Of a DNA stretch of 64,000 nt, positions 1 through 64,000 are shown one piece after another. The notes beneath the pieces were generated by a model, which did no database searches, was not told the DNA's origin, and saw only the letters and a program-made list of their open reading frames with translations. The translations under genes and the position numbers were made by a program. Source of the DNA: Deltaproteobacteria bacterium (GTDB taxonomy: Bacteria > Desulfobacterota > Desulfarculia > Desulfarculales > Desulfarculaceae); assembly GCA_021811275.1 (NCBI GenBank), contig JAJZPI010000003.1, positions 1 through 64,000 of the forward strand. The letters run 5' to 3'. Every line of letters begins with the position of its first letter. The stretch's first letter is position 1.

Positions 1-213
1 CAACAGGTAGCGGTCGCCATGGGGGATGACCGCCGCGTCGTCGCCGTAGTTGGCGAGCGCCGTTCCGCCCACCCCCTCCAGGACCAGCTCGCGGAAAACC
101 TCCGCGATGGGTCCCTTGCGGGTGAGGCCGGGGTAGGAGCGTATCCGGTTTACCAGAGTATCCAGGTCGTGTCGCAAGCTTCCCTCGCTGTTGATGGCCC
201 GCCGGATGCGCAA
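1..213 (-). CDS. AIR synthase-related protein, sll0787-like family (partial; C-terminus outside window)
   Basis: Manual minus-strand translation from a TTG at 213: ...INSEGSLRHDLDTLVNRIRSYPGLTRKGPIAEVFRELVLEGVGGTALANYGDDAAVIPHGDRYLL; the GDDAAVI motif is typical of PurM/AIR-synthase-like proteins. Lies downstream of the radical SAM-GNAT gene. Start codon uncertain. Confidence 0.6.
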   Translation of the reverse strand, partial: MRIRRAINSEGSLRHDLDTLVNRIRSYPGLTRKGPIAEVFRELVLEGVGGTALANYGDDAAVIPHGDRYLL

Positions 214-310
214 GCATCAGGGATGTCGGGCAAAACCATGCTTGGGCCCGACCGACGAGCATTCAAAGCCATGGACGGCCTTGAATGCAAGTTGGTATGA
301 GACGGCCGGT

Positions 311-1843
311 TCATGCCTTGTCCAGGTTGGCGCTCATGAGCCGATGGGGTCTGCCACGGTAGTCGAAGGGCTCGCTCTCCACCCGCCAACCCAGCCTGCG
401 AAAGAATAGCACGTTGGGTTCCTGGATGTGGGCGGTGAAGCGCAGGCAGCCCTGGACCTTGGCCGTGCGGACCGCCTCCCGCACCAAGAGCTGGGCCGCC
501 CCGCTGGCCCGGGCGGTCTTGAGCACCGCCAGGCGGCCGCCGATCCAGTGCCCCTTGCCGTCAACGGGGAAGGTGCGCACCGTGCCCACGATGCGTCCTT
601 CCAGGCGCGCCACCAGATGCACGGCGCGGGAGTCGGCCTGGTCCAGGTCGGCATTCTCGAAGATGCCCTGCTCCTCCACGAAGACCCGGTGGCGTATCCT
701 TAGGGCCTGGGCCCGCTCCCCCAGGTTGCGCGCCTGGTGGCAGACCAGCGGGCGGGGTTCCTTTTCGTAGAAGGCCAGGGCCGAGCAAGCCCCGCAGCGC
801 ACGCAACCGGCCAGGCACTCGGCGGAGCGCAATCCCCGGGCGGCCAGGATGGCCGCCAAATCCTCATAGAGCCGGGCCATGCGCTCGGGGTCCGGCGGCG
901 GGCTGTCGGCCATGAGCGAGCCAGGTATGGGCCTGAGCGGCACCAGGAAGGGAAAGACCCCCAAGGAGGCCATGGCCTCCGCGCCCTCGAGCAGGCTCTC
1001 CTCCGGCTCGCCCAGCCCGGCCAGCAGGAAGCTTTCCACTTGACCGGGACCGAAGACCTCCACCGCCGCGCGCCAAGTCTCCAGGAAGCGGCGGCGGCCC
1101 AGGGCGGCCTTGGCCGGGGCCTGGCGGGCCAGCACCTCCCGGTCGTAGCACTCGATGTGGATGCCCACGGTGTCCGCCCCGGACCGCTTGAGTTTCTCCA
1201 GGGCCACTGGGTCCTCGGGGGGGGTGAGCTGGACGTGGACGGCCAGGTTCGACGCGTTTTTGACGGCTCGGGCGCAGCGGGCAAGATGGGCGACCTCGGC
1301 GCCTGGCTCGCCGGCGCAGCCGGTGGTGAGCACCACGTGGGTGACGCCGTCGTGGGCGGCGGCCCAGGCCGCCGCCTCGGCCAGGTCATCGGGCTCCTTG
1401 CGCGCCAGGGTCCCTCCCCCGGTCAGGGAAAGCTCGATGCCGCAGAAGCGGCAGCGCCGGCCCGAGGCCCAGTGGGCGCAAGTCTGCAGCACCGTGCTGG
1501 CCAGGCAGTCGGCCCCGTGCATCAGGGCCAGCTGGCGGAAGGGCATACCGGACTTGGTGCGTCGCTTGAGGAAGCCGGGCCGTGGGATCAACCCCACGGG
1601 CATGAGTTCCTGGCCGTGGCGTAGAAGTACGGCCTCGCCGCCTTCCGCGCGCAGCTCGTAGGGCGAGTTCGCCACGAAGGGGCTGGCCGTGGGCACGCTC
1701 AAGGCCCGTCCGCCCAGGACGATGGCCCCGCCCTCGGCCGGACCGGCTCCACCCCGGCGCGGGTCCAGGTCCAGGGCCACCTTGAGGCCCAGGCTTTGCA
1801 GCTCGGTGGCTATCCGCGCCGGATCGGGTTCCGCTACCCCCAT
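311..1843 (-). CDS. Radical SAM protein (MSMEG_0568-like) fused to C-terminal GNAT acetyltransferase (MSMEG_0567/sll0787-type)
   Basis: N-terminal half has QTCAHWASGRRCRFCGIELSL and CLAGCVRCGACSAL; C-terminal ~150 aa has RIRHRVFVEEQGIF...GTVRTFPVD...LLVREAVRTAKVQG typical of GNAT. Confidence 0.78.
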   Translation of the reverse strand: MGVAEPDPARIATELQSLGLKVALDLDPRRGGAGPAEGGAIVLGGRALSVPTASPFVANSPYELRAEGGEAVLLRHGQELMPVGLIPRPGFLKRRTKSGMPFRQLALMHGADCLASTVLQTCAHWASGRRCRFCGIELSLTGGGTLARKEPDDLAEAAAWAAAHDGVTHVVLTTGCAGEPGAEVAHLARCARAVKNASNLAVHVQLTPPEDPVALEKLKRSGADTVGIHIECYDREVLARQAPAKAALGRRRFLETWRAAVEVFGPGQVESFLLAGLGEPEESLLEGAEAMASLGVFPFLVPLRPIPGSLMADSPPPDPERMARLYEDLAAILAARGLRSAECLAGCVRCGACSALAFYEKEPRPLVCHQARNLGERAQALRIRHRVFVEEQGIFENADLDQADSRAVHLVARLEGRIVGTVRTFPVDGKGHWIGGRLAVLKTARASGAAQLLVREAVRTAKVQGCLRFTAHIQEPNVLFFRRLGWRVESEPFDYRGRPHRLMSANLDKA

Positions 1844-2430
1844 ATCTTGGCCGCCAGCTCGGACACCCGCCGGCCCAGGCCGCGGGCGGTGGTCAGGCCG
1901 AACTCGTCGACGGCCATTCCGCCGGGCCCGCCGCTGAAGCAGGTCCCGCCAAAGTGGCTGGTGGGCATGCCGTCGCCGACGATGATCATGTCCTGGGTGA
2001 GCATGGCCGCGTGTATGCCCTGGATGGCCAACTCCTGGCCGCCGTTGCGGAAGCCGCCCACGGCGATGACCCCGCCCACCCGGTCGCGCAGCCTGAAGCC
2101 GTTGCGGCGCAGGATCACGGCGCGGTCCAGGAAGGCCTTGGCCTGGGAGGTCATGCCCCCGAAGTAGACCGGGGTGGCCAGGATCAGCCCGGCCAGGCCC
2201 GGCGCGGTCAGCTCGCCCAAAAGGCCTGGAAAGTCGTCGGACTGGCTACAGGCCAGCCCCTTGGCGCAGTGGCCGCAGGCCAGGCAGCCGTTGATGTCCT
2301 TGTCGGCCAACTCGACCAGGCTGGTCTCCAGCCCGGGCACGGCTTGGCGCGCGGCCTCCAGGGCGGCCAGGAGCGCGAGAAAACTGCCCTGGCCCTGGCG
2401 GGGGCTGGCGCTGATGCCCAGAATCCTCAT
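1834..2430 (-). CDS. Flavodoxin-family / NADPH-dependent FMN reductase-like protein
   Basis: MRILGISASPRQGQGS...INGCLACGHC...ATPVYFGGMTSQAKAFLDR; FMN-binding SxxxxxS and PVYF signatures. Confidence 0.85.
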   Translation of the reverse strand: MRILGISASPRQGQGSFLALLAALEAARQAVPGLETSLVELADKDINGCLACGHCAKGLACSQSDDFPGLLGELTAPGLAGLILATPVYFGGMTSQAKAFLDRAVILRRNGFRLRDRVGGVIAVGGFRNGGQELAIQGIHAAMLTQDMIIVGDGMPTSHFGGTCFSGGPGGMAVDEFGLTTARGLGRRVSELAAKIWG

Positions 2431-2443
2431 GATGCCGTTCCTT

Positions 2444-3199
2444 TCATGCTTCTTCCTGCTGGTCCTTGAGCAGGTCCAGGATGCGTCGTCTGAGGGCGTT
2501 GCACTCGGGGCCGGTGCGGTCGCGGGGCCGGGGCAGTTCCACGGCCAGGCGTTGAACCAGGCGTGCCGGCCGGCGGGAGAGAATGAATATCTCGTCGCTC
2601 AAAAACACCGCCTCGTCTACGTTATGGGTGACGAAGAGCACGGTGTCGCGCCTTGTCTCCCATAGGCCCAGCAGGAACTCCTGCAGGCTGTTGCGGGTCT
2701 GGCTGTCCAGGGAGGCGAAGGGTTCGTCCATGAGCACCAGGGCGGGTTCGGTGATCAGGGTGCGGGCTATGGCCACCCGCTGCTGCATGCCGCCGGAAAG
2801 CTCATGGGGATAGCGGTCCTCGAAACCGGCCAGGCCGAAGGCCTTCACATATTCCAAGGCTCGCCGCCGGCGCTCGGCCGGGGCCACGCCCGCGATCTCC
2901 AGGCCCATCTCGATGTTGGCCCGGGCGGTGCGCCAAGGAAAGAGGGCGTAGTTTTGGAAGACCAGCCCCACCCGGCCCGGGGCGGGTGGGCGCCCGTCGA
3001 GCAGTACCTGGCCGGCGCTGGCCGGCTCCAGCCCGGCGATGACGCGCAGCAGCGTGGTCTTGCCGCAGCCGCTGGGGCCGATGAAGGTGACGAAGGAGCC
3101 CGGAGCGATCAAACAGTCCAGCCTGGCCAGCACCGCGACCCCGCCCGCGCCGCCTGCGCCGGTGAAGGTCTTGCCCAGCCCGTTGATGGTCAGGCTCAC
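2444..3199 (-). CDS. ABC transporter ATP-binding protein, SsuB/TauB/NrtD family
   Basis: Walker [10 protein letters not shown], signature [14 protein letters not shown], Walker [13 protein letters not shown]. Confidence 0.92.
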
Positions 3200-3960
3200 G
3201 AGCCCTGGCTCCAGGGCAGCAGGCGGCGCTCAAGCCGCCGCAGGCCGGCATCGATCAGAAGCCCGAGAGCCCCGATCACCGCCATGCCGGCCATGATGAG
3301 GTCTGGGCGCTGGATGTCGCGGGCGGTCATTATCATGTGACCCAGGCCATAGCCCGAGCGCACTCCGGCGAACTCGGCAGCCAACAAGGTCATCCAGCCG
3401 ATGCCCACGCCGATGCGCAGGCCCACGAACATGGCCGGGGCAGCCCCGGGCAAGAGCACCTTGAGCAGGATGTCGCGGCGGCCGGCCCCCAGGGTGCGCG
3501 CGGCCTCCAGCAGGATGGCGTTCACCGAGGTCACCCCGGCGACGGTGTTGAGCAGGATGGGGAAGAAGGCCCCCAGGAAGATGATGAAGGCGGCCGAGGA
3601 GGTGCCGATGCCGAACCAGAGGATGGAGATGGGTATCCAGGCTAGGGGCGGGACCGGCCGCACCAGTTCCACCATGGGGCGCAGGGCGGCGTGTAGCCGG
3701 GGGGCATAGCCCATGAGCAGGCCCAGCGGCAGGGCCAGGACCAGGGCCGCCGCGAAGCCCCAGGCCACCCGCAGGAGGCTGTGGGCGGCGTGCAGGTGCA
3801 GGAGCCTCCCCGGCGGCATGCCGGCCAGGGCCAGCTCCTTGAGCCCGGCCAGGATGGCCAAGGGCGAGGGCAGCAGATAGGGGGCCGCCAGGCCCAGTGA
3901 GCAGACCGCCTGCCAGGCCAGGAGCAGGCCGGCCAGGGGCGTGAGCCGCGCCAGCTTCAT
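3196..3960 (-). CDS. ABC transporter permease, SsuC/TauC family
   Basis: MKLARLTPLAGLLLAWQAVCSLG...EAARTLGAGRRDILLKVLLPGAAPAMFVGLRIG; EAA loop. Start trimmed from the ORF track to overlap the SBP stop. Confidence 0.88.
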   Translation of the reverse strand: MKLARLTPLAGLLLAWQAVCSLGLAAPYLLPSPLAILAGLKELALAGMPPGRLLHLHAAHSLLRVAWGFAAALVLALPLGLLMGYAPRLHAALRPMVELVRPVPPLAWIPISILWFGIGTSSAAFIIFLGAFFPILLNTVAGVTSVNAILLEAARTLGAGRRDILLKVLLPGAAPAMFVGLRIGVGIGWMTLLAAEFAGVRSGYGLGHMIMTARDIQRPDLIMAGMAVIGALGLLIDAGLRRLERRLLPWSQGS

Positions 3961-4952
3961 TTCCCCCGCGCCTGCTCGAGCAGTTCCGAATTCAAAAAGC
4001 TCTTCATGAAGGCGTCCACATCGCCGACCTTGATGTAGCCTAGGCGGTTGAGGAACTCCACGTAGTCCCGCTCGCCTTCCACGCTCAGCTCGGGAGTGTA
4101 CTTCACCCGCTTCATGGCCAGCCGCACCGTGGCTTCGTCCATGCCGGTGTATTTGACGCCGATGGCCAAAGCCTCCTCGGGCCGGGCGGCGATGAAGGCG
4201 TTGGCCTTCAAGTGGGCCCGCACCATGCCCAGGGCCTCTTCCCGGCGCTCGCGCAAAAAGTTCTCGTCGCAGGCCAGCACGCAGCAGGGATGGTCCTTCC
4301 ATATCTCGCCGGAGTCCATCAGGGGCTGCCCCACGCCCATGGTCTCGGCCTTGGCCGGGTGGGGCTGCCAGGCGATGAAGGCCTCGATCTGGCCCGTGCG
4401 CAGGGCCGAGATCATCTCGGGGGGCTTGATCACCATGATGTTCACCGACTGGGGATCGACCTTGGCCTGGGCCAGGGCTTTGCGCAGCAGGAAGTCCTGC
4501 ACGGTGGAAAAGCCGGGCACCGCCGCGCCTCGATTTTGGAGGTCGGCCACGCTTTTGACGGCCGAGCCCTTGCGCACCACCAGGGCCGAGCCCTCGGTGT
4601 TGACCTGGGCCAGAACCACCACCCGCGCGGCCAAGTTGGCCACGGCGGTGGTGGCCGGGGCCTCGCCCACGTAGCCAAGGTCCAGGGCGCGCGCGGAGAA
4701 GGCGCTCATCAGCTCGGGACCGGCCTTGAAGGCGCCTGCCACCTCGACCTTGACCCCTTCGGCTTGGTAGAGCCCCTTCTCAAGGGCCACCCAGCAGGCC
4801 AGATGGTGGATATCGCTTTGCAGATAGCCGATGCGCACGGCCGGGGCGGCCCAGGCCGGGACGGCCAGCGCCAGGGCCAGCAGTAAAGTCAGGGCCAGGG
4901 CAGCGTGCGCCCCGCGCGCGGTCGCCGGCCGAGGGCGGCTGGGTTCAGGCAT
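3957..4952 (-). CDS. ABC transporter substrate-binding protein, SsuA/NrtA/TauA-like
   Basis: Signal peptide then VRIGYLQSDIHHLACWVALEKGLYQAEGVKVEV; operon context with permease and ATPase. Confidence 0.88.
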   Translation of the reverse strand: MPEPSRPRPATARGAHAALALTLLLALALAVPAWAAPAVRIGYLQSDIHHLACWVALEKGLYQAEGVKVEVAGAFKAGPELMSAFSARALDLGYVGEAPATTAVANLAARVVVLAQVNTEGSALVVRKGSAVKSVADLQNRGAAVPGFSTVQDFLLRKALAQAKVDPQSVNIMVIKPPEMISALRTGQIEAFIAWQPHPAKAETMGVGQPLMDSGEIWKDHPCCVLACDENFLRERREEALGMVRAHLKANAFIAARPEEALAIGVKYTGMDEATVRLAMKRVKYTPELSVEGERDYVEFLNRLGYIKVGDVDAFMKSFLNSELLEQARGK

Positions 4953-5057
4953 GTCTTTCTCCCCTGGCGAGGGTGCGAAGAGCGCCGGCAGGGACCGGGG
5001 CCCACGCCGACCGTCTTTCCAATAATATAACGCCGGGCGGCCGGCGGGGAGGCCCCG

Positions 5058-6506
5058 CTATTTTTTGATGAGCGCGGCCTCCACCAGGGCGGTAAGGTCC
5101 CTGGCCACCAGAGGCGAGCCCAGGGCCCCGATGCCCACCTGCAAGCCCTGATAGCAGAAGGGGCAGCAGGAAACCAGCTCCTGCGCCCCGGTGGCCTCGG
5201 CCTCCCGGATGCGCGCCTGGGACATCTTGTTCTGGATGTCCGGGTAGCCGCTCTTGAGGCCGCCGCCGGCCCCGCAGCAGCGTGAGTACTGGCGGTTGCG
5301 GGGCATCTCGACGAGGTTAAGACCCTCGATGGCGGCCATGATGGCCCGGGGGGCGTCGTAAACCCCGGAGGCGCGGCCCAGGTGGCAGGGGTCGTGGTAG
5401 GTAACAGTGCGCTCCACCGGGTTGACTAACTTAAGCCGTCCTCCCTCCAGCAGGCGATGGAAGAACTCGGCGGTGTGCATCACCTCGAAGTTGAGCTTGC
5501 CCACCCGGGGGTAGTCTTCCTTGATGGTCTTGAAGCAGCCGGAGCAGGCGCTGATGAGGGTGTCGATGCCCAGGCCGTTGAACTGGGCGATGTTCTGACC
5601 GGCGATGCGCGCGAACTCGGGATCGCCCATGCGCAGCAGCACCGAGCCGCAGCAGCGCTCCTCGTTGCCCAGGATGCCGTAGTCGATGCCCAGGGCGGTC
5701 AAGATGTTGACCGTGCTCACCGCCACCTGGCGCACGTTGGCGTCGTAGGAGGCGGTGCAGCCGAAGAAGAGGAGGACCTTGCCCTTGGTCTTCTTGATCT
5801 CCGGTGGAGTGTCGGCGATGACCCCTTCCTTTTTGGCCCGGCGGGCCCACATGGCCCGGCTGGCCCGGGGCTGCTGCCAGGGGTTGTCGTAGGACTTGAC
5901 GCTCTTGACCAGGTTCTTCTGGGGCGGCAGCGGGCCATAGCCCGCCATGACCATGATGCGGCGGATTTCTTCCCACATACCCACGGTGTCCAGGTGGGCC
6001 GGGCAGACGATCTCGCACTGGCCACAGGTGGAGCACTCGTAAAGGTTTTTGGCGAACTCCTGGACCTGGTCCTCGGTGACCTGGCGGTGGCCCAGGAGCC
6101 GGGCCAGGGCCTGGCGCGCCCCGCCCTCGTCCTTGCCGGCCAGGCGGGCCAACACTCCGTGCTGGCCCTTGATGATGCGCAGGAAGTCGGCGGCCTTGCG
6201 GCGAGGCAGGATGTCCTCGCGCTGGTCCTGGTCCCAGACTGGGCACCAGTTCAGGCACTCGCCGCAGCGGGTGCAGCCGGTGAGCTGGACGATGCGCTTG
6301 GCGGCCAGGGCCTTGAGCGGCAGCTCGCGGGCGGTTGTTGGCCCTTGGGGCTCCTCGGGCGGGGGCGGTCCGCCCGCGGGGGCGGCGGCGGCCGGGGCTG
6401 GCGTCGAGCCGGGCGCTTCGGGGGCCGCGGGCGGGGCAGGGGCCTGCCCGGACGCCTCGGGCGGCGGGGCCGGTGTGCTTTCCGGGGTCTTGTTCTCGTC
6501 GCTCAT
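5058..6506 (-). CDS. HdrD/DsrK/GlcF-like (Fe-S)-binding CCG-domain protein
   Basis: Two 4Fe-4S motifs (CTRCGECLNWCP, CSTCGQCEIVCP) and two CCG domains (ERCCGS, YHDPCHLGR, SRCCGAGGG); Pro/Ala-rich N-terminus. Confidence 0.88.
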   Translation of the reverse strand: MSDENKTPESTPAPPPEASGQAPAPPAAPEAPGSTPAPAAAAPAGGPPPPEEPQGPTTARELPLKALAAKRIVQLTGCTRCGECLNWCPVWDQDQREDILPRRKAADFLRIIKGQHGVLARLAGKDEGGARQALARLLGHRQVTEDQVQEFAKNLYECSTCGQCEIVCPAHLDTVGMWEEIRRIMVMAGYGPLPPQKNLVKSVKSYDNPWQQPRASRAMWARRAKKEGVIADTPPEIKKTKGKVLLFFGCTASYDANVRQVAVSTVNILTALGIDYGILGNEERCCGSVLLRMGDPEFARIAGQNIAQFNGLGIDTLISACSGCFKTIKEDYPRVGKLNFEVMHTAEFFHRLLEGGRLKLVNPVERTVTYHDPCHLGRASGVYDAPRAIMAAIEGLNLVEMPRNRQYSRCCGAGGGLKSGYPDIQNKMSQARIREAEATGAQELVSCCPFCYQGLQVGIGALGSPLVARDLTALVEAALIKK

Positions 6507-6547
6507 GGCACCGTCCTCATTATTGTCTCCCCCTCACCCGGCCTTAT

Positions 6548-6635
6548 GAACACGCTGGCAAGCTCCAACGGGAGCTGACATGGCTGGCCTGGGCACAGCG
6601 CCAACCGACCCGCTCCGGTCGCCGGGGCGCCCGGC
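6548..6635 (-). repeat. Dispersed hairpin repeat directly after the heptaheme-NarI gene stop
   Basis: 6605-6635 reverse complement GCCGGGCGCCCCGGCGACCGGAGCGGGTCGG then GTTGGCGCTGTGCCC...AGCTCCCGTTGGAGC; two bases after the TAG at 6638-6640. Confidence 0.65.
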
Positions 6636-6637
6636 CC

Positions 6638-8086
6638 CTACGCTCTCTCCCGGTTGAGCAGCAGGCTCAAGGGGGCGGAGAACACGTGGCGCATCTTCCC
6701 GAAGGGGATGTAGGCCACCAGCAGGGCGGCGGTGAGGGCATGGGCCCACCACAGCCAACCGTAGGCCTTAGCCCAGGTCTCGGGCGCGCCGCCCAGCCCC
6801 AAGGCCAGGGGCCAGGCCACGAAGGACCAGGCCGCCTGGTCGGCGGGCAGGGCGCTGGTGAGAAGCCGGGCGGCCTCCAGCACGAAGCCCAGGGCGGCCA
6901 TGACCCCCAGCAGGGCCAGGGCCAGGGCGTCCTGGCCCTCGGTGCGCACGTGCTTGGGCCTGACGAAAAGCCGCTGCCCGGCGGCCAGCAGCACCCCCAG
7001 GAGCATGAACAGGCCCAAAAGGTCGTTGAAGGCCGCCACGAAGGGCTGGTTCTTGTCCATGAGGGCCAGGGCCAGGGAGCTGGCCGGCCACATCTGGACC
7101 ACCAGCCAGGTGAAAAGGCCCAGGGTCATGCGCATGAGCAGCGAGAGGTAGATAAGCGAGTGGAAGAACCAGCGCCGCACGCTCTCCTGCAGCAGCCGCC
7201 GCTGCAATATGATGTCGAAGAAGATCACGCCCAGAACACGGGCGAAGCGGCGGGAGAAGATCGTGCTCCAGACGCTCTCGGCGCCCTGGGCGAGCTTCTC
7301 ATGGGCCGAACCGGTTTGGCCGGCCACCTCGCCCTGGAACCAGAAGCGGATAAGAGCCGCCATGCCGGCCAGGAAGATCAGCAGCGCCAGTCCGAACCAG
7401 CCCGAGCCCAGGCCGAAACTGGCGGGGTGGCAGAGGAAACAGATCGCGCCCTTGGCCGGCAAAACCATGGCCGGGGCGTTGACAGCGTTGCCGGCGACGT
7501 GGCAACGGGCGCAGAGGGCCTCGTCCTTGAGATCGGGAGAGGCGTGGTCGGCCAGGCTCAAGGGCGCGCCCTTGGCGTCCATCCGGGCCAGGGCCACTCG
7601 GCCCGTGCTCACCTCGCGCGTGACCAGGGCCGACTTGTGGTGGCAGGCCTCGCAGCGCACGGTGAGATGCGGATCATGGACCGTTGAGCCTTCCTGGTGG
7701 GGCAGGTGGCAGGACCGGCAGCTCACGCCCTCGACGGCCTTGTGTGGGGAGCGGGCCACGTCGATGTGGCACTGCTGGCAGGCGACGACCTGGTGGCGGC
7801 TCCCGGCGAAGCCGTTGGGGTCCACCCACAGGGGGACCTGGACGCCGCCGCGCTCGACCAAGCATTGTTTCTGGCCGTGGCACTCGTTGCAAAAGGCGCG
7901 GGCGGCCAGGGCGCCTTCGGTGGTTTCCAGGTTGGGGGCGCGGTGGCAATCCAGGCACAGGCGAGCGTCCAGGCCCTTCAGCGGCGGAGCCATGGCCACG
8001 GGCGGGGCGGCCAAGGCGGTCGGGACCAGGGCGGCCAGCAGCCAGAGAGCGGCCAAGGCCAGGAGGGCGGCGAGGCGTTTGATCAT
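6638..8086 (-). CDS. Heptaheme cytochrome c domain fused to NarI/HdrE-like membrane cytochrome b domain
   Basis: MIKRLAALLALAALWLL signal; seven CXXCH (CLDCH, CNECH, CQQCH, CRSCH, CEACH, CARCH, CFLCH) followed by a multi-TM region. Start overlaps the preceding stop (ATGA). Confidence 0.85.
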   Translation of the reverse strand: MIKRLAALLALAALWLLAALVPTALAAPPVAMAPPLKGLDARLCLDCHRAPNLETTEGALAARAFCNECHGQKQCLVERGGVQVPLWVDPNGFAGSRHQVVACQQCHIDVARSPHKAVEGVSCRSCHLPHQEGSTVHDPHLTVRCEACHHKSALVTREVSTGRVALARMDAKGAPLSLADHASPDLKDEALCARCHVAGNAVNAPAMVLPAKGAICFLCHPASFGLGSGWFGLALLIFLAGMAALIRFWFQGEVAGQTGSAHEKLAQGAESVWSTIFSRRFARVLGVIFFDIILQRRLLQESVRRWFFHSLIYLSLLMRMTLGLFTWLVVQMWPASSLALALMDKNQPFVAAFNDLLGLFMLLGVLLAAGQRLFVRPKHVRTEGQDALALALLGVMAALGFVLEAARLLTSALPADQAAWSFVAWPLALGLGGAPETWAKAYGWLWWAHALTAALLVAYIPFGKMRHVFSAPLSLLLNRERA

Positions 8087-8760
8087 GATGCGCGCTCCTC
8101 GCTGGCCCGGCCGTTGAATATGCTTTTCTCCACAGGGAACACGCCCGGCCGCAGGTGGGCCGTAAACATGTGCACCACGATCTTGACCGCCACCGCCAGG
8201 ATGGCTTCGTAGAGGTGCAGGATCAGCGCCAGGTTGATCAGCCAGCCGGGCATGAAGCGGGCGAAGAACTCCGGGAACCACAGCAGCAGACCGGTGGCCC
8301 CCATGGTGTGCATGCCCACCAGCACCGCCCAGTAGTCGAGCTTCTCCCAATAGGAGAAGCGCCCGAAGGCCGGTTCGCCCCCGCGGGCGAAGAAGTACTT
8401 GAGATGCGCGGCCAAGTCCTTGAAGTCGCGGCCGGCGGGGAACATGGTGCCCGGCCCGGTCAGCCGGCCCTTCAGGAGCAGCTTGTAGTAGGCCAGCCAG
8501 CAGAGGTGGATGAAGACCGCGCCGTAGGTGAGCACGGCGAAGCCGCGGTGCCAGGAGCCCAGGCCCGATGCGCCCCCGAAGATCCAGGCCACGGCTTGGG
8601 CCCAGCCCTGGTCGCCGAATTTGAGCGAGAAGCCGGTCAGAGCCAGGCCGGTGAAGCCCACCATCACCGCCACGTGCAGCAGGCGGCTCAGGACCGAGAA
8701 GCGCATGGGCGCGGCGGATTTTTTCTCCGGGCCGGCCGAAGTGGCTTGGGTCTGGCTCAT
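8083..8760 (-). CDS. Cytochrome b561/formate dehydrogenase gamma-like membrane subunit
   Basis: MRFSVLSRLLHVAVMVGFTGLALTGFSLKF...HRGFAVLTYGAVFIHL...LHLYEAILAVAVKIVVHMF; His-containing TM helices. Confidence 0.85.
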   Translation of the reverse strand: MSQTQATSAGPEKKSAAPMRFSVLSRLLHVAVMVGFTGLALTGFSLKFGDQGWAQAVAWIFGGASGLGSWHRGFAVLTYGAVFIHLCWLAYYKLLLKGRLTGPGTMFPAGRDFKDLAAHLKYFFARGGEPAFGRFSYWEKLDYWAVLVGMHTMGATGLLLWFPEFFARFMPGWLINLALILHLYEAILAVAVKIVVHMFTAHLRPGVFPVEKSIFNGRASEERAS

Positions 8761-9662
8761 TGGCCGCGCCTCCTGATCTTGTGGTGCAGGTCCCTGAGCA
8801 GCCAGATGAAGCTGTGGCCCCAGAAGAAAGCCACCATTAGCCCGACCACCACCGCCATCAGAATGGTCACCGCCCGGATAACCGCCACCCGCTTAGCCTT
8901 CTCGGGCTGGTCGGCGGGCTTTTCCGGGGCCTGGGGGTGGATCACGAACTGGGCGAAGGAGGGGCCGGCCTGGGGGTGGCAACGCTGGCAGGCGGCCAAG
9001 GCGGCCTGGGGCTCCTTGAGGCTCAAGGCGGCGTGCCCGCCGTGGCAGTCGCTGCAGAAGGCGGCCTTGGCGTGGCCGAGGGCGAAGGCGGCCTGGCCGT
9101 GGTAGCCCTCCAGGTAGGTCGCCAGCTGGCGGGGGTGGCAGGAGCCGCAAACCTCGGTGGCGCGCCGTCCCACGGTCAGGCGGTCCTGGTGCGAGGCCTG
9201 GTAGTGGGGGTCATGGCAGTAGCCGCAATTGGGGGCCGGAGCCTGGCCCGAGGCCAGGGCCTTGCCCGTTTGCTCCCGGGCCGCCTTGGCGTGGGCCCCG
9301 GTCTGCATGCGCTCGAAGGCCAGGTGGTGGCACTGGGCGCAGACGGCGTAGTCAAAGGCCTGGCGCACCGGATTTTTTAGATAGGACTTGTCTTTGGGAT
9401 CGGGATGGCGCAGATCGGAGCCCGGGGCCAGGGCCTGGGTTTCCTTGGCGTGGCAGGACTGGCAGGCCAGGGTGCCGTGGGCGCCGGCGGCATAGGCCTT
9501 GAGGTCCAGGTGCCAGGACGAGCCCTGCACGCCCCATGGGGGGGGCGCAGCGAAGGGAAGGCTTTCCGTGGCCGCCGCGGCCAGGGCAGGGGCGCAGACC
9601 ACCAGGAGCGTAGCCAGGGTCCAGGCCGCGGCCTTGGCCAGGGATGATTTTCGCGCGGGCAA
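8757..9662 (-). CDS. Hexaheme cytochrome c with C-terminal membrane anchor
   Basis: Signal peptide; six CXXCH (CQSCH, CAQCH, CGYCH, CGSCH, CSDCH, CQRCH); C-terminal TM VIRAVTILMAVVVGLMVAFFWG. Confidence 0.88.
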   Translation of the reverse strand: MPARKSSLAKAAAWTLATLLVVCAPALAAAATESLPFAAPPPWGVQGSSWHLDLKAYAAGAHGTLACQSCHAKETQALAPGSDLRHPDPKDKSYLKNPVRQAFDYAVCAQCHHLAFERMQTGAHAKAAREQTGKALASGQAPAPNCGYCHDPHYQASHQDRLTVGRRATEVCGSCHPRQLATYLEGYHGQAAFALGHAKAAFCSDCHGGHAALSLKEPQAALAACQRCHPQAGPSFAQFVIHPQAPEKPADQPEKAKRVAVIRAVTILMAVVVGLMVAFFWGHSFIWLLRDLHHKIRRRGQ

Positions 9663-9682
9663 CGCTATCCTCCTTCGCTGCC

Positions 9683-11005
9683 TCAGTGCGGCCGCGAGAT
9701 GCCGCCCCGGGGCCCGCGGGCGGCGAAGTGCAGGGTGAGCAGGCCCACGCAGGCCCGCTTGATCTGGTCGAAGAGGCGGTTGGCCTGCCCGGTGGTGTCG
9801 CGGCCCGGGTCTGGCGAATCTTCAAGGGCGCGCCGCAACCCACGCAGGCCGGCGGTGATCTCTTGCCAGCCCTCGCCCAGGGCCAGGGATTCTTCCGGCG
9901 CGAGCGGCAAGGCGGAGGCCCGCTCCAAGGCCGGCACCCGCCGCCAGGCCGCCTCCAGGAAGACCCGGAACTTGGCCGGCTCATAGACCTTGGCCCCGAT
10001 GCGCCAACGCACGGGATGGTCCTCCAGCCCGGCGGCCACGATGCGGCTGTTGCTGACCTCACGCCTCAATTGGCGGGCCAGGCCGCGCACGGCCTCGCCC
10101 GCCAGCCAGGAGGGGGGCGAGGCTGGGGGGGAGGCCGGCGGGCCGTCGGGAAGGTCGTGGGTCAGGGCTTCGGCCATCAGCCGGTTGGCCTCGGCGAAGC
10201 CGGGGTGCTCCAGATGCGGGCCGTAGAGATGTAGCCAGCCCGCGCCCAGGGGGGCGCGCAGGGCGGCGGCCCGGCCCAGCAGGGTGGCCTCGGCCAGCTC
10301 GCGGGGAGCCAAAAAGCGGGTGCGCGGGTGGAAATCGGCGTAGGTGGCCATGGCCAGGCAGGGGTCGTCGGGGAGCATGGCCGGGCCGCCGTAAAGCGGG
10401 GCCGCGAAGCGTCCGCCCCCGCTCCAGGGTCCCTCCTCCGCCGGGGCCAGCCATACCGCCTCGCGCACAGGGTGGAAGACGTGGGCGCAGCCGTAGGGGG
10501 TGCTGAACTTCTCGGCCAGCATGAGCGGCTGGGGCAGTTCCCTGGCCAGGTTGCTGATGCGGGCCTGCACGAAGTTGAAAAGGTTGAGGGGCGCTTTGGA
10601 TGAGCGCAGGCAGAGGTAGGCCCCGGCGCAGGAGCCCAGGTAGAGCCCGCCGGAGCGCACGAAGGATTCTATGGCCTCAGCGCCCTCGGGCCCCAGGGCC
10701 CCGGCCAGGGCGAAGGCGTCGCCGCCGCTGACGGCCAGGGCGTCGAGCCCGGCCAGGCCGCCGGAGGCCACGCCCTTCTCGTCCAGGAAACAAAGGTCGT
10801 CAAGCCCCAGGCGCTCGAAGGAGTCCACCATCCACAGCCAGGAATGAGATGCCCCCCCGCCGCAGTAGATACCCAGGCGAGGCCGCCGGGGGAGCGCCGC
10901 GAGGGCGCTTCCAACGACCGGCCCCGCCTGGGTGGGGGGGCTGGGTGAGGAGCCCGAGGCCGGCCGGGGGCGGGCGGGCGGGCGGGGGTCGGGGCTGGGC
11001 AGCAC
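9683..11005 (-). CDS. BPL_N-domain (glutamine amidotransferase class I-like) protein
   Basis: RLGIYCGGGASHSWLWMVDSFERLGL...LAVSGGDAFALAGAL...SGGLYLGSCAGAYLCL, a nucleophile-elbow GSCAGAY typical of BPL_N proteins. Start set at GTG 11005 preceded by AAGGAAA; alternative starts possible. Confidence 0.75.
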   Translation of the reverse strand: MLPSPDPRPPARPRPASGSSPSPPTQAGPVVGSALAALPRRPRLGIYCGGGASHSWLWMVDSFERLGLDDLCFLDEKGVASGGLAGLDALAVSGGDAFALAGALGPEGAEAIESFVRSGGLYLGSCAGAYLCLRSSKAPLNLFNFVQARISNLARELPQPLMLAEKFSTPYGCAHVFHPVREAVWLAPAEEGPWSGGGRFAAPLYGGPAMLPDDPCLAMATYADFHPRTRFLAPRELAEATLLGRAAALRAPLGAGWLHLYGPHLEHPGFAEANRLMAEALTHDLPDGPPASPPASPPSWLAGEAVRGLARQLRREVSNSRIVAAGLEDHPVRWRIGAKVYEPAKFRVFLEAAWRRVPALERASALPLAPEESLALGEGWQEITAGLRGLRRALEDSPDPGRDTTGQANRLFDQIKRACVGLLTLHFAARGPRGGISRPH

Positions 11006-11031
11006 TTGGCTTTCCTTGCCGGGCGACGGCG

Positions 11032-12336
11032 TCAGCCCGCCAGCCCGCTCAAGACCTGCTCCAGGGTTGCGGGCGCGATGGAAAGCCCCGCGCCCACTTC
11101 GGCCAGCTCGATGAGCTTGGCCTCGTCGATCTGGGGCGACATCAGGGCGAAGACCGGGTCCAGGCCGAAGACGTAGGCCAGGGCCATGCGCCGCCGCCAC
11201 CACTCCGGCCCGCCCTGGCCGAAGTCGGCGAAGGCCGCCTTGTCCGGCGCGCAGGGGCTGAAGGGCCCGGCCGGGCCGGAGGCCGGCGCGTCGCCGGCGG
11301 ACATGAGCCCTCGCACCCCGGCGGCGTCCTTCACGCCACCGGCGGCGGCCAGCTCCGCCAGACCGGCGGCGTCCAGGCCGGCCTTGGCGCAGTCCCTGAT
11401 GATGGCGCAGGCCTCCTTGGCGTCCAGGCCCAGCTTCATCAGGCTTAAGGGCGCGTCCAGGTCGGTGAGCAGCACGCCCGGCTCGGGCGCGGCCGGCTCC
11501 TTGAGCTCCTTGGGGTCGCCTTCCAGGAAGACGAAGGTGTTGGCGGCAAACGGGGTGTTGAAGCCGGCCCGGTGACGGTGGGCCAGGGGGGCCAGCCAGG
11601 CGGCGAAGTCCGCTTCGCCCAGGCCGGCGGCCAGGTCCATGAGCCCCTTCTTGCCGGCCCAGCCTCCGCTTTTCAGCTCGCCCAACAGCCCCACGCAGGC
11701 GGCGACGTAGGCCTCGGGGTCGTTGATCTCGATCAGCCCCATGCCGCGCAGCGCTACGAGCTTGACGTTCTTGGCGGCCAGGGCCGAGCCCAGGCCGAAG
11801 CGGTCGCCGCTGGCCCAGAAGTTGATCATGACCTGACCCAGGGGTGAGCCGGCCACCGCGGCGGGCCCGGCCACCAGGGTCTGGATCAACTCGTCGCCCA
11901 TGGCCTTGCGGACTTCCTGGGTCGCGGTCCAGACATCGGCGTTCCATATCTCGGCGGCGGGCTCGATGTCGGCGATGCCGTCGTGGACCCAGAGGTAGAC
12001 CGGCTCGGCGGAACGGCCCTTGATCACGATGTAGTCGAAGCCGGAGTACTTGATCTCCAGGCCGGCGTATAGGGTCAAGGGCGCATGGGCCAGGGCCCCG
12101 GTGCGCGGGCTCTTGCCGCTGATGAGTCCCAGGGAGGAGCCGGACAGGAGGGTGCCGGTCAACAGGCCGGCTCCCAGCACCAGGGGGTCGCCCTCCTCGT
12201 GCTCGGCGTAGAGGGCTTGGGCCACGGCCGCGCCGCCGATGCGGCTGTTCAAAAGCTCTTCGGACAGGGGCAGTTCCTCGACGCTGCCAGTGGCCAGGTC
12301 GATGACCGCTATTTTATCGGAGGCCAGGTATGGCAT
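11032..12336 (-). CDS. Aldehyde:ferredoxin oxidoreductase (AOR)-like protein, short and divergent
   Basis: IAVIDLATGSVEELPLSEELLNSRIGGAAVAQAL...LTGTLLSGSSLGLISGKSPRTGALAHAPL...SGFDYIVIKGRSAEPVYLWV matches the AOR N-terminal domain pattern; C-terminal half is compressed. Confidence 0.8.
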   Translation of the reverse strand: MPYLASDKIAVIDLATGSVEELPLSEELLNSRIGGAAVAQALYAEHEEGDPLVLGAGLLTGTLLSGSSLGLISGKSPRTGALAHAPLTLYAGLEIKYSGFDYIVIKGRSAEPVYLWVHDGIADIEPAAEIWNADVWTATQEVRKAMGDELIQTLVAGPAAVAGSPLGQVMINFWASGDRFGLGSALAAKNVKLVALRGMGLIEINDPEAYVAACVGLLGELKSGGWAGKKGLMDLAAGLGEADFAAWLAPLAHRHRAGFNTPFAANTFVFLEGDPKELKEPAAPEPGVLLTDLDAPLSLMKLGLDAKEACAIIRDCAKAGLDAAGLAELAAAGGVKDAAGVRGLMSAGDAPASGPAGPFSPCAPDKAAFADFGQGGPEWWRRRMALAYVFGLDPVFALMSPQIDEAKLIELAEVGAGLSIAPATLEQVLSGLAG

Positions 12337-12352
12337 TTTGCAGCTCCTCCCT

Positions 12353-12706
12353 CTAACCCTGGTAGATGGCGTCGACCGGGCAGACCGTCTGGCATAGCGG
12401 ACCGCCCTCGCGGTCGGCGCAGAGGTCGCAGGGCTCGCGCAGCAGCATGGGCTTGGCCGAGGCGTCCGCTTCGCCTTGGTCCTCCTCCACGGCCCCGATG
12501 CGCTTGACCTCCAGGCCCTCGGGGCGGGCGATGACCAGGGTGTCCTCCTCCTTGAGCACTACGCCGAAGTAGTCCTTCAGCTCACGGGCGCGGTAGGCGA
12601 TGATGCAGGCCGAGAGCAGGGCGAAGGCGTCGTCGCGGTGGTAGCCGCAGGCCAGCTCGCAGGCCATGCAGGCCGTGCATTTGCCGGGGTCGATCTTGAT
12701 TCCCAT
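12353..12706 (-). CDS. 4Fe-4S ferredoxin (AOR-associated electron transfer type)
   Basis: MGIKIDPGKCTACMACELACGYH...CDLCADREGGPLCQTVCPVDAI. Start ATG at 12706. Confidence 0.88.
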   Translation of the reverse strand: MGIKIDPGKCTACMACELACGYHRDDAFALLSACIIAYRARELKDYFGVVLKEEDTLVIARPEGLEVKRIGAVEEDQGEADASAKPMLLREPCDLCADREGGPLCQTVCPVDAIYQG

Positions 12707-13188
12707 GGCAAGCCTCGGTTGGGGTGTGGTGATCGGCGTCTTGGCCACCCCGGCCGGATCAGGAGGGGAGAGAGCGCGAGCAAGGGGGTGGGGCCTTATC
12801 CAGACCACGCCATTTTAAACATAGAGTTTCCGGCGAAGTCAAATAAAAAGTATAAATAATATAATCGTTCACGGAATTGGGCGAAACGTGTTTATCAGCA
12901 ATGTTTACCTAGTGATTTTTTGTGCAGTATAACGGCCTTAAATTATTAACAATAAATATATACCTCGGGTAACGTGTGTTTCGATACCCGCGAGTGGTGC
13001 AGATCGCCGGCTGTTGACGGCCAAAAAACGCCTGAGCCAACGTTTAAAAATCATAATATTTGCCTTGACAGCCGCCCCGCCCCCAGCTTATAAAAGATCG
13101 CATAGCACCCTCAAAGGCATCAGCTTCCTTCCTTTTAGTTCGTGCTCGACCCGAGGGAACCCTTTGCCCGGGAGACCATCTGGCCGCC

Positions 13189-14094
13189 ATGTTTGAGACC
13201 GCTAGCAAAAACGAAAAGGTCTCCGACCGCATCATCGAGCAGATCCGCGACGCCGTGCTCTCCGGCCGTCTAAAGCCCGGCGACCGCCTGGCCTCGGAAA
13301 AAGAACTGATCCTGGAATTCGGGGTGAGTAAGGCCACCATGCGCGAGGCCCTGCGCGTTCTGGAGGTGCTGGGCCTGGTGGAGATCAGGAAGGGCATCCA
13401 GGGAGGGGTCTTCATCGCCGAGGTGGACATGCGGACCACCATCCACAGCATGATGAACTTCCTCCACTTCAAGTCGGTGAGCGTGCGCGACATCACCATG
13501 CTGCGTTTCATGATGGAGCCCTCGGTGGCCTACCTGGCCGCCCAGCGTCTGGGGCGGGAGGACGCCCTGCGCATCGAGCAGATGATCGAAAAGGGCGAGG
13601 AGTACGATGCCGACGCCCCGGACGGCGACATAGGTTTCCACCGCTACCTGGCCCGGCTGACCGACAATCCCTTCCTCATCCTGATCATGGACTACATCGA
13701 GAACATGCTTCGGGATCTGAAGAGCCACCTCAAGCTGGGCGCCGATTTCCACGAGCACGTGCGGGAGTTCCACCGCGAGATCCTGGAATACCTGAAGCAG
13801 GGCGACTGCCTGGGGGCCTGCCGGGCCGTGACCAACGACCTGCTCTGGGTGGGCGACTACCTGGCCGAGCAAACCGGCACCCCCCGCTTCGACCCCGCCG
13901 TCATGGGCTACGACGAGCGCATGCGCAAGTCCCTGGTGGTCGGCGCCGGCTCCCCGCCCCCGGCCGGACTGGAATTGAACCAGGCCCTGGCCCAAGGCGG
14001 GCTTTTGCTCCGGCAGGTCGGCTCCGGCGATATTTATATGATAGTGCCCCACGACAAGGAGAAAGACCGGCCCGCGCCCCCGGCGGAGCCATGA
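13189..14094 (+). CDS. FadR/GntR-family transcriptional regulator (FCD type)
   Basis: IIEQIRDAVLSGRLKPGDRLASEKELILEFGVSKATMREALRVLEVLGLVEIRKGIQGGVFI wHTH followed by an all-helical ligand domain. Confidence 0.92.
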   Translation: MFETASKNEKVSDRIIEQIRDAVLSGRLKPGDRLASEKELILEFGVSKATMREALRVLEVLGLVEIRKGIQGGVFIAEVDMRTTIHSMMNFLHFKSVSVRDITMLRFMMEPSVAYLAAQRLGREDALRIEQMIEKGEEYDADAPDGDIGFHRYLARLTDNPFLILIMDYIENMLRDLKSHLKLGADFHEHVREFHREILEYLKQGDCLGACRAVTNDLLWVGDYLAEQTGTPRFDPAVMGYDERMRKSLVVGAGSPPPAGLELNQALAQGGLLLRQVGSGDIYMIVPHDKEKDRPAPPAEP

Positions 14095-14217
14095 GACGCG
14101 CCCTGAACCGCGCCGCCGGCCATGCCTCACGCGCGGAGGCCTGATAATCGGAGAGTGCGCAGGGCCGCAAGGCCGCGCAACCCAAAAGCGAGACGAAGCA
14201 CCCAAGGAGTTCGGAAA

Positions 14218-15828
14218 ATGAGCGATAGCCCAAAGGATAGATATTTTTTCGAGGACCCGAGCCTGGCCGCCGACCCCATAAGCGGCAAGCCGCCGGTGAA
14301 GCTCAAGTACCACGCGGGGGGCCAGTGGAAGACCTCCCAGACCGCCAAGTACATGCCCTGCTACAACGCCTCCACCGGCGCGGTGATCGCCCTGGCCCCC
14401 CAGTGCTCCAGGGACGAGGTGGAAGAGGCCATCCAGGCTGCGGTGGCGGCCTTCCCCAAATGGTCCACCACCCCGGTCTCCAAGCGGGTGCAGGTGCTGT
14501 TCAGGATGAAGCAGCTCTTGGACGAGCATCTGGATGAACTGACCGTGCTTTTGGCCACGGAGAACGGAAAAAAATACGACGAGGCCATGGGCGACATCTT
14601 GAAGGTCACCGAGGTGGTGGAGTTCGCCTGCGGCGCGCCGCACCTGATGAAGGGCGAGTCTCTGATGCAGGTGTCGACCGGTTATGACACCGTCCTTTAT
14701 CGCGAGCCGGTGGGCGTATTCGCCGGCATACCGCCCTGGAACTTCCCGGCCATGATCCCCCACGGCTGGATGACTCCCATCTGCATCGCCACCGGTAACT
14801 GCATGGTCCTCAAGGCCGCCAGTTTCGTGCCCCAGTCGGCCATGCGGGTCATGGAGCTCTGGAAGGAGGCCGGCATCCCCGACGGCGTGATCAACGTGGT
14901 CACCGCCGGCCGTAGCGAGGCCGAGATATTCCTGAGCCACCCGGACATCAAGGGCGTCACCTTCGTGGGCTCAACCAAGGTGGGCCTGCACATCTACACC
15001 ACCGCCGCCGCCAACGGCAAGCGCGTGCAGGCCCTCTGCGAGGCCAAGAACCACGCCCTGGTGCTCAAGGACTGCAAGCTGGAGCGCACCGCCGCCGGCA
15101 TCATCAACGCCTTCTGCGGCTGCGCCGGCGAGCGCTGCATGGCCCTGCCCACGGTGGTGGTCGAGGAGGCCATCGCCGACCAGCTGGTGGAGCTGCTCAA
15201 GAAAAACGCTCTGGAGGTCAACCTGGGCCCGGCCTGGGAAAAGAAAACCGGCATGGGCCCGGTGGTCAACGAGGGTCACAAGGCCTTCGTGGAGAGCTGG
15301 ATCGCCAAGGGCATTGAGGAAGGCGCCAAGGTGGTCCTGGACGGCCGCAACCCCAAGGTGCCGGCCGGCTGCGAGAAGGGCTTCTTCATCGGCCCCACCA
15401 TCCTGGATCACATAACCGAGGACATGTCCGTGGGCCGCGAGGAGGTCTTCGGCCCGGTGCTGTGCATCAAGAGGGTCAAGAATTTCGAGGAAGGCCTGAC
15501 CATCATGAACAACAGCCGCTTCGCCAACGGCTCGGTGATCTACACCCAGAACGGCTACTACGCCCGTCAGTTCGCTCACCGCACCCACGCCGGCATGGTG
15601 GGCGTCAACGTGGGCATCCCGGTGCCCCTGGGAATTTTCGGCTTCACCGGCCACAAGCAGTCCTTCTTCGGCGACCTGCACGTGATGGGCAAGGACGGCT
15701 TCGCCTTCTTCACCGAGAGCAAGAACGTCACCAGCACCTGGTTCCCGGAGGAAGGCAAGACCTCGGCCAAGGTGGACACCTGGGACGGGACCATCACCTC
15801 GTTGCCCAAGGAATGCTGTCGCGATTAA
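14218..15828 (+). CDS. Aldehyde dehydrogenase, methylmalonate-semialdehyde dehydrogenase (MmsA)-like
   Basis: GVFAGIPPWNFPAMIPHGWMTPICIATGN, GSTKVG, NAFCGCAGERCMAL active-site Cys, EEVFGPVL. Confidence 0.9.
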   Translation: MSDSPKDRYFFEDPSLAADPISGKPPVKLKYHAGGQWKTSQTAKYMPCYNASTGAVIALAPQCSRDEVEEAIQAAVAAFPKWSTTPVSKRVQVLFRMKQLLDEHLDELTVLLATENGKKYDEAMGDILKVTEVVEFACGAPHLMKGESLMQVSTGYDTVLYREPVGVFAGIPPWNFPAMIPHGWMTPICIATGNCMVLKAASFVPQSAMRVMELWKEAGIPDGVINVVTAGRSEAEIFLSHPDIKGVTFVGSTKVGLHIYTTAAANGKRVQALCEAKNHALVLKDCKLERTAAGIINAFCGCAGERCMALPTVVVEEAIADQLVELLKKNALEVNLGPAWEKKTGMGPVVNEGHKAFVESWIAKGIEEGAKVVLDGRNPKVPAGCEKGFFIGPTILDHITEDMSVGREEVFGPVLCIKRVKNFEEGLTIMNNSRFANGSVIYTQNGYYARQFAHRTHAGMVGVNVGIPVPLGIFGFTGHKQSFFGDLHVMGKDGFAFFTESKNVTSTWFPEEGKTSAKVDTWDGTITSLPKECCRD

Positions 15829-15837
15829 TCGCCAAAG

Positions 15838-15868
15838 CCGGCCCGGCGACGTGAAGCCGCCGGGCCGG
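15838..15868 (+). terminator. GC-rich stem-loop after the aldehyde dehydrogenase
   Basis: CCGGCCCGGCG-acgtgaagc-CGCCGGGCCGG, 11-bp perfect stem shortly after the stop; lacks a T-tract, so a stem-loop rather than a classical terminator. Confidence 0.5.
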
Positions 15869-16388
15869 ACAAGGCTTGTCACGCACGTGCGGAGGGTGGG
15901 ATACGGCCAGTGCCATCGGCTAGAGGCCATAGCGAGCGAACCGGGGCGGGGAAGCAAACCCCGAGACCAAGCGCCCCGTCGCCCAGGCTGCTCAATCACG
16001 ATAGCCGCCTCCCTCTTCCTCTTCGCATCCAAGCGCTATTTGGCACAATCTCTCCCCGCTCCTCACGCTCCCCTCTCATTCTCCCCGCTGCGCATCCTCA
16101 CTCTGAGCCTCACGCGCCATCTGCTCTCGCTTACGCCGCACCAAGTAATGAAGCATGTCCCCCGGGTCCGCGCCTAGCCGCGCCGTCCCTGGATATGAGG
16201 CCGAAGTCCCAGACTCCCGACCGGGGAGGCTGGGCCGGTCCAGAGCAGCAGCAGGGCTAACCGCCAGCGGTTAGGCCCTGTTTTTTTGCCGGAAGCGCCC
16301 CGCCCAGGGCCCGCGCCTCCGCCTGGCCGGCGGCGGACGGGCCGGGACGCCCCGAATGGTGTCTGCCGCAAGGAGGAAGGATTTAGAT

Positions 16389-17828
16389 ATGGGCACCGCC
16401 ACGGCCAAGAAAATGGACCCCGTGCTGGCGGAGCTGGTCTCCATCGTGGGGGCCGAGAACGCCACCAACGCCAAGCACATCCGCTACGCCTACTCCTACG
16501 ACCTGTCCTTCGTGGAGCCCAAGCTGCCCGACTACGTGGTCATGGTCCACAACGTCGAACAGATCCAGGGCGTGCTGCGCTTCGCCAACCGCGAAAAGAT
16601 TCCGGTGGTGCCCTACACCGCCGGCACCAACATCGGGGGCCTGTGCATCCCCGAGCGCGGCGGCATCCTGATGGACTTGAAGCGCATGAACAAGATCATC
16701 GAGATCGACCCCGAGTCGCTGGTGGCGGTGATCGAGCCCGGCGTCTCCCACGCTCAGCTGGCCGCGGCGCTCTATGAGCACAACCTGCGCTTCGGCTGGC
16801 CGGTGGGTCCACCCTCGGCCTCCGTGGCCTCCTGCGCCATCAGCCACGGCATCGGCGGCATGAACGCCCGCTACGGCCTGCAAAGCCAGGAGATCACCTC
16901 CATGGAGGTGGTGCTCCCCACCGGCGAGTTGGTGCGGGTGGGCTCCTGCGCCATCAACCCTGACGCCTGGCACAGCGTGCTGCCTCTGCCCCAGATGGAC
17001 GGCCTTTTCAAGGGCTGGCTGGGCACTACCGGCGTGGTCACCAAGCTGGGCATCAACGTTCACCACATCCCCCCGGTGCTCAAAATATTCACCGTCAGTT
17101 GCGACACCGTGGAAGACATGTATTCCTACATGCTCAACCTGAGCAACTACGAGATATGCGACGACCTCACGGCGGTTTCCTGGTGGCTTTCCCAGGTGCC
17201 CATTCCCTATCCCTACAAGCCCATGCCCGCCGGCGCCTCGGAGTGGTTCAGCTACGCCACCACCTACTCCTTCACCGAGAAGGAGCGTGAGGCCCGCGTA
17301 GAGATATGGGAGAAGGTGGTGGCCGAGGAGAAGGCCAAGGGCACCAGCATCCAGGTGACGCACTACCCCGAGGAGGCCCTGGCCGCCCGCACCAAGCTGC
17401 CCAGCCAGATCGTGGGCTCGACCAAGAACTACTGCAAACAGGGTGGCGCGGGCATTTCCTGGCCCGGCACCTTCACCCCGGCCAAGAAGTGGGCCCCGGT
17501 CTACAACGACTGGAAGAAGATTCTCATCGAGCACAACCTCTCGCCCTCGGTGCGCATGAGCATGTACCGCGGTGTGCACTACGGCATGCTTCGGGCCATG
17601 ATCCCCTTCAACAAGCAGAGCAAGCAGGAGACCGAGAACGCCCGCCACGCCATCGTGGAATGCCTCAAGGTGGACCTGGCCCACGGCGGCATGCCCTACA
17701 AGCCCCCGGTGGACTTCGCCCGCGAGATCAACGGCCGGGCCCATCCCGGCTACCTTAGCCTGCTAAAGCAAATCAAAGCGCTTCTTGACCCCAATGACAT
17801 CATGAACCCCGGCAAACTGGGCATCTGA
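16389..17828 (+). CDS. FAD-binding oxidase/dehydrogenase (VAO/PCMH type, GlcD/DLD-like)
   Basis: VVMVHNVEQIQGVLRFANREKIPVVPYTAGTNIGG...GPPSASVASCAISHGIGGMNARYG; C-terminal LLDPNDIMNPGKL. Confidence 0.9.
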   Translation: MGTATAKKMDPVLAELVSIVGAENATNAKHIRYAYSYDLSFVEPKLPDYVVMVHNVEQIQGVLRFANREKIPVVPYTAGTNIGGLCIPERGGILMDLKRMNKIIEIDPESLVAVIEPGVSHAQLAAALYEHNLRFGWPVGPPSASVASCAISHGIGGMNARYGLQSQEITSMEVVLPTGELVRVGSCAINPDAWHSVLPLPQMDGLFKGWLGTTGVVTKLGINVHHIPPVLKIFTVSCDTVEDMYSYMLNLSNYEICDDLTAVSWWLSQVPIPYPYKPMPAGASEWFSYATTYSFTEKEREARVEIWEKVVAEEKAKGTSIQVTHYPEEALAARTKLPSQIVGSTKNYCKQGGAGISWPGTFTPAKKWAPVYNDWKKILIEHNLSPSVRMSMYRGVHYGMLRAMIPFNKQSKQETENARHAIVECLKVDLAHGGMPYKPPVDFAREINGRAHPGYLSLLKQIKALLDPNDIMNPGKLGI

Positions 17829-17843
17829 GCGCCGCAAGGGAGG

Positions 17844-19172
17844 ATGCATAAAATGGAATGGCATATTCCCAGCCTGAAGGAGCTGGAGCACTTCATCTGG
17901 CGGTGCACCGCCTGCGGGACCTGCAAGGTGGCCTACGACTACGGCCCGCCCTCCACCTGCGCCGACATCTGCCCGGCCGGGACGGAGTTCGGCTTCGAGG
18001 GCGCCATGGCCAGCAAGGGCAAGATCGCCTTCGCCCGCGGCATCCTGGACGGCAGCCTGGAGTGGGACGAGGACCTCATCAACTCCGTCTATCAGTGCAC
18101 CATCTGCGGCGGCTGCCAGAGCCAGTGCCAGTTGGACCACAAACCCTACATCCCCGAGATTATCGAGGGTATGCGTCGCGAGGCGGTGGAGGCCGGGGCG
18201 GGCCCGCTGCCCGCCCACAAAAACCTGGTGCAGTCGCTCAAGAGCTACAACAACCCCTACCAGGGCCCCCGCCGCCTGCGCACCGACTGGGCCCGGCCCT
18301 TCAAGAAGGCCGGCCAGCCCATCAAGGACCTGAACAAGGAGTCGGCGCCGGTCATGTTCTTCGTGGGCTGCACCGGAGCCTTCAACCAGGCCTCACGCCA
18401 GATACCCCAGGCCACGGCATCCGTTTTCCAGAAGCTGGGACTGGACTTCGGCATCCTGGGCGAGAACGAGGTCTGCTGCGGGTCCACGGCCATGCGCGTG
18501 GGCGACGCCGCCGAGTTCAAGCGCATCGCCGAGCACAACCTGGAACTCTTCGCCAAGATGCACAAGGAGCGCGGGGTAAACACCATCGTCAGCTCTTGCG
18601 CCGGCTGCTATCGCGCCATCAAGAAGGACTACGCCCTGGCCGCCGACTACGACAAGCTGATGGACGGCATCAAGGTTGTGCACACCTCGGAGTTCCTCTA
18701 TGACCTGCACCGCCAGGGCAAGCTGCCCTTGAGCGGCGGCCTGCAGCTGACCGTCACCTACCACGACCCCTGCCACATCGGCCGTCATTTGAACAAATTC
18801 ATCGTCGATACCGAGGGCAAGGAGCTTTGGCCCGGGGCCTACGTGGGCCTGGACGAGAGCGAGTGCCTGTATGACCAGCCCCGCGAGCTGCTCAAGGCCA
18901 TCCCGGGAGTGAAGCTCGAGGAGATGAAGCGGGTGCGCGCCAACTCCTACTGCTGCGGCGGCGGTGGAGGCGTGATGACCGGCTTCGGCGAGTGGGCCAC
19001 CAAGAACGCGGGGCTCCGGGTGGCCGAGGGCGAGTCCACCGGGGCCGGGGTGATGGTCTCCACTTGCCCCTTCTGCAACTACAACCTGGGCCAGGGGGCC
19101 AAGCGAATCGGCAGCGCCATGCAGGTGCTGGACTTGGTGGAGCTGATCGACCAGGTGCTGCCCAAGAAGTAG
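17844..19172 (+). CDS. (Fe-S)-binding CCG-domain protein, GlcF/HdrD-like
   Basis: CTACGTCK, CTICGGCQSQC, ENEVCCGST, YHDPCHIGRH, YCCGGGGGVM. Confidence 0.9.
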   Translation: MHKMEWHIPSLKELEHFIWRCTACGTCKVAYDYGPPSTCADICPAGTEFGFEGAMASKGKIAFARGILDGSLEWDEDLINSVYQCTICGGCQSQCQLDHKPYIPEIIEGMRREAVEAGAGPLPAHKNLVQSLKSYNNPYQGPRRLRTDWARPFKKAGQPIKDLNKESAPVMFFVGCTGAFNQASRQIPQATASVFQKLGLDFGILGENEVCCGSTAMRVGDAAEFKRIAEHNLELFAKMHKERGVNTIVSSCAGCYRAIKKDYALAADYDKLMDGIKVVHTSEFLYDLHRQGKLPLSGGLQLTVTYHDPCHIGRHLNKFIVDTEGKELWPGAYVGLDESECLYDQPRELLKAIPGVKLEEMKRVRANSYCCGGGGGVMTGFGEWATKNAGLRVAEGESTGAGVMVSTCPFCNYNLGQGAKRIGSAMQVLDLVELIDQVLPKK

Positions 19173-19293
19173 TTATGGGCCGGTTCCGCCTGGCCAAGGC
19201 GGGCCTGCCCTGTGGAGGCAAGGAGCGGCCCGAGCGAGGAGCGGGCAGCCCCAACCAATCCAGGCCCGGGCCTGGAAGAACAAGGAGGGGACG

Positions 19294-20481
19294 GTGAAGA
19301 AGTTTTTGGCAATTGCGCTGGCACTGATCTTCACTGGGCTGACGGCGGGCCCGCTCATGGCCGCCGATCCGGTCAAGATCGGCGTGCTGGTGCCGCTGTC
19401 GGGCATCGCGGCCCAAGGCGGCGTGGAGCTCCGGGACGGCTCGATCATGGCCGCGGAAGAAAAGAAAACCGTGCTGGGCCGGCCCATCGAGCTGGTGGTG
19501 GAGGATACGCAGCTCAAGCCGGACGTGGCGGTGAGCAAGGCCGAAAAGCTGGTCTTCAAGGACGACGTGAAGGCCCTGGTCGGCGTCTTTTCCTCGGGGG
19601 TGGGATTAGCCATCGCCAAAAACATCGACAAGCTTGGCGTGCCGTTCCTGACCACCCATGTCATGACGACGGAGTTCTACGGCATGCATCCGCTGGTATT
19701 CCGTAGCGGCCAGCTGGCCAACGACCAGACCGCCATCGGCAATATTCGCGGCATCGCCGAGACTCCGGACCTGAAGAAGCGCAAGTACTACGTGCTGGTC
19801 CACGACTACGCCTGGGGCCATGATGCCGGCAACCGCTTCGTGCAGCTGGCCAAGGAAAAGGGGATAGAGGTCGTCAATCCCCAGTATGACAAGGCGCCCC
19901 TGAACACCACCGACTGGGCAACCTACATCAGCAAGATCAAGGCCAGTGGGGCCGACGGCGTCTACATTGCGCTCATCACCACCGTCATCCCGGTCTTCAC
20001 CAAGCAGGCTGCCGAGTTCGGCATCCTGAAGAACTGCCGCATAGTCTCCGGCGCGGCCCCCGGGGTCACCGAGCTCGAGGCCGCCGGCGAAAACGGCGTC
20101 GGCATCTTCGGGGCCTCCTGCTACAGCTGGGACCTGGAGCGGACCAGCCCAAAGGCCAAGGAATGGAACCAGCGCTACTACCAGCGCTTCAAGGCCGTGC
20201 CCTCCGATGCGGCCGCTCACGCCTACGTGGGCACCATGAACCTCTTGAACGGCATCGATAAGGCCGGCAGCCTGGAGGCCAAGAAGATCGCCGACGGCAT
20301 CCGCGGCCAGGCCTTCGAGGGCCCCTACGGCAAGGTGCTCATCGCGCCCAAGGACAACTGCGCGCGTAACGACGCGGTGCTGACCGAGACGCTGCCCGCG
20401 CCGCCCAACCCCTATGGGGCCAAGTACTACATGAAGGTTCTGAAGGTCTACAAGGCCGACGAACTGGGTCCGCCCCAATAG
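19294..20481 (+). CDS. Branched-chain amino acid-type ABC transporter substrate-binding protein
   Basis: Signal peptide then VKIGVLVPLSGIAAQGGVELRDG; GTG start; followed by permease/ATPase genes. Confidence 0.92.
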   Translation: MKKFLAIALALIFTGLTAGPLMAADPVKIGVLVPLSGIAAQGGVELRDGSIMAAEEKKTVLGRPIELVVEDTQLKPDVAVSKAEKLVFKDDVKALVGVFSSGVGLAIAKNIDKLGVPFLTTHVMTTEFYGMHPLVFRSGQLANDQTAIGNIRGIAETPDLKKRKYYVLVHDYAWGHDAGNRFVQLAKEKGIEVVNPQYDKAPLNTTDWATYISKIKASGADGVYIALITTVIPVFTKQAAEFGILKNCRIVSGAAPGVTELEAAGENGVGIFGASCYSWDLERTSPKAKEWNQRYYQRFKAVPSDAAAHAYVGTMNLLNGIDKAGSLEAKKIADGIRGQAFEGPYGKVLIAPKDNCARNDAVLTETLPAPPNPYGAKYYMKVLKVYKADELGPPQ

Positions 20482-20586
20482 GGACGGTTCGCAGAAGCAT
20501 AGCTGACAACAGGGGAGGGGCGTCCGGGCCCGCGGGCCCGGAGCCTCCCCCCGCCAAGGCAACGGCCAAGGGACGAAGAGGCGACG

Positions 20587-21462
20587 ATGGGCGCTCTGGC
20601 GACGGTGGTGGACCTGATCCTGAACAGCCTGGTGCTGGGCGGGGTGTTTCTCATAGTGGCCATAGGGCTGAATATCATCTACGGGCTGAACCGGGTGATG
20701 AACCTGGCCCATGGCTCGCTTTACGCCCTGGGGGCCTATGCCGGCTACACCCTGGTCAACCTGGGAGGCAACTTTTTCCTGACGCTCCTGTTCGCGCCTC
20801 TGGTGGTCGGCCTGGTGGGCCTGGTAATCGAACGGGTCCTGATATCGCCCATGCGGGCAAGGCCCATGGTCTACACCTTGATCCTGACCTACGGCCTGAT
20901 GTTCGTCATGGACGGCTGCCTCAAGTACTTCTGGGGCAAGGAGACCCGCTTCATCGCCATGCCCGAGTTCATGACCCAGACGCTGTCGCTGGGGCCGGTG
21001 CAGTATCCGGTGTTCCGTCTGGTGATCCTCCTGGCCATCGCTGCGGTCATGGGCGGGTTGATGCTGATGCTGGGTCGCACCCGCATGGGCGTCAACATGA
21101 GGGCCGCCGCCGACATCCCCGAAATGGTCTCGGCGGTGGGCGTCAATCTGCGCATGGTGCAGATGGGGGCCTTCGTGCTGGGCTGCGTGCTGGCCGGTGT
21201 GGCCGGCGCCCTGGCCGGGCCCCTTTTCACGGTCTACCCGGTCATGGGCCACGGCATGCTCATCAGCTCTTTCGTGGTGGTGGTCATCGGCGGGCTGGGC
21301 AGCCTGCGCGGAGCCATTTACGCCGCGCTGCTCATAGGGGTGGTGCAGACTCTGGCCGAGTTCTTCATCACCGACCTGGCCATGGTGCTGGTCTACATGA
21401 TGATGGCGCTGATCCTGGTCTTCAAGCCGCGCGGCCTCGTGGGAGAGGGGAAGTTCGAGTAG
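20587..21462 (+). CDS. livH: Branched-chain-type ABC transporter permease (LivH-like)
   Basis: VFLIVAIGLNIIYGLNRVMNLAHGSLYALGAYAGYTL; typical LivH. Confidence 0.93.
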   Translation: MGALATVVDLILNSLVLGGVFLIVAIGLNIIYGLNRVMNLAHGSLYALGAYAGYTLVNLGGNFFLTLLFAPLVVGLVGLVIERVLISPMRARPMVYTLILTYGLMFVMDGCLKYFWGKETRFIAMPEFMTQTLSLGPVQYPVFRLVILLAIAAVMGGLMLMLGRTRMGVNMRAAADIPEMVSAVGVNLRMVQMGAFVLGCVLAGVAGALAGPLFTVYPVMGHGMLISSFVVVVIGGLGSLRGAIYAALLIGVVQTLAEFFITDLAMVLVYMMMALILVFKPRGLVGEGKFE

Positions 21463-21463
21463 C

Positions 21464-22465
21464 ATGGAGCAATGCCAAACCATGGCCCCGGCTGCGGGGG
21501 CGCGCAAGCATAACATCAAGGAGGCGCTGCTGTTCCTGGCGGCGCTGGGCTTCATGATGGCGCTGCCCATGTGGCTGCCCAACCGCTTCTACATCCGTCT
21601 GGTCAACGAGATAATGATCTACGGCCTGCTGGCCATGAGCCTGGACGTGCTCCTGGGCTACACCGGGCTGCTTTCGTTCATGCACACTTCCTACCTGGGC
21701 ATCGGGGCCTACATTACCGGCCTGTTCCTGATGCACGTGGCGCCGGGGTCGCTGTGGCTGGCGATTTTGGTGGCGGTGGCGGCCACGATGCTGGTGGCCT
21801 GGCCGGTGGGATGGGTGCAGGTGCGCACGGGAGGCCTGCCGTTCGCGCTGCTGACCTTGGCCTTCGGCATGATGTACTTCACGGTGGCCTGGAAGTGGTA
21901 CTCCCTGACCGGCGGCGACGACGGCCTCATGGGCATGCCCCGCCCGGACATCACCTTTTTCGGCCTCACCCTGGCCTCCTCCGGCGATTCCCACGCCATG
22001 TACTACTTCACCTTGATCGTCGTGGCCGTCTGCCTGTTGCTGACCTGGCGGGTGATCCACTCGCCCCTGGGGGCGGTGTTGGAGGCCATTCGCGAAAACG
22101 AGGAGCGGGCCGCCTTCATCGGCTACGATGTCCGCCGCTACAAGCTCCTGGGCTGGATGATCGCCTGCGGGCTGGCCGCCGTCTCCGGCTCGCTCTTCAT
22201 CCTCTACAAGGGCTACGTGGGACCGGCCACCATGGACGCCTTCGCCGGGGCCGCGGTCCTCATGATGGTGCTCCTGGGCGGCATGGGCTCGCTCTGGGGG
22301 CCCTTCGTGGGCGCGGCCATCTTCATCTTCATGCAGGATTACATAAGCACCATGACCGAGAACTGGGAAATATTCGTGGGCGCGGTGGTGATTCTGCTGG
22401 TGCTGTTCATGCCCAAGGGCGTTGCCGGCCTGGGCGGACTGCTGTCCCGCGGACAGAAGGCGTGA
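21464..22465 (+). CDS. livM: Branched-chain-type ABC transporter permease (LivM-like)
   Basis: LLAMSLDVLLGYTGLLSFMHTSYLGIGAYI; GGMGSLWGPFVGAAI. Confidence 0.93.
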   Translation: MEQCQTMAPAAGARKHNIKEALLFLAALGFMMALPMWLPNRFYIRLVNEIMIYGLLAMSLDVLLGYTGLLSFMHTSYLGIGAYITGLFLMHVAPGSLWLAILVAVAATMLVAWPVGWVQVRTGGLPFALLTLAFGMMYFTVAWKWYSLTGGDDGLMGMPRPDITFFGLTLASSGDSHAMYYFTLIVVAVCLLLTWRVIHSPLGAVLEAIRENEERAAFIGYDVRRYKLLGWMIACGLAAVSGSLFILYKGYVGPATMDAFAGAAVLMMVLLGGMGSLWGPFVGAAIFIFMQDYISTMTENWEIFVGAVVILLVLFMPKGVAGLGGLLSRGQKA

Positions 22466-22472
22466 GGGTGCC

Positions 22473-23243
22473 ATGAGCCCCATCCTGAGCACCAGCGAGC
22501 TTTCCAGGCACTTTGGCGGAGTGGCCGCCCTGAACTTGGTCAGCGTGGCCATCGAAGACAAACAGGTCCGCTCCATCATCGGGCCCAACGGCGCGGGCAA
22601 GACCACCCTGATCAACGCCATCACCGGCCGGCTCCCGGTCACCAGCGGCACGGTCACTTATCTGGGCCAGGACATCACCTCTTGGCCGATTCACGATCGG
22701 GTCAAGCGCGGGCTTTGCCGCACCTTCCAGATCACCAGCGTCTTCAAGGGCCTCACCGCCTTCGAAAACGTCCGCATCGCCCGCCAGGCCCACAAGGGCG
22801 GCTCTCTCAGACTCTTCGCCAGCCGGGGCAGCCTGAAGCAGGTTACCGAGGACACTTGGGCCATTCTGGAACGGGTAGGGCTCACCGACAAAGCGTTGGC
22901 CCCCTGCTCCAGCCTGGCTCACGGAGACCAGCGGGTGCTGGAGGTTGCCATCGCCTTGGCGGGCGGGCCACGGGTACTGATGCTCGACGAGCCGGCCGCC
23001 GGCATGAGCCCCACCGAGACCGACCAGGTGGCCAAGCTCATCAGCGACCTGGGCCGCGAGATGGCGGTGGTTCTGGTGGAGCATGACATGGAGATGGTCA
23101 TGAGCATAAGCGACCGCATCACCGTGCTGCACCAGGGCGGGATCATCGCCGAGGGTACGCCCGCGGAAATATCCGACAACGAGCAAGTCAAGGACGCCTA
23201 CCTGGGCAGCGAGAAGTGGGCGCCCCTGGTCGCTCTCGATTAG
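22473..23243 (+). CDS. livG: Branched-chain-type ABC transporter ATP-binding protein (LivG-like)
   Basis: GPNGAGKTTLINAITGRLP, FGGVAALN, LMLDEPAAGMSPTET. Confidence 0.93.
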   Translation: MSPILSTSELSRHFGGVAALNLVSVAIEDKQVRSIIGPNGAGKTTLINAITGRLPVTSGTVTYLGQDITSWPIHDRVKRGLCRTFQITSVFKGLTAFENVRIARQAHKGGSLRLFASRGSLKQVTEDTWAILERVGLTDKALAPCSSLAHGDQRVLEVAIALAGGPRVLMLDEPAAGMSPTETDQVAKLISDLGREMAVVLVEHDMEMVMSISDRITVLHQGGIIAEGTPAEISDNEQVKDAYLGSEKWAPLVALD

Positions 23244-23280
23244 GCGATTCCACCAGGCCGCGTAGAGAGGCGGAGGAAGC

Positions 23281-24018
23281 ATGACCGAGCCGAGCCAAGC
23301 CAGTAACCAAGTGATCGCGGTGGAGGACATAAACTCCTACTACGGCAGCAGCCACGTGATTCAGGGTCTTTCGCTGTCGGTGGGCGAGGGCGAGGCGGTG
23401 TGCATCCTGGGGCGCAACGGCGTGGGCAAAACCACGACCCTGCGCTCCATCGTGGGCTTGACCCCGCCCCGTTCGGGCTCCGTCAGGATCGGCGGGGCCG
23501 AGGTACGCGGCTGGCCGGCCCACAAGATCACCCGCCTGGGCGTGGCCTACGTGCCCGCCGAGCGCCACATCTTCCCGGGGCTGACCGTGGAGGAGAACCT
23601 GCTGGTGGCCTCGCGTCCGGCCCCGGCGGGCCAGGAAACTTGGACCACCGACATGGTCTACGAGACCTTCCCGGTGCTTGGCCAGCGCCGCCACTCCGGC
23701 GGCACCCAGCTCTCCGGCGGTGAGCAACAGATGCTGGCCATCGGTCGGGCGCTCATGGGCAACCCCAAGGTGATGCTCTTGGACGAACCTTCGCAGGGGC
23801 TCTCGCCCATCCTGGTGAGCAGGGTGGCCGAGACCGTGCGCGCGCTCTGCCGCCAGCACAACCTCACCTTGCTCCTGGTGGAACAAAACTTCCGCATCGC
23901 CCTGCAGATGGCCGGACGCCACTACCTCATGGGCACCAAGAGCAAAATACAGGGCGTGGTCAGCTCCAAGGAGCTGATGGACAACGAGGAGCTGATCAAA
24001 AAGCACCTCTCGGTGTAG
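23281..24018 (+). CDS. livF: Branched-chain-type ABC transporter ATP-binding protein (LivF-like)
   Basis: INSYYGSSHVIQGLSLSVGEGEAVCILGRNGVGKTTTLRSI, LSGGEQQMLAIGRALM, LLDEPSQGLSP. Confidence 0.93.
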   Translation: MTEPSQASNQVIAVEDINSYYGSSHVIQGLSLSVGEGEAVCILGRNGVGKTTTLRSIVGLTPPRSGSVRIGGAEVRGWPAHKITRLGVAYVPAERHIFPGLTVEENLLVASRPAPAGQETWTTDMVYETFPVLGQRRHSGGTQLSGGEQQMLAIGRALMGNPKVMLLDEPSQGLSPILVSRVAETVRALCRQHNLTLLLVEQNFRIALQMAGRHYLMGTKSKIQGVVSSKELMDNEELIKKHLSV

Positions 24019-24059
24019 GCAAACGCAACCAGGCCCCCGCAGGGACGGAGGATCAAGGA

Positions 24060-25016
24060 GTGGACATGTTGGAATCTTCAACCCCGCAGAAGGTCTGCCA
24101 GGTGGGGGGCGTCAAGTTCGGCGGACAGCCCGGAGAGTATTCCACGGTGGTGGTGCCATCCATATTTCAGAAGGGCGACCGCGTTTTCGAGGGCGCCAAG
24201 CGCAAGGAAGGCTTCAACGAGGACAAGGCCCGCGAGCTGCTGGCCACCACCGGCCGGCTTTCGGCCGAGACCGGGGTGCCGGCCATGGCCGACATCGTGG
24301 CCAACACCGGGGCCGAGTTCAAGACTTACATCGACTTCGTCACCGCCCACAGCGCCATGCCCTTTTGCATAGACGCCTGGGTGATGAAGCCCAAACTGGA
24401 GGGTGCGGCCTATTGCGCGGAAAAAGGACTGCTGGACCGCATGTTCTACAACAGCCTGACGGTCTGGGAGCAGGACCTGGAAACCGAGGTCAGGGAGATC
24501 GCTGCCATCGGCGTGAAGCACGTCCTCCTGGTCGCCTTCGACCCCGCCGACCAGATGCCCACGGGCCGCGTCTCCGGCACCCAGAAGATCCTGGACGTGA
24601 TCGAGAAGGTCGGGGCCAAGTTCGAGAGCATCTTTGTCGACACCTCGGTCATGAACGGCCCGGCCACCGCCCTGTGCTCCTTGGCCAACAAGCTGGTCAA
24701 GGACAAGTGGGGATTCCCCACCGCCAGCGCCCCCTCCAACGGCTCCTACATGTGGAAGACCGCGCGTGAGAAGTGGGGTTTCAAGGGCTGGGCCGCCGCC
24801 GATGCCGCCTTGGAGGGCCTCTCGGCCTTCCTCTGGCACGACATGATCTTCACCGGGCCCATGGCCGGCAGTGAGCGCATCATTCCGGCCGTGGCCATGG
24901 CAGAGGCCTTTGAGGCCACGCACGTCTTCGGTCAGAGCAAGCGCTTGCCCGCCTCAGGAGATCACCCGCTTTACAAGCTCTTCCCGGAGTTTGTGGAGCA
25001 GCTCAAGGCCATGTAG
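24060..25016 (+). CDS. MtrH-family methyltransferase (tetrahydropterin/THF:corrinoid type)
   Basis: KVCQVGGVKFGGQPGEYSTVVVPSIFQKGDRVF...GVPAMADIVANTGAEFKTYIDFV...FGFIDxS-type region IFVDTSVMNG; GPMAGSERI. Confidence 0.85.
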   Translation: MDMLESSTPQKVCQVGGVKFGGQPGEYSTVVVPSIFQKGDRVFEGAKRKEGFNEDKARELLATTGRLSAETGVPAMADIVANTGAEFKTYIDFVTAHSAMPFCIDAWVMKPKLEGAAYCAEKGLLDRMFYNSLTVWEQDLETEVREIAAIGVKHVLLVAFDPADQMPTGRVSGTQKILDVIEKVGAKFESIFVDTSVMNGPATALCSLANKLVKDKWGFPTASAPSNGSYMWKTAREKWGFKGWAAADAALEGLSAFLWHDMIFTGPMAGSERIIPAVAMAEAFEATHVFGQSKRLPASGDHPLYKLFPEFVEQLKAM

Positions 25017-25090
25017 GGCGCTGGGCCTCGGGAAGATCGGATGGAACCATAAACCATGAGACACTTCAACTTCAGCAAAGGTTGCAGATC

Positions 25091-26146
25091 ATGAGCGTCA
25101 TGACGCCCAAGCAAAGGGTAAAGGCCCTGTTCAACCGCCAGCCGGTGGACGCCATGCCAGTCTTCAGCGGCATGGGCATGGTAACCAAGCAGGCCGTGGA
25201 GAAGATGGGAATCCGCTTCGCCGAGGTGCACACCTCGGGGGCCAAGATGGCCGAAAGCGCCATCAAGAGCGCCGAGATGTTCGGCTTCGACGCGGTGGTG
25301 GTGCCCTACGACATGTGCACCGTGCCCGAGGCCCTGGGTCGGGGCGTGAGCCTCTACGCCGACGCCGAGGGCATCCTTTACCCCACCGTGCCCAACAAGT
25401 GGGGCAGCCTCGACGAGGTGAGTCTGCCCCAGGACGTTAATTCCATCTTCAGCCAGGGGCGTATGCCGGTGGTGGACGAGGCCATCAGGATCGCCCTGGC
25501 GCACGACGGCGGCAAATACGCCGTGGGCGGCTGGGTGCTGGGGCCCTTCACCATGGGCGGCCAGCTCCTGGAACTGGACGTGCTCTTGAAGGGCGCGGCC
25601 AAGGACAAGGAGCGGGTGGGGGCCTTCCTGGACAAGATGACCGACTTGGTCATCGCCGTGGCCAGGCACTACCAGGACCTGGGCGTGGACTACATCAACA
25701 TCCGCGAGATGGGATCCGGCACCGACCTGCTCTCTCCGCGCATGTGGAAAAGCTTGATCCAGCCCAACCTGACCAGGGTGTTCCAGGCCCTCGAGGCCCC
25801 CCGGGTGAACCATATCTGCGGAAGCACTGACCTCATCGTGGGCATGATGAACGAGTGCGGGGCAGAGGCCATCAGCGTGGACCAGAAAAACACCTTGACC
25901 GAGACGCGCAAGAAGATCGGCGACGGGGTGCTCCTGCTGGGCAACTTCGACCCTTACGGTCTGCTGGTGCAGAAGAACGTGGCCGAAGTGGCCCCGGCGA
26001 TCAAGAAATGCATCGACGAGGGCGTGGACGCGGTCTGGCCCGGTTGCGACATCTGGCCCGATGTGAAGGCGGAGAACGTGGAAGCTTACGTCAAGGCGGT
26101 GCGCGAGTACGGCGCGGGCCCCTCGCCGGCCGTGGGCAGAATCTAA
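25091..26146 (+). CDS. Uroporphyrinogen decarboxylase (UroD)-fold methyltransferase, MtaA/CmuA/MtvB-like
   Basis: MTPKQRVKALFNRQPVDAMPVF...NHICGSTDLIVGMMNECGAEAISVDQKNTLTETRKKIGDGVLLLGNFDP typical of the UroD/MtaA family. Confidence 0.87.
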   Translation: MSVMTPKQRVKALFNRQPVDAMPVFSGMGMVTKQAVEKMGIRFAEVHTSGAKMAESAIKSAEMFGFDAVVVPYDMCTVPEALGRGVSLYADAEGILYPTVPNKWGSLDEVSLPQDVNSIFSQGRMPVVDEAIRIALAHDGGKYAVGGWVLGPFTMGGQLLELDVLLKGAAKDKERVGAFLDKMTDLVIAVARHYQDLGVDYINIREMGSGTDLLSPRMWKSLIQPNLTRVFQALEAPRVNHICGSTDLIVGMMNECGAEAISVDQKNTLTETRKKIGDGVLLLGNFDPYGLLVQKNVAEVAPAIKKCIDEGVDAVWPGCDIWPDVKAENVEAYVKAVREYGAGPSPAVGRI

Positions 26147-26187
26147 TGAGCAGGCTTTGGGCCGAATAGCTGCGGAGGAAAAGGGAA

Positions 26188-26865
26188 ATGGCCAAGGAAG
26201 AACTGAGGGAGGAACTCCTCAAGGAGCTTAACGAGGGCGTGGTGGAGTTCGACGAGGAGCGGGTCAAGACCGCCGCCCAGCGGGTGCTGGACGAAGGACT
26301 CAACGCCTACGACGCGGTGATGAACGGCTTGGCCGCCGGCATGGAGAAAGTGGGAGAGCTCTACGACCAGCAGGAGTACTTCGTCCCGGAGCTTTTGATG
26401 TGCGCCGACGCGCTCTACGTGGGGCTGGACATCCTGAAACCGCACATCAGGCCCGAGGACATAGGCACCAGCGCCCGCGGCCAGGTGGTCATCGGCACGG
26501 TGCAGGGCGACGTGCACGACATCGGCAAGAACATCATCAAGATGATGTTCGAGGTGGCAGGCTTTACGGTGCACGACCTGGGCCGCGACGTGCCCTTGGA
26601 GAAGTTCGTGGAGGAGCAGCTCAAGACCGACAGCGAGATCGTCGCGCTTTCGGCCATGATGACCACCACCATGATGGGCATGAAAAAGGTCATCCAGATG
26701 ATCAAGGACAAGAACCCCAACGTGCAGATCATGCTGGGCGGTGCTCCGGTGACCAGCGACGTGGCCAGCCTTTTCGGCGCCGACGGCTATGCCGAGAGCG
26801 CGGGCAACGCTGTGCAGGAGGCGGTCAAGATGATCGGCAACCTGCGCAAGCTGCAGAACCAGTAG
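26188..26865 (+). CDS. Corrinoid (B12-binding) methyltransferase subunit, MtaC/MtvC/MttC-like
   Basis: B12-binding signature GDVHDIGKNI; cap domain upstream; MLGGAPVTSDVASLFGADGYAESAGNAV. Confidence 0.93.
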   Translation: MAKEELREELLKELNEGVVEFDEERVKTAAQRVLDEGLNAYDAVMNGLAAGMEKVGELYDQQEYFVPELLMCADALYVGLDILKPHIRPEDIGTSARGQVVIGTVQGDVHDIGKNIIKMMFEVAGFTVHDLGRDVPLEKFVEEQLKTDSEIVALSAMMTTTMMGMKKVIQMIKDKNPNVQIMLGGAPVTSDVASLFGADGYAESAGNAVQEAVKMIGNLRKLQNQ

Positions 26866-26943
26866 GCCGGCAAGCAGCACAAGGCCAACGAAGGCGAAAG
26901 GGCCCGCTCCCTGGGGCGGGCCCCCCACCCACGGAGCTTGCAG

Positions 26944-29019
26944 ATGGAAGAAATGAAAAAGGCCAAAGTCATTTTCCAGCCCAGCGGCCGCCGCGGAGAG
27001 GTGGATCTGGGCCTGAACCTCATCGAGGCCTCCCGCCAACTGGGCGTGGACATCGAGGCCCTCTGCGGCGAGAAGAAGGTCTGCGGCAAGTGCAAGGTGC
27101 GCATAGAGGAAGGCCTCTTCGAGAAATACGGCGTGAATTCCAGCCGTGGCCACGTCAGCGAGTGGCAGCCCGAGGAGGGCAAGTTCATCAACGGCCAGGA
27201 ACGGGAGGCAGGCTTCCGTCTGGCCTGTTGCTGTAAGCTCGCCGGCGACGTGCTGGTGTTCGTGCCCGAGGAAAGCAGGGCCGGCAAGCAGGTGGTCAGC
27301 AAAGCCGCCCGCGACATCCATATCGAGCACAACCCGGCGGTCAAACTCTATTACGTGGAAATGGCCGAGCCGTCATTTGAGAAACCCACCGGCGACTTCG
27401 AACGGGTGATGGACGAACTCCGGCGCGAACACGGCTTGGAGCACCTGCGCGTGGATTACCTGGCCCTGCTACGCTTGCCCGACGTTATCCGCCAAGGCAA
27501 GTTCAAGGTCACGGCGGCGGTGTGGATGGACAAGGAAGTCATCCGCTTTTGGCCGGGCAAGGTGACCGACTACTACGGCATGGCCATCGACATCGGCACC
27601 ACCACGGTGGCCGCCTATTTCTGCAACCTGGCCACCATGGAGGTCATAACCACCGTCTCCATGATGAACCCTCAGTGCAAGTACGGCGAGGACGTGATGA
27701 GCCGCATCACGTACCACATGATGAACCCGGGCGGGCTGGAGCGCATGAGCGCCGACATGATCGAGGGGCTCAACTCGCTGGTGGCCCAGGCCTGCGAATT
27801 CACCCACCCTCCCAAGGTCAAGAAGAAGGACGAGAAGGGCAAGACGGTCAAGGACGAGGCGGGCAACCCGGTCATGGTAGAGGCCCCCGAGGAGGGCAAG
27901 ACCTACGCCAGGCTCAAGCCCGGCGATCTGGTGGACATGACCATCGTCTGCAACACCGCCATGCACCATATCCTGCTGAAGCTCAACCCCGAATATGTGG
28001 GCATGGCCCCCTTCCCGCCGGTGGTCCACCACAGCCTGGACATCCGCGCCCGCGACCTGGGGCTGAGCATTCACGAATCGTCCTTTGTTCACGTGCTGCC
28101 CAACGAGGCCGGCTTCGTGGGCGCCGACAACGTGGGCGTGCTCATCGCCGAGGAGCCCTACAAGAGCGACCAGATGCAGCTCATCATCGACATAGGCACC
28201 AACGGCGAGCTGGTCCTGGGCAACAAGGAGAAGCTCATCAGCAGCTCCTGCGCCACCGGCCCGGCCCTGGAGGGCGCGCAGCTCTCTTACGGCATGCGCG
28301 CCGCTCCGGGGGCCATCGAGCGCATCAAGATAGACCCGGCCACCCACGAGGTGGATTACAAGGTCATCGGCCGGGATGCCTGGAGGAGCTTCTCCAAGCC
28401 TGAGGAGATGCAGACCAAGGGCATCTGCGGCAGCGGCATCCTGGACGTGCTGGCCGAGCTTTACCTGTCAGGGGTCATCCTGAAAAGCGGCAAGTTCAGT
28501 TCCGAGCAGAAGTCGAACCGCACCCGGGTCAACCCCGACACCAAGCAGCCCGAGTTCGTCATCGCCTGGAAGGAGGAGACCTCCATCGGCCGGGACGTGG
28601 TGGTTTCCCAGAAGGACGTGCGCCAGATCCAGCTGGGCAAGGGCGCGCTCTACTGCGGCTGCAAGCTGATGATGCGCCGCATGGGAGTCGACAAGGTGGA
28701 CGTGGTGAAGATCGCCGGGGCCTTCGGCACCCACGTGGACCGCCAGAAGGCGCTCATCATGGGGCTCTTCCCGGACTGCGCCATCGATCACATCGTAAGC
28801 GTGGGCAACGCCGCCGGAGACGGCGCGCGCGCGGCGCTTCTGAACCGTGAAAAGCGGGTGGAGGCCAACTGGGTGGCCCGCAACGTGGAGTACATCGAAC
28901 TGACGGTGGAAAAGGACTTTCAACAGCAATTCATGGAGGCCATGCACATTCCACATATGAAGGACGATTTCCCGCATCTGGAGAGCGTGGTGCCCGAGGA
29001 AGTTCTCAAGCAGAAATAG
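26944..29019 (+). CDS. Corrinoid-protein reductive activator (RACo-like): 2Fe-2S ferredoxin + ASKHA/DUF4445 domains
   Basis: N-terminal CGEKKVCGKCKVRI...CCCK 2Fe-2S motif; YGMAIDIGTTTVAAYFCNL; LIIDIGTNGELVLGNKEKLISSSCATGPALEG. Confidence 0.92.
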   Translation: MEEMKKAKVIFQPSGRRGEVDLGLNLIEASRQLGVDIEALCGEKKVCGKCKVRIEEGLFEKYGVNSSRGHVSEWQPEEGKFINGQEREAGFRLACCCKLAGDVLVFVPEESRAGKQVVSKAARDIHIEHNPAVKLYYVEMAEPSFEKPTGDFERVMDELRREHGLEHLRVDYLALLRLPDVIRQGKFKVTAAVWMDKEVIRFWPGKVTDYYGMAIDIGTTTVAAYFCNLATMEVITTVSMMNPQCKYGEDVMSRITYHMMNPGGLERMSADMIEGLNSLVAQACEFTHPPKVKKKDEKGKTVKDEAGNPVMVEAPEEGKTYARLKPGDLVDMTIVCNTAMHHILLKLNPEYVGMAPFPPVVHHSLDIRARDLGLSIHESSFVHVLPNEAGFVGADNVGVLIAEEPYKSDQMQLIIDIGTNGELVLGNKEKLISSSCATGPALEGAQLSYGMRAAPGAIERIKIDPATHEVDYKVIGRDAWRSFSKPEEMQTKGICGSGILDVLAELYLSGVILKSGKFSSEQKSNRTRVNPDTKQPEFVIAWKEETSIGRDVVVSQKDVRQIQLGKGALYCGCKLMMRRMGVDKVDVVKIAGAFGTHVDRQKALIMGLFPDCAIDHIVSVGNAAGDGARAALLNREKRVEANWVARNVEYIELTVEKDFQQQFMEAMHIPHMKDDFPHLESVVPEEVLKQK

Positions 29020-29032
29020 GGGGGCTTTAGCC

Positions 29033-30055
29033 ATGACCAAGAAAGAGCGAGTCATGAGGCAGCTCAAGGGCCAGGAAGTGGACATGACCCCCGTGGGCTG
29101 CACTACCACCTACGCCGTGGTTGCCTTGCAGGAGGCCTGCGGCTATTTCCGCCCCCAGGCCGACACCGACCCCAAGGCCATGTTCGAGATGGCCATGAGC
29201 GGGCCCAAGTACGTCGGCTGGGAGTGGGTCAAGGCCATGGGCTGGGACATCGTGCCCCTGTCGGAGGCCATGGGCGTGGAGCTGGGCCCGCCCACCAAGG
29301 ATAGCCAATACTACGTCAAGGGCCACCCCTACGCCGAGAGTCTGGACGGCCTGGAGTTTCCGGTCGATTTCCTCTCGCGGGGGCGCTTTCCGGTCTACAA
29401 GGAACAGTTCAGGCTGCTCAAGGAGGCGGTGGGCGAGGACATGGCCGTCTTCGGGGAGAGCGAGGGGGCCTTCACCTGCGCGGCCAACCTGGTGGGCACC
29501 GAACAGTTCATGAAGTGGGTCTTCAAACAGCCCGACAAGATCCAGCAGGTGCTGGCCGTCACCAAGGAGGCGGCGGTGGCCGCGGCCAACTTCGCCTTCG
29601 ACCAGGGCGCTGACTACTACGTTTTCGCCGAGCCCACCAGCGGCCCGGCCCTGCTTTCGCCGCGCTTCTACAAGTCCATCGTGCTGCCCCTGGAGCAGGA
29701 GATCATCAAGCGAGTGAAGGGGCCGGTGGTGCTGCACATCTGCGCCAACACCGACTCCATCATAGAGATGATGTGCGACACCGGGGCGGTGGGCATCAGC
29801 ATCGAGGAGAAGGCCAACATGAAGGCGGCCGCCGAAATAGCCAACAGGAAGGGCGTGAAGGTCTTCGGCAACGTGGCCACGGCCACCACGCTCTTCTCCG
29901 GCACGGCCCAGGAGGTATACGCCGAATCCAAGGCCGCCCTTGAGAACGGCACCCACTTCCTCTGCCCCGGCTGCGGCGTCGCCCCGCCTTCGCCGCTGGA
30001 AAACCTCCAACAGCTGCGCAAGGCGCGCGACGACTTCTTCGGTATAAATAGCTAG
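29033..30055 (+). CDS. UroD-fold methyltransferase, MtaA-like (second copy)
   Basis: MTKKERVMRQLKGQEVDMTPVG...VLHICANTDSIIEMMCDTGAVGISIEEKANMKAAAEIANRKGVKVFGNV. Confidence 0.88.
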   Translation: MTKKERVMRQLKGQEVDMTPVGCTTTYAVVALQEACGYFRPQADTDPKAMFEMAMSGPKYVGWEWVKAMGWDIVPLSEAMGVELGPPTKDSQYYVKGHPYAESLDGLEFPVDFLSRGRFPVYKEQFRLLKEAVGEDMAVFGESEGAFTCAANLVGTEQFMKWVFKQPDKIQQVLAVTKEAAVAAANFAFDQGADYYVFAEPTSGPALLSPRFYKSIVLPLEQEIIKRVKGPVVLHICANTDSIIEMMCDTGAVGISIEEKANMKAAAEIANRKGVKVFGNVATATTLFSGTAQEVYAESKAALENGTHFLCPGCGVAPPSPLENLQQLRKARDDFFGINS

Positions 30056-30077
30056 ATTCAGGCTGGCCAAGGCGCAA

Positions 30078-30110
30078 GGGGCGGGGGGGGACCCCGCCCC
30101 TTTCCCTTTG
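30078..30110 (+). terminator. Intrinsic terminator after the methyltransferase cluster
   Basis: GGGGCGGGG...CCCCGCCCC stem followed by TTTCCCTTT. Confidence 0.65.
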
Positions 30111-30199
30111 GCCTTTGGCCGTGGAGCGCCAGCCCCAGGAACGCGGAAGAAGAGTTGCGCCTTGCTATCCCGCCTTACATTATTACAGGCATACCCGTA

Positions 30200-30267
30200 C
30201 CCGGCGCGCGCGAGGTATGTCAGAGGGCTGGCCTCGCCGACCCGCCACGGCTGGCGCGGCACGCGCC
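30200..30267 (-). repeat. Dispersed hairpin repeat, minus-strand copy
   Basis: Reverse complement of 30231-30267 is GGCGCGTGCCGCGCCAGCCGTGGCGGGTCGGCGAGGC, matching the repeat head at 39481 and 39574; diverged tail continues to ~30200. Confidence 0.65.
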
Positions 30268-30333
30268 TGCTCTTGACGAGGTAGGGTGGGGGGCATAAGC
30301 TCAAATAAGGTAAAAAACATGCGAGCGGAGCCC

Positions 30334-30795
30334 ATGAGCGAGCCAATCGTCGTCTCGGTCAACATCAGCGACAAAAAGGGAGTGCGCAAGACACCGCTGC
30401 CCGAGGGCCGGCTGGAACCGGGGGTGGGGCTGGTGGAGGATGCCCACTCCGGCTCCTGGCACCGGCAGCTTTCACTTCTGGCCCTGGAGTCCATCGAGAG
30501 CATGCGGGCCAAGGGGCTGGAGGTGAACGCCGGCGACTTTGCCGAGAACATCACCACCCGTGGCTTGATTCTGCACACCCTGCCCGTGGGCAGCCGGATC
30601 ATGCTTGGAACGGTGGAGGTGGAAGTAACCCAGATCGGCAAGGAGTGCCATACCGGCTGCGCCATTCGCAAGCTTACCGGCGACTGCGTGATGCCGCGCG
30701 AAGGCATCTTCGCCAAGGTGCTCAACCCGGGAGTGGTGCGGCCGGGGGACCCGGTGCGGCTGCTGTCCACGGGCGCGGTGGGGGCGGGGGCCTAG
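30334..30795 (+). CDS. MOSC domain-containing protein
   Basis: VVSVNISDKKGVRKTPLP...GLVEDAHSGSWHRQLSLLALESI...GDFAENITTRGL...GKECHTGCAI. Confidence 0.88.
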   Translation: MSEPIVVSVNISDKKGVRKTPLPEGRLEPGVGLVEDAHSGSWHRQLSLLALESIESMRAKGLEVNAGDFAENITTRGLILHTLPVGSRIMLGTVEVEVTQIGKECHTGCAIRKLTGDCVMPREGIFAKVLNPGVVRPGDPVRLLSTGAVGAGA

Positions 30796-30798
30796 GCC

Positions 30799-31197
30799 GT
30801 GAGCGCGGTGCAGCGCCTGAGCGGCCAGCACTGCACCTACTTCATGCGCGGGCGCTGCACCCGCACCGTCAGCCCCGAGGAGTCGGCCCGGAGCCGCTGC
30901 GGGCTCTTGGATGAGCGCCGCCGGCTGGGGGCCAAGACCATGGACCGGCTGGAGCGCCTGCAGCGCCTGGCCGACCCCGACGACCGCGAGGTGGCCCGCC
31001 GCCACCTTATCCAGAAGAACATGGACGCCATCGCCCGCCTCACCTGCCCGGGGTTGGTGCCTCCGCCCCAGGGCGGCCTGCTCTGTGTGCACCAGCACCT
31101 GGTCAACTGCTTGCTCAAGCTGCCGAACTGCCGAGGCCGTTGCGATGACTTTCTGCGCCGGCGCGATTTCAGCGAGGCCAAGGGGCAGCAGCCGTGA
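30799..31197 (+). CDS. Cysteine-rich protein of unknown function
   Basis: GTG start, tight spacing; GQHCTYFMRGRCTRT...CPGL...LLCVHQHLVNCLLKLPNCRGRCDDF; overlaps the NUDIX start. Confidence 0.7.
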   Translation: MSAVQRLSGQHCTYFMRGRCTRTVSPEESARSRCGLLDERRRLGAKTMDRLERLQRLADPDDREVARRHLIQKNMDAIARLTCPGLVPPPQGGLLCVHQHLVNCLLKLPNCRGRCDDFLRRRDFSEAKGQQP

Positions 31198-31637
31198 GAG
31201 CCTACCGCAACCCCTTCCCCACCGTCGACGTGGTGATAGAGCTGGGCGGACGCGGCGAGCCCGGGCCGGTGGTGCTCATCGAGCGCGCGGGCGAGCCCCG
31301 AGGCTGGGCGCTGCCTGGCGGCTTCGTGGACTACGGCGAGAGCGTGGAGCGGGCGGCGAGGCGCGAGGCGGCCGAGGAAACGGGGCTCGAGGTGGAGCTG
31401 GTGGCGCTGTTGGGGGTCTATTCCGATCCTCGGCGGGACCAGCGCCAACACAACCTCTCGGCGGTCTTCGCGGCTCGCGCCATGGGGGAGCCCAAGGCCG
31501 GCGACGACGCGGCCGGGGTGGGGGTCTTCGGCTTGGACGAGCTGCCCGAGGCGCTTTGCTTCGACCATGGGCTGATCCTGGCCCACTATCGGCAGTGGCG
31601 GGCCGGATTGCGTCCGGCCGCGCCGGTGCAATCCTGA
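31194..31637 (+). CDS. NUDIX hydrolase
   Basis: Nudix box: GGFVDYGESVERAARREAAEETGLEVEL. Confidence 0.93.
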   Translation: MRAYRNPFPTVDVVIELGGRGEPGPVVLIERAGEPRGWALPGGFVDYGESVERAARREAAEETGLEVELVALLGVYSDPRRDQRQHNLSAVFAARAMGEPKAGDDAAGVGVFGLDELPEALCFDHGLILAHYRQWRAGLRPAAPVQS

Positions 31638-31664
31638 AACGGGCGCCGGGCCCAGGGAGCGGCG

Positions 31665-32240
31665 ATGATGGACGAGGAGCGCGAACTCAGCTTGGAGGAG
31701 AAGAAACGGCTGCTGGCCGTGGCCCGCCAGACCATAAGCGACCTGGTGCAGGGCCGCGCCCGTTGCCCCCAACAGGCGGACCTGGAGGGGCTGTGCCTGG
31801 AGCGGGGGGCCTTCGTGACCATCCACAAGCGCGGCCAACTGAGGGGTTGCATCGGCAACTTCCAGGCCTTGGGCACCTTGCTGGAGACGGTGCAAGAGAT
31901 GGCCACGGCCGCGGCCTGTCAGGACCCTCGTTTCCGGCCGGTGCAGTCCCTGGAATTGGACGACCTGGACCTGGAGATCAGCGTGCTTTCGCCGCTGAGG
32001 CCCATCAAGAGTGTGGAGGAGATCCAGGTGGGCCGCCACGGCATTTACATCGTCAGCCCGCGCGGGCGGGGGGTGCTGCTGCCCCAGGTGGCCACCGAGC
32101 AGGGCTGGGATCGCGAGACCTTCCTGGACCACACCTGCCTGAAGGCCGGCTTAAGGCCCGGCTGCTGGCGCGAGACCGACGTGCAGATACTCATCTTCTC
32201 GGCCCAGGTCTTCGGTGAGAAAGATCTGGGCCTGGTCTAG
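31665..32240 (+). CDS. AMMECR1 family protein
   Basis: GAFVTIHKRGQLRGCIGNFQALGTL...LEISVLSPLRPIKSVEEIQVGRHGIYIV, AMMECR1 LRGCIG motif. Confidence 0.92.
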   Translation: MMDEERELSLEEKKRLLAVARQTISDLVQGRARCPQQADLEGLCLERGAFVTIHKRGQLRGCIGNFQALGTLLETVQEMATAAACQDPRFRPVQSLELDDLDLEISVLSPLRPIKSVEEIQVGRHGIYIVSPRGRGVLLPQVATEQGWDRETFLDHTCLKAGLRPGCWRETDVQILIFSAQVFGEKDLGLV

Positions 32241-32270
32241 CCCCAACCTGACCGGACAAAAAAATGAAGA

Positions 32271-32296
32271 GGGCGGGGAGTGATCCCCGCCCTTTG
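32271..32296. terminator. Stem-loop between convergent genes (probably bidirectional terminator)
   Basis: GGGCGGGGA-gtga-TCCCCGCCC TTT, with an A-run upstream at 32258-32264. Confidence 0.7.
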
Positions 32297-32329
32297 ACCT
32301 CATGCTTGGAGCTCGGGTGATCCAGGGCC

Positions 32330-33433
32330 TCAGCCGCCCAGGGCCGGACCCGTCAGTTTGCGGCCAGCGGCCTGGCTGAACTCATCGATGAGCCCACGAA
32401 TGAGGCTGCGAACCGATTCCAGGCGGGTGGCGCGGAAGGCGTTCTGGCCGGCGAAGGCGAAGCCCTGCTCCAGGCGGCCGCGGGCGGCGTTGATCAGGGC
32501 CATGGCGATGCAGTAGGGGCTTTCCTGCTGGTTGCAGGTGATCAGACAGTGGTAGGGGCACCTGAAAGGCTTCTTTTTGCCTTCCTTGACTTCGTCCAGG
32601 AAATGGTTGCGCACCGAGCGACCGGGCAGGCCCACCGGGCTGTCGATGATGACCAGATCGTCCTCGCCGGCCTCAAGGTAGGCTCTCTTGAAGCGCTCGT
32701 CGGCGTCGCACTCGTGGGTGGTGACGAAGCGGGTGCCCATCTGCACCCCGGCCGCGCCCAGGCTGATCATTTCGCGGATGTCCTGGCCGGTGTAGATGCC
32801 GCCTCCGGCGATGACGGGCAGCTTGACCCCGTGCTTCTCCTCGATGGGGCGCAGGGTCTCCAGGACCTCCTTGAGCAGCTTGGGCAGGGAAAACTCGGCG
32901 CTGGTCACTTGTTCGCGGGAGAAGCCCAGGTGGCCGCCGGCCAGAGGGCCTTCCAGCACGAAGGCGTCGGGCAGGCGGTCGAAGCGGGATAGCCAGCGCT
33001 TGCAGAGCACTCCGGCGGCACGGGCCGAGGAAATGATGGGCACCAACTTGGAGCGGGCCTGTTCATTCAAGTAGGCCGGCAGGTCCAGGGGCAGGCCGGC
33101 CCCGGAGAAGATGACGTCGATGCCCTCATCCACCGCCGTGCGGACCATGTCGGAGAAGTTGGTCAGGGCCACCATGATGTTTACGCCCAGCACGCCCTGG
33201 GTCAGCTCGCGGGCCTTGCGGATTTCCCGGCGCAGGGCCCGGATGTTGGCCTCGCGGTAGTTTGAGAAAAGGTCGCGCTCGGTGAAGCCGATGATGGCCG
33301 CCGAGATCACTCCGATGCCGCCCTCGTTGGCCACGGCCGAGGCCAGGCGCGACATGGAGATGCCCACGCCCATGCCGCCCTGTACAAAGGGAATCCGGGC
33401 AATCAGGTCGCCTATCTTCAAGGTGGGCAGCAT
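32330..33433 (-). CDS. Nitronate monooxygenase / 2-nitropropane dioxygenase-like flavoprotein
   Basis: IPFVQGGMGVGISMSRLASAVANEGGIGVISA...GPLAGGHLGF...VIAGGGIYTGQDIREMISLGAAGVQMGTRFVTTHEC. Confidence 0.9.
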   Translation of the reverse strand: MLPTLKIGDLIARIPFVQGGMGVGISMSRLASAVANEGGIGVISAAIIGFTERDLFSNYREANIRALRREIRKARELTQGVLGVNIMVALTNFSDMVRTAVDEGIDVIFSGAGLPLDLPAYLNEQARSKLVPIISSARAAGVLCKRWLSRFDRLPDAFVLEGPLAGGHLGFSREQVTSAEFSLPKLLKEVLETLRPIEEKHGVKLPVIAGGGIYTGQDIREMISLGAAGVQMGTRFVTTHECDADERFKRAYLEAGEDDLVIIDSPVGLPGRSVRNHFLDEVKEGKKKPFRCPYHCLITCNQQESPYCIAMALINAARGRLEQGFAFAGQNAFRATRLESVRSLIRGLIDEFSQAAGRKLTGPALGG

Positions 33434-33588
33434 CTTGGTTCTTTCTCTGGCAGATGAGGTTTTGGGTTGGGGACGGCAGCCCTCCGGCCGGGGCCCGAGA
33501 GGGGAGGCGCAGGTCGAACAACCCGATGATTTTCCGGGGAAGTCTACAAGAAGCCGGCGGCGCTGTCGATGGAAATCCTGAATGAGGT

Positions 33589-34938
33589 TCAGCGATTGCA
33601 GCGCCGGTCCGGCAAGCCGCGCAGGGCGTCCAGGGCCCAGGCCGCGCCGCCCAGCATGGGCAGCACGATGGGCACCTGGAAGCGGAAACCGTAGGAGGCC
33701 ACCCAGCTGACTCCGGCCACCACCGCCAGCATGGGCCAGACCCACAGGGCCAGCACCGCCTGGCGCGCGTCAAGTTCGGCGCGCCCTCCGAGCCAACAGG
33801 CCAGGCCGGCCAGATACAGGGCCCAGGCCAGCATCCAGTGGGGCCGGTAATGATGGGAGGGTTCGAGCAGGGGCATGAATCCCAGGCAGTAGAGCAACCT
33901 GCGGGCGTAGGCTTCGCTGGTGGCCAGGGGGTGGTCCGCGAAGGCTTTGGCGATCAACCCCAGCATGGGCAAGACGCCCTCGCGGGGGGCCGCCGGCCCG
34001 GCGGGGTTAAGGGCTTCCATCAAGCCCTTGCCGTAGCCCGGCGCCTCGAACATCTCCCACCTGGCGGGGGTGAACATTATCCAGCGGCCGGTGACGGCGT
34101 GGTTGCGTATTCCCATGGCCGAAAAGACCAGGGCGAACAGGGCCAGACCCAGGACCAGCCGGCGGGGGGCGATCAGCTCGCGGCCTTGGCGGGAGAGCAG
34201 GAGCCAGGCCGCCAGCGGCGGGATGAAGATCATGGCGTTGGGCCGCGCCAGGGGCAGGGCGCCCAACACCCTTAAGGCCAGCGCCGGTCCCCAGGACCGG
34301 CCGGGACCCTTCGCCGGGCCCCGCCAAAGGCCTGCGAAGAGAAGACGGAAGAACAGAGCCAAGATCGGGAGCATGAGATTTTCCGAGAGCAGCCGCATGA
34401 CGTAATGCCGCTGTACGTCCACCAGGGCGAAGCAGACCAGGGCTGCCAGTAACAATAGTTGGGTGAGGCGGCGGCGGCCCGGGGCGAAGGCTGTGAAAAG
34501 CAGCCAGACGGTGAGGCCCAGCATGGCCGACTGCACCACGAAGACCCGGGCGGGGTGCGCCCCCAGCAGGGCGTAGCAGAGGGCCACGAAGTAGATGTAG
34601 AGGAAGCCGGCCGGCGCTGAATATGGCTCCTGGACTGCGGACATGGCCAGGCCGTGCTGGAGCACGTCCAGGGCCCGCTGGTGATATACGGTCCAATCGT
34701 CGCCGGGGTCGAAGTTGAGGGGCTGGCCGAACTGAGGCCAGGCCTGGTACAGGCCCATCGCCGTGAACAGGGCCAGCAGCAGCAGGAGCAGCCAGGCGCG
34801 CCCGCCCCTCAGCCAGCCTTCACGCTCTTGGACACCCGCCAGCTCCAAGATCGTCCTCCCGCCGCGGTCGCGGAAATCATAGCACGGGGGCCGGCCCCAT
34901 CTCAGGGGCGGTCGGTCCCAATAGACCCCCGCCGGCAA
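33589..34938 (-). CDS. Multi-TM membrane protein, glycosyltransferase 39/ArnT-like
   Basis: Hydrophobic helices and FDPGDDWTVYHQRALDVLQHGLAMS...YIYFVALCYALLGAHPARVFVVQ. Start codon uncertain. Confidence 0.65.
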   Translation of the reverse strand: MPAGVYWDRPPLRWGRPPCYDFRDRGGRTILELAGVQEREGWLRGGRAWLLLLLLALFTAMGLYQAWPQFGQPLNFDPGDDWTVYHQRALDVLQHGLAMSAVQEPYSAPAGFLYIYFVALCYALLGAHPARVFVVQSAMLGLTVWLLFTAFAPGRRRLTQLLLLAALVCFALVDVQRHYVMRLLSENLMLPILALFFRLLFAGLWRGPAKGPGRSWGPALALRVLGALPLARPNAMIFIPPLAAWLLLSRQGRELIAPRRLVLGLALFALVFSAMGIRNHAVTGRWIMFTPARWEMFEAPGYGKGLMEALNPAGPAAPREGVLPMLGLIAKAFADHPLATSEAYARRLLYCLGFMPLLEPSHHYRPHWMLAWALYLAGLACWLGGRAELDARQAVLALWVWPMLAVVAGVSWVASYGFRFQVPIVLPMLGGAAWALDALRGLPDRRCNR

Positions 34939-35021
34939 TTTTTCATGTTATCCTGACGTGGGAGCTCCCCCTCGCGCCCGGGGCGGGCGGCGGCAAATAT
35001 TCACCGAGGCACGGGCATCCC

Positions 35022-37670
35022 ATGGCCAACGTTTTCCAGGCCCTCAAGCGCGCCTTCTCGCGGGCTCGTCCCTCCACCCAGTCCGAACAGGAGGTGGAGG
35101 AGCTACGCAGCGAGTTCAAGGCCCGTTATCACAGCTTCAAGCTGCTTTTGAACGCCAACAACAAGGCCCTGGAGATCATGGCCGAGATGGAGCAGGCCCT
35201 GAACGGCGCCCGTCCCTTCGGCATGGCCTTCATCCGGGCCAACTGCACCGCCGTGGGCGTCAATGTTTTCCAGATAGTCAAGAACATGCAGGCCCTGGCC
35301 CCGGGCAAGTACGATGAGTTGACGGAGCGCTTCCGAGCCATTAACGAAGCCATAAATCAGGCCCTGGCCGGCAAGGAAACCACGGCGGGCGAGCGGCTGG
35401 TTCTCTCCCTGGATGAGGTCGACAAGGAGCTGGCCGACCAGGTGGGGGCCAAGATGGCCAACGTGGGAGAAATGAAGAACCGGGTGGGCCTGAAGGTGCC
35501 CGAGGGCTTTGTCATCAGCGCCCTGGCCTACCGGCGCTTCTTCGAGCACAACGACCTCTACGCCGAGATCCATCGCCTGGTGCAGCTGGCCAACGTCGAG
35601 CGCATGGACCAGCTTTTCGCCCGCAGCTCGGCCATCCAGCAGATCGTCATCCGGGCCGAGGCGCCGCCGGAGGTGGCGGAGGCCGTCAGCCGGGCGTACG
35701 CCGAACTGGAGGCCCGGACCCGGCCGGGCATAACCGTCTCCATGCGCTCCAGCGCCCTGGGCGAGGACGCCTTGGGAGCCTCCTTCGCCGGCCAATACCG
35801 CAGCCAGCTCAACGTCAGCGGAGGGAACCTGGTTCAGGCCTACAAGGAGATCGTGGCCAGCAAGTATAGCCCGCAGGCCATGAGCTACCGCTTCACCCGG
35901 GGCATCAAGGACGAGGACGTGGCCATGAGCGTCGGCTGCATGGCCATGGTCGACGCCAAGTGCGGCGGGGTGATGTACTCCAGGAACGCGCTTAACATCC
36001 GCGACGACAACATCCACATTACCAGCGTCTGGGGCCTGCCCAAAAGCGTGGTGGACGGCTCGGCCGCCGCCGACACCTTCGTGGTCGGCCGCGCCGACCC
36101 GCCGCGTCTGGTCTCCAGCAAGATCGGCGTCAAGGAACGCAAGTTCGTCTGCTACCCCGACGAGGGCGTCTGCCGCCTGGACCTGACCGGGGGCGAGGAG
36201 GCCTTGCGCGCTTCCCTGGCCGAGGACGAGGCCCTGGCTCTGGCCGCGGTCGCGCTGAAGCTGGAGAGCCACTACGGCACCGCCCTGGACATCGAGTGGG
36301 CCATCTGCCCTCAGGGGCGCATCCATCTGTTGCAATGCCGGCCGCTCAAGCAGATCAAGTCCGCGGAGGGCGAGGTCGCGCCCTCGATTCTGGCCGGGGC
36401 CCACGTGATCGCCAGCGGCGGGGTCACCGCCAGCGCCGGGGTGGCGGCGGGGCCGGTCTACTGGGTGCGCAAGGACCGCGACGCCCTGGAGTTCCCCCGG
36501 GGCGCGGTGCTGGCGGTGGCGCAATCCCTGCCGCGCTACGCCGCCCTGCTCTCACGCGCCAGCGCGGTGGTGGCCGCCCAGGGCGGGGTGGCCGGCCACC
36601 TGGCCAACGTGGCCCGGGAGTTCGGGGTGCCGGCCCTGTTCGGGCTCGAAGACGCCGAGGATAAGCTCGCCGCCGGCCAGGAGGTCACGGTGGACGCCGA
36701 CGGCCTGGCAATCTATTCCGGACGGGTGGATGAGCTGCTGGCCAAGATAGAGAAGAAACCCAACCTCATGGCCGGCAGCCCTGTCCACCAGACCCTGATC
36801 GAGGCCCTGGCCCACATCGCCCCCTTGACCCTCATCGACCCCGACTCGCCGGATTTCAGGCCGGCCAAATGCCAGACCCTGCACGACCTGACCCGTTTCT
36901 GCCACGAGAAGAGCGTCCACGAGATGTTCTCCTTCGGCAAGAACCACCACTTCAGCGAGCGCTCCAGCAAGCAGCTCTACTACAAGGTCCCCATGCAGTG
37001 GTGGGTCATCAACCTGGACGACGGTTTCGTCAGTGATGATCCGGGCAAGTACGTGGGCCTGGAGAACATCGCCTGCGTGCCCATGCTGGCCCTCTGGGAA
37101 GGCATGGTGGCCGTCCCCTGGGAGGGGCCGCCGCCGGTGGACGCCCGCGGCTTCGCCTCCATCCTTTTTCAGGCCACCACCAACAAGGCCCTGGAATCGA
37201 CGGTCAAGAGTTCCTACGCCAATCGCAACTACTTCATGATCTCCAAGAACTTCATGAGCCTCTACTCCCGTTTCGGATTTCACTTTTCCACCATCGAAAC
37301 GCTCGTCTCCGAGCGGGCCAGCGAGAACTACGCCAGCTTCTCCTTCAAGGGCGGCGCCGCCAATTTCGAGCGCAAGTTGGCCCGGGTGCATTTCGTGGCC
37401 GAGCTGCTGGAGGAGTACGGCTTTCGCGTGGACATCAAGGAGGACGCGGTTTTCGCCCGTCTGGAGGGGCTTGGCGAGGAGGCCATGAAGGATCAGTTGA
37501 AGATGCTGGGCTACCTGATCATGCACACCCGTCAGTTGGACATGGTCATGGGCCAGGCCGCGGCGGTGGCCCATTTCCGGGCCAAGATGCGCAAGGACCT
37601 GCGGGAAGTCCTGGGCGTGCGGATGCCCGCCGACTTCCGGGATCAGGAGGCGGCCGCCCAGTCGGCGTGA
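35022..37670 (+). CDS. PEP-synthase-like protein: ATP-grasp (PPDK_N) + phosphohistidine domain + novel C-terminal domain
   Basis: GAKMANVGEMKNRVGLKVPEGFVISALAYRRF...SMRSSALGEDALGASFAGQYRSQLNV; AAQGGVAGHLANVAREFGVPALFG; no PEP-binding TIM barrel recognisable. Confidence 0.8.
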   Translation: MANVFQALKRAFSRARPSTQSEQEVEELRSEFKARYHSFKLLLNANNKALEIMAEMEQALNGARPFGMAFIRANCTAVGVNVFQIVKNMQALAPGKYDELTERFRAINEAINQALAGKETTAGERLVLSLDEVDKELADQVGAKMANVGEMKNRVGLKVPEGFVISALAYRRFFEHNDLYAEIHRLVQLANVERMDQLFARSSAIQQIVIRAEAPPEVAEAVSRAYAELEARTRPGITVSMRSSALGEDALGASFAGQYRSQLNVSGGNLVQAYKEIVASKYSPQAMSYRFTRGIKDEDVAMSVGCMAMVDAKCGGVMYSRNALNIRDDNIHITSVWGLPKSVVDGSAAADTFVVGRADPPRLVSSKIGVKERKFVCYPDEGVCRLDLTGGEEALRASLAEDEALALAAVALKLESHYGTALDIEWAICPQGRIHLLQCRPLKQIKSAEGEVAPSILAGAHVIASGGVTASAGVAAGPVYWVRKDRDALEFPRGAVLAVAQSLPRYAALLSRASAVVAAQGGVAGHLANVAREFGVPALFGLEDAEDKLAAGQEVTVDADGLAIYSGRVDELLAKIEKKPNLMAGSPVHQTLIEALAHIAPLTLIDPDSPDFRPAKCQTLHDLTRFCHEKSVHEMFSFGKNHHFSERSSKQLYYKVPMQWWVINLDDGFVSDDPGKYVGLENIACVPMLALWEGMVAVPWEGPPPVDARGFASILFQATTNKALESTVKSSYANRNYFMISKNFMSLYSRFGFHFSTIETLVSERASENYASFSFKGGAANFERKLARVHFVAELLEEYGFRVDIKEDAVFARLEGLGEEAMKDQLKMLGYLIMHTRQLDMVMGQAAAVAHFRAKMRKDLREVLGVRMPADFRDQEAAAQSA

Positions 37671-37733
37671 GCCCCCGAACATGACGCCGGAGGCGGGGTC
37701 CTCCCGGCGCTAACGGCGGGTGCCCTCTCCTCC

Positions 37734-38150
37734 CTAGCTCCCCGCCGACTCCTTGAGCGCGGCGATCTTCTTCTCTTGCAGCGCCTTTTTCTTGTGGGCG
37801 TCCTGAATCTTGTAGACCAGCTCGTCGATGGCCGCCGGCTTGAGCAGGTAGTCGAAGGCCCCCAGCTCCATGCCCTCGATGGATGCCTCCAGGCTGGCGT
37901 GGCCGGTGAGCATGATCACCTCCACCAGGGGATGGCGCTTCTTGATCTGGCGGATGGCCTCGATGCCGTCCATGCCCGGCATCTTGACGTCCAGCACCAC
38001 CACGTCCACGGGCTGGTCCTGAAGGGCCTTGAGGGCCTCCTCGCCGCTGCCGGCGGTTATGACCTCCAGCTTGCGCAGGGCCAGACGGTTGGTCAACGGG
38101 GCCACGAAGTCCGGCTCGTCGTCCACCAACAAGACCTTGATCTCCCCCAC
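37734..38150 (-). CDS. Response regulator receiver domain protein (single domain)
   Basis: VLLVDDEPDFVAPL...DVVVLDVKMPGMDGIEAI...VIMLTGHAS...GAFDYLLKP. Confidence 0.93.
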   Translation of the reverse strand: MGEIKVLLVDDEPDFVAPLTNRLALRKLEVITAGSGEEALKALQDQPVDVVVLDVKMPGMDGIEAIRQIKKRHPLVEVIMLTGHASLEASIEGMELGAFDYLLKPAAIDELVYKIQDAHKKKALQEKKIAALKESAGS

Positions 38151-38225
38151 GGCTCTCTCCTCCTGTTCTAGCGCGCCTTAGCTAGCAATATACCCCGGAT
38201 GAGCCCCCGAGTATTTCCTGAAATA

Positions 38226-38843
38226 TCACCCGGCCGCCGCTTCCAGCTCCAGGACCAGGATCAGTCCCAGCACGGCCAGGCACTCCAGGTCCAGGAAGTT
38301 CGGGGCCAGCAGGTCGTAGAAGAGCTTGGCCTCGGCGGGGAAATCCTCGTCGGCGTCGTAGAAGGTGATCATCAGCGGCAGCTTGGGCAGGGCCGTGAAC
38401 TCATAGGCCGCGTCGGCCCGCGCCTCGCCCGCCGCCTGGGCCCCGCCCAAGGCCCGGGCCGCGTGCGCAAGATCCTTCAGCCTACCGGCAAAGAACCCGG
38501 CCAGGCGGCCCTCCACGGTCTGGGCCAGGTTGCGCGCGAAATCCGCCCCGCCGGGCAGCTCGCGGTAGGGCACGAAGCGCCCTGCCGGCTCGCCGCGTCC
38601 GCCGTGCAGCAGATAATAGGCCAACACGATGCGGTGGGTGAAGGCCGCCTTGCCCCCGTCGTCGGCGCGCACGCCTTCCTTGCCTACCAGGTAGCCGCGA
38701 CCCAAAAGCCTGACCAGGGCCTCCCCCCCACGCAACGCCAGCCCCAGGTCGTCGGCGGCGCGGGCGATGTCCGCCCCGGCCAGGCGCTCCACCAGGCCAA
38801 CGTAGACCGCCTCGTAGACGTCGGGCCGCTCGGACTCGAACAC
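38226..38843 (-). CDS. DUF3786-like protein
   Basis: FTHRIVLAYYLLHGG...GRFVPYRELPGGADFARN...LPLMITFYDADEDFPAEAKLFYDLLAPNFLDLECLAVLG resembles DUF3786. Confidence 0.7.
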   Translation of the reverse strand: MFESERPDVYEAVYVGLVERLAGADIARAADDLGLALRGGEALVRLLGRGYLVGKEGVRADDGGKAAFTHRIVLAYYLLHGGRGEPAGRFVPYRELPGGADFARNLAQTVEGRLAGFFAGRLKDLAHAARALGGAQAAGEARADAAYEFTALPKLPLMITFYDADEDFPAEAKLFYDLLAPNFLDLECLAVLGLILVLELEAAAG

Positions 38844-38847
38844 GGCC

Positions 38848-39375
38848 CTACTCCGAAGGGGGCCGTCGCCCGGCCAACAGGCGGTCGACCATCTCCCGCG
38901 CCGCGCCCTGGCCGCTCCCGGCTTCCAGGACCATGTGCGCGGAGCTGGACACCCAGGGGTCGGCGTCGGCCGGGCAGGCCGCCACCCCGGCGATCATCAT
39001 GGGCGGCAGGTCCTCCAGGTCCCAACCCAGGTAGCATACGTCCTTGGGTAGGGCCGCGTTTTCGAAGATGACGGCCTGCAGCGCGCTGTTCTTGCCGCCT
39101 TGATGGGCCAGGAAGGGAAAGTCGTTCTTCTTGCACCATTCGGCGGCGGCGGTCAGGCCGGTCCGGGCCAGGAGCACCAGCTTGTAGCCGTCCTTCAGCC
39201 ACATTCTTAGCGCCAGGGCGTCGCGCTGGCTGATGAAGATCGATTCCCGGCCCTGGGCGTCGATCAGGGAGCGGCCGTCGGTGAGCACTCCTTCGATCTC
39301 CATCACCAGAATGGTTACCTCGGCCATGCGCTGCGCCAGCGGCTTTTCCTCCTGGGGGACGCGGGGGGTGACCAT
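38848..39375 (-). CDS. KdsC-like HAD protein with degenerate catalytic motifs
   Basis: ILVMEIEGVLTDGRSLIDAQGRESIFISQRDALALRMWLKDGYKLVLLARTG...CYLGWDLEDLPPMMIAGVAACPADA aligns by eye with KdsC; catalytic residues changed. Confidence 0.8.
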   Translation of the reverse strand: MVTPRVPQEEKPLAQRMAEVTILVMEIEGVLTDGRSLIDAQGRESIFISQRDALALRMWLKDGYKLVLLARTGLTAAAEWCKKNDFPFLAHQGGKNSALQAVIFENAALPKDVCYLGWDLEDLPPMMIAGVAACPADADPWVSSSAHMVLEAGSGQGAAREMVDRLLAGRRPPSE

Positions 39376-39480
39376 GACAGATCCTCGGCTCTGGGTTCAT
39401 GCCGCGCGCCTGCCCCAGGGGCCGCGCCGGCATAATCTAACCCGCTGAGCTCCCCAAGGCAAGGGCGCGTGCCGTGCAAG

Positions 39481-39654
39481 GGCGCGTGCCGCGCCATCCA
39501 AGGCGGGTCGGTGAGGCTGAACCTATGCCGAGCCTTGCGCGCTCCCGGTGAAGCCCGCGCCGGGGCGGGGCGAGGCGCGTGCCGCGCCATCCAAGGCGGG
39601 TCGGCGAGGCTGAACCTATGCCAAGCCTTGCGCGCTCCCGATGAAGCCCGCGCC
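39481..39654 (+). repeat. Two near-identical 81-nt direct repeats (39481-39561 and 39574-39654)
   Basis: Both read ggcgcgtgccgcgccatccaaggcgggtcgg[t/c]gaggctgaacctatgcc[g/a]agccttgcgcgctcccg[g/a]tgaagcccgcgcc; three mismatches over 81 nt. Confidence 0.93.
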
Positions 39655-39741
39655 AAAGGCGGTTCCTTTCCTGGCCCTTCCCAGGATGTGGGCTTTGGCC
39701 CATAATAGATTGAGCGGTTTTTCCATACGGAAGCGAGCGCC

Positions 39742-41103
39742 ATGCCACGCATCCTGTCCCTCACGGCCCTGGTCCTCCTGATGGTTCTCGGTGCGCCGGC
39801 GGCCTTGGCTGTTCCCGCGACCCCGCCCGGATCCAGCGCGTCCGCCGCTCCGCCTGCTCCCGCCCAGCCCGCCAGCGGCCAGGGCCCGGTCTGGGTCATC
39901 TCCCTGGCCGACTCGGTAAACCCCGGCAGCTCCGACTACCTGCGCCGCTCGCTCATGGAGGCCCAGGCCGCCGACGCGGCGGTGATCGTGGTGGAGCTGG
40001 ACACCCCGGGTGGGCTGGTGGACTCCATGCGCGAGATGGTGCAGGCCATCCTGGGCTCGCCCGCGCCGGTGGTGGTCTACGTGGCCCCCCAAGGGGCGCG
40101 GGCGGCCTCGGCCGGGGCCTTCCTGGTACTCGCCGGGCATGTGGCCGCCATGGCCCCGGCCACCAACCTGGGCGCGGCCCACCCCGTGGCCGCCGGCGGC
40201 GGCGAGGTCAAGGGCCCCATGGCCGACAAGGTGCTGGAGGACCTGACCGCCCTGGCCTCAAGCCTGGCCGGTCAGCGCAACCGTCCGGCCGAGGCGGTCA
40301 AGGCCATGATCCACCAGTCCAAGAGCTACGCCGTGGGCGAGGCCCTCAAGCTGGGGCTGGTCGACCTGATGGCCACGGACCTGGCCTCGCTCCTGGGCCA
40401 GATCGAGGGCTACGTGGTCAACACCAGCGCCGGGGCCAGGATGATCACCAGCCACGGGCGGGCCATCCACTTCCAGCAGCCCGGGGCGCGCCAGCGCCTG
40501 CTCTCCATCCTGGCCAACCCCAACCTGGCCTACATCCTGCTCATGATCGGCCTGGCCGGTCTCTACTTCGAGCTGAGCCATCCGGGGACGATTTTCCCGG
40601 GGGTGGTAGGCGGCATCAGCCTAATCCTGGCCTTCTTCGCCATGTCCACCCTGCCGGTCTCCTACGCCGGTCTGGGGCTCATCCTTCTGGCCGTGGCCCT
40701 GTTCATCATCGAGATCAAGGTCGTCTCCCACGGTCTGCTTTCCCTGGGCGGGGCGGTGGCCCTGATCCTGGGCTCGATAATGCTTTTCGAGGAGGACGAG
40801 GGCCTGGCCAGGCTTTCCCTGATGGTGCTGGCCCCCACCCTGGTGGCGGTGATCGGCTTCTTCGCCGGGGTGGCCTATGTGGCGGGCCGGGCCCAACTTC
40901 GCCAGGCCGTGACCGGCAGCGAGGGCCTGGTTGGGCAGAGGGCCACGGTGGTGGCTCCGGACAAGGTCCTGCTCCTGGGCGAACTGTGGCGGGCCCGGGC
41001 CCAGGCTCCCCTGGTCTCCGGCCAGGAGGTGGTGGTCAGGCGCGTGGAGGGGCTTACGGCCTGGGTGGAACCAGCAACGGAAAAGGAGCGACAGGGTTCA
41101 TGA
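39742..41103 (+). CDS. NfeD-family membrane serine protease (long form, ClpP-like domain)
   Basis: VIVVELDTPGGLVDSMREMVQAILGSPAPVVVYVAPQGARAASAGAFLVLAGHVAAMAPATNLGAAHPV; C-terminal TM and OB-fold region. Confidence 0.92.
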   Translation: MPRILSLTALVLLMVLGAPAALAVPATPPGSSASAAPPAPAQPASGQGPVWVISLADSVNPGSSDYLRRSLMEAQAADAAVIVVELDTPGGLVDSMREMVQAILGSPAPVVVYVAPQGARAASAGAFLVLAGHVAAMAPATNLGAAHPVAAGGGEVKGPMADKVLEDLTALASSLAGQRNRPAEAVKAMIHQSKSYAVGEALKLGLVDLMATDLASLLGQIEGYVVNTSAGARMITSHGRAIHFQQPGARQRLLSILANPNLAYILLMIGLAGLYFELSHPGTIFPGVVGGISLILAFFAMSTLPVSYAGLGLILLAVALFIIEIKVVSHGLLSLGGAVALILGSIMLFEEDEGLARLSLMVLAPTLVAVIGFFAGVAYVAGRAQLRQAVTGSEGLVGQRATVVAPDKVLLLGELWRARAQAPLVSGQEVVVRRVEGLTAWVEPATEKERQGS

Positions 41104-41546
41104 CCATGCGGGGAACTCCGGAGGAGCACTACCGCAAGCTGGAGCGCATGTACTTGGCCGCCCCCATAAACGCCTTCTTCCGGCCCAGCGTGGCCATCGC
41201 CAAGGGCCAGGCCGAGATCGGCATGGAAGCGCGGCGGGAGTTCTTCCACGCCGCCGGCGCGCTGCATGGCTCGGCCTACTTCAAGGTCCTCGACGACTCG
41301 GCCTTCTTCGCGGTGCAGTCTTTGGTCACCGACGCCTTTGTGCTCACCGCCAGCTTCACCACATATATCGAAAGGCCGGTGAGCGAGGGCGCCCTGCGGG
41401 CCCTCGGCAAGGTGGTCATGGCCTCCCGCAGCATCTTCATCGCCGAGGCCCAGGTGCTCGACCACCTGGGCCGCGAGGTGGCCCGGGGCAGCGGAAATTT
41501 CGTCAAGAGCAGGATGTCCCTGAGTGCGGACATCGGCTACGCCTAG
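41101..41546 (+). CDS. PaaI-type thioesterase (hotdog fold)
   Basis: GALHGSAYFKVLDDSAFFAVQSLV...VLTASFTTYIERPVSEG...LGREVARGSGNFVKS. Confidence 0.85.
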
Positions 41547-41596
41547 CCCCGCGCGCTTCCAGCCGGCCGGTGGCCGGCGGAAAGGATCACAAGCCC

Positions 41597-42151
41597 ATGA
41601 GCGCCATTGACGAGCTGAAGGCCGAGCACCAGGGGGTGCTGCGGGTGCTCCTGATCCTGGAGGCCATGGCCCGCCTGCTGGAGATGGGCCGGGTTCCGGA
41701 GAAGGCCCACCTGGAGGAGGCGCTGGATTTTCTGCGGGTCTTCGTGGACCGCTGCCACCACGGCAAGGAGGAGGAGCACCTCTTCCCGGCCCTGGAGCAA
41801 GCCGGCGTTCCCCGCCAGGGCGGGCCCATCGGGGTGATGCTGGCCGAGCACGAGCAGGGGCGGGGCCTGGTGAGGCGGATGGCCCAGGCGCTGTCGCGAC
41901 TGGAGACGGGCCGCGCCGAGGCCGGGGCGGAGCTGACCCTGGCCGGCCGCCAGTACGCGGACTTGCTGCGCCAGCACATCCACAAGGAGGACAACGTGCT
42001 CTTCCCCATGGCCGAGGCCAAGCTCGCTCCCGCCGTCCTGGAGGGTCTGGCCGAATCCTTCGAGGAAGTGGAGCGCCGGCGCATAGGCCCCGGCCGCCAC
42101 GAGGCCTTTCACGCCATGATCGAGCGCCTGAGCGACACCTACCTGGGTTGA
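41597..42151 (+). CDS. Hemerythrin HHE domain protein
   Basis: [12 protein letters not shown]...[17 protein letters not shown]...[15 protein letters not shown]...[18 protein letters not shown]. Confidence 0.93.
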
Positions 42152-42200
42152 GCTTGGGGCGGTTGCGGGGCGCCGGGCCTCGCCCAGAAAGGAACACGTC

Positions 42201-42995
42201 ATGAGCTTTCTTTCCGGTTTGGTGGGCATCCTCACCGGCTTCACCCCCGTGGTGGTGCTGGTGGTGCTTTTCCTGGCCAGCGCGCTCAAGGTGCTCCGGG
42301 AATACGAGCGGGCGGTGATATTTCGCCTGGGCCGGGTGATCGCGGCCAAGGGCCCGGGCTTGATAATTCTCATCCCGGTCATCGACCGCATGGTCAAAGT
42401 GCCCCTGCGCTTGGTGGCCATGGACGTTCCGCCCCAGGACGTCATCACCCGCGACAACGTCTCGGTCAAGGTCAACGCCGTGGTGTATTTCCGGGTTATG
42501 GACCCGGTCAAGGCGGTAGTGCAGGTGGAGGACTATCTCTACGCCACCAGCCAGCTGGCCCAGACCACCCTGCGCTCGGTCTGCGGCCAGGCGGAGCTGG
42601 ACCAGATCCTCTCCGAGCGCGAGCACATTAACAATCGCCTGCAGGAAATCCTGGACACCCACACCGACCCCTGGGGGGTCAAGGTGGCCAACGTGGAGGT
42701 GAAGTACATCGACCTGCCCCAGGAGATGCAGCGGGCCATGGCCAAGCAGGCCGAGGCCGAGCGCGAGCGCCGGGCCAAGGTCATCAACTCCGAGGGCGAA
42801 TTCCAGGCCGCCGAAAAGCTGGCCCAGGCGGCGGCCATAATCGCCGAGCACCCCCAGGCCCTGCAGCTGCGCTATTTGCAGACCCTGCGCGAGGTGGCGG
42901 CGGAGAACAACTCCACCACCCTCTTCCCCCTGCCCATAGACCTGTTCAGGCCCTTCCTGGAGATGGCCGGCAAGGGAGGCGGCTCGAAGGACTGA
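42201..42995 (+). CDS. Slipin / SPFH (stomatin-like) protein
   Basis: [71 protein letters not shown]. Confidence 0.95.
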
Positions 42996-43006
42996 ACGCG
43001 TTCCAA

Positions 43007-43522
43007 TTAGTATAGGCGGGCCTTTCGCGAGAGCTCCGCCAACTGGCCGGCCACCTGGCTGCGCTCTGCCGGGGTCAGCTCGCGCACGGGTCGGGCGGGC
43101 TGGCCCAGCAGCAGCCAGCCGGCGGGCGTCTGCATGCCCGGCGGCACCAGGGCCCCGGCGCCCACCAGGGCGCCTTCGCCCACCACCGCGCCGTCGAGCA
43201 CTATGGCCCCTATGCCCACCAGGGCCCCGGCCCTGACCGTGGCCCCGTGGACCGTGGCCTGGTGGCTGATGAGCGCCCCATCCTCCACGATGACCGGCCT
43301 GCCCAGCGGGGCCTCCAGCAGGCAGAGGTCTAGCACCGCGCTGCCCTTGCCCACGCTTATCTCCTCGTCGTCGGCCCGGAGCACCGCCCCCGGCCAAACC
43401 GTGACCCCCTCGGCCAGCCTGACCCGGCCAATGAGCCGGGCCGAGACATCCGCCCAGGCCCCGGGGTCCAGGCGGGGGTGGTGGCCGGCGAAGGGGGTAA
43501 TCAAGGGGTTGGGGTTGGTCAT
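43007..43522 (-). CDS. Gamma-carbonic anhydrase-like left-handed beta-helix protein
   Basis: Hexapeptide repeats: GVTVWPGAVLRADDEEISVGKGSAVLDLCLLE...VIVEDGALISHQATVHGATVRAGALVGIGAIVLDGAVVGEGALVGAGALVPPG. Confidence 0.9.
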   Translation of the reverse strand: MTNPNPLITPFAGHHPRLDPGAWADVSARLIGRVRLAEGVTVWPGAVLRADDEEISVGKGSAVLDLCLLEAPLGRPVIVEDGALISHQATVHGATVRAGALVGIGAIVLDGAVVGEGALVGAGALVPPGMQTPAGWLLLGQPARPVRELTPAERSQVAGQLAELSRKARLY

Positions 43523-44811
43523 TGCTTTCTCCCGCGGTTGATCACCGGGCTTTCCGGCACCAGAAAATAGAGCAGAGCGCTCGTCCCCAGGCCGGCGGCC
43601 CCCACCTGCCACATCAGGGCGAAGCTCTCGGGGCCGCGTAGGCTCGCGGGCTCGCCGGCCAGGAAAAGGCCCAAAAACTGGCTCAGGATGGCCGCGCCCA
43701 TCATGGTCCAAAGGTTGATGGCGGTCATGGCTTGGGCGGCCATGGCCGGGGGCGCCAGCTCCTTGATGTGGGCGTAGGCGATCTGGCCGGGGGCCGAGGC
43801 CAGCCCCAGGCTCAGGAACCAGGCCATCACCAGCCAGCGCGGCGGTATCTGGCGCAGGCCCGCGGCGGCCAGGCAGAGCAGGGCGAACACCGCCACCCCC
43901 GGCAGGATCACCCACTTGCGGGTGGAGAGCCAACGGTCGCTCAGACGGCCGAAAAAGGGCAGGCCGATCATGTAGCCCAGACCTATGCAGAAGATGGCGT
44001 TAGCCGCCTCCAGCTGGCTGAGGCCCAGGCCATAGACCAGATAGGGCGCGGCCCAAAGGCTCTGCACGGCGGCCATGAAGCCATAGCGGAAGAAGGTCAT
44101 GAAGCTGATGATCCAGAAACCGGGCAGACGGGCCAGGCGGCCCAGGCCGGCCCAGAGCTCCGCGCCCGAGCGGGCCAGCGGGGCCGCGCCGGGGGGGCGG
44201 TCGCGGGCCACCAGGAAAAAGAGCAGGGCCACCAGGGCGTTCAGGCCGGCGATGAGCATGAAGCTTGTCCGCCAGCCCAGGGCCTCGGCCAAGAGCGCCA
44301 GGGGCGTGGCGGCCAGCACGTTGCCCGACACCCCCAGGGCCGAGAGACTGCCCATGAGGAAGGCGAAGCGGTTTACGGGAAACCACACCGCCATGACGGC
44401 CAGAATGCCCATGAAGTTGGCCGACATGCCCAGGCCCACGAGCGCCCGGGCGGCGATAAGTTGGCCCGGGGTCTGGGCCAGGGCGAAGAGCACGATGCCC
44501 CCCACCGCCACCCCGGCCAAAATGGTCATGGTCCAGCGGGGACCGATGCGGTCCAGGGCCAGGCCCACCGGCACCTGGCCCGCCCCGAAGGCGTAGTAGA
44601 AGGCCGCCGAGATTTCGCCCAGCTGCACGCGGTCCAGGCCCAGCTCGTCGGCCAGGCTGGTGCTGATGACCGCGACGGAGACCCGGTGAAACATGGACAG
44701 CAGAAAGCCCAGGGCCCCCACCGCCAGGATGAGCCAGCGGCGGCGGCTCCCGGGAGCGGGGTCCCAGTCCGGGCGAAGGCCGGCTGGCGGTGGCGTGGGT
44801 GCTTGGGCCAA
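43519..44811 (-). CDS. MFS transporter
   Basis: ~12 TM; LGEISAAFYYAFGAGQVPVGLALDRIGPRWTM; GLPFFGRLSDRWLSTRK. Confidence 0.92.
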   Translation of the reverse strand: MAQAPTPPPAGLRPDWDPAPGSRRRWLILAVGALGFLLSMFHRVSVAVISTSLADELGLDRVQLGEISAAFYYAFGAGQVPVGLALDRIGPRWTMTILAGVAVGGIVLFALAQTPGQLIAARALVGLGMSANFMGILAVMAVWFPVNRFAFLMGSLSALGVSGNVLAATPLALLAEALGWRTSFMLIAGLNALVALLFFLVARDRPPGAAPLARSGAELWAGLGRLARLPGFWIISFMTFFRYGFMAAVQSLWAAPYLVYGLGLSQLEAANAIFCIGLGYMIGLPFFGRLSDRWLSTRKWVILPGVAVFALLCLAAAGLRQIPPRWLVMAWFLSLGLASAPGQIAYAHIKELAPPAMAAQAMTAINLWTMMGAAILSQFLGLFLAGEPASLRGPESFALMWQVGAAGLGTSALLYFLVPESPVINRGRKQ

Positions 44812-44818
44812 TTCGGCC

Positions 44819-45097
44819 TCAATCCGGCAGCCCGGCCACCTCGTCCAGGGGATGGGTGTGGGCGTAGAGGTAGCCCATCTTGAAGGCGGCCTCGAAGGAT
44901 ATTTCGAAAAGCAGGCGCTTGGCCTCCTTGAGGGCCTGGGCTTGCTCGGAGTCCATGCCCCGCAGGAGCCCGGCCTCGGCGCGGGCCACCTTGCCCAAGA
45001 GCTCGGCGAAGAGCGGGTCGCGGGCCAGGAGCCGTTCCAGGTAGTCGCGTTCCAGGTCGTAGAGGCGGTTGACTTGTTGCAGCAGGGTATCGCTCAT
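44819..45097 (-). CDS. Small helical protein of unknown function
   Basis: MSDTLLQQVNRLYDLERDYLERLLARDPLFAELLGKVARAEAGLLRGMDSEQAQALKEAKRLLFEISFEAAFKMGYLYAHTHP; starts within the stop of the MuF-like gene. Confidence 0.7.
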   Translation of the reverse strand: MSDTLLQQVNRLYDLERDYLERLLARDPLFAELLGKVARAEAGLLRGMDSEQAQALKEAKRLLFEISFEAAFKMGYLYAHTHPLDEVAGLPD

Positions 45098-45513
45098 GGG
45101 CGCTCCGGTAATAGCTCGCAACGGCAGCCCAGGTGCAACGGCATGGCCTCCAACTCGGGCAGCTGGCCGTGGGCGAAGACCCGGCCCTCGTTGGCCCGGC
45201 ACTGGGGGCAGACCAGCTCGTCGCCGCGGGTGGTCCATTTCAAGGCCTTCAGGTCGCTGCGGCGGGCATCGTGGATCACCCGTCGCCACATGGCCCTTTT
45301 TTCGATCTCGAACTGGCGGGCCTGGTCTTTGCTCATGGCCCCCTTGTAGGGCAGATTGGGGAACCACTGGGGATCGGCGGCGATGTGGGCGTCGATCTCC
45401 CGGGCCGCCTCGGCGAAGAAGTCGGCCATGGCGCGGGCGCCGGCCGGGGCGGCGTGGGCGGCCCCGCCCGGGGAGGGCCGGTCCTTGTCTCTTTTGCCGA
45501 AGGGCCACCTCAT
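45094..45513 (-). CDS. Small protein with MuF-like (phage minor head) C-terminal zinc/Cys motif
   Basis: LKALKWTTRGDELVCPQCRANEGRVFAHGQLPELEAMPLHLGCRCELLP resembles the CxxC...HxxCRC motif of Mu-F/head morphogenesis proteins. Confidence 0.6.
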   Translation of the reverse strand: MRWPFGKRDKDRPSPGGAAHAAPAGARAMADFFAEAAREIDAHIAADPQWFPNLPYKGAMSKDQARQFEIEKRAMWRRVIHDARRSDLKALKWTTRGDELVCPQCRANEGRVFAHGQLPELEAMPLHLGCRCELLPERP

Positions 45514-46529
45514 GATCCGTCTCCGCCGCGCGGCTCCACCACCAGGGTCGGGGGGTGGGCCAAAAGGAACTTGTCCGGGGTCAGGCGTCCCTGGGCCAGG
45601 TCGCGCAACTGCTCTGCGGGGGCGGCCAGGACCACCTTGGCCGGCCGGGGCGCGGCCCGGGGGTCGTTCTCCGGCGGCAGCTCGTGGCGGAACTCGATCG
45701 CCAGGCTGTCCACTCCCTTCAGGGGCAGCAGGTCCTTGCCCGCGGCCACCGCCAGGGGCACGCCGCTGTTGACGGCCACCTTGGCGGTCAGCGGCGCCTG
45801 CTTGAGCCCGCCCCAGGTGACGCCCCGCCAGTCGAAGGCCACGGTCAGCACGCCCCCCCTGTAGCCGAAGGAGGGCCAGGCGAACTCGGCCCCCAAGCGC
45901 TGGGCCACCAGGCGGTATTTATTGAAGAACTCCAGGCAAGAGGCCACCAGGGGGTCGTGGTCCGGCCGTTGGGACAGCCCCGGACCCAGCAGGTCGCGGG
46001 GCCGGCGCAGCACCACGGTCTCGGAGAGCTTGCCCATGGCCAGGGTGTTGTCCATGCTGGTCAGCTCGGGGTTGTCCAGGCTGCGGTAGCGGCCGCTGCC
46101 CTCCAGCGAGCCCACCCCGTCCAGGAAGCCCTTGGCCTTGATGGTGAAGCCCAGCTTGGTCTGGAAGGTGTAGACTTGGTCTCGGCTGTGTAGCTTGACC
46201 AGCTCGTCGCGCACCTCGGGTAGCCACTCCAGCCGTATCTCGCCCCTGGCATCGGCCAGGTAGGGGCCGGGGGCGCGGGGGCTTCCGGCCTGGGGACGGA
46301 TGACCGCCTCGGCCCCGACCACCGGCCGGTCCTTGGCGTCGAGCACCCGGATGGTGACCTTCTGCGGCGTCTGTCCCGGCGGCGGAGGGGGGCTGGCCTG
46401 GGGCGGAGGCGCGGCGCAGGCGGCCAGACCCAGCAGAAGAAACAGCCCGGCCGCCAGGGCCGGCCAGTTAGCCGGTCCGCGGCGGCGGGCGGGGGCGGTA
46501 AACGGGGTCGGGGCCTGTGCTTTGCGCAT
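45510..46529 (-). CDS. Putative lipoprotein of unknown function
   Basis: Hydrophobic N-terminus ending LLGLAACAAPPPQ (lipobox), beta-rich domain KVTIRVLDAKDRPVVGAEAVI. Confidence 0.75.
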   Translation of the reverse strand: MRKAQAPTPFTAPARRRGPANWPALAAGLFLLLGLAACAAPPPQASPPPPPGQTPQKVTIRVLDAKDRPVVGAEAVIRPQAGSPRAPGPYLADARGEIRLEWLPEVRDELVKLHSRDQVYTFQTKLGFTIKAKGFLDGVGSLEGSGRYRSLDNPELTSMDNTLAMGKLSETVVLRRPRDLLGPGLSQRPDHDPLVASCLEFFNKYRLVAQRLGAEFAWPSFGYRGGVLTVAFDWRGVTWGGLKQAPLTAKVAVNSGVPLAVAAGKDLLPLKGVDSLAIEFRHELPPENDPRAAPRPAKVVLAAPAEQLRDLAQGRLTPDKFLLAHPPTLVVEPRGGDGS

Positions 46530-46691
46530 GTCGGCATCCTTGGCGGGATCGTTTCCCGATTATATCGCCGCCTTTGGGCGCTCCGTCAAGCCTGGGCCGG
46601 GGCCAGCGCTCCTTGGCCCGCGTTGACTTGCCCCCAAGCGCGTGATACTTTTGGCCTTCATTGTCTTTAGGAGCTAATCGGAGCAATCCTT

Positions 46692-46838
46692 CGACATGCT
46701 CCTAGGCTGGCCATGGACGGCCCGCCCGAAATTGTGCCAAATGACAATTTGGCGCAATTTAGAAAGCTTGCCAAAATTTTTTTTGGCAAGCGGCAAGAGG
46801 AGAAAGCCATGGATGGCTTTCTCCGACACACTCCTAGA
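46692..46838. repeat. Array of perfect/near-perfect hairpins flanked by an imperfect direct repeat
   Basis: 46729-46760 AAATTGTGCCAAAT-gaca-ATTTGGCGCAATTT; 46767-46790 CTTGCCAAAA-tttt-TTTTGGCAAG; 46799-46824 GGAGAAAGCCAT-gg-ATGGCTTTCTCC; flanks cgacatgctcctagg (46692) and cgacacactcctaga (46824). Confidence 0.88.
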
Positions 46839-46872
46839 CCCGCCGGGGACCGGCGGGGGACTGGGCCGGACC

Positions 46873-48756
46873 ATGCTCGATCTCATGCGCAAACACGCCG
46901 GGAGCTGGATCATCAAGATCCTCTTGGGGGCCATCGCCCTGGCCTTCGCCCTGTCCTGGGGCGTCACCTCCTATTACTCCCGCGGCAACGTGGCGGTGAG
47001 GGTCAACAACGAGCCCATCTCCATGAACCAGCTTCAGGAGGAATTGGGCCGCCTTACCGAACAGTTCCGCCAGCAGTTCGGGGCGCAGTTCGACAAGGCG
47101 GCCCAACTGCTCAACATCAAGGAGCGGGCGCTCAGCCAGGTGGTGGACCGCACCCTGATGTCGCAGGCCGCCCACAAGATGGGTATCCAAGTCACCGACG
47201 CCGAGATCAAGGCCAGGGTGGCCACCATCCCCGCCTTCAGCCGGGGCGGCCATTTCGACTTCAAGCAATACCAGCGGGTGCTGGCGGCCAACAAGCTCTC
47301 CCCCGAGGCCTACGAGAACATTCTCAGGTCCAGCATGATCCAGGAGCGCCTGATCACCCTGATCAGCGGAACGGCCCAGGTGACCCCCCTGGAGATGGAG
47401 GAGGCCCTGGCCCAGTCCCTCACCCAGGTGCAGGGGGCCTATCTGCTCTTTAAGCCCGAGTCCTACCAGGCCAAGGTGGGCGCCAGCTCGGACGAAACCG
47501 CCGCCTATTACCAGGAGCACAAGGCCTCCTACGTCCAGCCCGAGCGGGTTAGCTTTACCTACCTGGTCTTCCCCCTGGACGCCTTCCGCGGCCAGGTCCA
47601 GGTGGGCGAGGACGAGGTGGCCGAGGCATATGAACGCGAACGCAGCCGCTACTACGTGCCCGAGGCGGTGAAGGCCCGGCATATCCTGATCGAGGTCAAG
47701 CCGGGCGCCTCGGCGGCCGAGGAGGATGCGGCCAAGGCCAAGGCCGAGGGTATCCTGGCCCGGGCCAAGGAGGGCAAGGAGGACTTCGCGGCCTTGGCCA
47801 AGAAGTATTCCCAGGGCCCCACCGCCGCCCAGGGCGGCGACTTGGGGATGTTCTCCCGCGGCGAGATGGTAGGCCCCTTCGAGGACCTGGCCTTCTCCCT
47901 GGAGCCCGGCCAGGTGGGCCTGGTGCGGGCCAACCAGGGGTGGCACGTGGTCAGGGTCGACGAACACCGCCAGGCCAAGGTGGTGCCCCTCGATGAGGTG
48001 CGCGAGCAGATCAAGGCCAGGCTGGTGGAAGAAGGGGCACGGGAGCGGGCCGAGGTCGCCGCCGAGCGGGCCTACAACCAGATCACCAGCGGCGCCAATA
48101 TGGACCAGGTGGCCAAGGAGGCCAAGCTGACTCCCCAGAACTCGCCCCTGGTCACCGCAGACGAAGACCTGCCGGGCCTGGCCGGGGTCAAGGGCCTGGT
48201 GGAGGAGGTGGAGAGCCTAACCCCCGGCCAGGCCGCCCCGCCGATCTCCTTCCAAGGCGGCAGCGTGCTGGCCCTGCTCAAGGAGCGTCAGCCCGAGCAG
48301 CTCAAGCCCCTGGAGGAAGTCAAGGACGAGGTGGTCCAGGCCGTCAAGACGGTCAAGGCCCAGCGCATGGCCCAGGAGGAGGCCCAGGCCCTGGCCCTCC
48401 AGTTGGCCAAGGAGCCGGACCCGGTGAAGGCCCTGCTGGCCAAACCCGGCGTCAAGCGCACCAACTGGCTGAACCTGGAGGACGAGGTGGAGGGGCTGGG
48501 CCGCTCCTTCGCCCTTGTCGAGGCCCTGTTCCTGCGTCCGGCGGGCCAGCCCCTTGTGGCCTCGCCCGTATCCACCGGCGACGGCTATGCCCTGGCGGCG
48601 GTGGTCGGCAGGCGCGAGAATCAGCCCAAGGACCGCAAGGCCCAGGTCGAGGAGCTGCGCCAAAAGCTCCTCTACCAGAAGCGTCAGGAGGCCTACCAGG
48701 GCTTCCTGGAGGACCTGCGCTCCAAGGCCGACATCAAGATCCTGGCCCAACTCTAG
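46873..48756 (+). CDS. SurA/PpiD-like periplasmic peptidyl-prolyl isomerase (parvulin domain, N-terminal TM anchor)
   Basis: MLDLMRKHAGSWIIKILLGAIALAFALSWGVTS; parvulin region KARHILIEVKPGASAAEED...KEDFAALAKKYSQGPTAAQGGDLGMFSRGEMVGPFEDLAFSL. Confidence 0.92.
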   Translation: MLDLMRKHAGSWIIKILLGAIALAFALSWGVTSYYSRGNVAVRVNNEPISMNQLQEELGRLTEQFRQQFGAQFDKAAQLLNIKERALSQVVDRTLMSQAAHKMGIQVTDAEIKARVATIPAFSRGGHFDFKQYQRVLAANKLSPEAYENILRSSMIQERLITLISGTAQVTPLEMEEALAQSLTQVQGAYLLFKPESYQAKVGASSDETAAYYQEHKASYVQPERVSFTYLVFPLDAFRGQVQVGEDEVAEAYERERSRYYVPEAVKARHILIEVKPGASAAEEDAAKAKAEGILARAKEGKEDFAALAKKYSQGPTAAQGGDLGMFSRGEMVGPFEDLAFSLEPGQVGLVRANQGWHVVRVDEHRQAKVVPLDEVREQIKARLVEEGARERAEVAAERAYNQITSGANMDQVAKEAKLTPQNSPLVTADEDLPGLAGVKGLVEEVESLTPGQAAPPISFQGGSVLALLKERQPEQLKPLEEVKDEVVQAVKTVKAQRMAQEEAQALALQLAKEPDPVKALLAKPGVKRTNWLNLEDEVEGLGRSFALVEALFLRPAGQPLVASPVSTGDGYALAAVVGRRENQPKDRKAQVEELRQKLLYQKRQEAYQGFLEDLRSKADIKILAQL

Positions 48757-48782
48757 CGCCGGCGGCTGGCCGGGCCCGGACG

Positions 48783-49235
48783 GTGGCGGAGGCGATGGAC
48801 GAGGTAAGGCTGAAGCCCATCGGGGTGGTTCGTTCGCGGCTCACCGCCCCCGGCCAGGCCCCCCACCAAGGGCCGGAGGCCGGCTCCCGGGCGGTGATCG
48901 AGATTGATCCCCAATGGGCCCGGGGGCTGACCGGGCTCGATCCGGGGCGGGACCTGTGGGTGATTTGCCTGTTCCACCTGAGCCCGGGGCCCAAGCTTCT
49001 GGCCCACCCCCGCGGCGACCAGGCCCGCCCCCCGACCGGGGTCTTCAACACCCGCTCGCCCCGGCGGCCCTGCCCCCTGGCGCTCACCCTGGTCCGCCTG
49101 CTGGCCGTGGAGGAGGGCCCCGGCGGGCCGCGCCTGACCGTGCGGGGCCTGGAGGCCGTGGAAGGCACCCCGGTCCTGGATATCAAGCCCTATGTGCCGG
49201 GATTGGACCAGCCCAGGAAGGACGACCATGCATAG
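48783..49235 (+). CDS. TrmO/TsaA-family (YaeB) tRNA methyltransferase-like protein
   Basis: VRLKPIGVVRSRL...GLTGLDPGRDLWVICLFH...PRGDQARPPTGVFNTRSPRRPCPLALTLVRLLAVE...VLDIKPYVP. Confidence 0.9.
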   Translation: MAEAMDEVRLKPIGVVRSRLTAPGQAPHQGPEAGSRAVIEIDPQWARGLTGLDPGRDLWVICLFHLSPGPKLLAHPRGDQARPPTGVFNTRSPRRPCPLALTLVRLLAVEEGPGGPRLTVRGLEAVEGTPVLDIKPYVPGLDQPRKDDHA

Positions 49236-49506
49236 GACGCTGGACAGCTTCGACGGCGTGACCCATTTCTGGTGCCCCATTCTGGGTCAGCCCATCAACT
49301 TCGGTTATTGCCGCAAGACCAACGAAGGCCTGCCCTGCCCCCGCGTGCTCGCTTGCTATGAAAGCCACTTCGACGTGGCGGGGTTTTTGGGGCAGCATTT
49401 CAACGACGAGCAGCGCCGGTCCTTCCTGGCCCCGGCCCCGGGCAAGCTTGAACGCATCTGCCGGGGCCTTGAGGCGGCCAAGCACGAGCAGGAGCCGGAA
49501 TCCTAG
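49228..49506 (+). CDS. Conserved-looking small Cys-containing protein, unknown function
   Basis: MHRTLDSFDGVTHFWCPILGQPINFGYCRKTNEGLPCPRVLACYESHFDVAGFL; overlaps the TrmO-like stop and precedes the TtcA-like gene. Confidence 0.7.
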   Translation: MHRTLDSFDGVTHFWCPILGQPINFGYCRKTNEGLPCPRVLACYESHFDVAGFLGQHFNDEQRRSFLAPAPGKLERICRGLEAAKHEQEPES

Positions 49507-49530
49507 GCGCCACGGCTCCGGAGCGATCCC

Positions 49531-50445
49531 TTGAGCAGCGGCATGCCCTACATTGAGCGCCAGGCCATAAGCCTGTGCGGAAAGGCCGTCCACGGCTGGT
49601 CCATGATCGCCCACGGCGACCACCTGGCGGTGGGGCTCTCCGGCGGCAAGGACAGCCTGAGCCTGCTTTGGCTCCTGGCCGAGCGCCGCCGCCGGGTTCC
49701 CATCACCTTCGACCTCACCGCCATTCACGTGGAAATGGGCTTCCACAGCGTCGACCACCAGGCCCTGGCCGACTTCTGCGGCGGCTTGGGGGTGGACTTC
49801 CAGGTCATCGAGACCGATTACGGCCCCCGCGCCCACACCCCCGAAAACCGCGAGAACAGCCCCTGCTTCTTCTGCGCCCTGCACCGCCGCCGCGAACTCT
49901 TTCAGGCCTCCGCCCGCCTGGGCTGTGGCAAGCTGGCCTTCGCCCACCACCAGGACGACATCTTCGAGACCTTCCTGCTCAACAGCCTCTTCGCCGGCCA
50001 TCTCTCCACCATGCTGCCCGTGCAGCCCTTCTTCGGCGGAGAGATCGTGGTCATCAGGCCCCTGGCCCTCATGAGCGCCGATCAGACCAGGCGCTTTTCC
50101 GCCCACAAAAACCTGCCCGTGCAGCCGCCCTGCTGCCCCTCCTCCAACTTGGGCCAGCGCGCCACCATGCGCGCCTTCCTGGACGACATGCACCGCCAGA
50201 ACAAACGGGTGCGCGCCAGCCTCTGGCACGCCCTCACCTCCAGCGGTCTGCCTGCCCTGCCCACGCCCCCCACCACCCAACGCAAAAGCCGGACGCGAGC
50301 CGCTTCGGGCAAGGCGGGTCAATCGGGTGCCCCGGTTGCCAATGCGGGTCAACCGGGTGCCCCGGTTGCCAATGCGGGTCGGCCGGGTGCCCCGGCTGTC
50401 AAGGCGGGTCGGCCGGGTGCCCCGGCTGTCAAGGCGGGTCGGTAG
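49531..50445 (+). CDS. TtcA-like tRNA thiolation ATPase with a C-terminal decapeptide-repeat tail
   Basis: PP-loop LSGGKDSLSLLWLLAE; PCFFCALHRRREL; FAHHQDDIFETFLLN; tail AGQSGAPVANAGQPGAPVANAGRPGAPAVKAGRPGAPAVKAGR. Confidence 0.87.
   Translation: MSSGMPYIERQAISLCGKAVHGWSMIAHGDHLAVGLSGGKDSLSLLWLLAERRRRVPITFDLTAIHVEMGFHSVDHQALADFCGGLGVDFQVIETDYGPRAHTPENRENSPCFFCALHRRRELFQASARLGCGKLAFAHHQDDIFETFLLNSLFAGHLSTMLPVQPFFGGEIVVIRPLALMSADQTRRFSAHKNLPVQPPCCPSSNLGQRATMRAFLDDMHRQNKRVRASLWHALTSSGLPALPTPPTTQRKSRTRAASGKAGQSGAPVANAGQPGAPVANAGRPGAPAVKAGRPGAPAVKAGR
50311..50445 (+). repeat. 30-nt in-frame tandem repeat (4 copies plus partial) at the 3' end of the ttcA-like gene
   Basis: Units start at 50311, 50341, 50371, 50401 and a partial unit at 50431; consensus aa(g/t)gcgggtc(gg/aa)(c/t)cgggtgccccgg(t/c)tg(c/t)c. 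Confidence 0.95.
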
Positions 50446-50572
50446 GCGCTCTGCTCCGCTCGGGCCTCGCGCGCTCCCGTTCCTGTTTATCAGCAAATGA
50501 TGCCAATTTTATGTCGGTCATATAGTAATCAGTGAATCTGAAAAAGATTGTCCGTTGGTCTTTTCTTCGCAG

Positions 50573-50603
50573 GGGCGGGGTTTATCCCCGCCCGCCTTTT
50601 TTT
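50573..50603 (+). terminator. Intrinsic terminator
   Basis: GGGCGGGG-tttat-CCCCGCCC followed by GCC and TTTTTTT. Confidence 0.75.
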
Positions 50604-50672
50604 CCGTCCTGTTCGGGTAGGAGCAATACGATATGGCTGAAGTTAAACTCGTTTAAGGCGAGCCCCCAACGT

Positions 50673-50736
50673 GAGCGCGTGCCGTCTGGTCGAGGAACAA
50701 CCTCCCCGACCCGCTGTGGCAGCCGGGGCGCCCGGC
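50673..50736 (-). repeat. Dispersed hairpin repeat directly after the SYLF gene stop
   Basis: 50706-50736 reverse complement GCCGGGCGCCCCGGCTGCCACAGCGGGTCGG; matches 6605-6635 with four mismatches over 31 nt. Confidence 0.7.
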
Positions 50737-51443
50737 TAGTGGGCGTAGGCGTTCAGGGCCTTGATGAGGGCCAGGGCCGAGGCCGGCCGGGCCACCTGGC
50801 CTTCGAGCAATATCTCCCGCGCGTTGTGGGATGAGCCGTAGTAGTTGCGGTTGGTGGACTCGTCCACGCCGATGCCCGCGCCTTCAAGGCTTACGCCGGC
50901 GAAGAGGCCTTTGGTCAGCGAGTAGGAGTATACGTCGGCGTAAGGGCTGGCCCCGGCGACGGCGGCCTCGCCGCGCCGGCCCACCGGGCCGGCGGCCACG
51001 GCCACGTCGGCTCCGAACTTGACCTGGTTCTTGAGGATGCCGTCCAGGCCCTTTTGCTGCATGACCACCAGCACCAGGTCGGTGGCCTGGGCCCCGATCT
51101 GGAAGCCCACGCTGGCCCCCCCCATCTCGAAGAAGGCGGGCGGGCCGAACTTGCCGTCGGCCTGGCGCACGCAGAACAGGCCGGTGCCGTATTGGCCGCC
51201 CACCACGAAGCCGGCCTTGAACATGCCGGGGAAGATGCCCACGGCCTTGGCTTTGACCAGTAGGTCGGTGGGGATGGATTTGTCGCCCTGCTTCATGATG
51301 CGGTCCAGGATGACCTTGGCTTCGCGGACCTTGAGGTCGGCCTCGCCCTTGTCCATGGCCAATGCCTGGGGCGCGGCCAGGGCCAGTATCAGCGCGGCGG
51401 CCAGGGCGGCTTTCAGTAGGTTCAGCGGCTGTCTCATGGTCAA
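50736..51443 (-). CDS. SYLF/YSC84-domain lipid-binding protein
   Basis: Signal peptide; AKAVGIFPGMFKAGFVVGGQYGTGLFCVR...FFEMGGASVGFQIGAQATDLVLVVM...SYSLTKGLFAGVSLEGAGIGVD. Confidence 0.93.
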   Translation of the reverse strand: MTMRQPLNLLKAALAAALILALAAPQALAMDKGEADLKVREAKVILDRIMKQGDKSIPTDLLVKAKAVGIFPGMFKAGFVVGGQYGTGLFCVRQADGKFGPPAFFEMGGASVGFQIGAQATDLVLVVMQQKGLDGILKNQVKFGADVAVAAGPVGRRGEAAVAGASPYADVYSYSLTKGLFAGVSLEGAGIGVDESTNRNYYGSSHNAREILLEGQVARPASALALIKALNAYAH

Positions 51444-51465
51444 TACTCCCTCCTCGATCAGGTTT

Positions 51466-52221
51466 TTAATCGCTTGCGGGGGAATCCTGGGCTGCCGCCG
51501 CCTCGGGAATCTGGGCGGCCAGCCGCGCCATCTCCTCCATGACCTGGGCGGCGCGGGTGCCCTGGCCGAGGCCGGTGAAGACGGCGCGGGCCTTGTCCAG
51601 CGCCCCCAGGGCGGCCTTGAGCCGGCCCATCTCGGCGGCGCAGGTGCCCAGGCCCACCAGGGCCAGGGCCACGCGCTGGCGCTCGCCCACGGCCTCGGCC
51701 GCCCGGCCCAGGGCTTCGTAGGCCTCGACGGCCTCGGGCAGGCGGCCCAGGGCGCGGTAGAGCGGGGCCAGGCGTTGGCGCAGCAACACCTCGCCCACCT
51801 TGTCGCCGGCCTCGGCCACCAGGGCCACGGCGGTCTCCAGGTGGGGCAGGGCCTCGGCGTCGCGGCCGGCGACGGTCAGGGCGGCGGCCAGACGCTCGCG
51901 GGAATTCACCTGGCCGGCCACGTCTCCGGCGGACTCGAACAGGCCCAGGGCCTCGGCGGCCCGGGTCTGGGCCAGGGCATGGTCCTTGAGGTTCAAGGCG
52001 ATGTCGGCCATGCGCAGGGCCACCTGGGCCTGGCCGGCCTGGTTTTCCAGCTTGCCGCAAAGATAGTGGGCCTCGTCCAGGGCCTCGTTGGCCTCGTCGA
52101 AGCGGCCCCGGTCCAGGTAGGCCACGGCCACCGTGAACAAGGCGTTGGCCACCAGTTCGTCCTGGTCCACCTGCCGGGCGGCTTCCAGATCGTTCAGGGC
52201 CTCGTCCAGGTTGATCTTCAT
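51466..52221 (-). CDS. Tetratricopeptide repeat protein
   Basis: Repeated ~40-aa helical units rich in Ala/Leu/Gly (ALFTVAVAYLDRGRFDEANEALDEAHYL...). Confidence 0.8.
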   Translation of the reverse strand: MKINLDEALNDLEAARQVDQDELVANALFTVAVAYLDRGRFDEANEALDEAHYLCGKLENQAGQAQVALRMADIALNLKDHALAQTRAAEALGLFESAGDVAGQVNSRERLAAALTVAGRDAEALPHLETAVALVAEAGDKVGEVLLRQRLAPLYRALGRLPEAVEAYEALGRAAEAVGERQRVALALVGLGTCAAEMGRLKAALGALDKARAVFTGLGQGTRAAQVMEEMARLAAQIPEAAAAQDSPASD

Positions 52222-52286
52222 ATTGCTTCCGTCCGCCTGCCCCGGGGCGCGCGTCCCCGGCGGCTGTTCAATGATTAATTATGCCA

Positions 52287-52676
52287 TCAACGCACGTCGA
52301 CGAGCACCCGCCGTTGACGGGGGCCGTCGAACTCCATGAAGAATATTCCCTGCCAGGCGCCCAGGGCCAGGCGGCCGTCCCTGACCGGCAGGCGCGCCGT
52401 AGCTCCGGTGAGGATGCTTTTCAGGTGCGCCGCGGAGTTGCCCTCGGAGTGGCGGTAGGGGCCCTTCCAGGGCGCCAGGCGCTCCAGGGCGGCCATCACG
52501 TCGGCCATCACGTCAGGGTCGGCGGCCTCGTTGACCGTCACCGCCGCCGTGGTGTGGGGCACGAAGACCTCGCACCAGCCCTCATCCACCCCGGAGCCCT
52601 CCACGACCTGCGCCACCTGGCGGGTGATGTCCACGGCCTGGGCGTGGGCCGAGGTGTTGATCTCTATGATCTGCAT
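52287..52676 (-). CDS. YjbQ/UPF0047 family (secondary thiamine-phosphate synthase) protein
   Basis: CEVFVPHTTAAVTVNEAADPDVMADVM...GNSAAHLKSILTGATARLPVRDGRLALGAWQGIFFMEFDGPRQRRVLV. Confidence 0.93.
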   Translation of the reverse strand: MQIIEINTSAHAQAVDITRQVAQVVEGSGVDEGWCEVFVPHTTAAVTVNEAADPDVMADVMAALERLAPWKGPYRHSEGNSAAHLKSILTGATARLPVRDGRLALGAWQGIFFMEFDGPRQRRVLVDVR

Positions 52677-52851
52677 GGGCTTCTCCCTGATGCCGGCCGG
52701 CGGCCGGCGGGTTCATGCGCTCAGCTATTTATACCACGCCGGCCCGGAGAGGCCGGGACCTGCTCGGGCGCTTGCCCCCCGGCCCGCTTTCTGTCAGGAT
52801 GAGAAACGCCGCCCCGCCGAATTCGATTTGGGAAAAAAAAGCGGAGCCGCC

Positions 52852-53253
52852 ATGACCGCCAAGATGGTCTACATAGCCTGGTCGCCCCGGTACAGCGTCA
52901 ACCACGCCCTGCTCGACGAGCAGCACCAGGTGGTTTTCGACACCATAAACGAACTGTTCGAAGCCATCCAGGCCAAGAAGGGCGAGGCGGTCCTACTGCC
53001 CATCTTCCGCACCCTGGTCAAGTACACCCAGACCCATTTCCGCGACGAGGAGGGCATCATAACCGCGGTCAAGTATCCCGCCCTGCGCGAGCACCTGATC
53101 GAGCACGCCCAGATGGTGAACAAAACCAAGATGTATTACCAGGAATTCAAGGACGGGGTCTATGACTCCACCCAGATGCTAAAGTTCCTCAAGGACTGGT
53201 GGGTGCGCCACATCACCGAGTCGGACATGAAGTTCGCCCGCCTCCTGGGCTGA
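52852..53253 (+). CDS. Bacteriohemerythrin
   Basis: WSPRYSVNHALLDEQHQVVFDTINELFEAI...YTQTHFRDEEGIITAVKYPALREHLIEHAQMV...WWVRHITESDMKFARLL. Confidence 0.94.
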   Translation: MTAKMVYIAWSPRYSVNHALLDEQHQVVFDTINELFEAIQAKKGEAVLLPIFRTLVKYTQTHFRDEEGIITAVKYPALREHLIEHAQMVNKTKMYYQEFKDGVYDSTQMLKFLKDWWVRHITESDMKFARLLG

Positions 53254-53336
53254 GCCGCGGCCCCTTTCCCTTTGACCGCCCGGGGCCCGGCGCGTAAGCT
53301 CGGGAATAACCCCGACCACGACAAGGGAGACACGCC

Positions 53337-56009
53337 ATGGGCAAACGGCCCGTGCTCTATCTGCTCGACGCCAGCTCCTACATCCACCGCGCCTTCCACG
53401 CCATCCGCGGGCTCTCAACCAGCCAGGGCGTGCCCACGAACGCGGTCTTCGGCTTCGTGCAGATGCTCCTGAAGGTCGTGCGCGAGGCCAAGCCCGAATA
53501 CCTGGCCGTGGTCTACGACGCCAAGGGTCCCACCTTCCGCCACCACCTCTACCCGGCCTACAAGGCCAACCGCCCGCCCCTGGACCCGGCCTTGAAGACC
53601 CAGTTCCCCTTGGTGCGCCAGGTGGTGACCGCCCTGGAGCTGCCGGCGGTGGAGATGGAGGGCTTCGAGGCCGACGATCTCATGGCCACACTGGCCCGCC
53701 AGGCTCTGGACCAGGGCTTCGAGGTGGTCATCGTCAGCGGCGACAAGGACCTCTTCCAACTCCTCGCGGACCGCGTGACCATGTGGGACACCATGAAGGA
53801 GATCAGGCTGGGCCCCGGCGACATCAAGGAGAAGCTGGGGGTGGGTCCGGAGCTGGTGGTGGACTACATGGCCTTGACCGGCGACAGCGGCGACAACGTG
53901 CCCGGGGTGCCCGGGGTGGGGCCCAAGACCGCCGCCCAGCTCCTGGCCGCGCACAAGAACCTGGATCAGCTTCTGGAGGAGGCGGGCGCGCTCAAGAAGG
54001 GCAAGGTCAAGGACAGCCTCATCGCCAACCGCGAGCTGGCCCTGCTCTCGCGCGAACTGGTGCGCCTCAAGGCCGACGCCCCGCTGGCCTTCGACCCCGA
54101 GGCCTTCAAGGTACGAGACCCCGACCCGGCGGTGCTCACCCCGGTGCTGGCCCGCCTGGAGTTCACCAAGCTGATGAAGGAGTTCGCCGCGCCCTCGCCG
54201 GCGCCGACCGCCGACTACCAGATGGTGGTGAGCGCCAAGCAGCTCAAGCCCTGGCTGGAGGCGGCCAGGAAGGCGGGCCGGCTCTCCCTGGATACCGAAA
54301 CCACCTCCATCGACCCCATGCGCGCCGAGCTGGTGGGGGTCTCCCTGGCCGTGGAGCCGGGCCGGGCCTGCTACATCCCGGTCGGCCACCAGCTGGCCGA
54401 GGGCGAGAGCCAAGCCAACCGCAAGGAGGCGCTTCAGGCTCTGGCCCCGGTCCTGGCCGACGCCTCGGTCAGGAAGATCGGCCAGAACCTCAAGTACGAC
54501 CTCATCGTGCTCAAACGGGCGGGGCTCGCGGTCAAGGGCGTTGACTTCGACGCCATGGTGGCCTCCTACCTGCTCAACCCCGGCAAGGCCTCCCATGGGC
54601 TCACCGCCATCGCCGCCGAATTCCTGGGTCGCTCCATGATCTCCTACGAGGAGGCCACCGGCGGCAAGGACAAGAGCTTCGCCCTGGCCGGGCTGAGGAT
54701 GGCCACCGACTACGCCGCCGAGGACGCTGACGTGGCCTTGCAGGCCGCGCTCAAGCTGGAGCCTCTCCTGGCCCAGGCCGGGCTTGGCGAACTCTTCGCC
54801 AGCCTGGAGATGCCCCTGGTGCCGCTCTTGGCCAAGATCGAGATGAACGGCGTGCGCCTGGACCTGGAGGGCCTGCGCGAGCTCTCCAAGGAGCTGGCCG
54901 GCGGGCTGGACCAGCTGGAGCAGGCATGCTACCGCCTGGCCGGCCACGAGTTCAATCTGAACTCGCCCCAGCAGCTGGGCCAGGTGCTCTTCGAGGAGCT
55001 GGGTCTGGCCACGGTCAAGAAGACCAAGAAGAAGACCGCCTATTCCACCGACATGGCGGTGCTGACCCAACTGGCCGCCGAGCATCCCCTGCCCGAGGCG
55101 ATTCTCAACTACCGCACGCTTACCAAGATCAAGTCCACCTATGTCGACACCCTGCCCGAGCTGGTCAACCCCGACACCGGCCGGGTGCACACCAGCTTCA
55201 ACCAGGCCGTGACCGCCACCGGCCGCCTCTCTAGCAGCGACCCCAATCTGCAGAACATCCCCGTCCGCACCGACCTGGGGGCGCGCATCCGGAGCTGCTT
55301 CATCCCCGGCCCGGGGCGGGTCATGATCTCCGCCGACTACAGCCAGATCGAACTGCGGGTGCTGGCCCACCTGAGCGGAGACGACTGCCTGGTGGCGGAC
55401 ATGACCGACGGCCTGGACGTGCACACCCAGACCGCCAGCCGCCTCTTCGACGTGGACCCCGGCCTGGTCACCACCGAGATGCGCCGGCGGGCCAAGACCG
55501 TAAACTTCGGGGTGCTTTACGGCATGAGCGCCTTCCGCCTGGCCCGCGAGCAGAACATCGACCGCCGCGAGGCCCAGGAGATCATCAGCCGCTACCTGGG
55601 CCGCTATCCCGGCATCGCCTCCTTCCAGCAGGCCTGCCTGATCCAGGCCCGCGACAAGGGCTTTGTGACCACCCTGCTGGGACGGCGGCGCTTCCTGCCC
55701 GCCATCAACGCCAGCGACCGCCTGGCCCGCGAGTCGGCCGAGCGCATGGCCCTCAACACTCCCATCCAGGGATCGGCCGCCGATATCATCAAGCTGGCCA
55801 TGCTCAGGGTGGACGAGATGATGGGCCGCGAGTTCGCCCAGGCCCTCATGATCCTCCAGGTCCACGACGAGCTGGTCTTCGAGTGCCCCAAGGAGGAGGC
55901 CCAGGCCTTCGCCGCCCGCGTCAAGGAGGTCATGGAGTCCGTGGCCCGGCTCAAGGTTCCCCTGATCGTGGAGGTGGGCCAGGGCCCCAACTGGGCCTCC
56001 GCCCACTAG
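53337..56009 (+). CDS. polA: DNA polymerase I
   Basis: 5'-exo domain (LLDASSYIHRAFHA), 3'-5' exo DTETT, pol motifs RLSSSDPNLQNIPVRT, DYSQIELRVLAHLSGD, RRRAKTVNFGVLYGMS, QVHDELVFE. Confidence 0.97.
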   Translation: MGKRPVLYLLDASSYIHRAFHAIRGLSTSQGVPTNAVFGFVQMLLKVVREAKPEYLAVVYDAKGPTFRHHLYPAYKANRPPLDPALKTQFPLVRQVVTALELPAVEMEGFEADDLMATLARQALDQGFEVVIVSGDKDLFQLLADRVTMWDTMKEIRLGPGDIKEKLGVGPELVVDYMALTGDSGDNVPGVPGVGPKTAAQLLAAHKNLDQLLEEAGALKKGKVKDSLIANRELALLSRELVRLKADAPLAFDPEAFKVRDPDPAVLTPVLARLEFTKLMKEFAAPSPAPTADYQMVVSAKQLKPWLEAARKAGRLSLDTETTSIDPMRAELVGVSLAVEPGRACYIPVGHQLAEGESQANRKEALQALAPVLADASVRKIGQNLKYDLIVLKRAGLAVKGVDFDAMVASYLLNPGKASHGLTAIAAEFLGRSMISYEEATGGKDKSFALAGLRMATDYAAEDADVALQAALKLEPLLAQAGLGELFASLEMPLVPLLAKIEMNGVRLDLEGLRELSKELAGGLDQLEQACYRLAGHEFNLNSPQQLGQVLFEELGLATVKKTKKKTAYSTDMAVLTQLAAEHPLPEAILNYRTLTKIKSTYVDTLPELVNPDTGRVHTSFNQAVTATGRLSSSDPNLQNIPVRTDLGARIRSCFIPGPGRVMISADYSQIELRVLAHLSGDDCLVADMTDGLDVHTQTASRLFDVDPGLVTTEMRRRAKTVNFGVLYGMSAFRLAREQNIDRREAQEIISRYLGRYPGIASFQQACLIQARDKGFVTTLLGRRRFLPAINASDRLARESAERMALNTPIQGSAADIIKLAMLRVDEMMGREFAQALMILQVHDELVFECPKEEAQAFAARVKEVMESVARLKVPLIVEVGQGPNWASAH

Positions 56010-56076
56010 GGCGCGTGCCGCCCCGGCCCAAACGGGTCGGCGAGACTTTTCCCCGGGCCTGCCGGGCGCGCCCCCG
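56010..56076 (+). repeat. Dispersed hairpin repeat directly after the polA stop
   Basis: GGCGCGTGCCGCCCCGGCCCAAACGGGTCGGCGAGAC...GCGCGCCCCCG starts the base after TAG (56007-56009); partial inverted partner at 56145-56173. Confidence 0.7.
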
Positions 56077-56244
56077 TTGGGGGGGTGGGGAAAAGATGGA
56101 CTGGGCCCTTGCCATGTTCCTTCGATCTACACGGCTGGCGCGCCTCCGACCCGCCTTGGCCGGGGCGGCGCGCCCCCGTTGACGCAAGGGGAGGGGCGGT
56201 GGTAGATAACTGCCTGGCAACAGGATGCTTGCCGGCTGCGATCT

Positions 56245-56330
56245 GGAGGGATGGCCGAGTGGTTTAAGGCGGCGGTCTTGAAAACCGCTGACCGAAAGGT
56301 CCGTGGGTTCGAATCCTACTCCCTCCGCCA
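56245..56330 (+). tRNA. tRNA-Ser (anticodon TGA), CCA encoded
   Basis: GGAGGGA...GTCTTGAAAACC...GGTTCGAATCC...TCCCTCCGCCA; long variable arm. Confidence 0.95.
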
Positions 56331-56803
56331 ACTGCCCTCCTGCCGGAGGCTGCGGCGGGCTTCGCAAGCCTTTCCTTGCCTAATCATGTCAACGTGATAA
56401 ATTTATTTACAATTTGCAGCATGACCCAGCGTCGGCGGCCACGGCCCCAGGCCGGGTGACACACCTGGGTCTCGGTTAGGGCGCAAAGGGACTCTCGGTT
56501 CCATCTCCGGTCCGCATGGCATAACCCGGTGTGATCGCGGCGTTTGCCCCGCGCGCGCCAAACTGCCGCCGCAGGCCTTGCCAGGCCCCGGCCCCCAAAG
56601 GGAGCCCGGAAGGGCAATCTTCTGGAGGCCCGCCCATTTATGTCTTGCAAACCCGTGCTTCCTACGTTACATTTGTCCGGGGGTATGGGGCGGAAGCGTT
56701 TGTAATTATTGGATATGATGCTAAGAGGGCGGTTGCGGGGACGGTGAACCCGGGGTTTGCCCGCCCTGGACGGCAGGCCGAAAAAATTAGCGCTCAGCGA
56801 TCC

Positions 56804-56897
56804 GGAGAGATGACCGAGAGGCCGAAGGTGCTCGCCTGCTAAGCGAGTGTAGGGCCATAAAGCTCTACCGAGGGTTCGAATCCCTCTCTCTCCGCCA
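56804..56897 (+). tRNA. tRNA-Ser (anticodon GCT), CCA encoded
   Basis: GGAGAGATGACCGAGAGGCCGAAGGTGCTCGCCTGCTAAGCGAG...GGTTCGAATCCCTCTCTCTCCGCCA. Confidence 0.95.
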
Positions 56898-56978
56898 TCG
56901 AGAACGCCAGGCCGCGGGGCCCGAGGCCGTCAGGCCCGGGCCCTTGCTCCATGGGTCCCGCGGGGCCAGGGGGCGAAG

Positions 56979-58829
56979 TTGATCTTCAGCCAGATAGTGG
57001 CCTTCATCCTGGTCATGGCGGTGTCGGAGGCCTACCGGCCCGATCCGCCCGAGCTGGGCCTTTGGGAGAGCCTCTCCTGGTCGGTGATCCTGCTGGCCGG
57101 CCTGACCGTGGCCGCCCGCCTGGGCGTGGCCGCCCTGCTCCGCCGTCTGGCCGGCCCGCGCCCCCCCCGGAACCCCGCCCGCGCCGCCCGCCGCTTGGAG
57201 TTCTACCTGCAAGCCGCCGCGGCCCTGGTCACCCTGATCCTGCTCACCTACTTCGAACTCAAGGCCCAGTTCCTGGAAATGCCGCTGGCCGACTGGTCCG
57301 AGGCCCTGCCCGGCCTGGCCTGCGCCATCCTCTACTTCCTGAGCCTGGCCCTGGTTTGGTGGTCCACCGCGCCCATGGACCGGGCGGTCTTCCAACAGCC
57401 GCTCTCCACATGGTCCCTGGTGGGCGGCCAGTTGCGCTTCCTGGTCCCGGTGGTCTTCCCTTGGCTTTTGGTGGTGGTGGCCCGCGACCTGCTCTCAGCG
57501 CTCTGGCCGGATGCCGGCGAATTCCTGGATTCCAGCCTGGGCGACCTCATTTTCATCGGGGCCTTCCTGCTGGTCATGGCTCTGCTCTTTCCGCCCCTGG
57601 TGCGCTACTGGTGGGGCTGTCGCCCCTGGCCGCGGGGCCCCGTGCGCGAGCTGGCCGAGGCAGTCCTGGACCGGGCCGGAGTTGGCGTGGGCCAGATACT
57701 CACCTGGCCGGTGCTAAAGGGGCGCATGCTCACCGCCGGCATCCTGGGCCTGGCCCCGCGCCTACGCTACCTGCTCATCACCCCGGCCCTGGCCGAATAC
57801 CTGAGCCCCCAGGAACTGATGGGCGTGGTGGCCCACGAGGCCGGCCACGTGCGCCACCGCCACCTGGCCTACTACCTGGCCTTCTTCCTGGGCTTCTTCA
57901 TCCTGGCCTACGCCCTGGGCGAGCCCCTGGCGGCCCTGGCCCAGGTGATCACCCTGGGGCTGGCCGGCAGCGACTGGGGGGCCAGCCTTCTCACCAGCCC
58001 CGGCGACGAAGGCTTCCTGGGCGTGCTGATGGCCCTGCCCCTTATTCTGGTGCTGTTGATCTATCTACGCTTCATCATGGGCTTCTTCATGCGCCACTTC
58101 GAGCGGCAGGCCGACTTGTTCGCGCTGGACCTCCTGGGCGCTGCCGAGCCCCTGGTGGGGGCGCTGGAAAAGATCGCCGACCTGACCGGCCACAGCCGCG
58201 AGGTGCCCTCCTGGCACCACTTCTCCATCGCCCAGCGGGTGGACGCCCTGCGCGCGGCCACCCCGGGGGCGGGCAACGCCCGGGCCCAAGGACGGGTCAT
58301 CGCCAGGGGCGTGAAGATCTACGCCCTGGGCCTGGCCCTGGTGGCCCTGACCGGTTGGGGCATGGCCTCCCTGGACCTGGGCGCGGACCTGCGTCAGAGC
58401 ATCCTCACCCGCCTTTTCGAAAACCGGCTGGCCGCCAATCCCCAGGACCCCCGCCTGCGGCTCTCCCTGGGGGTGATCCTCTTCGACCAGGGGGAGGAGG
58501 AGGCGGGCATAGAGCAAGTGCGCCTGGCCGCATCCCTGGCCCCCAACGACCCGGAGGTCATCAACGGCCTGGCCTGGATGCTGGCCACGGCCAAGGACAG
58601 CGACCTGCGCGAGCCCGAGGAGGCCCTGGACTTGGCCATTCGGGCGGTGGGGCTCAAACCCGAGCCCCACATCTGGGACACCCTGGCCGAGGCCTACTTC
58701 GTCAACGGCCAGTATGCCCGCGCCGCCGCCGCCGCGCGCTCGGCCCTGGCCGCCGGGCCCAAGGAGCGGCGGGACTACTTCCAGGCCCAGGTGGAGCGCT
58801 TCGCTCGGGCTGCGGGGGAGCGGCCTTGA
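56979..58829 (+). CDS. M48-family membrane metalloprotease with C-terminal TPR-like region
   Basis: VVAHEAGHVRHRHLAYYLAF (HExxH), downstream ERQADLFAL; multi-TM N-terminus; TPR-like C-terminus. Confidence 0.9.
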   Translation: MIFSQIVAFILVMAVSEAYRPDPPELGLWESLSWSVILLAGLTVAARLGVAALLRRLAGPRPPRNPARAARRLEFYLQAAAALVTLILLTYFELKAQFLEMPLADWSEALPGLACAILYFLSLALVWWSTAPMDRAVFQQPLSTWSLVGGQLRFLVPVVFPWLLVVVARDLLSALWPDAGEFLDSSLGDLIFIGAFLLVMALLFPPLVRYWWGCRPWPRGPVRELAEAVLDRAGVGVGQILTWPVLKGRMLTAGILGLAPRLRYLLITPALAEYLSPQELMGVVAHEAGHVRHRHLAYYLAFFLGFFILAYALGEPLAALAQVITLGLAGSDWGASLLTSPGDEGFLGVLMALPLILVLLIYLRFIMGFFMRHFERQADLFALDLLGAAEPLVGALEKIADLTGHSREVPSWHHFSIAQRVDALRAATPGAGNARAQGRVIARGVKIYALGLALVALTGWGMASLDLGADLRQSILTRLFENRLAANPQDPRLRLSLGVILFDQGEEEAGIEQVRLAASLAPNDPEVINGLAWMLATAKDSDLREPEEALDLAIRAVGLKPEPHIWDTLAEAYFVNGQYARAAAAARSALAAGPKERRDYFQAQVERFARAAGERP

Positions 58830-59851
58830 ACCTGCAAAGCCTGGCCGGCATCGCCGTCAGCCTGGCCTGCCTGGGATGGGTGCTCAAGGACGTGGACTTC
58901 GCCCGCCTCTGGGCCCTGGCCGCGCAGGTGAACCCCCTCTACGCCCTCGCCATCAACCTCCTTCTGGCACTTTTCTTCTGGCTGCGCTCCTGGCGCTGGC
59001 GGCTCCTGCTCCAGCCGGTCAGGGAGATCGGCATCGGCCGGCTCTATTCGGCCAACCTGATCGGCTTCATGGCCAACGACGTGCTCCCGGCCCGCCTGGG
59101 CGAACTGGTGCGGGCCTACGCCGTGGACCGCCTGACCGCCACGCCCATGACCAGCGTGCTGGCCACCATCGTGGTGGAGCGCATTCTGGACGGACTGGCG
59201 CTCCTCCTGGTGCTCTTCGCCACGCTGGTCTTCGCCGACCCCAAGGCCCAGGCCGGGGCCTTCAACGTGGCCTACATGCGCGGGGCGGGCTACACCCTGC
59301 TGCTGGCCTACCTGGCGGTGCTGGCGGTCATGGCCGCGCTCTGGCGCTGGCCCCAGGCCACCATCGGGACCATCGCCGACCTGGCGGGGAAGGTCTCGCC
59401 TCGGCTGGGGGAGACCGCCCGGCATCTGCTGGGCACCTTCGCCGAGGGCCTGGCCGTGCTGGGCCACGCCCGCCACCTGCCCTTGATCCTCTTGCAGTCG
59501 CTGTTGATCTGGGCGCCCATGGTGCTCATGTACATGGTCTTCCTGCCCGCGCTGGGGCTGCCTTTCGACCTGTTCATGGCAGCCATGGCCTTCGCCGGGG
59601 CCTCCCTGGCCTCGGCGGTGCCGGCGGCCCCGGGCTACGTGGGCACCTTCCAGCTGGCGGTGACCTGGGCCCTGATCATGGCCGGGGCCGAGCCCGAGCG
59701 GGCCGCGGCCTTCAGCCTGATCTACTGGGCCGTGCAGTACTTCCCTCTGGTCATCGCGGGTCTGGTGGAGATGTGGCGGGGAGGCATGAGCCTCAAGTCG
59801 CTGCGGCAGAAGGCCCAGACCCAAGAGGCGCGGGACGGCAAAAACGCCTGA
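58826..59851 (+). CDS. UPF0104/LPG synthase-TM (AglD-like) flippase family membrane protein
   Basis: Only the C-terminal part of ORF 56951..59851 is real: LNLQSLAGIAVSLACLGWVLKDVDF...SANLIGFMANDVLPARLGELVRAYAVDR...SAVPAAPGYVGTFQLAV. TTG start overlaps the M48 stop. Confidence 0.87.
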   Translation: MNLQSLAGIAVSLACLGWVLKDVDFARLWALAAQVNPLYALAINLLLALFFWLRSWRWRLLLQPVREIGIGRLYSANLIGFMANDVLPARLGELVRAYAVDRLTATPMTSVLATIVVERILDGLALLLVLFATLVFADPKAQAGAFNVAYMRGAGYTLLLAYLAVLAVMAALWRWPQATIGTIADLAGKVSPRLGETARHLLGTFAEGLAVLGHARHLPLILLQSLLIWAPMVLMYMVFLPALGLPFDLFMAAMAFAGASLASAVPAAPGYVGTFQLAVTWALIMAGAEPERAAAFSLIYWAVQYFPLVIAGLVEMWRGGMSLKSLRQKAQTQEARDGKNA

Positions 59852-59908
59852 AAAGCCGCCTCGGTTACGTAATTTGTTATTTCAACATGCTTTTAAACAT
59901 TACAAATA

Positions 59909-60958
59909 TTATTGTAATGAACCTTCCCTGTTGCGGTTTATTCCTTTTATGAATACTTGCCCTAATTCTTCTTTGGTAATTATTTCAGCCTCAGTCCCGA
60001 TCAAGCTAGATAATTTCAATGCATCATCAGCCTTTTTATGGAATACAAAATACTCTCTGCTATGCTTAGCTGTGATTGGATTGAGGTTGATTGGATGTAT
60101 ATTGGGACATGAAGGCGATATCGTACCAATCAATAATCGTTTAGTAGATATAGGAAGGTATATATTTACTATTTCATCATTTTTCATGGTAATTGATTTG
60201 TAGGTTTTGTCACCTAACGTTTCAAATACACACCCGACGTCCCCTATGATAAAAGATTGTTCTGCCTCTACTACAAACCAATGCAATTTTCCATACTTCG
60301 TAACTCGTGGCTCTGGAATTGGCGTGTTTGATAATGCCTGTACATGTCCATCTGTGACCATCCCCGGAACAGCTGGTTCCAATTGCCCCTTAAATAATTG
60401 GAAAAGAGCCGTTAACTCTTTATCTTTCTCGTTCAACAACGATGGCACGGAGGCCAGCATTAATTGTAGCATTATTTGTTTTTGTAATGGAGAAAGTGGC
60501 AATTCACTTAGCTTATTCTCCATGGCCTTTTTTATTGCGCTGGGATTTCTAAGTATAAAGGTTTTTATATTGTTAACATCGGAAAAATACTCTGAGAATA
60601 TCTGTAGTAAATACTCGGAAGGTTCTCTAAAGGAATCCCGAAAGTGTTTGGTCCTTACTTCTAAGTGGGCAATTAAATCTGGTATTCTTGGTTCATTTAG
60701 CTCTACAGCGCTTGCGACAACGCGCAAGTCATCAACCAACCGGGCTAAATCTCCCTCTGCACCCGTTATTTCAGCGTCTGCGCTACTTCCATCATCCTTG
60801 TCATAAAAATTTTTTTCGACGGCTATATTAGTAATATTTGACTCATAAACTTGAGCGTTTTTCTTGTATACCCAAGCATATATATTGTTGCCTTCGCTTC
60901 TGCTCGCGAAGCCTTTTAATAAAAATCTTGGAATAATATGCTGGCGTATTCCTGCCAT
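59909..60958 (-). CDS. DUF4238 domain protein
   Basis: MAGIRQHIIPRFLLKGFASRSEGNNIYAWVYKKNAQVYESNITNIAVEKNFYDK matches the DUF4238 N-terminal pattern (QHxxPxxxLxxF); AT-rich locus. Confidence 0.85.
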   Translation of the reverse strand: MAGIRQHIIPRFLLKGFASRSEGNNIYAWVYKKNAQVYESNITNIAVEKNFYDKDDGSSADAEITGAEGDLARLVDDLRVVASAVELNEPRIPDLIAHLEVRTKHFRDSFREPSEYLLQIFSEYFSDVNNIKTFILRNPSAIKKAMENKLSELPLSPLQKQIMLQLMLASVPSLLNEKDKELTALFQLFKGQLEPAVPGMVTDGHVQALSNTPIPEPRVTKYGKLHWFVVEAEQSFIIGDVGCVFETLGDKTYKSITMKNDEIVNIYLPISTKRLLIGTISPSCPNIHPINLNPITAKHSREYFVFHKKADDALKLSSLIGTEAEIITKEELGQVFIKGINRNREGSLQ

Positions 60959-61024
60959 CTTTTCATAACCCTTACGCTAATTGAGATGCGATAAAAAAAT
61001 TTTCCGTGCATCCATATAGCCTAC

Positions 61025-61951
61025 TTAACTATTTATTAATCCTCCGACCAGCTCGTTCACGTCGGCCACGCCTTGCTGGCGGCAGAACTCGGTGAGCTCG
61101 CCGGCGATGCGGGCGCAGGCCCCGGGGTCCACGAAGCTGGCCGTGCCCACCTGCACCGCGCGCGCCCCGGCCAGCAGGTATTCGGCCGCGTCCTCGCCGC
61201 TCATGATGCCGCCCAGGCCCACGATGTGCGCGCCGGGGATCGCCCGGGCCACCTGGTGCACCATGCGCAGGCCCACCGGCTTGACGGCCGGGCCGGAGAG
61301 CCCGCCGTAGAGGTTGGCCAGGCGGGGCCGCCGGGCGCGGGCGTCGATGGCCATGCCCAGGAGGGTGTTGATCAGGCTGACGGCGCTGGCCCCGTTTTCC
61401 AGGGCCGCCCGGGCCATGGGCGCGGGGTCGGCCACGTTGGGGGTAAGCTTGACCCAGACCGGGAGCGCGCCGGCCGCGCCCGCCACCGCGGCCGTGACCT
61501 CGGCCACCGCCCTGGGGTCCACCCCGAAGGCCATGCCCCCGCCCTTGACGTTGGGGCAGGATACGTTGACCTCCAGGGCGCTGACGCCCTCGCCCGCCGC
61601 CCCGGCCAGGCGTCCGGCCAGCTCGGCGAACTCGGCCACGCTCTCTGCGTAGAGGTTGACCACCACCGCCAGGCCCTTTTGCCTGAGCCCGGCCAGGAAG
61701 GGCAGCTTGTCCCGGAGGAACACCTCCAGGCCCACGTTGGCCAGGCCGATGGCGTTGAGCATGCCGCAGGCCGTCTCGCGGATGCGCGGGGGGGCGTTGC
61801 CGGCCCGGGGCTGAAGGCTCACGCCCTTGGTCACCAGCCCCCCCAGGGCCGCGAGGTCCAGGTGCGGGGCGTACTCCCGGCCGTAGCCGAAGGTGCCGCT
61901 GGCCGCCAGAACCGGGTTGGACAGGGTCAGTCCGCCCACGGTGACGGACAT
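61025..61951 (-). CDS. pyrD: Dihydroorotate dehydrogenase, class 1B catalytic subunit
   Basis: LSNPVLAASGTFGYGREY, VNVSCPNVKGGGMAFG, VKLTPNVAD, GGIMSGEDAAEYLLAGARAVQVGTASF; pyrK in the same operon. Start trimmed. Confidence 0.93.
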   Translation of the reverse strand: MSVTVGGLTLSNPVLAASGTFGYGREYAPHLDLAALGGLVTKGVSLQPRAGNAPPRIRETACGMLNAIGLANVGLEVFLRDKLPFLAGLRQKGLAVVVNLYAESVAEFAELAGRLAGAAGEGVSALEVNVSCPNVKGGGMAFGVDPRAVAEVTAAVAGAAGALPVWVKLTPNVADPAPMARAALENGASAVSLINTLLGMAIDARARRPRLANLYGGLSGPAVKPVGLRMVHQVARAIPGAHIVGLGGIMSGEDAAEYLLAGARAVQVGTASFVDPGACARIAGELTEFCRQQGVADVNELVGGLINS

Positions 61952-61968
61952 ATTGGGCGCGGCGCCCA

Positions 61969-62664
61969 CTATTCGTCCCCGTTGCCGGCGGCCAGGGCCG
62001 CTCGGCCCCGGGCGTCCCAATCAGCCATGCTGCCCGCGCCGTAGTAGCGGTCGGTGACTTCGCTGAACTCCTCCAGGGGCACCCCCATCCGCCAGCCGTG
62101 ATAGGCCAGGTAGCTGACGTGGGGCCGGCCCTGCAGGTCCGTGGCGGGCAGCAGGGCGTCGCCGGCGGGGTTGAACTCCACCAGACGCCAGCCGTGGCGC
62201 TGGCTGAGCGTCCGGTCGAAGCTGGGAGTGGACTTGAACCAGCGCCCGCCCACGAACCACTCCATGAAGCAGTGGTGGTAGATGACCTTGTCGGGAATCA
62301 TCTGCATCAGGCGGCCGTGCAGCTTCTCGTTTTTGATGTCGGCGAAGCCCAGGCGGGAAGGGATGCCCAGGGACCGGGCCAAGGCGCACAGGAGCGCCGA
62401 CTTCTGCACGCAGAAGCCCTTGCCGCGCGCCAGGGTGTTCAGGGCCAGATAGTCCTCCAGGTTGGCCACCGGTACGTTCACGCTGTAGGCCACGGTGTCG
62501 CGCACGTATTCGAAGAGCCGCCGGGCGGCCTCCACGTCGTTCTTGCTCCCCTTGGCGATGGCGCGCGCCAGCTTCTGGATCTCGGGGTGGTCGCACTGGA
62601 TGCCGGGGGAAGGGACCAGAAACTCGTCCAACTCCAGGTCCATGAGGTCGACGTCTTCGATCAT
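61969..62664 (-). CDS. Transglutaminase-like domain protein
   Basis: ARRLFEYVRDTVAYSV...ARGKGFCVQKSALLCALARSLGIPSRLGFADI...HHCFMEWFVGGRWFKSTPSFD; Cys-His-Asp order. Confidence 0.87.
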   Translation of the reverse strand: MIEDVDLMDLELDEFLVPSPGIQCDHPEIQKLARAIAKGSKNDVEAARRLFEYVRDTVAYSVNVPVANLEDYLALNTLARGKGFCVQKSALLCALARSLGIPSRLGFADIKNEKLHGRLMQMIPDKVIYHHCFMEWFVGGRWFKSTPSFDRTLSQRHGWRLVEFNPAGDALLPATDLQGRPHVSYLAYHGWRMGVPLEEFSEVTDRYYGAGSMADWDARGRAALAAGNGDE

Positions 62665-62668
62665 GGTC

Positions 62669-63091
62669 TTACTCCTTGGCCAGGAGCGCCGCCCCGGCCA
62701 GCACCAGGACCAGGCCCGCCAGGCGGCGGGCGCTCAGGGATTCACCCAGGAACAGCACCGAGAGCAGCACCGCCACCACCAGCCAGCCCTCGCTCACCGG
62801 CAGCACAACCGTGGCCGGGCCCTGCTCCAGGGCCTTGAGCAGAAACAGGGCCCCGGCCGCGCCGCAGGCGCCATAGGCCAGGGCCGGCCAGGATACGTTG
62901 AGCGGCTGCCAGCGGAACTCCCCCAGCACGAAGGGGGCCACCGCCGCCACCCCGGCCAGCCAACCCAGGACCAGGGCCGTGGGCCAGCCCAGGCGGGTCA
63001 CCGCCAGCTTGCTGAACAGGCCCCAAAGGCCCCAGCAGATGATGGCCAGGCCCACCGAGACGCGCCAGTCCTGCCAGAAGCTGAAACTCAC
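62669..63091 (-). CDS. EamA/DMT-type small transporter (single repeat unit)
   Basis: ~5 TM; GLAIICWGLWGLFSKLAV...PVSEGWLVVAVLLSVLFLGESLSARRLAGLVLVLAGAALLA. Confidence 0.87.
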   Translation of the reverse strand: MSFSFWQDWRVSVGLAIICWGLWGLFSKLAVTRLGWPTALVLGWLAGVAAVAPFVLGEFRWQPLNVSWPALAYGACGAAGALFLLKALEQGPATVVLPVSEGWLVVAVLLSVLFLGESLSARRLAGLVLVLAGAALLAKE

Positions 63092-63879
63092 AGCCGCTCC
63101 CAGTCCACTTGGGCGGCGTCCATGACCGGCCCTTCCTGGCAGGCCCGCAGATAGCCCCCGCCGGCGGCCGGGATGGCGCAGCCCAAACAGGCCCCCACGC
63201 CGCAGGCCATGGGCGCTTCAAGCGAGACCTGGCAGGGCACCCCGCGCTCCGCGCACAGCCTGGCCACGGCCCCCAGCATGGGGATGGGGCCGCAGGCCAG
63301 CACGGCGTCGCCCCAGGCCAGGGCCTCGGGCATCAGCGCCGTGACTAGGCCCATAACTCCCAGGCTCCCGTCTTCCGTAGCCAGGGAGAAATTAACCTGA
63401 CTTCCAGCCCACCTTTCCAAGGACTCACATAGCTCGCTGAAACCATCTCCGCCAGGCAGACCGCACAGAAAAGAAACCTCCCGGCCTTGCTTGGCCAGGG
63501 CGGCCGCAGCAAAACGCAGGGGGGCCAATCCCATGCCGCCGGCCACCAGCACCGGCTTCTTCACATTCAAGTCGAACCCCCGGCCCAAGGGCCCCCACAG
63601 GGTCAGTTCTTGACCTTCCTTGACTTGGCTCAACAGCCGGGTGCCCTTGCCCGCCAGCCGGTAGAGGATGAGCAGGTCTCCGCCCTCCACGCCGTGCACG
63701 GAAAAGGGCCGGGCCAGCAAGGGGTCCAGCCCCGCCGCCACCTTGAGCATCACGAACTGGCCCGGCCGGACTTTTTGGGTGATCTCCGGCGCGCGCAGGC
63801 GCAGCAGGAATATCTCCGGGGCCGCGCCGGGGTCGCTGACCCGGTCGTGGCTGGCCACTTCGGCGCGCAGGGTCGCCAA
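63088..63879 (-). CDS. pyrK: Dihydroorotate dehydrogenase electron transfer subunit
   Basis: GQFVMLKVAAGLDPLLARPFSVHGVEGGDLLILYRLAGKGTRLLS...LVAGGMGLAPLRFAA...ACGPIPML...MACGVGACLGCAIPAAGGG 2Fe-2S. Confidence 0.94.
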   Translation of the reverse strand: MATLRAEVASHDRVSDPGAAPEIFLLRLRAPEITQKVRPGQFVMLKVAAGLDPLLARPFSVHGVEGGDLLILYRLAGKGTRLLSQVKEGQELTLWGPLGRGFDLNVKKPVLVAGGMGLAPLRFAAAALAKQGREVSFLCGLPGGDGFSELCESLERWAGSQVNFSLATEDGSLGVMGLVTALMPEALAWGDAVLACGPIPMLGAVARLCAERGVPCQVSLEAPMACGVGACLGCAIPAAGGGYLRACQEGPVMDAAQVDWERL

Positions 63880-63889
63880 GCCGGCCTCC

Positions 63890-64000
63890 CTAGACCAGGG
63901 CCGCCACGGTGCCGAAGCGGCCCGTGACGCCCTCGCGGCGATAGGAGTAGAACATGGCCGCGCAGCGGGTGCAGAGCCCGCTCACCTCGATCTGGCCCAA
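63890..64000 (-). CDS. PgeF/YfiH-like polyphenol oxidase (laccase domain) C-terminus, partial
   Basis: Manual translation from the right edge: LGQIEVSGLCTRCAAMFYSYRREGVTGRFGTVAALV*; FYSYRR-x-G-x-TGR ending is typical. Confidence 0.7.
   Translation of the reverse strand: MGQIEVSGLCTRCAAMFYSYRREGVTGRFGTVAALV

Follow-up and report, generated by a model that had tools for sequence, protein, structure and literature searches.

Genes and gene order at the locus

The window, a stretch of 64,000 nucleotides, comes from an uncultured relative of sulfate-reducing bacteria. Between positions 5058 and 12706 lie seven genes, all of them open, collinear and on the minus strand. The first gene of the operon codes for a ferredoxin of 117 amino acids with two [4Fe-4S] motifs (12353-12706). 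It is followed by a gene for an AOR-like protein of 434 amino acids (11032-12336; PF02730 AFOR_N, 1.8e-39, 136 bits), hereafter pseudo-AOR, which has an AFOR_N domain and shortened domains 2 and 3 and has lost the Fe-S and pterin-Asp motifs. The third gene starts with GTG and encodes a BPL_N protein of 440 amino acids (9683-11005; PF09825, 6e-7). Four genes for electron-transfer proteins complete the series: a hexahaem c-type cytochrome with a TTG start, six CXXCH motifs and a C-terminal membrane anchor (8757-9662), a cytochrome b of the Ni_hydr_CYTB/b561 family (8083-8760; PF01292, 3.7e-12), a fusion of a heptahaem part with seven CXXCH motifs to a NarI/HdrE-type cytochrome b (6638-8086; PF02665, 2.8e-8), and an HdrD-like Fe-S protein with two intact CCG domains (5058-6506; PF02754, 1.2e-33). 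By coordinate, the junctions from the ferredoxin gene onward measure 16, 26 and 20 bp, then come two 4-bp overlaps, and 131 bp precede the HdrD-like gene. Coordinates and profile matches thus confirm the seven minus-strand genes and domains named in a preliminary description, as well as its short or overlapping junctions with a gap of about 130 bp before the last gene. The genes of that description are real, but its limits were too narrow, as the conserved unit extends on both sides, covering about 311-12706 on the minus strand and a divergent operon from 13189. We conclude that a larger, recurrent gene set has these seven genes at its centre.

Beyond the HdrD-like gene, the minus strand continues with genes for an SsuA/NMT1-type substrate-binding protein that is syntenic and belongs to the conserved unit (3957-4952; PF13379, 1.3e-39), a TauC/SaoP-like ABC permease (3196-4002) and a SaoA/TauB-like ABC ATPase (2444-3199). 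Assignment of this importer to SaoX/SaoA/SaoP of the organometal SAO system was rejected, every score being well under its cut-off. There follow an FMN reductase-like flavoprotein (1834-2430; PF03358, matched through a homologue) and a fusion of an MSMEG_0568-family radical SAM protein to an MSMEG_0567 GNAT, of the Nit1C NitD-NitE type (311-1843), both parts of which score above cut-off (TIGR04043, 347.9 against 303.7 bits; TIGR04045, 116.3 against 68.45). The N-terminal end of an AIR-synthase-like (AIRS) gene occupies 1-165 and the rest is lost at the contig end; the gene is continued, near-identical, on contig C191, and AIRS is the end of the operon in this genome, where the NitF model TIGR04049 reaches 299.7 bits against a cut-off of 321.3. 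The radical SAM and GNAT genes lie inside the conserved unit at 23-25 loci and the AIRS gene at 17. No nitrilase or NitH flavoprotein was recognised among the ORF clusters inspected at the loci, and no CN_hydrolase (nitrilase NitC) was found on contig C184. We conclude that the operon beyond HdrD includes an SsuABC-type importer, the radical-SAM/GNAT fusion of the Nit1C (cyanide/nitrile) core and an AIRS gene that is a candidate for the next member of that core.

On the plus strand, the divergent operon opens with a GntR/FCD regulator of the PdhR/LldR/GlcC class (13189-14094), found beside the unit in 33 of 59 loci. Next come an aldehyde dehydrogenase of the methylmalonate-semialdehyde-dehydrogenase type (14122-15828; TIGR01722, 525 bits), an FAD-linked oxidase of the GlcD/D-LDH/vanillyl-alcohol-oxidase superfamily (16356-17828; 38 of 53 loci) and its partner HdrD2, a second HdrD/TfrB-like CCG protein (17844-19172). 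A syntenic LIV/urea-type ABC transporter set spans 19294-24018 and comprises a binding protein, two permeases and two ATPases, its fifth gene being the ORF at 23281-24018. The operon also holds a corrinoid methyltransferase set (24060-30055), with genes for MtrH-like (24060), UroD-like (25082), corrinoid (26188), RACo-type activator (26938) and MtaA/UroD-like (29033) proteins; the set is syntenic in three other genomes, and MtaA occurs in about 13 further loci. A search for operators between the GntR and ferredoxin genes showed TGCA-N5-TGCA to be enriched (14 of 36, against 0.6), but the motif was rejected: it falls within the ferredoxin gene, where it represents the cysteine codons, and the enrichment is an artefact.

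These divergent genes would suit an oxidative catabolism, in which their products would demethylate and oxidise an imported methoxylated or hydroxylated compound, the HdrD-cytochrome complex would drain the electrons outward to periplasmic cytochromes, and the ferredoxin, pseudo-AOR and BPL_N protein would mediate or regulate the hand-over. The FAD oxidase and HdrD2 adjoin the unit in most loci and in archaea stand directly upstream in the same operon, the class of the regulator agrees, and in gene content the joint encoding of MtrH-like, UroD-like, corrinoid and RACo proteins is that of an MtoABCD-type O-demethylation operon (PMC8630106). However, the FAD oxidase is missing from loci of the BPL-NarI-HdrD-importer-radical SAM type, and an oxidative pathway leaves the amidotransferase triad of BPL_N (see below) and the radical-SAM/AIRS genes unexplained. 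We regard it as a rather unlikely alternative, though one to be taken seriously.

Conservation of the soluble genes and exchange of electron-transfer modules

Neighbours of the BPL_N gene were counted over those named loci whose flanking sequence was long enough. An HdrD-like gene adjoins it in 42 of 44 loci, an AOR-like gene in 51 of 61 and a gene for a b-type cytochrome in 35 of 44. The apparent lack of the cytochrome b gene from some loci of the neighbourhood scan, and of the AOR and cytochrome b genes from the window, is an artefact of the overlap rule for long overlapping ORFs; the genes are present. As controls, the neighbourhoods of five BPL_N paralogues within this family of genomes were inspected, and none contained an AOR, cytochrome or HdrD gene. 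The gene order is common to six relatives of the same family or class (42-81% identity), recurs, with the strand conserved as well, in named loci of several phyla from Desulfobacterota to Actinomycetota and archaea, and is kept in four more genomes outside that scan. Because the order is kept in the six relatives and across phyla, we conclude that the arrangement is not due to chance. The AOR-like and BPL_N genes are thus co-conserved with the cytochromes and not unique to this genome, which was the test set beforehand for the proposed module. The combination, which had seemed unfamiliar at first reading, was likewise not found described in the literature searched, whose coverage is thin for subscription journals. 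Cultured carriers are Desulfospira joergensenii DSM 10085 and Desulfatitalea alkaliphila M08but, with a variant in Desulfosarcina cetonica; a search for the BPL_N gene in viral contigs found none.

The electron-transfer module is exchanged between loci while the ferredoxin, AOR and BPL genes stay: multihaem/NarI, Rieske-petB-petD-cytochrome c, NarI only, HdrA, or HdrC-HdrB-HdrA-MvhD-FdhB-FdhA. This exchange is also seen on the BPL_N tree. In the Rieske/b variant loci, one of the signals scored as 2h does come from a cytochrome c domain; the haem signal scored as 1h beside HdrD is CCPFCH of a CCG motif and not a haem site.

In the window, the hexahaem cytochrome has a signal peptide-like N-terminus and a TM-like segment at 259-277, and 39 of 40 homologues likewise carry six CXXCH motifs. 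The heptahaem fusion matched NarI structures at 2e-4. Two CCG motifs (two PF02754 stretches) together with 4Fe-4S domains place the HdrD-like protein in the HdrD/TfrB superfamily; its best NCBIfam match is TfrB (219 bits), and its cysteines are 97-100% conserved in 71 homologues. Scores for the equivalog models were 95.8 bits for TmcB (cut-off 735), 15.6 for TmcC (240), 61.9 for HmcF (750) and 80.5 for DsrK (400). The resemblance to Tmc/Hmc/Dsr complexes noted earlier therefore holds at the level of the general HdrED/DsrMK/Tmc type, but not for these named subunits.

The intact CCG motifs, the NarI/HdrD pairing, which is the DsrMK/HdrED arrangement, and the multihaem cytochromes with HdrD, as in Tmc/Hmc, would also suit an ordinary additional Tmc/DsrMK-like complex that reduces DsrC or another cytoplasmic disulfide, its soluble neighbours being accidental or loosely related. 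That reading is already disfavoured by the conservation, since Actinomycetota and archaea have the soluble genes without the cytochromes, and the TmcB, HmcF and DsrK scores fall far under their cut-offs; we consider it quite improbable.

Pseudo-AOR, BPL_N protein and ferredoxin

The AlphaFold model of pseudo-AOR (pLDDT 94.6) gave Foldseek TM scores of 0.81-0.83 to 9mqx and 1aor (0.83 to 1aor). The protein has the AFOR_N domain and the overall fold of tungsten AOR, and PF02730 is the only profile that it matches. The [4Fe-4S] ligands, CX2CX3C plus a distal Cys, are replaced by G, T, A and D in the window protein. Only 8 of 51 AOR-like relatives keep all three motif cysteines, so that ligand loss is lineage-specific, which counts against the main model set out below; an Actinomycetota homologue retains four cysteines. 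In the distal DXXG(L/I/M)C motif, each of the 12 family members that were aligned lacks the pterin-anchoring Asp, which the four full-length AORs encoded in this genome have. BamB-like AORs are encoded separately in the genome, their CX2CPX2C motifs intact; a regex indication that these lack DXXGLC was discarded, as the alignment shows DALGMC/DALGFC. The term "Cys-less" applied earlier to pseudo-AOR is apt for the Fe-S ligands but not for the whole protein, in which four other cysteines remain. Because the [4Fe-4S] and pterin-anchoring residues are missing, pseudo-AOR is, as judged from its sequence, probably not a tungstoenzyme and, contrary to the earlier proposal, is unlikely to feed in electrons by a catalysis of its own.

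The BPL_N triad Cys126-His264-Glu266 is the same in all 63 sequences compared, bacterial and archaeal alike. The structure model (pLDDT 90.8) has a helical C-terminal extension and matches GuaA-A, PdxT and HisH in Foldseek, so that fold and residues alone, an alpha/beta fold with a Cys-His-Glu triad, are those of a class-I glutamine amidotransferase. The model and the triad suggest that BPL_N is probably catalytic, as a class-I amidotransferase or amidase, and argue against the earlier idea of a mere regulator. Each of the eight cluster cysteines of the ferredoxin is 100% conserved in 62 homologues.

Proposed function and relation to known systems

We propose, with a probability of roughly 40%, that an Hdr/Tmc-type conduit serves the soluble ferredoxin/pseudo-AOR/BPL_N unit, with electrons flowing inward and a nitrogen-bearing substrate. 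The constant element would be BPL_N, usually with the ferredoxin and the AOR-fold protein, and the latter, its W/Fe-S site lost, would most likely act as a binding scaffold. The HdrD-like protein, the NarI/HdrE-type cytochrome b and 13 c-type haems may form a complex that exchanges electrons between the membrane or periplasm and the soluble unit, much as HdrED, DsrMK and Tmc do. The preliminary description had electrons pass from AOR/BPL_N through ferredoxin and HdrD to the haems. The exchanged modules imply quinol, cytochrome c and formate (through formate dehydrogenase-HdrABC) as donors, which suit delivery to HdrD, and the opposite direction is thus at least as likely; the archaeal swap to FdhAB-HdrABC, in particular, indicates a donor rather than the acceptor that oxidative catabolism would need. 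Electrons would then most likely be drawn from the cell's donors, namely quinol, periplasmic cytochrome c or, for archaea, formate by way of HdrABC, and reach the pseudo-AOR/BPL_N chemistry through HdrD and ferredoxin. The substrate, probably a small molecule of the amide or nitrile type, would enter through the SsuABC-type importer, and the radical-SAM, GNAT and AIR-synthase-like enzymes would share in its conversion.

Several findings count against this model. The divergent FAD oxidase, HdrD2 and aldehyde dehydrogenase genes equally suit an outward oxidative pathway, the importer is absent from the neighbourhood in some archaeal loci, and BPL_N proteins elsewhere sit in unrelated contexts. 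The ferredoxin-AOR pair is missing from 10 of 61 loci (about one sixth), and so is not essential to BPL_N.

Catalytically dead enzyme relatives frequently serve as scaffolds, a role that would also fit assembly or maturation, in which pseudo-AOR, BPL_N, radical SAM, GNAT and AIRS proteins would make or insert a cofactor for the cytochrome/HdrD complex or the methyltransferases. In favour of such a role, the AIRS-like proteins are similar to methanogenesis marker 2, HypE and SelD, and the radical SAM protein to BioB/HmdB-type synthases. A dedicated importer belongs to the unit, however, and the HdrD complex differs from locus to locus against a constant set of soluble genes; we consider maturation improbable.

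A bolder form of the inward-flow model is tentative and, in our estimate, unlikely: a W-stripped AOR fold, ferredoxin and BPL_N would constitute a redox-driven amidotransferase or amidase machine with interchangeable electron modules, an anaerobic counterpart of Nit1C across bacteria and archaea. The unit joins HdrD-type membrane complexes of anaerobes, AOR relatives without a metal site and the Nit1C radical-SAM/GNAT/AIRS core, all three poorly understood. Redox-coupled nitrogen chemistry, if true, would be a new type of reaction for the energy metabolism of anaerobes and offer a starting point for learning what Nit1C enzymes make or break. Since cultured strains carry the unit, expression and purification tests are possible.

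With Nit1C (NitB-H, cyanide/nitrile assimilation; PMC1199592, PMC11049912), the unit shares the MSMEG_0568 radical SAM, the MSMEG_0567 GNAT and a putative sll0787-type AIR synthase, as well as a DsrE protein in three loci; it differs in having BPL_N of amidotransferase fold, an importer and an electron-transfer complex in place of nitrilase/NitH. Mto/Mtv O-demethylase operons (PMC8630106) have in common with the divergent operon an MtrH-like protein, two UroD/MtaA-like proteins, a corrinoid protein and a RACo activator, whereas here a LIV-type ABC transporter and FAD/HdrD2/aldehyde dehydrogenase genes are attached. HdrED, DsrMK, Tmc and Hmc likewise combine an HdrD-like CCG protein, a NarI/HdrE-type cytochrome b and a multihaem cytochrome c; the present unit has instead a hexahaem cytochrome, a b561-type cytochrome b and a heptahaem-NarI fusion, and co-encodes the soluble ferredoxin/pseudo-AOR/BPL_N unit and the importer. 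The tungsten AOR family (AOR, BamB, WOR) shares the whole AOR fold, AFOR_N and a ferredoxin encoded next door, but the window protein is about 170 residues shorter, its three Fe-S cysteines and domain-3 cysteine are gone, and the distal pterin-anchoring Asp is gone in every family sequence inspected. Class II benzoyl-CoA reductase, BamBC with BamD/E/F, comprises an AOR-family protein, a ferredoxin and HdrD-like, HdrA-like and MvhD-like proteins. The likeness lies in the AOR-family, ferredoxin and HdrD-like components, joined by HdrA-/MvhD-like proteins in loci of archaea and Actinomycetota. Here, however, the AOR-like protein lacks the intact W-pterin site of a BamB-type subunit, a BPL_N protein is found instead, and membrane cytochromes are present.

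The seven-gene locus and its conservation

The window lies on contig C184, which belongs to a 3.95-Mb genome (97.9% complete) whose closest named relatives, judged by BPL_N, are Desulfarculaceae. The seven minus-strand genes (5058-12706) of the preliminary description are present as it described them in domain matches, motifs and coordinates. Domain searches identified a ferredoxin with two clusters, an AOR-like protein (PF02730), a BPL_N protein (PF09825) and a cytochrome b (PF01292). The others encode a hexahaem cytochrome with a C-terminal anchor, a fusion of a seven-haem domain with PF02665, and an HdrD-like CCG protein (PF02754). Successive junctions are 16, 26, 20, -4, -4 and 131 bp.

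BPL_N orthologues (41-58% identity) were found in 10 of 98 relatives, and gene order was kept in the six with fuller loci. We scanned named genomes using an alignment of eleven orthologues, which covers AOR-like proteins only where BPL_N is present, and kept 80 of 115 loci, many being contig fragments of MAGs, some with doubtful labels. Kept loci were mostly from Desulfobacterota, with others from Actinomycetota, Schekmanbacteria, Methanofastidiosia, Theionarchaea and one Methanomicrobia MAG. One identical 7169-base contig occurs in both L056 and L057 (MAGs Anaerolineales Chloro_02 and Syntrophobacterales Delta_01), a binning error in one of the two. Where enough flank was available, HdrD adjoined BPL_N in 42 of 44 loci and AOR did so in 51 of 61. 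Ferredoxin was a neighbour in 49 of 61, and 35 of 44 loci had a b-type cytochrome beside BPL_N; the nine without this cytochrome belong to Actinomycetota, archaea and Schekmanbacteria. When 394 genomes of the phylum were searched with a profile, orthologues turned up in 28 (23 of 248 genera); four of the 20 examined were new relative to the earlier scan, and all four kept the arrangement. None of five BPL_N paralogues (~32-36% identity) has HdrD, AOR, ferredoxin or b-type cytochrome neighbours. Desulfarculaceae-type genomes also carry a distant second BPL_N in a different context (G000:C11:16703-17782 (L031, L043), L044, L045, L047), with ABC ATPases within ~6 kb in three other genomes.

The AOR-like and BPL_N proteins

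Sequence searches detect only the N-terminal domain of the AOR-like protein (11032-12336); its predicted structure (pLDDT 94.6) matches whole tungsten AORs at TM 0.81-0.83. Among 51 relatives, the CX2CX3C motif has all three cysteines in eight, only the first in 25, only the second in two and none in 16. Actinomycetota, archaea, L107/L110 and L124 retain the distal cysteine; the other Desulfobacterota mostly have His, Asp or Gln at this position. Twelve family members were aligned with four full-length AORs from the same genome, and the distal pterin-anchoring aspartate was absent from all 12. These patterns suggest an ancestor that probably carried a [4Fe-4S] site, with more than one later loss of it, and a tungsten site probably lost throughout the family. 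The protein lacks the defining sites of tungsten AOR and those of Bam.

BPL_N (9683-11005) has a predicted class-I amidotransferase fold (pLDDT 90.8) like GuaA-A, PdxT and HisH, and a conserved helical extension follows this fold. All 63 sequences compared share Cys126, His264 and Glu266, and the putative activity of BPL_N may be hydrolysis or transfer of amide nitrogen.

Neighbouring genes

The conserved unit is larger than seven genes. Beyond HdrD, the minus strand encodes an SsuA-type binding protein, a permease, an ATPase, a flavoprotein and a radical-SAM/GNAT fusion (311-1843), followed by an AIR-synthase-like (AIRS) gene cut by the contig end (1-165, minus strand). Nearly the whole gene lies on a second contig (C191:5-943), whose start is near-identical to the C184 end (two differences over the final 60 bases), which suggests strain variation at an assembly break. 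By sequence inspection, two CobO-like ATP:corrinoid adenosyltransferase-type ORFs lie downstream of it (L134:1624-2882, contig C191). In L074 (15740-16462) and 13 other loci, a ~240-aa protein (cluster k14) without a Pfam or NCBIfam match lies between HdrD and the binding protein; it has invariant Cys, Trp and His residues and a CXXC near its C-terminus.

Radical SAM, GNAT and AIRS are three genes of the cyanide/nitrile cluster Nit1C (PMC1199592; PMC11049912). In three loci the gene directly before radical SAM encodes a DsrE protein whose fold is close to the YchN-like one assigned to the first Nit1C gene. The unit shares two Nit1C markers, radical SAM and GNAT, and no nitrilase was found on C184 or in the ORF clusters inspected at other loci. 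Radical SAM, GNAT, AIRS and the amidotransferase fold suggest that the substrate carries nitrogen. In two bacterial loci (L104:2898-3839; L103:11218-12195), an AIRS-like protein directly after BPL_N resembles methanogenesis marker 2 (L104, 211 bits against a cut-off of 365).

The divergent plus-strand operon (from 13189), syntenic in several genera, encodes GntR, an aldehyde dehydrogenase, an FAD oxidase, a second HdrD-like protein (HdrD2), a LIV-type ABC transporter and, behind it, an Mto/Mtv-like corrinoid methyltransferase set (24060-30055: MtrH-like, two UroD/MtaA-like, corrinoid and RACo-type). In methanofastidiosal loci, FAD oxidase and HdrD2 directly precede ferredoxin in the same operon. 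MtaA relatives occur near HdrD2 in ~13 other loci. In four Actinomycetota loci (L111, L113, L114, L123) the unit lies beside methylmalonyl-CoA-mutase-type genes, MeaB and SDR, with a neighbour resembling methanogenesis marker Mmp4/MtxX (145 bits against a cut-off of 190). An oxidative reading, in which electrons may run in the direction opposite to the one we prefer below, fits the genes for FAD oxidase, aldehyde dehydrogenase and O-demethylase.

Electron-transfer variants and known complexes

The soluble genes are retained while the electron-transfer genes change between loci. Variants comprise six-haem/b/seven-haem-NarI/HdrD, NarI-Rieske-petB-petD-cytochrome c.HdrD, NarI-HdrD, HdrA-HdrD (Actinomycetota), HdrC-HdrB-HdrA-MvhD-FdhB-FdhA (archaea) and NrfC-NrfD-MoCo-pentahaem-NarI-HdrD (L110), with NrfC, NrfD, MoCo and Rieske/b subunits named from their sequences rather than a profile search. 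Mapped on the BPL_N tree, the variant labels need 18 changes, many of these stemming from truncated loci labelled "unknown", and are more clustered than in shuffles. In HdrED and DsrMK, NarI/HdrE-type cytochromes with HdrD proteins move electrons from quinol or cytochromes to acceptors in the cytoplasm. Because the alternative donors in the loci are quinol, cytochrome c and formate, we prefer electron flow toward the soluble unit, to which electrons from these donors would be delivered.

Models for TmcB, TmcC, HmcF and DsrK all failed on the locus, and the combination is described in no paper found in the literature searched. On sequence grounds, we place the locus among the HdrD-type membrane complexes as a putative new variant whose soluble partner unit appears previously undescribed.
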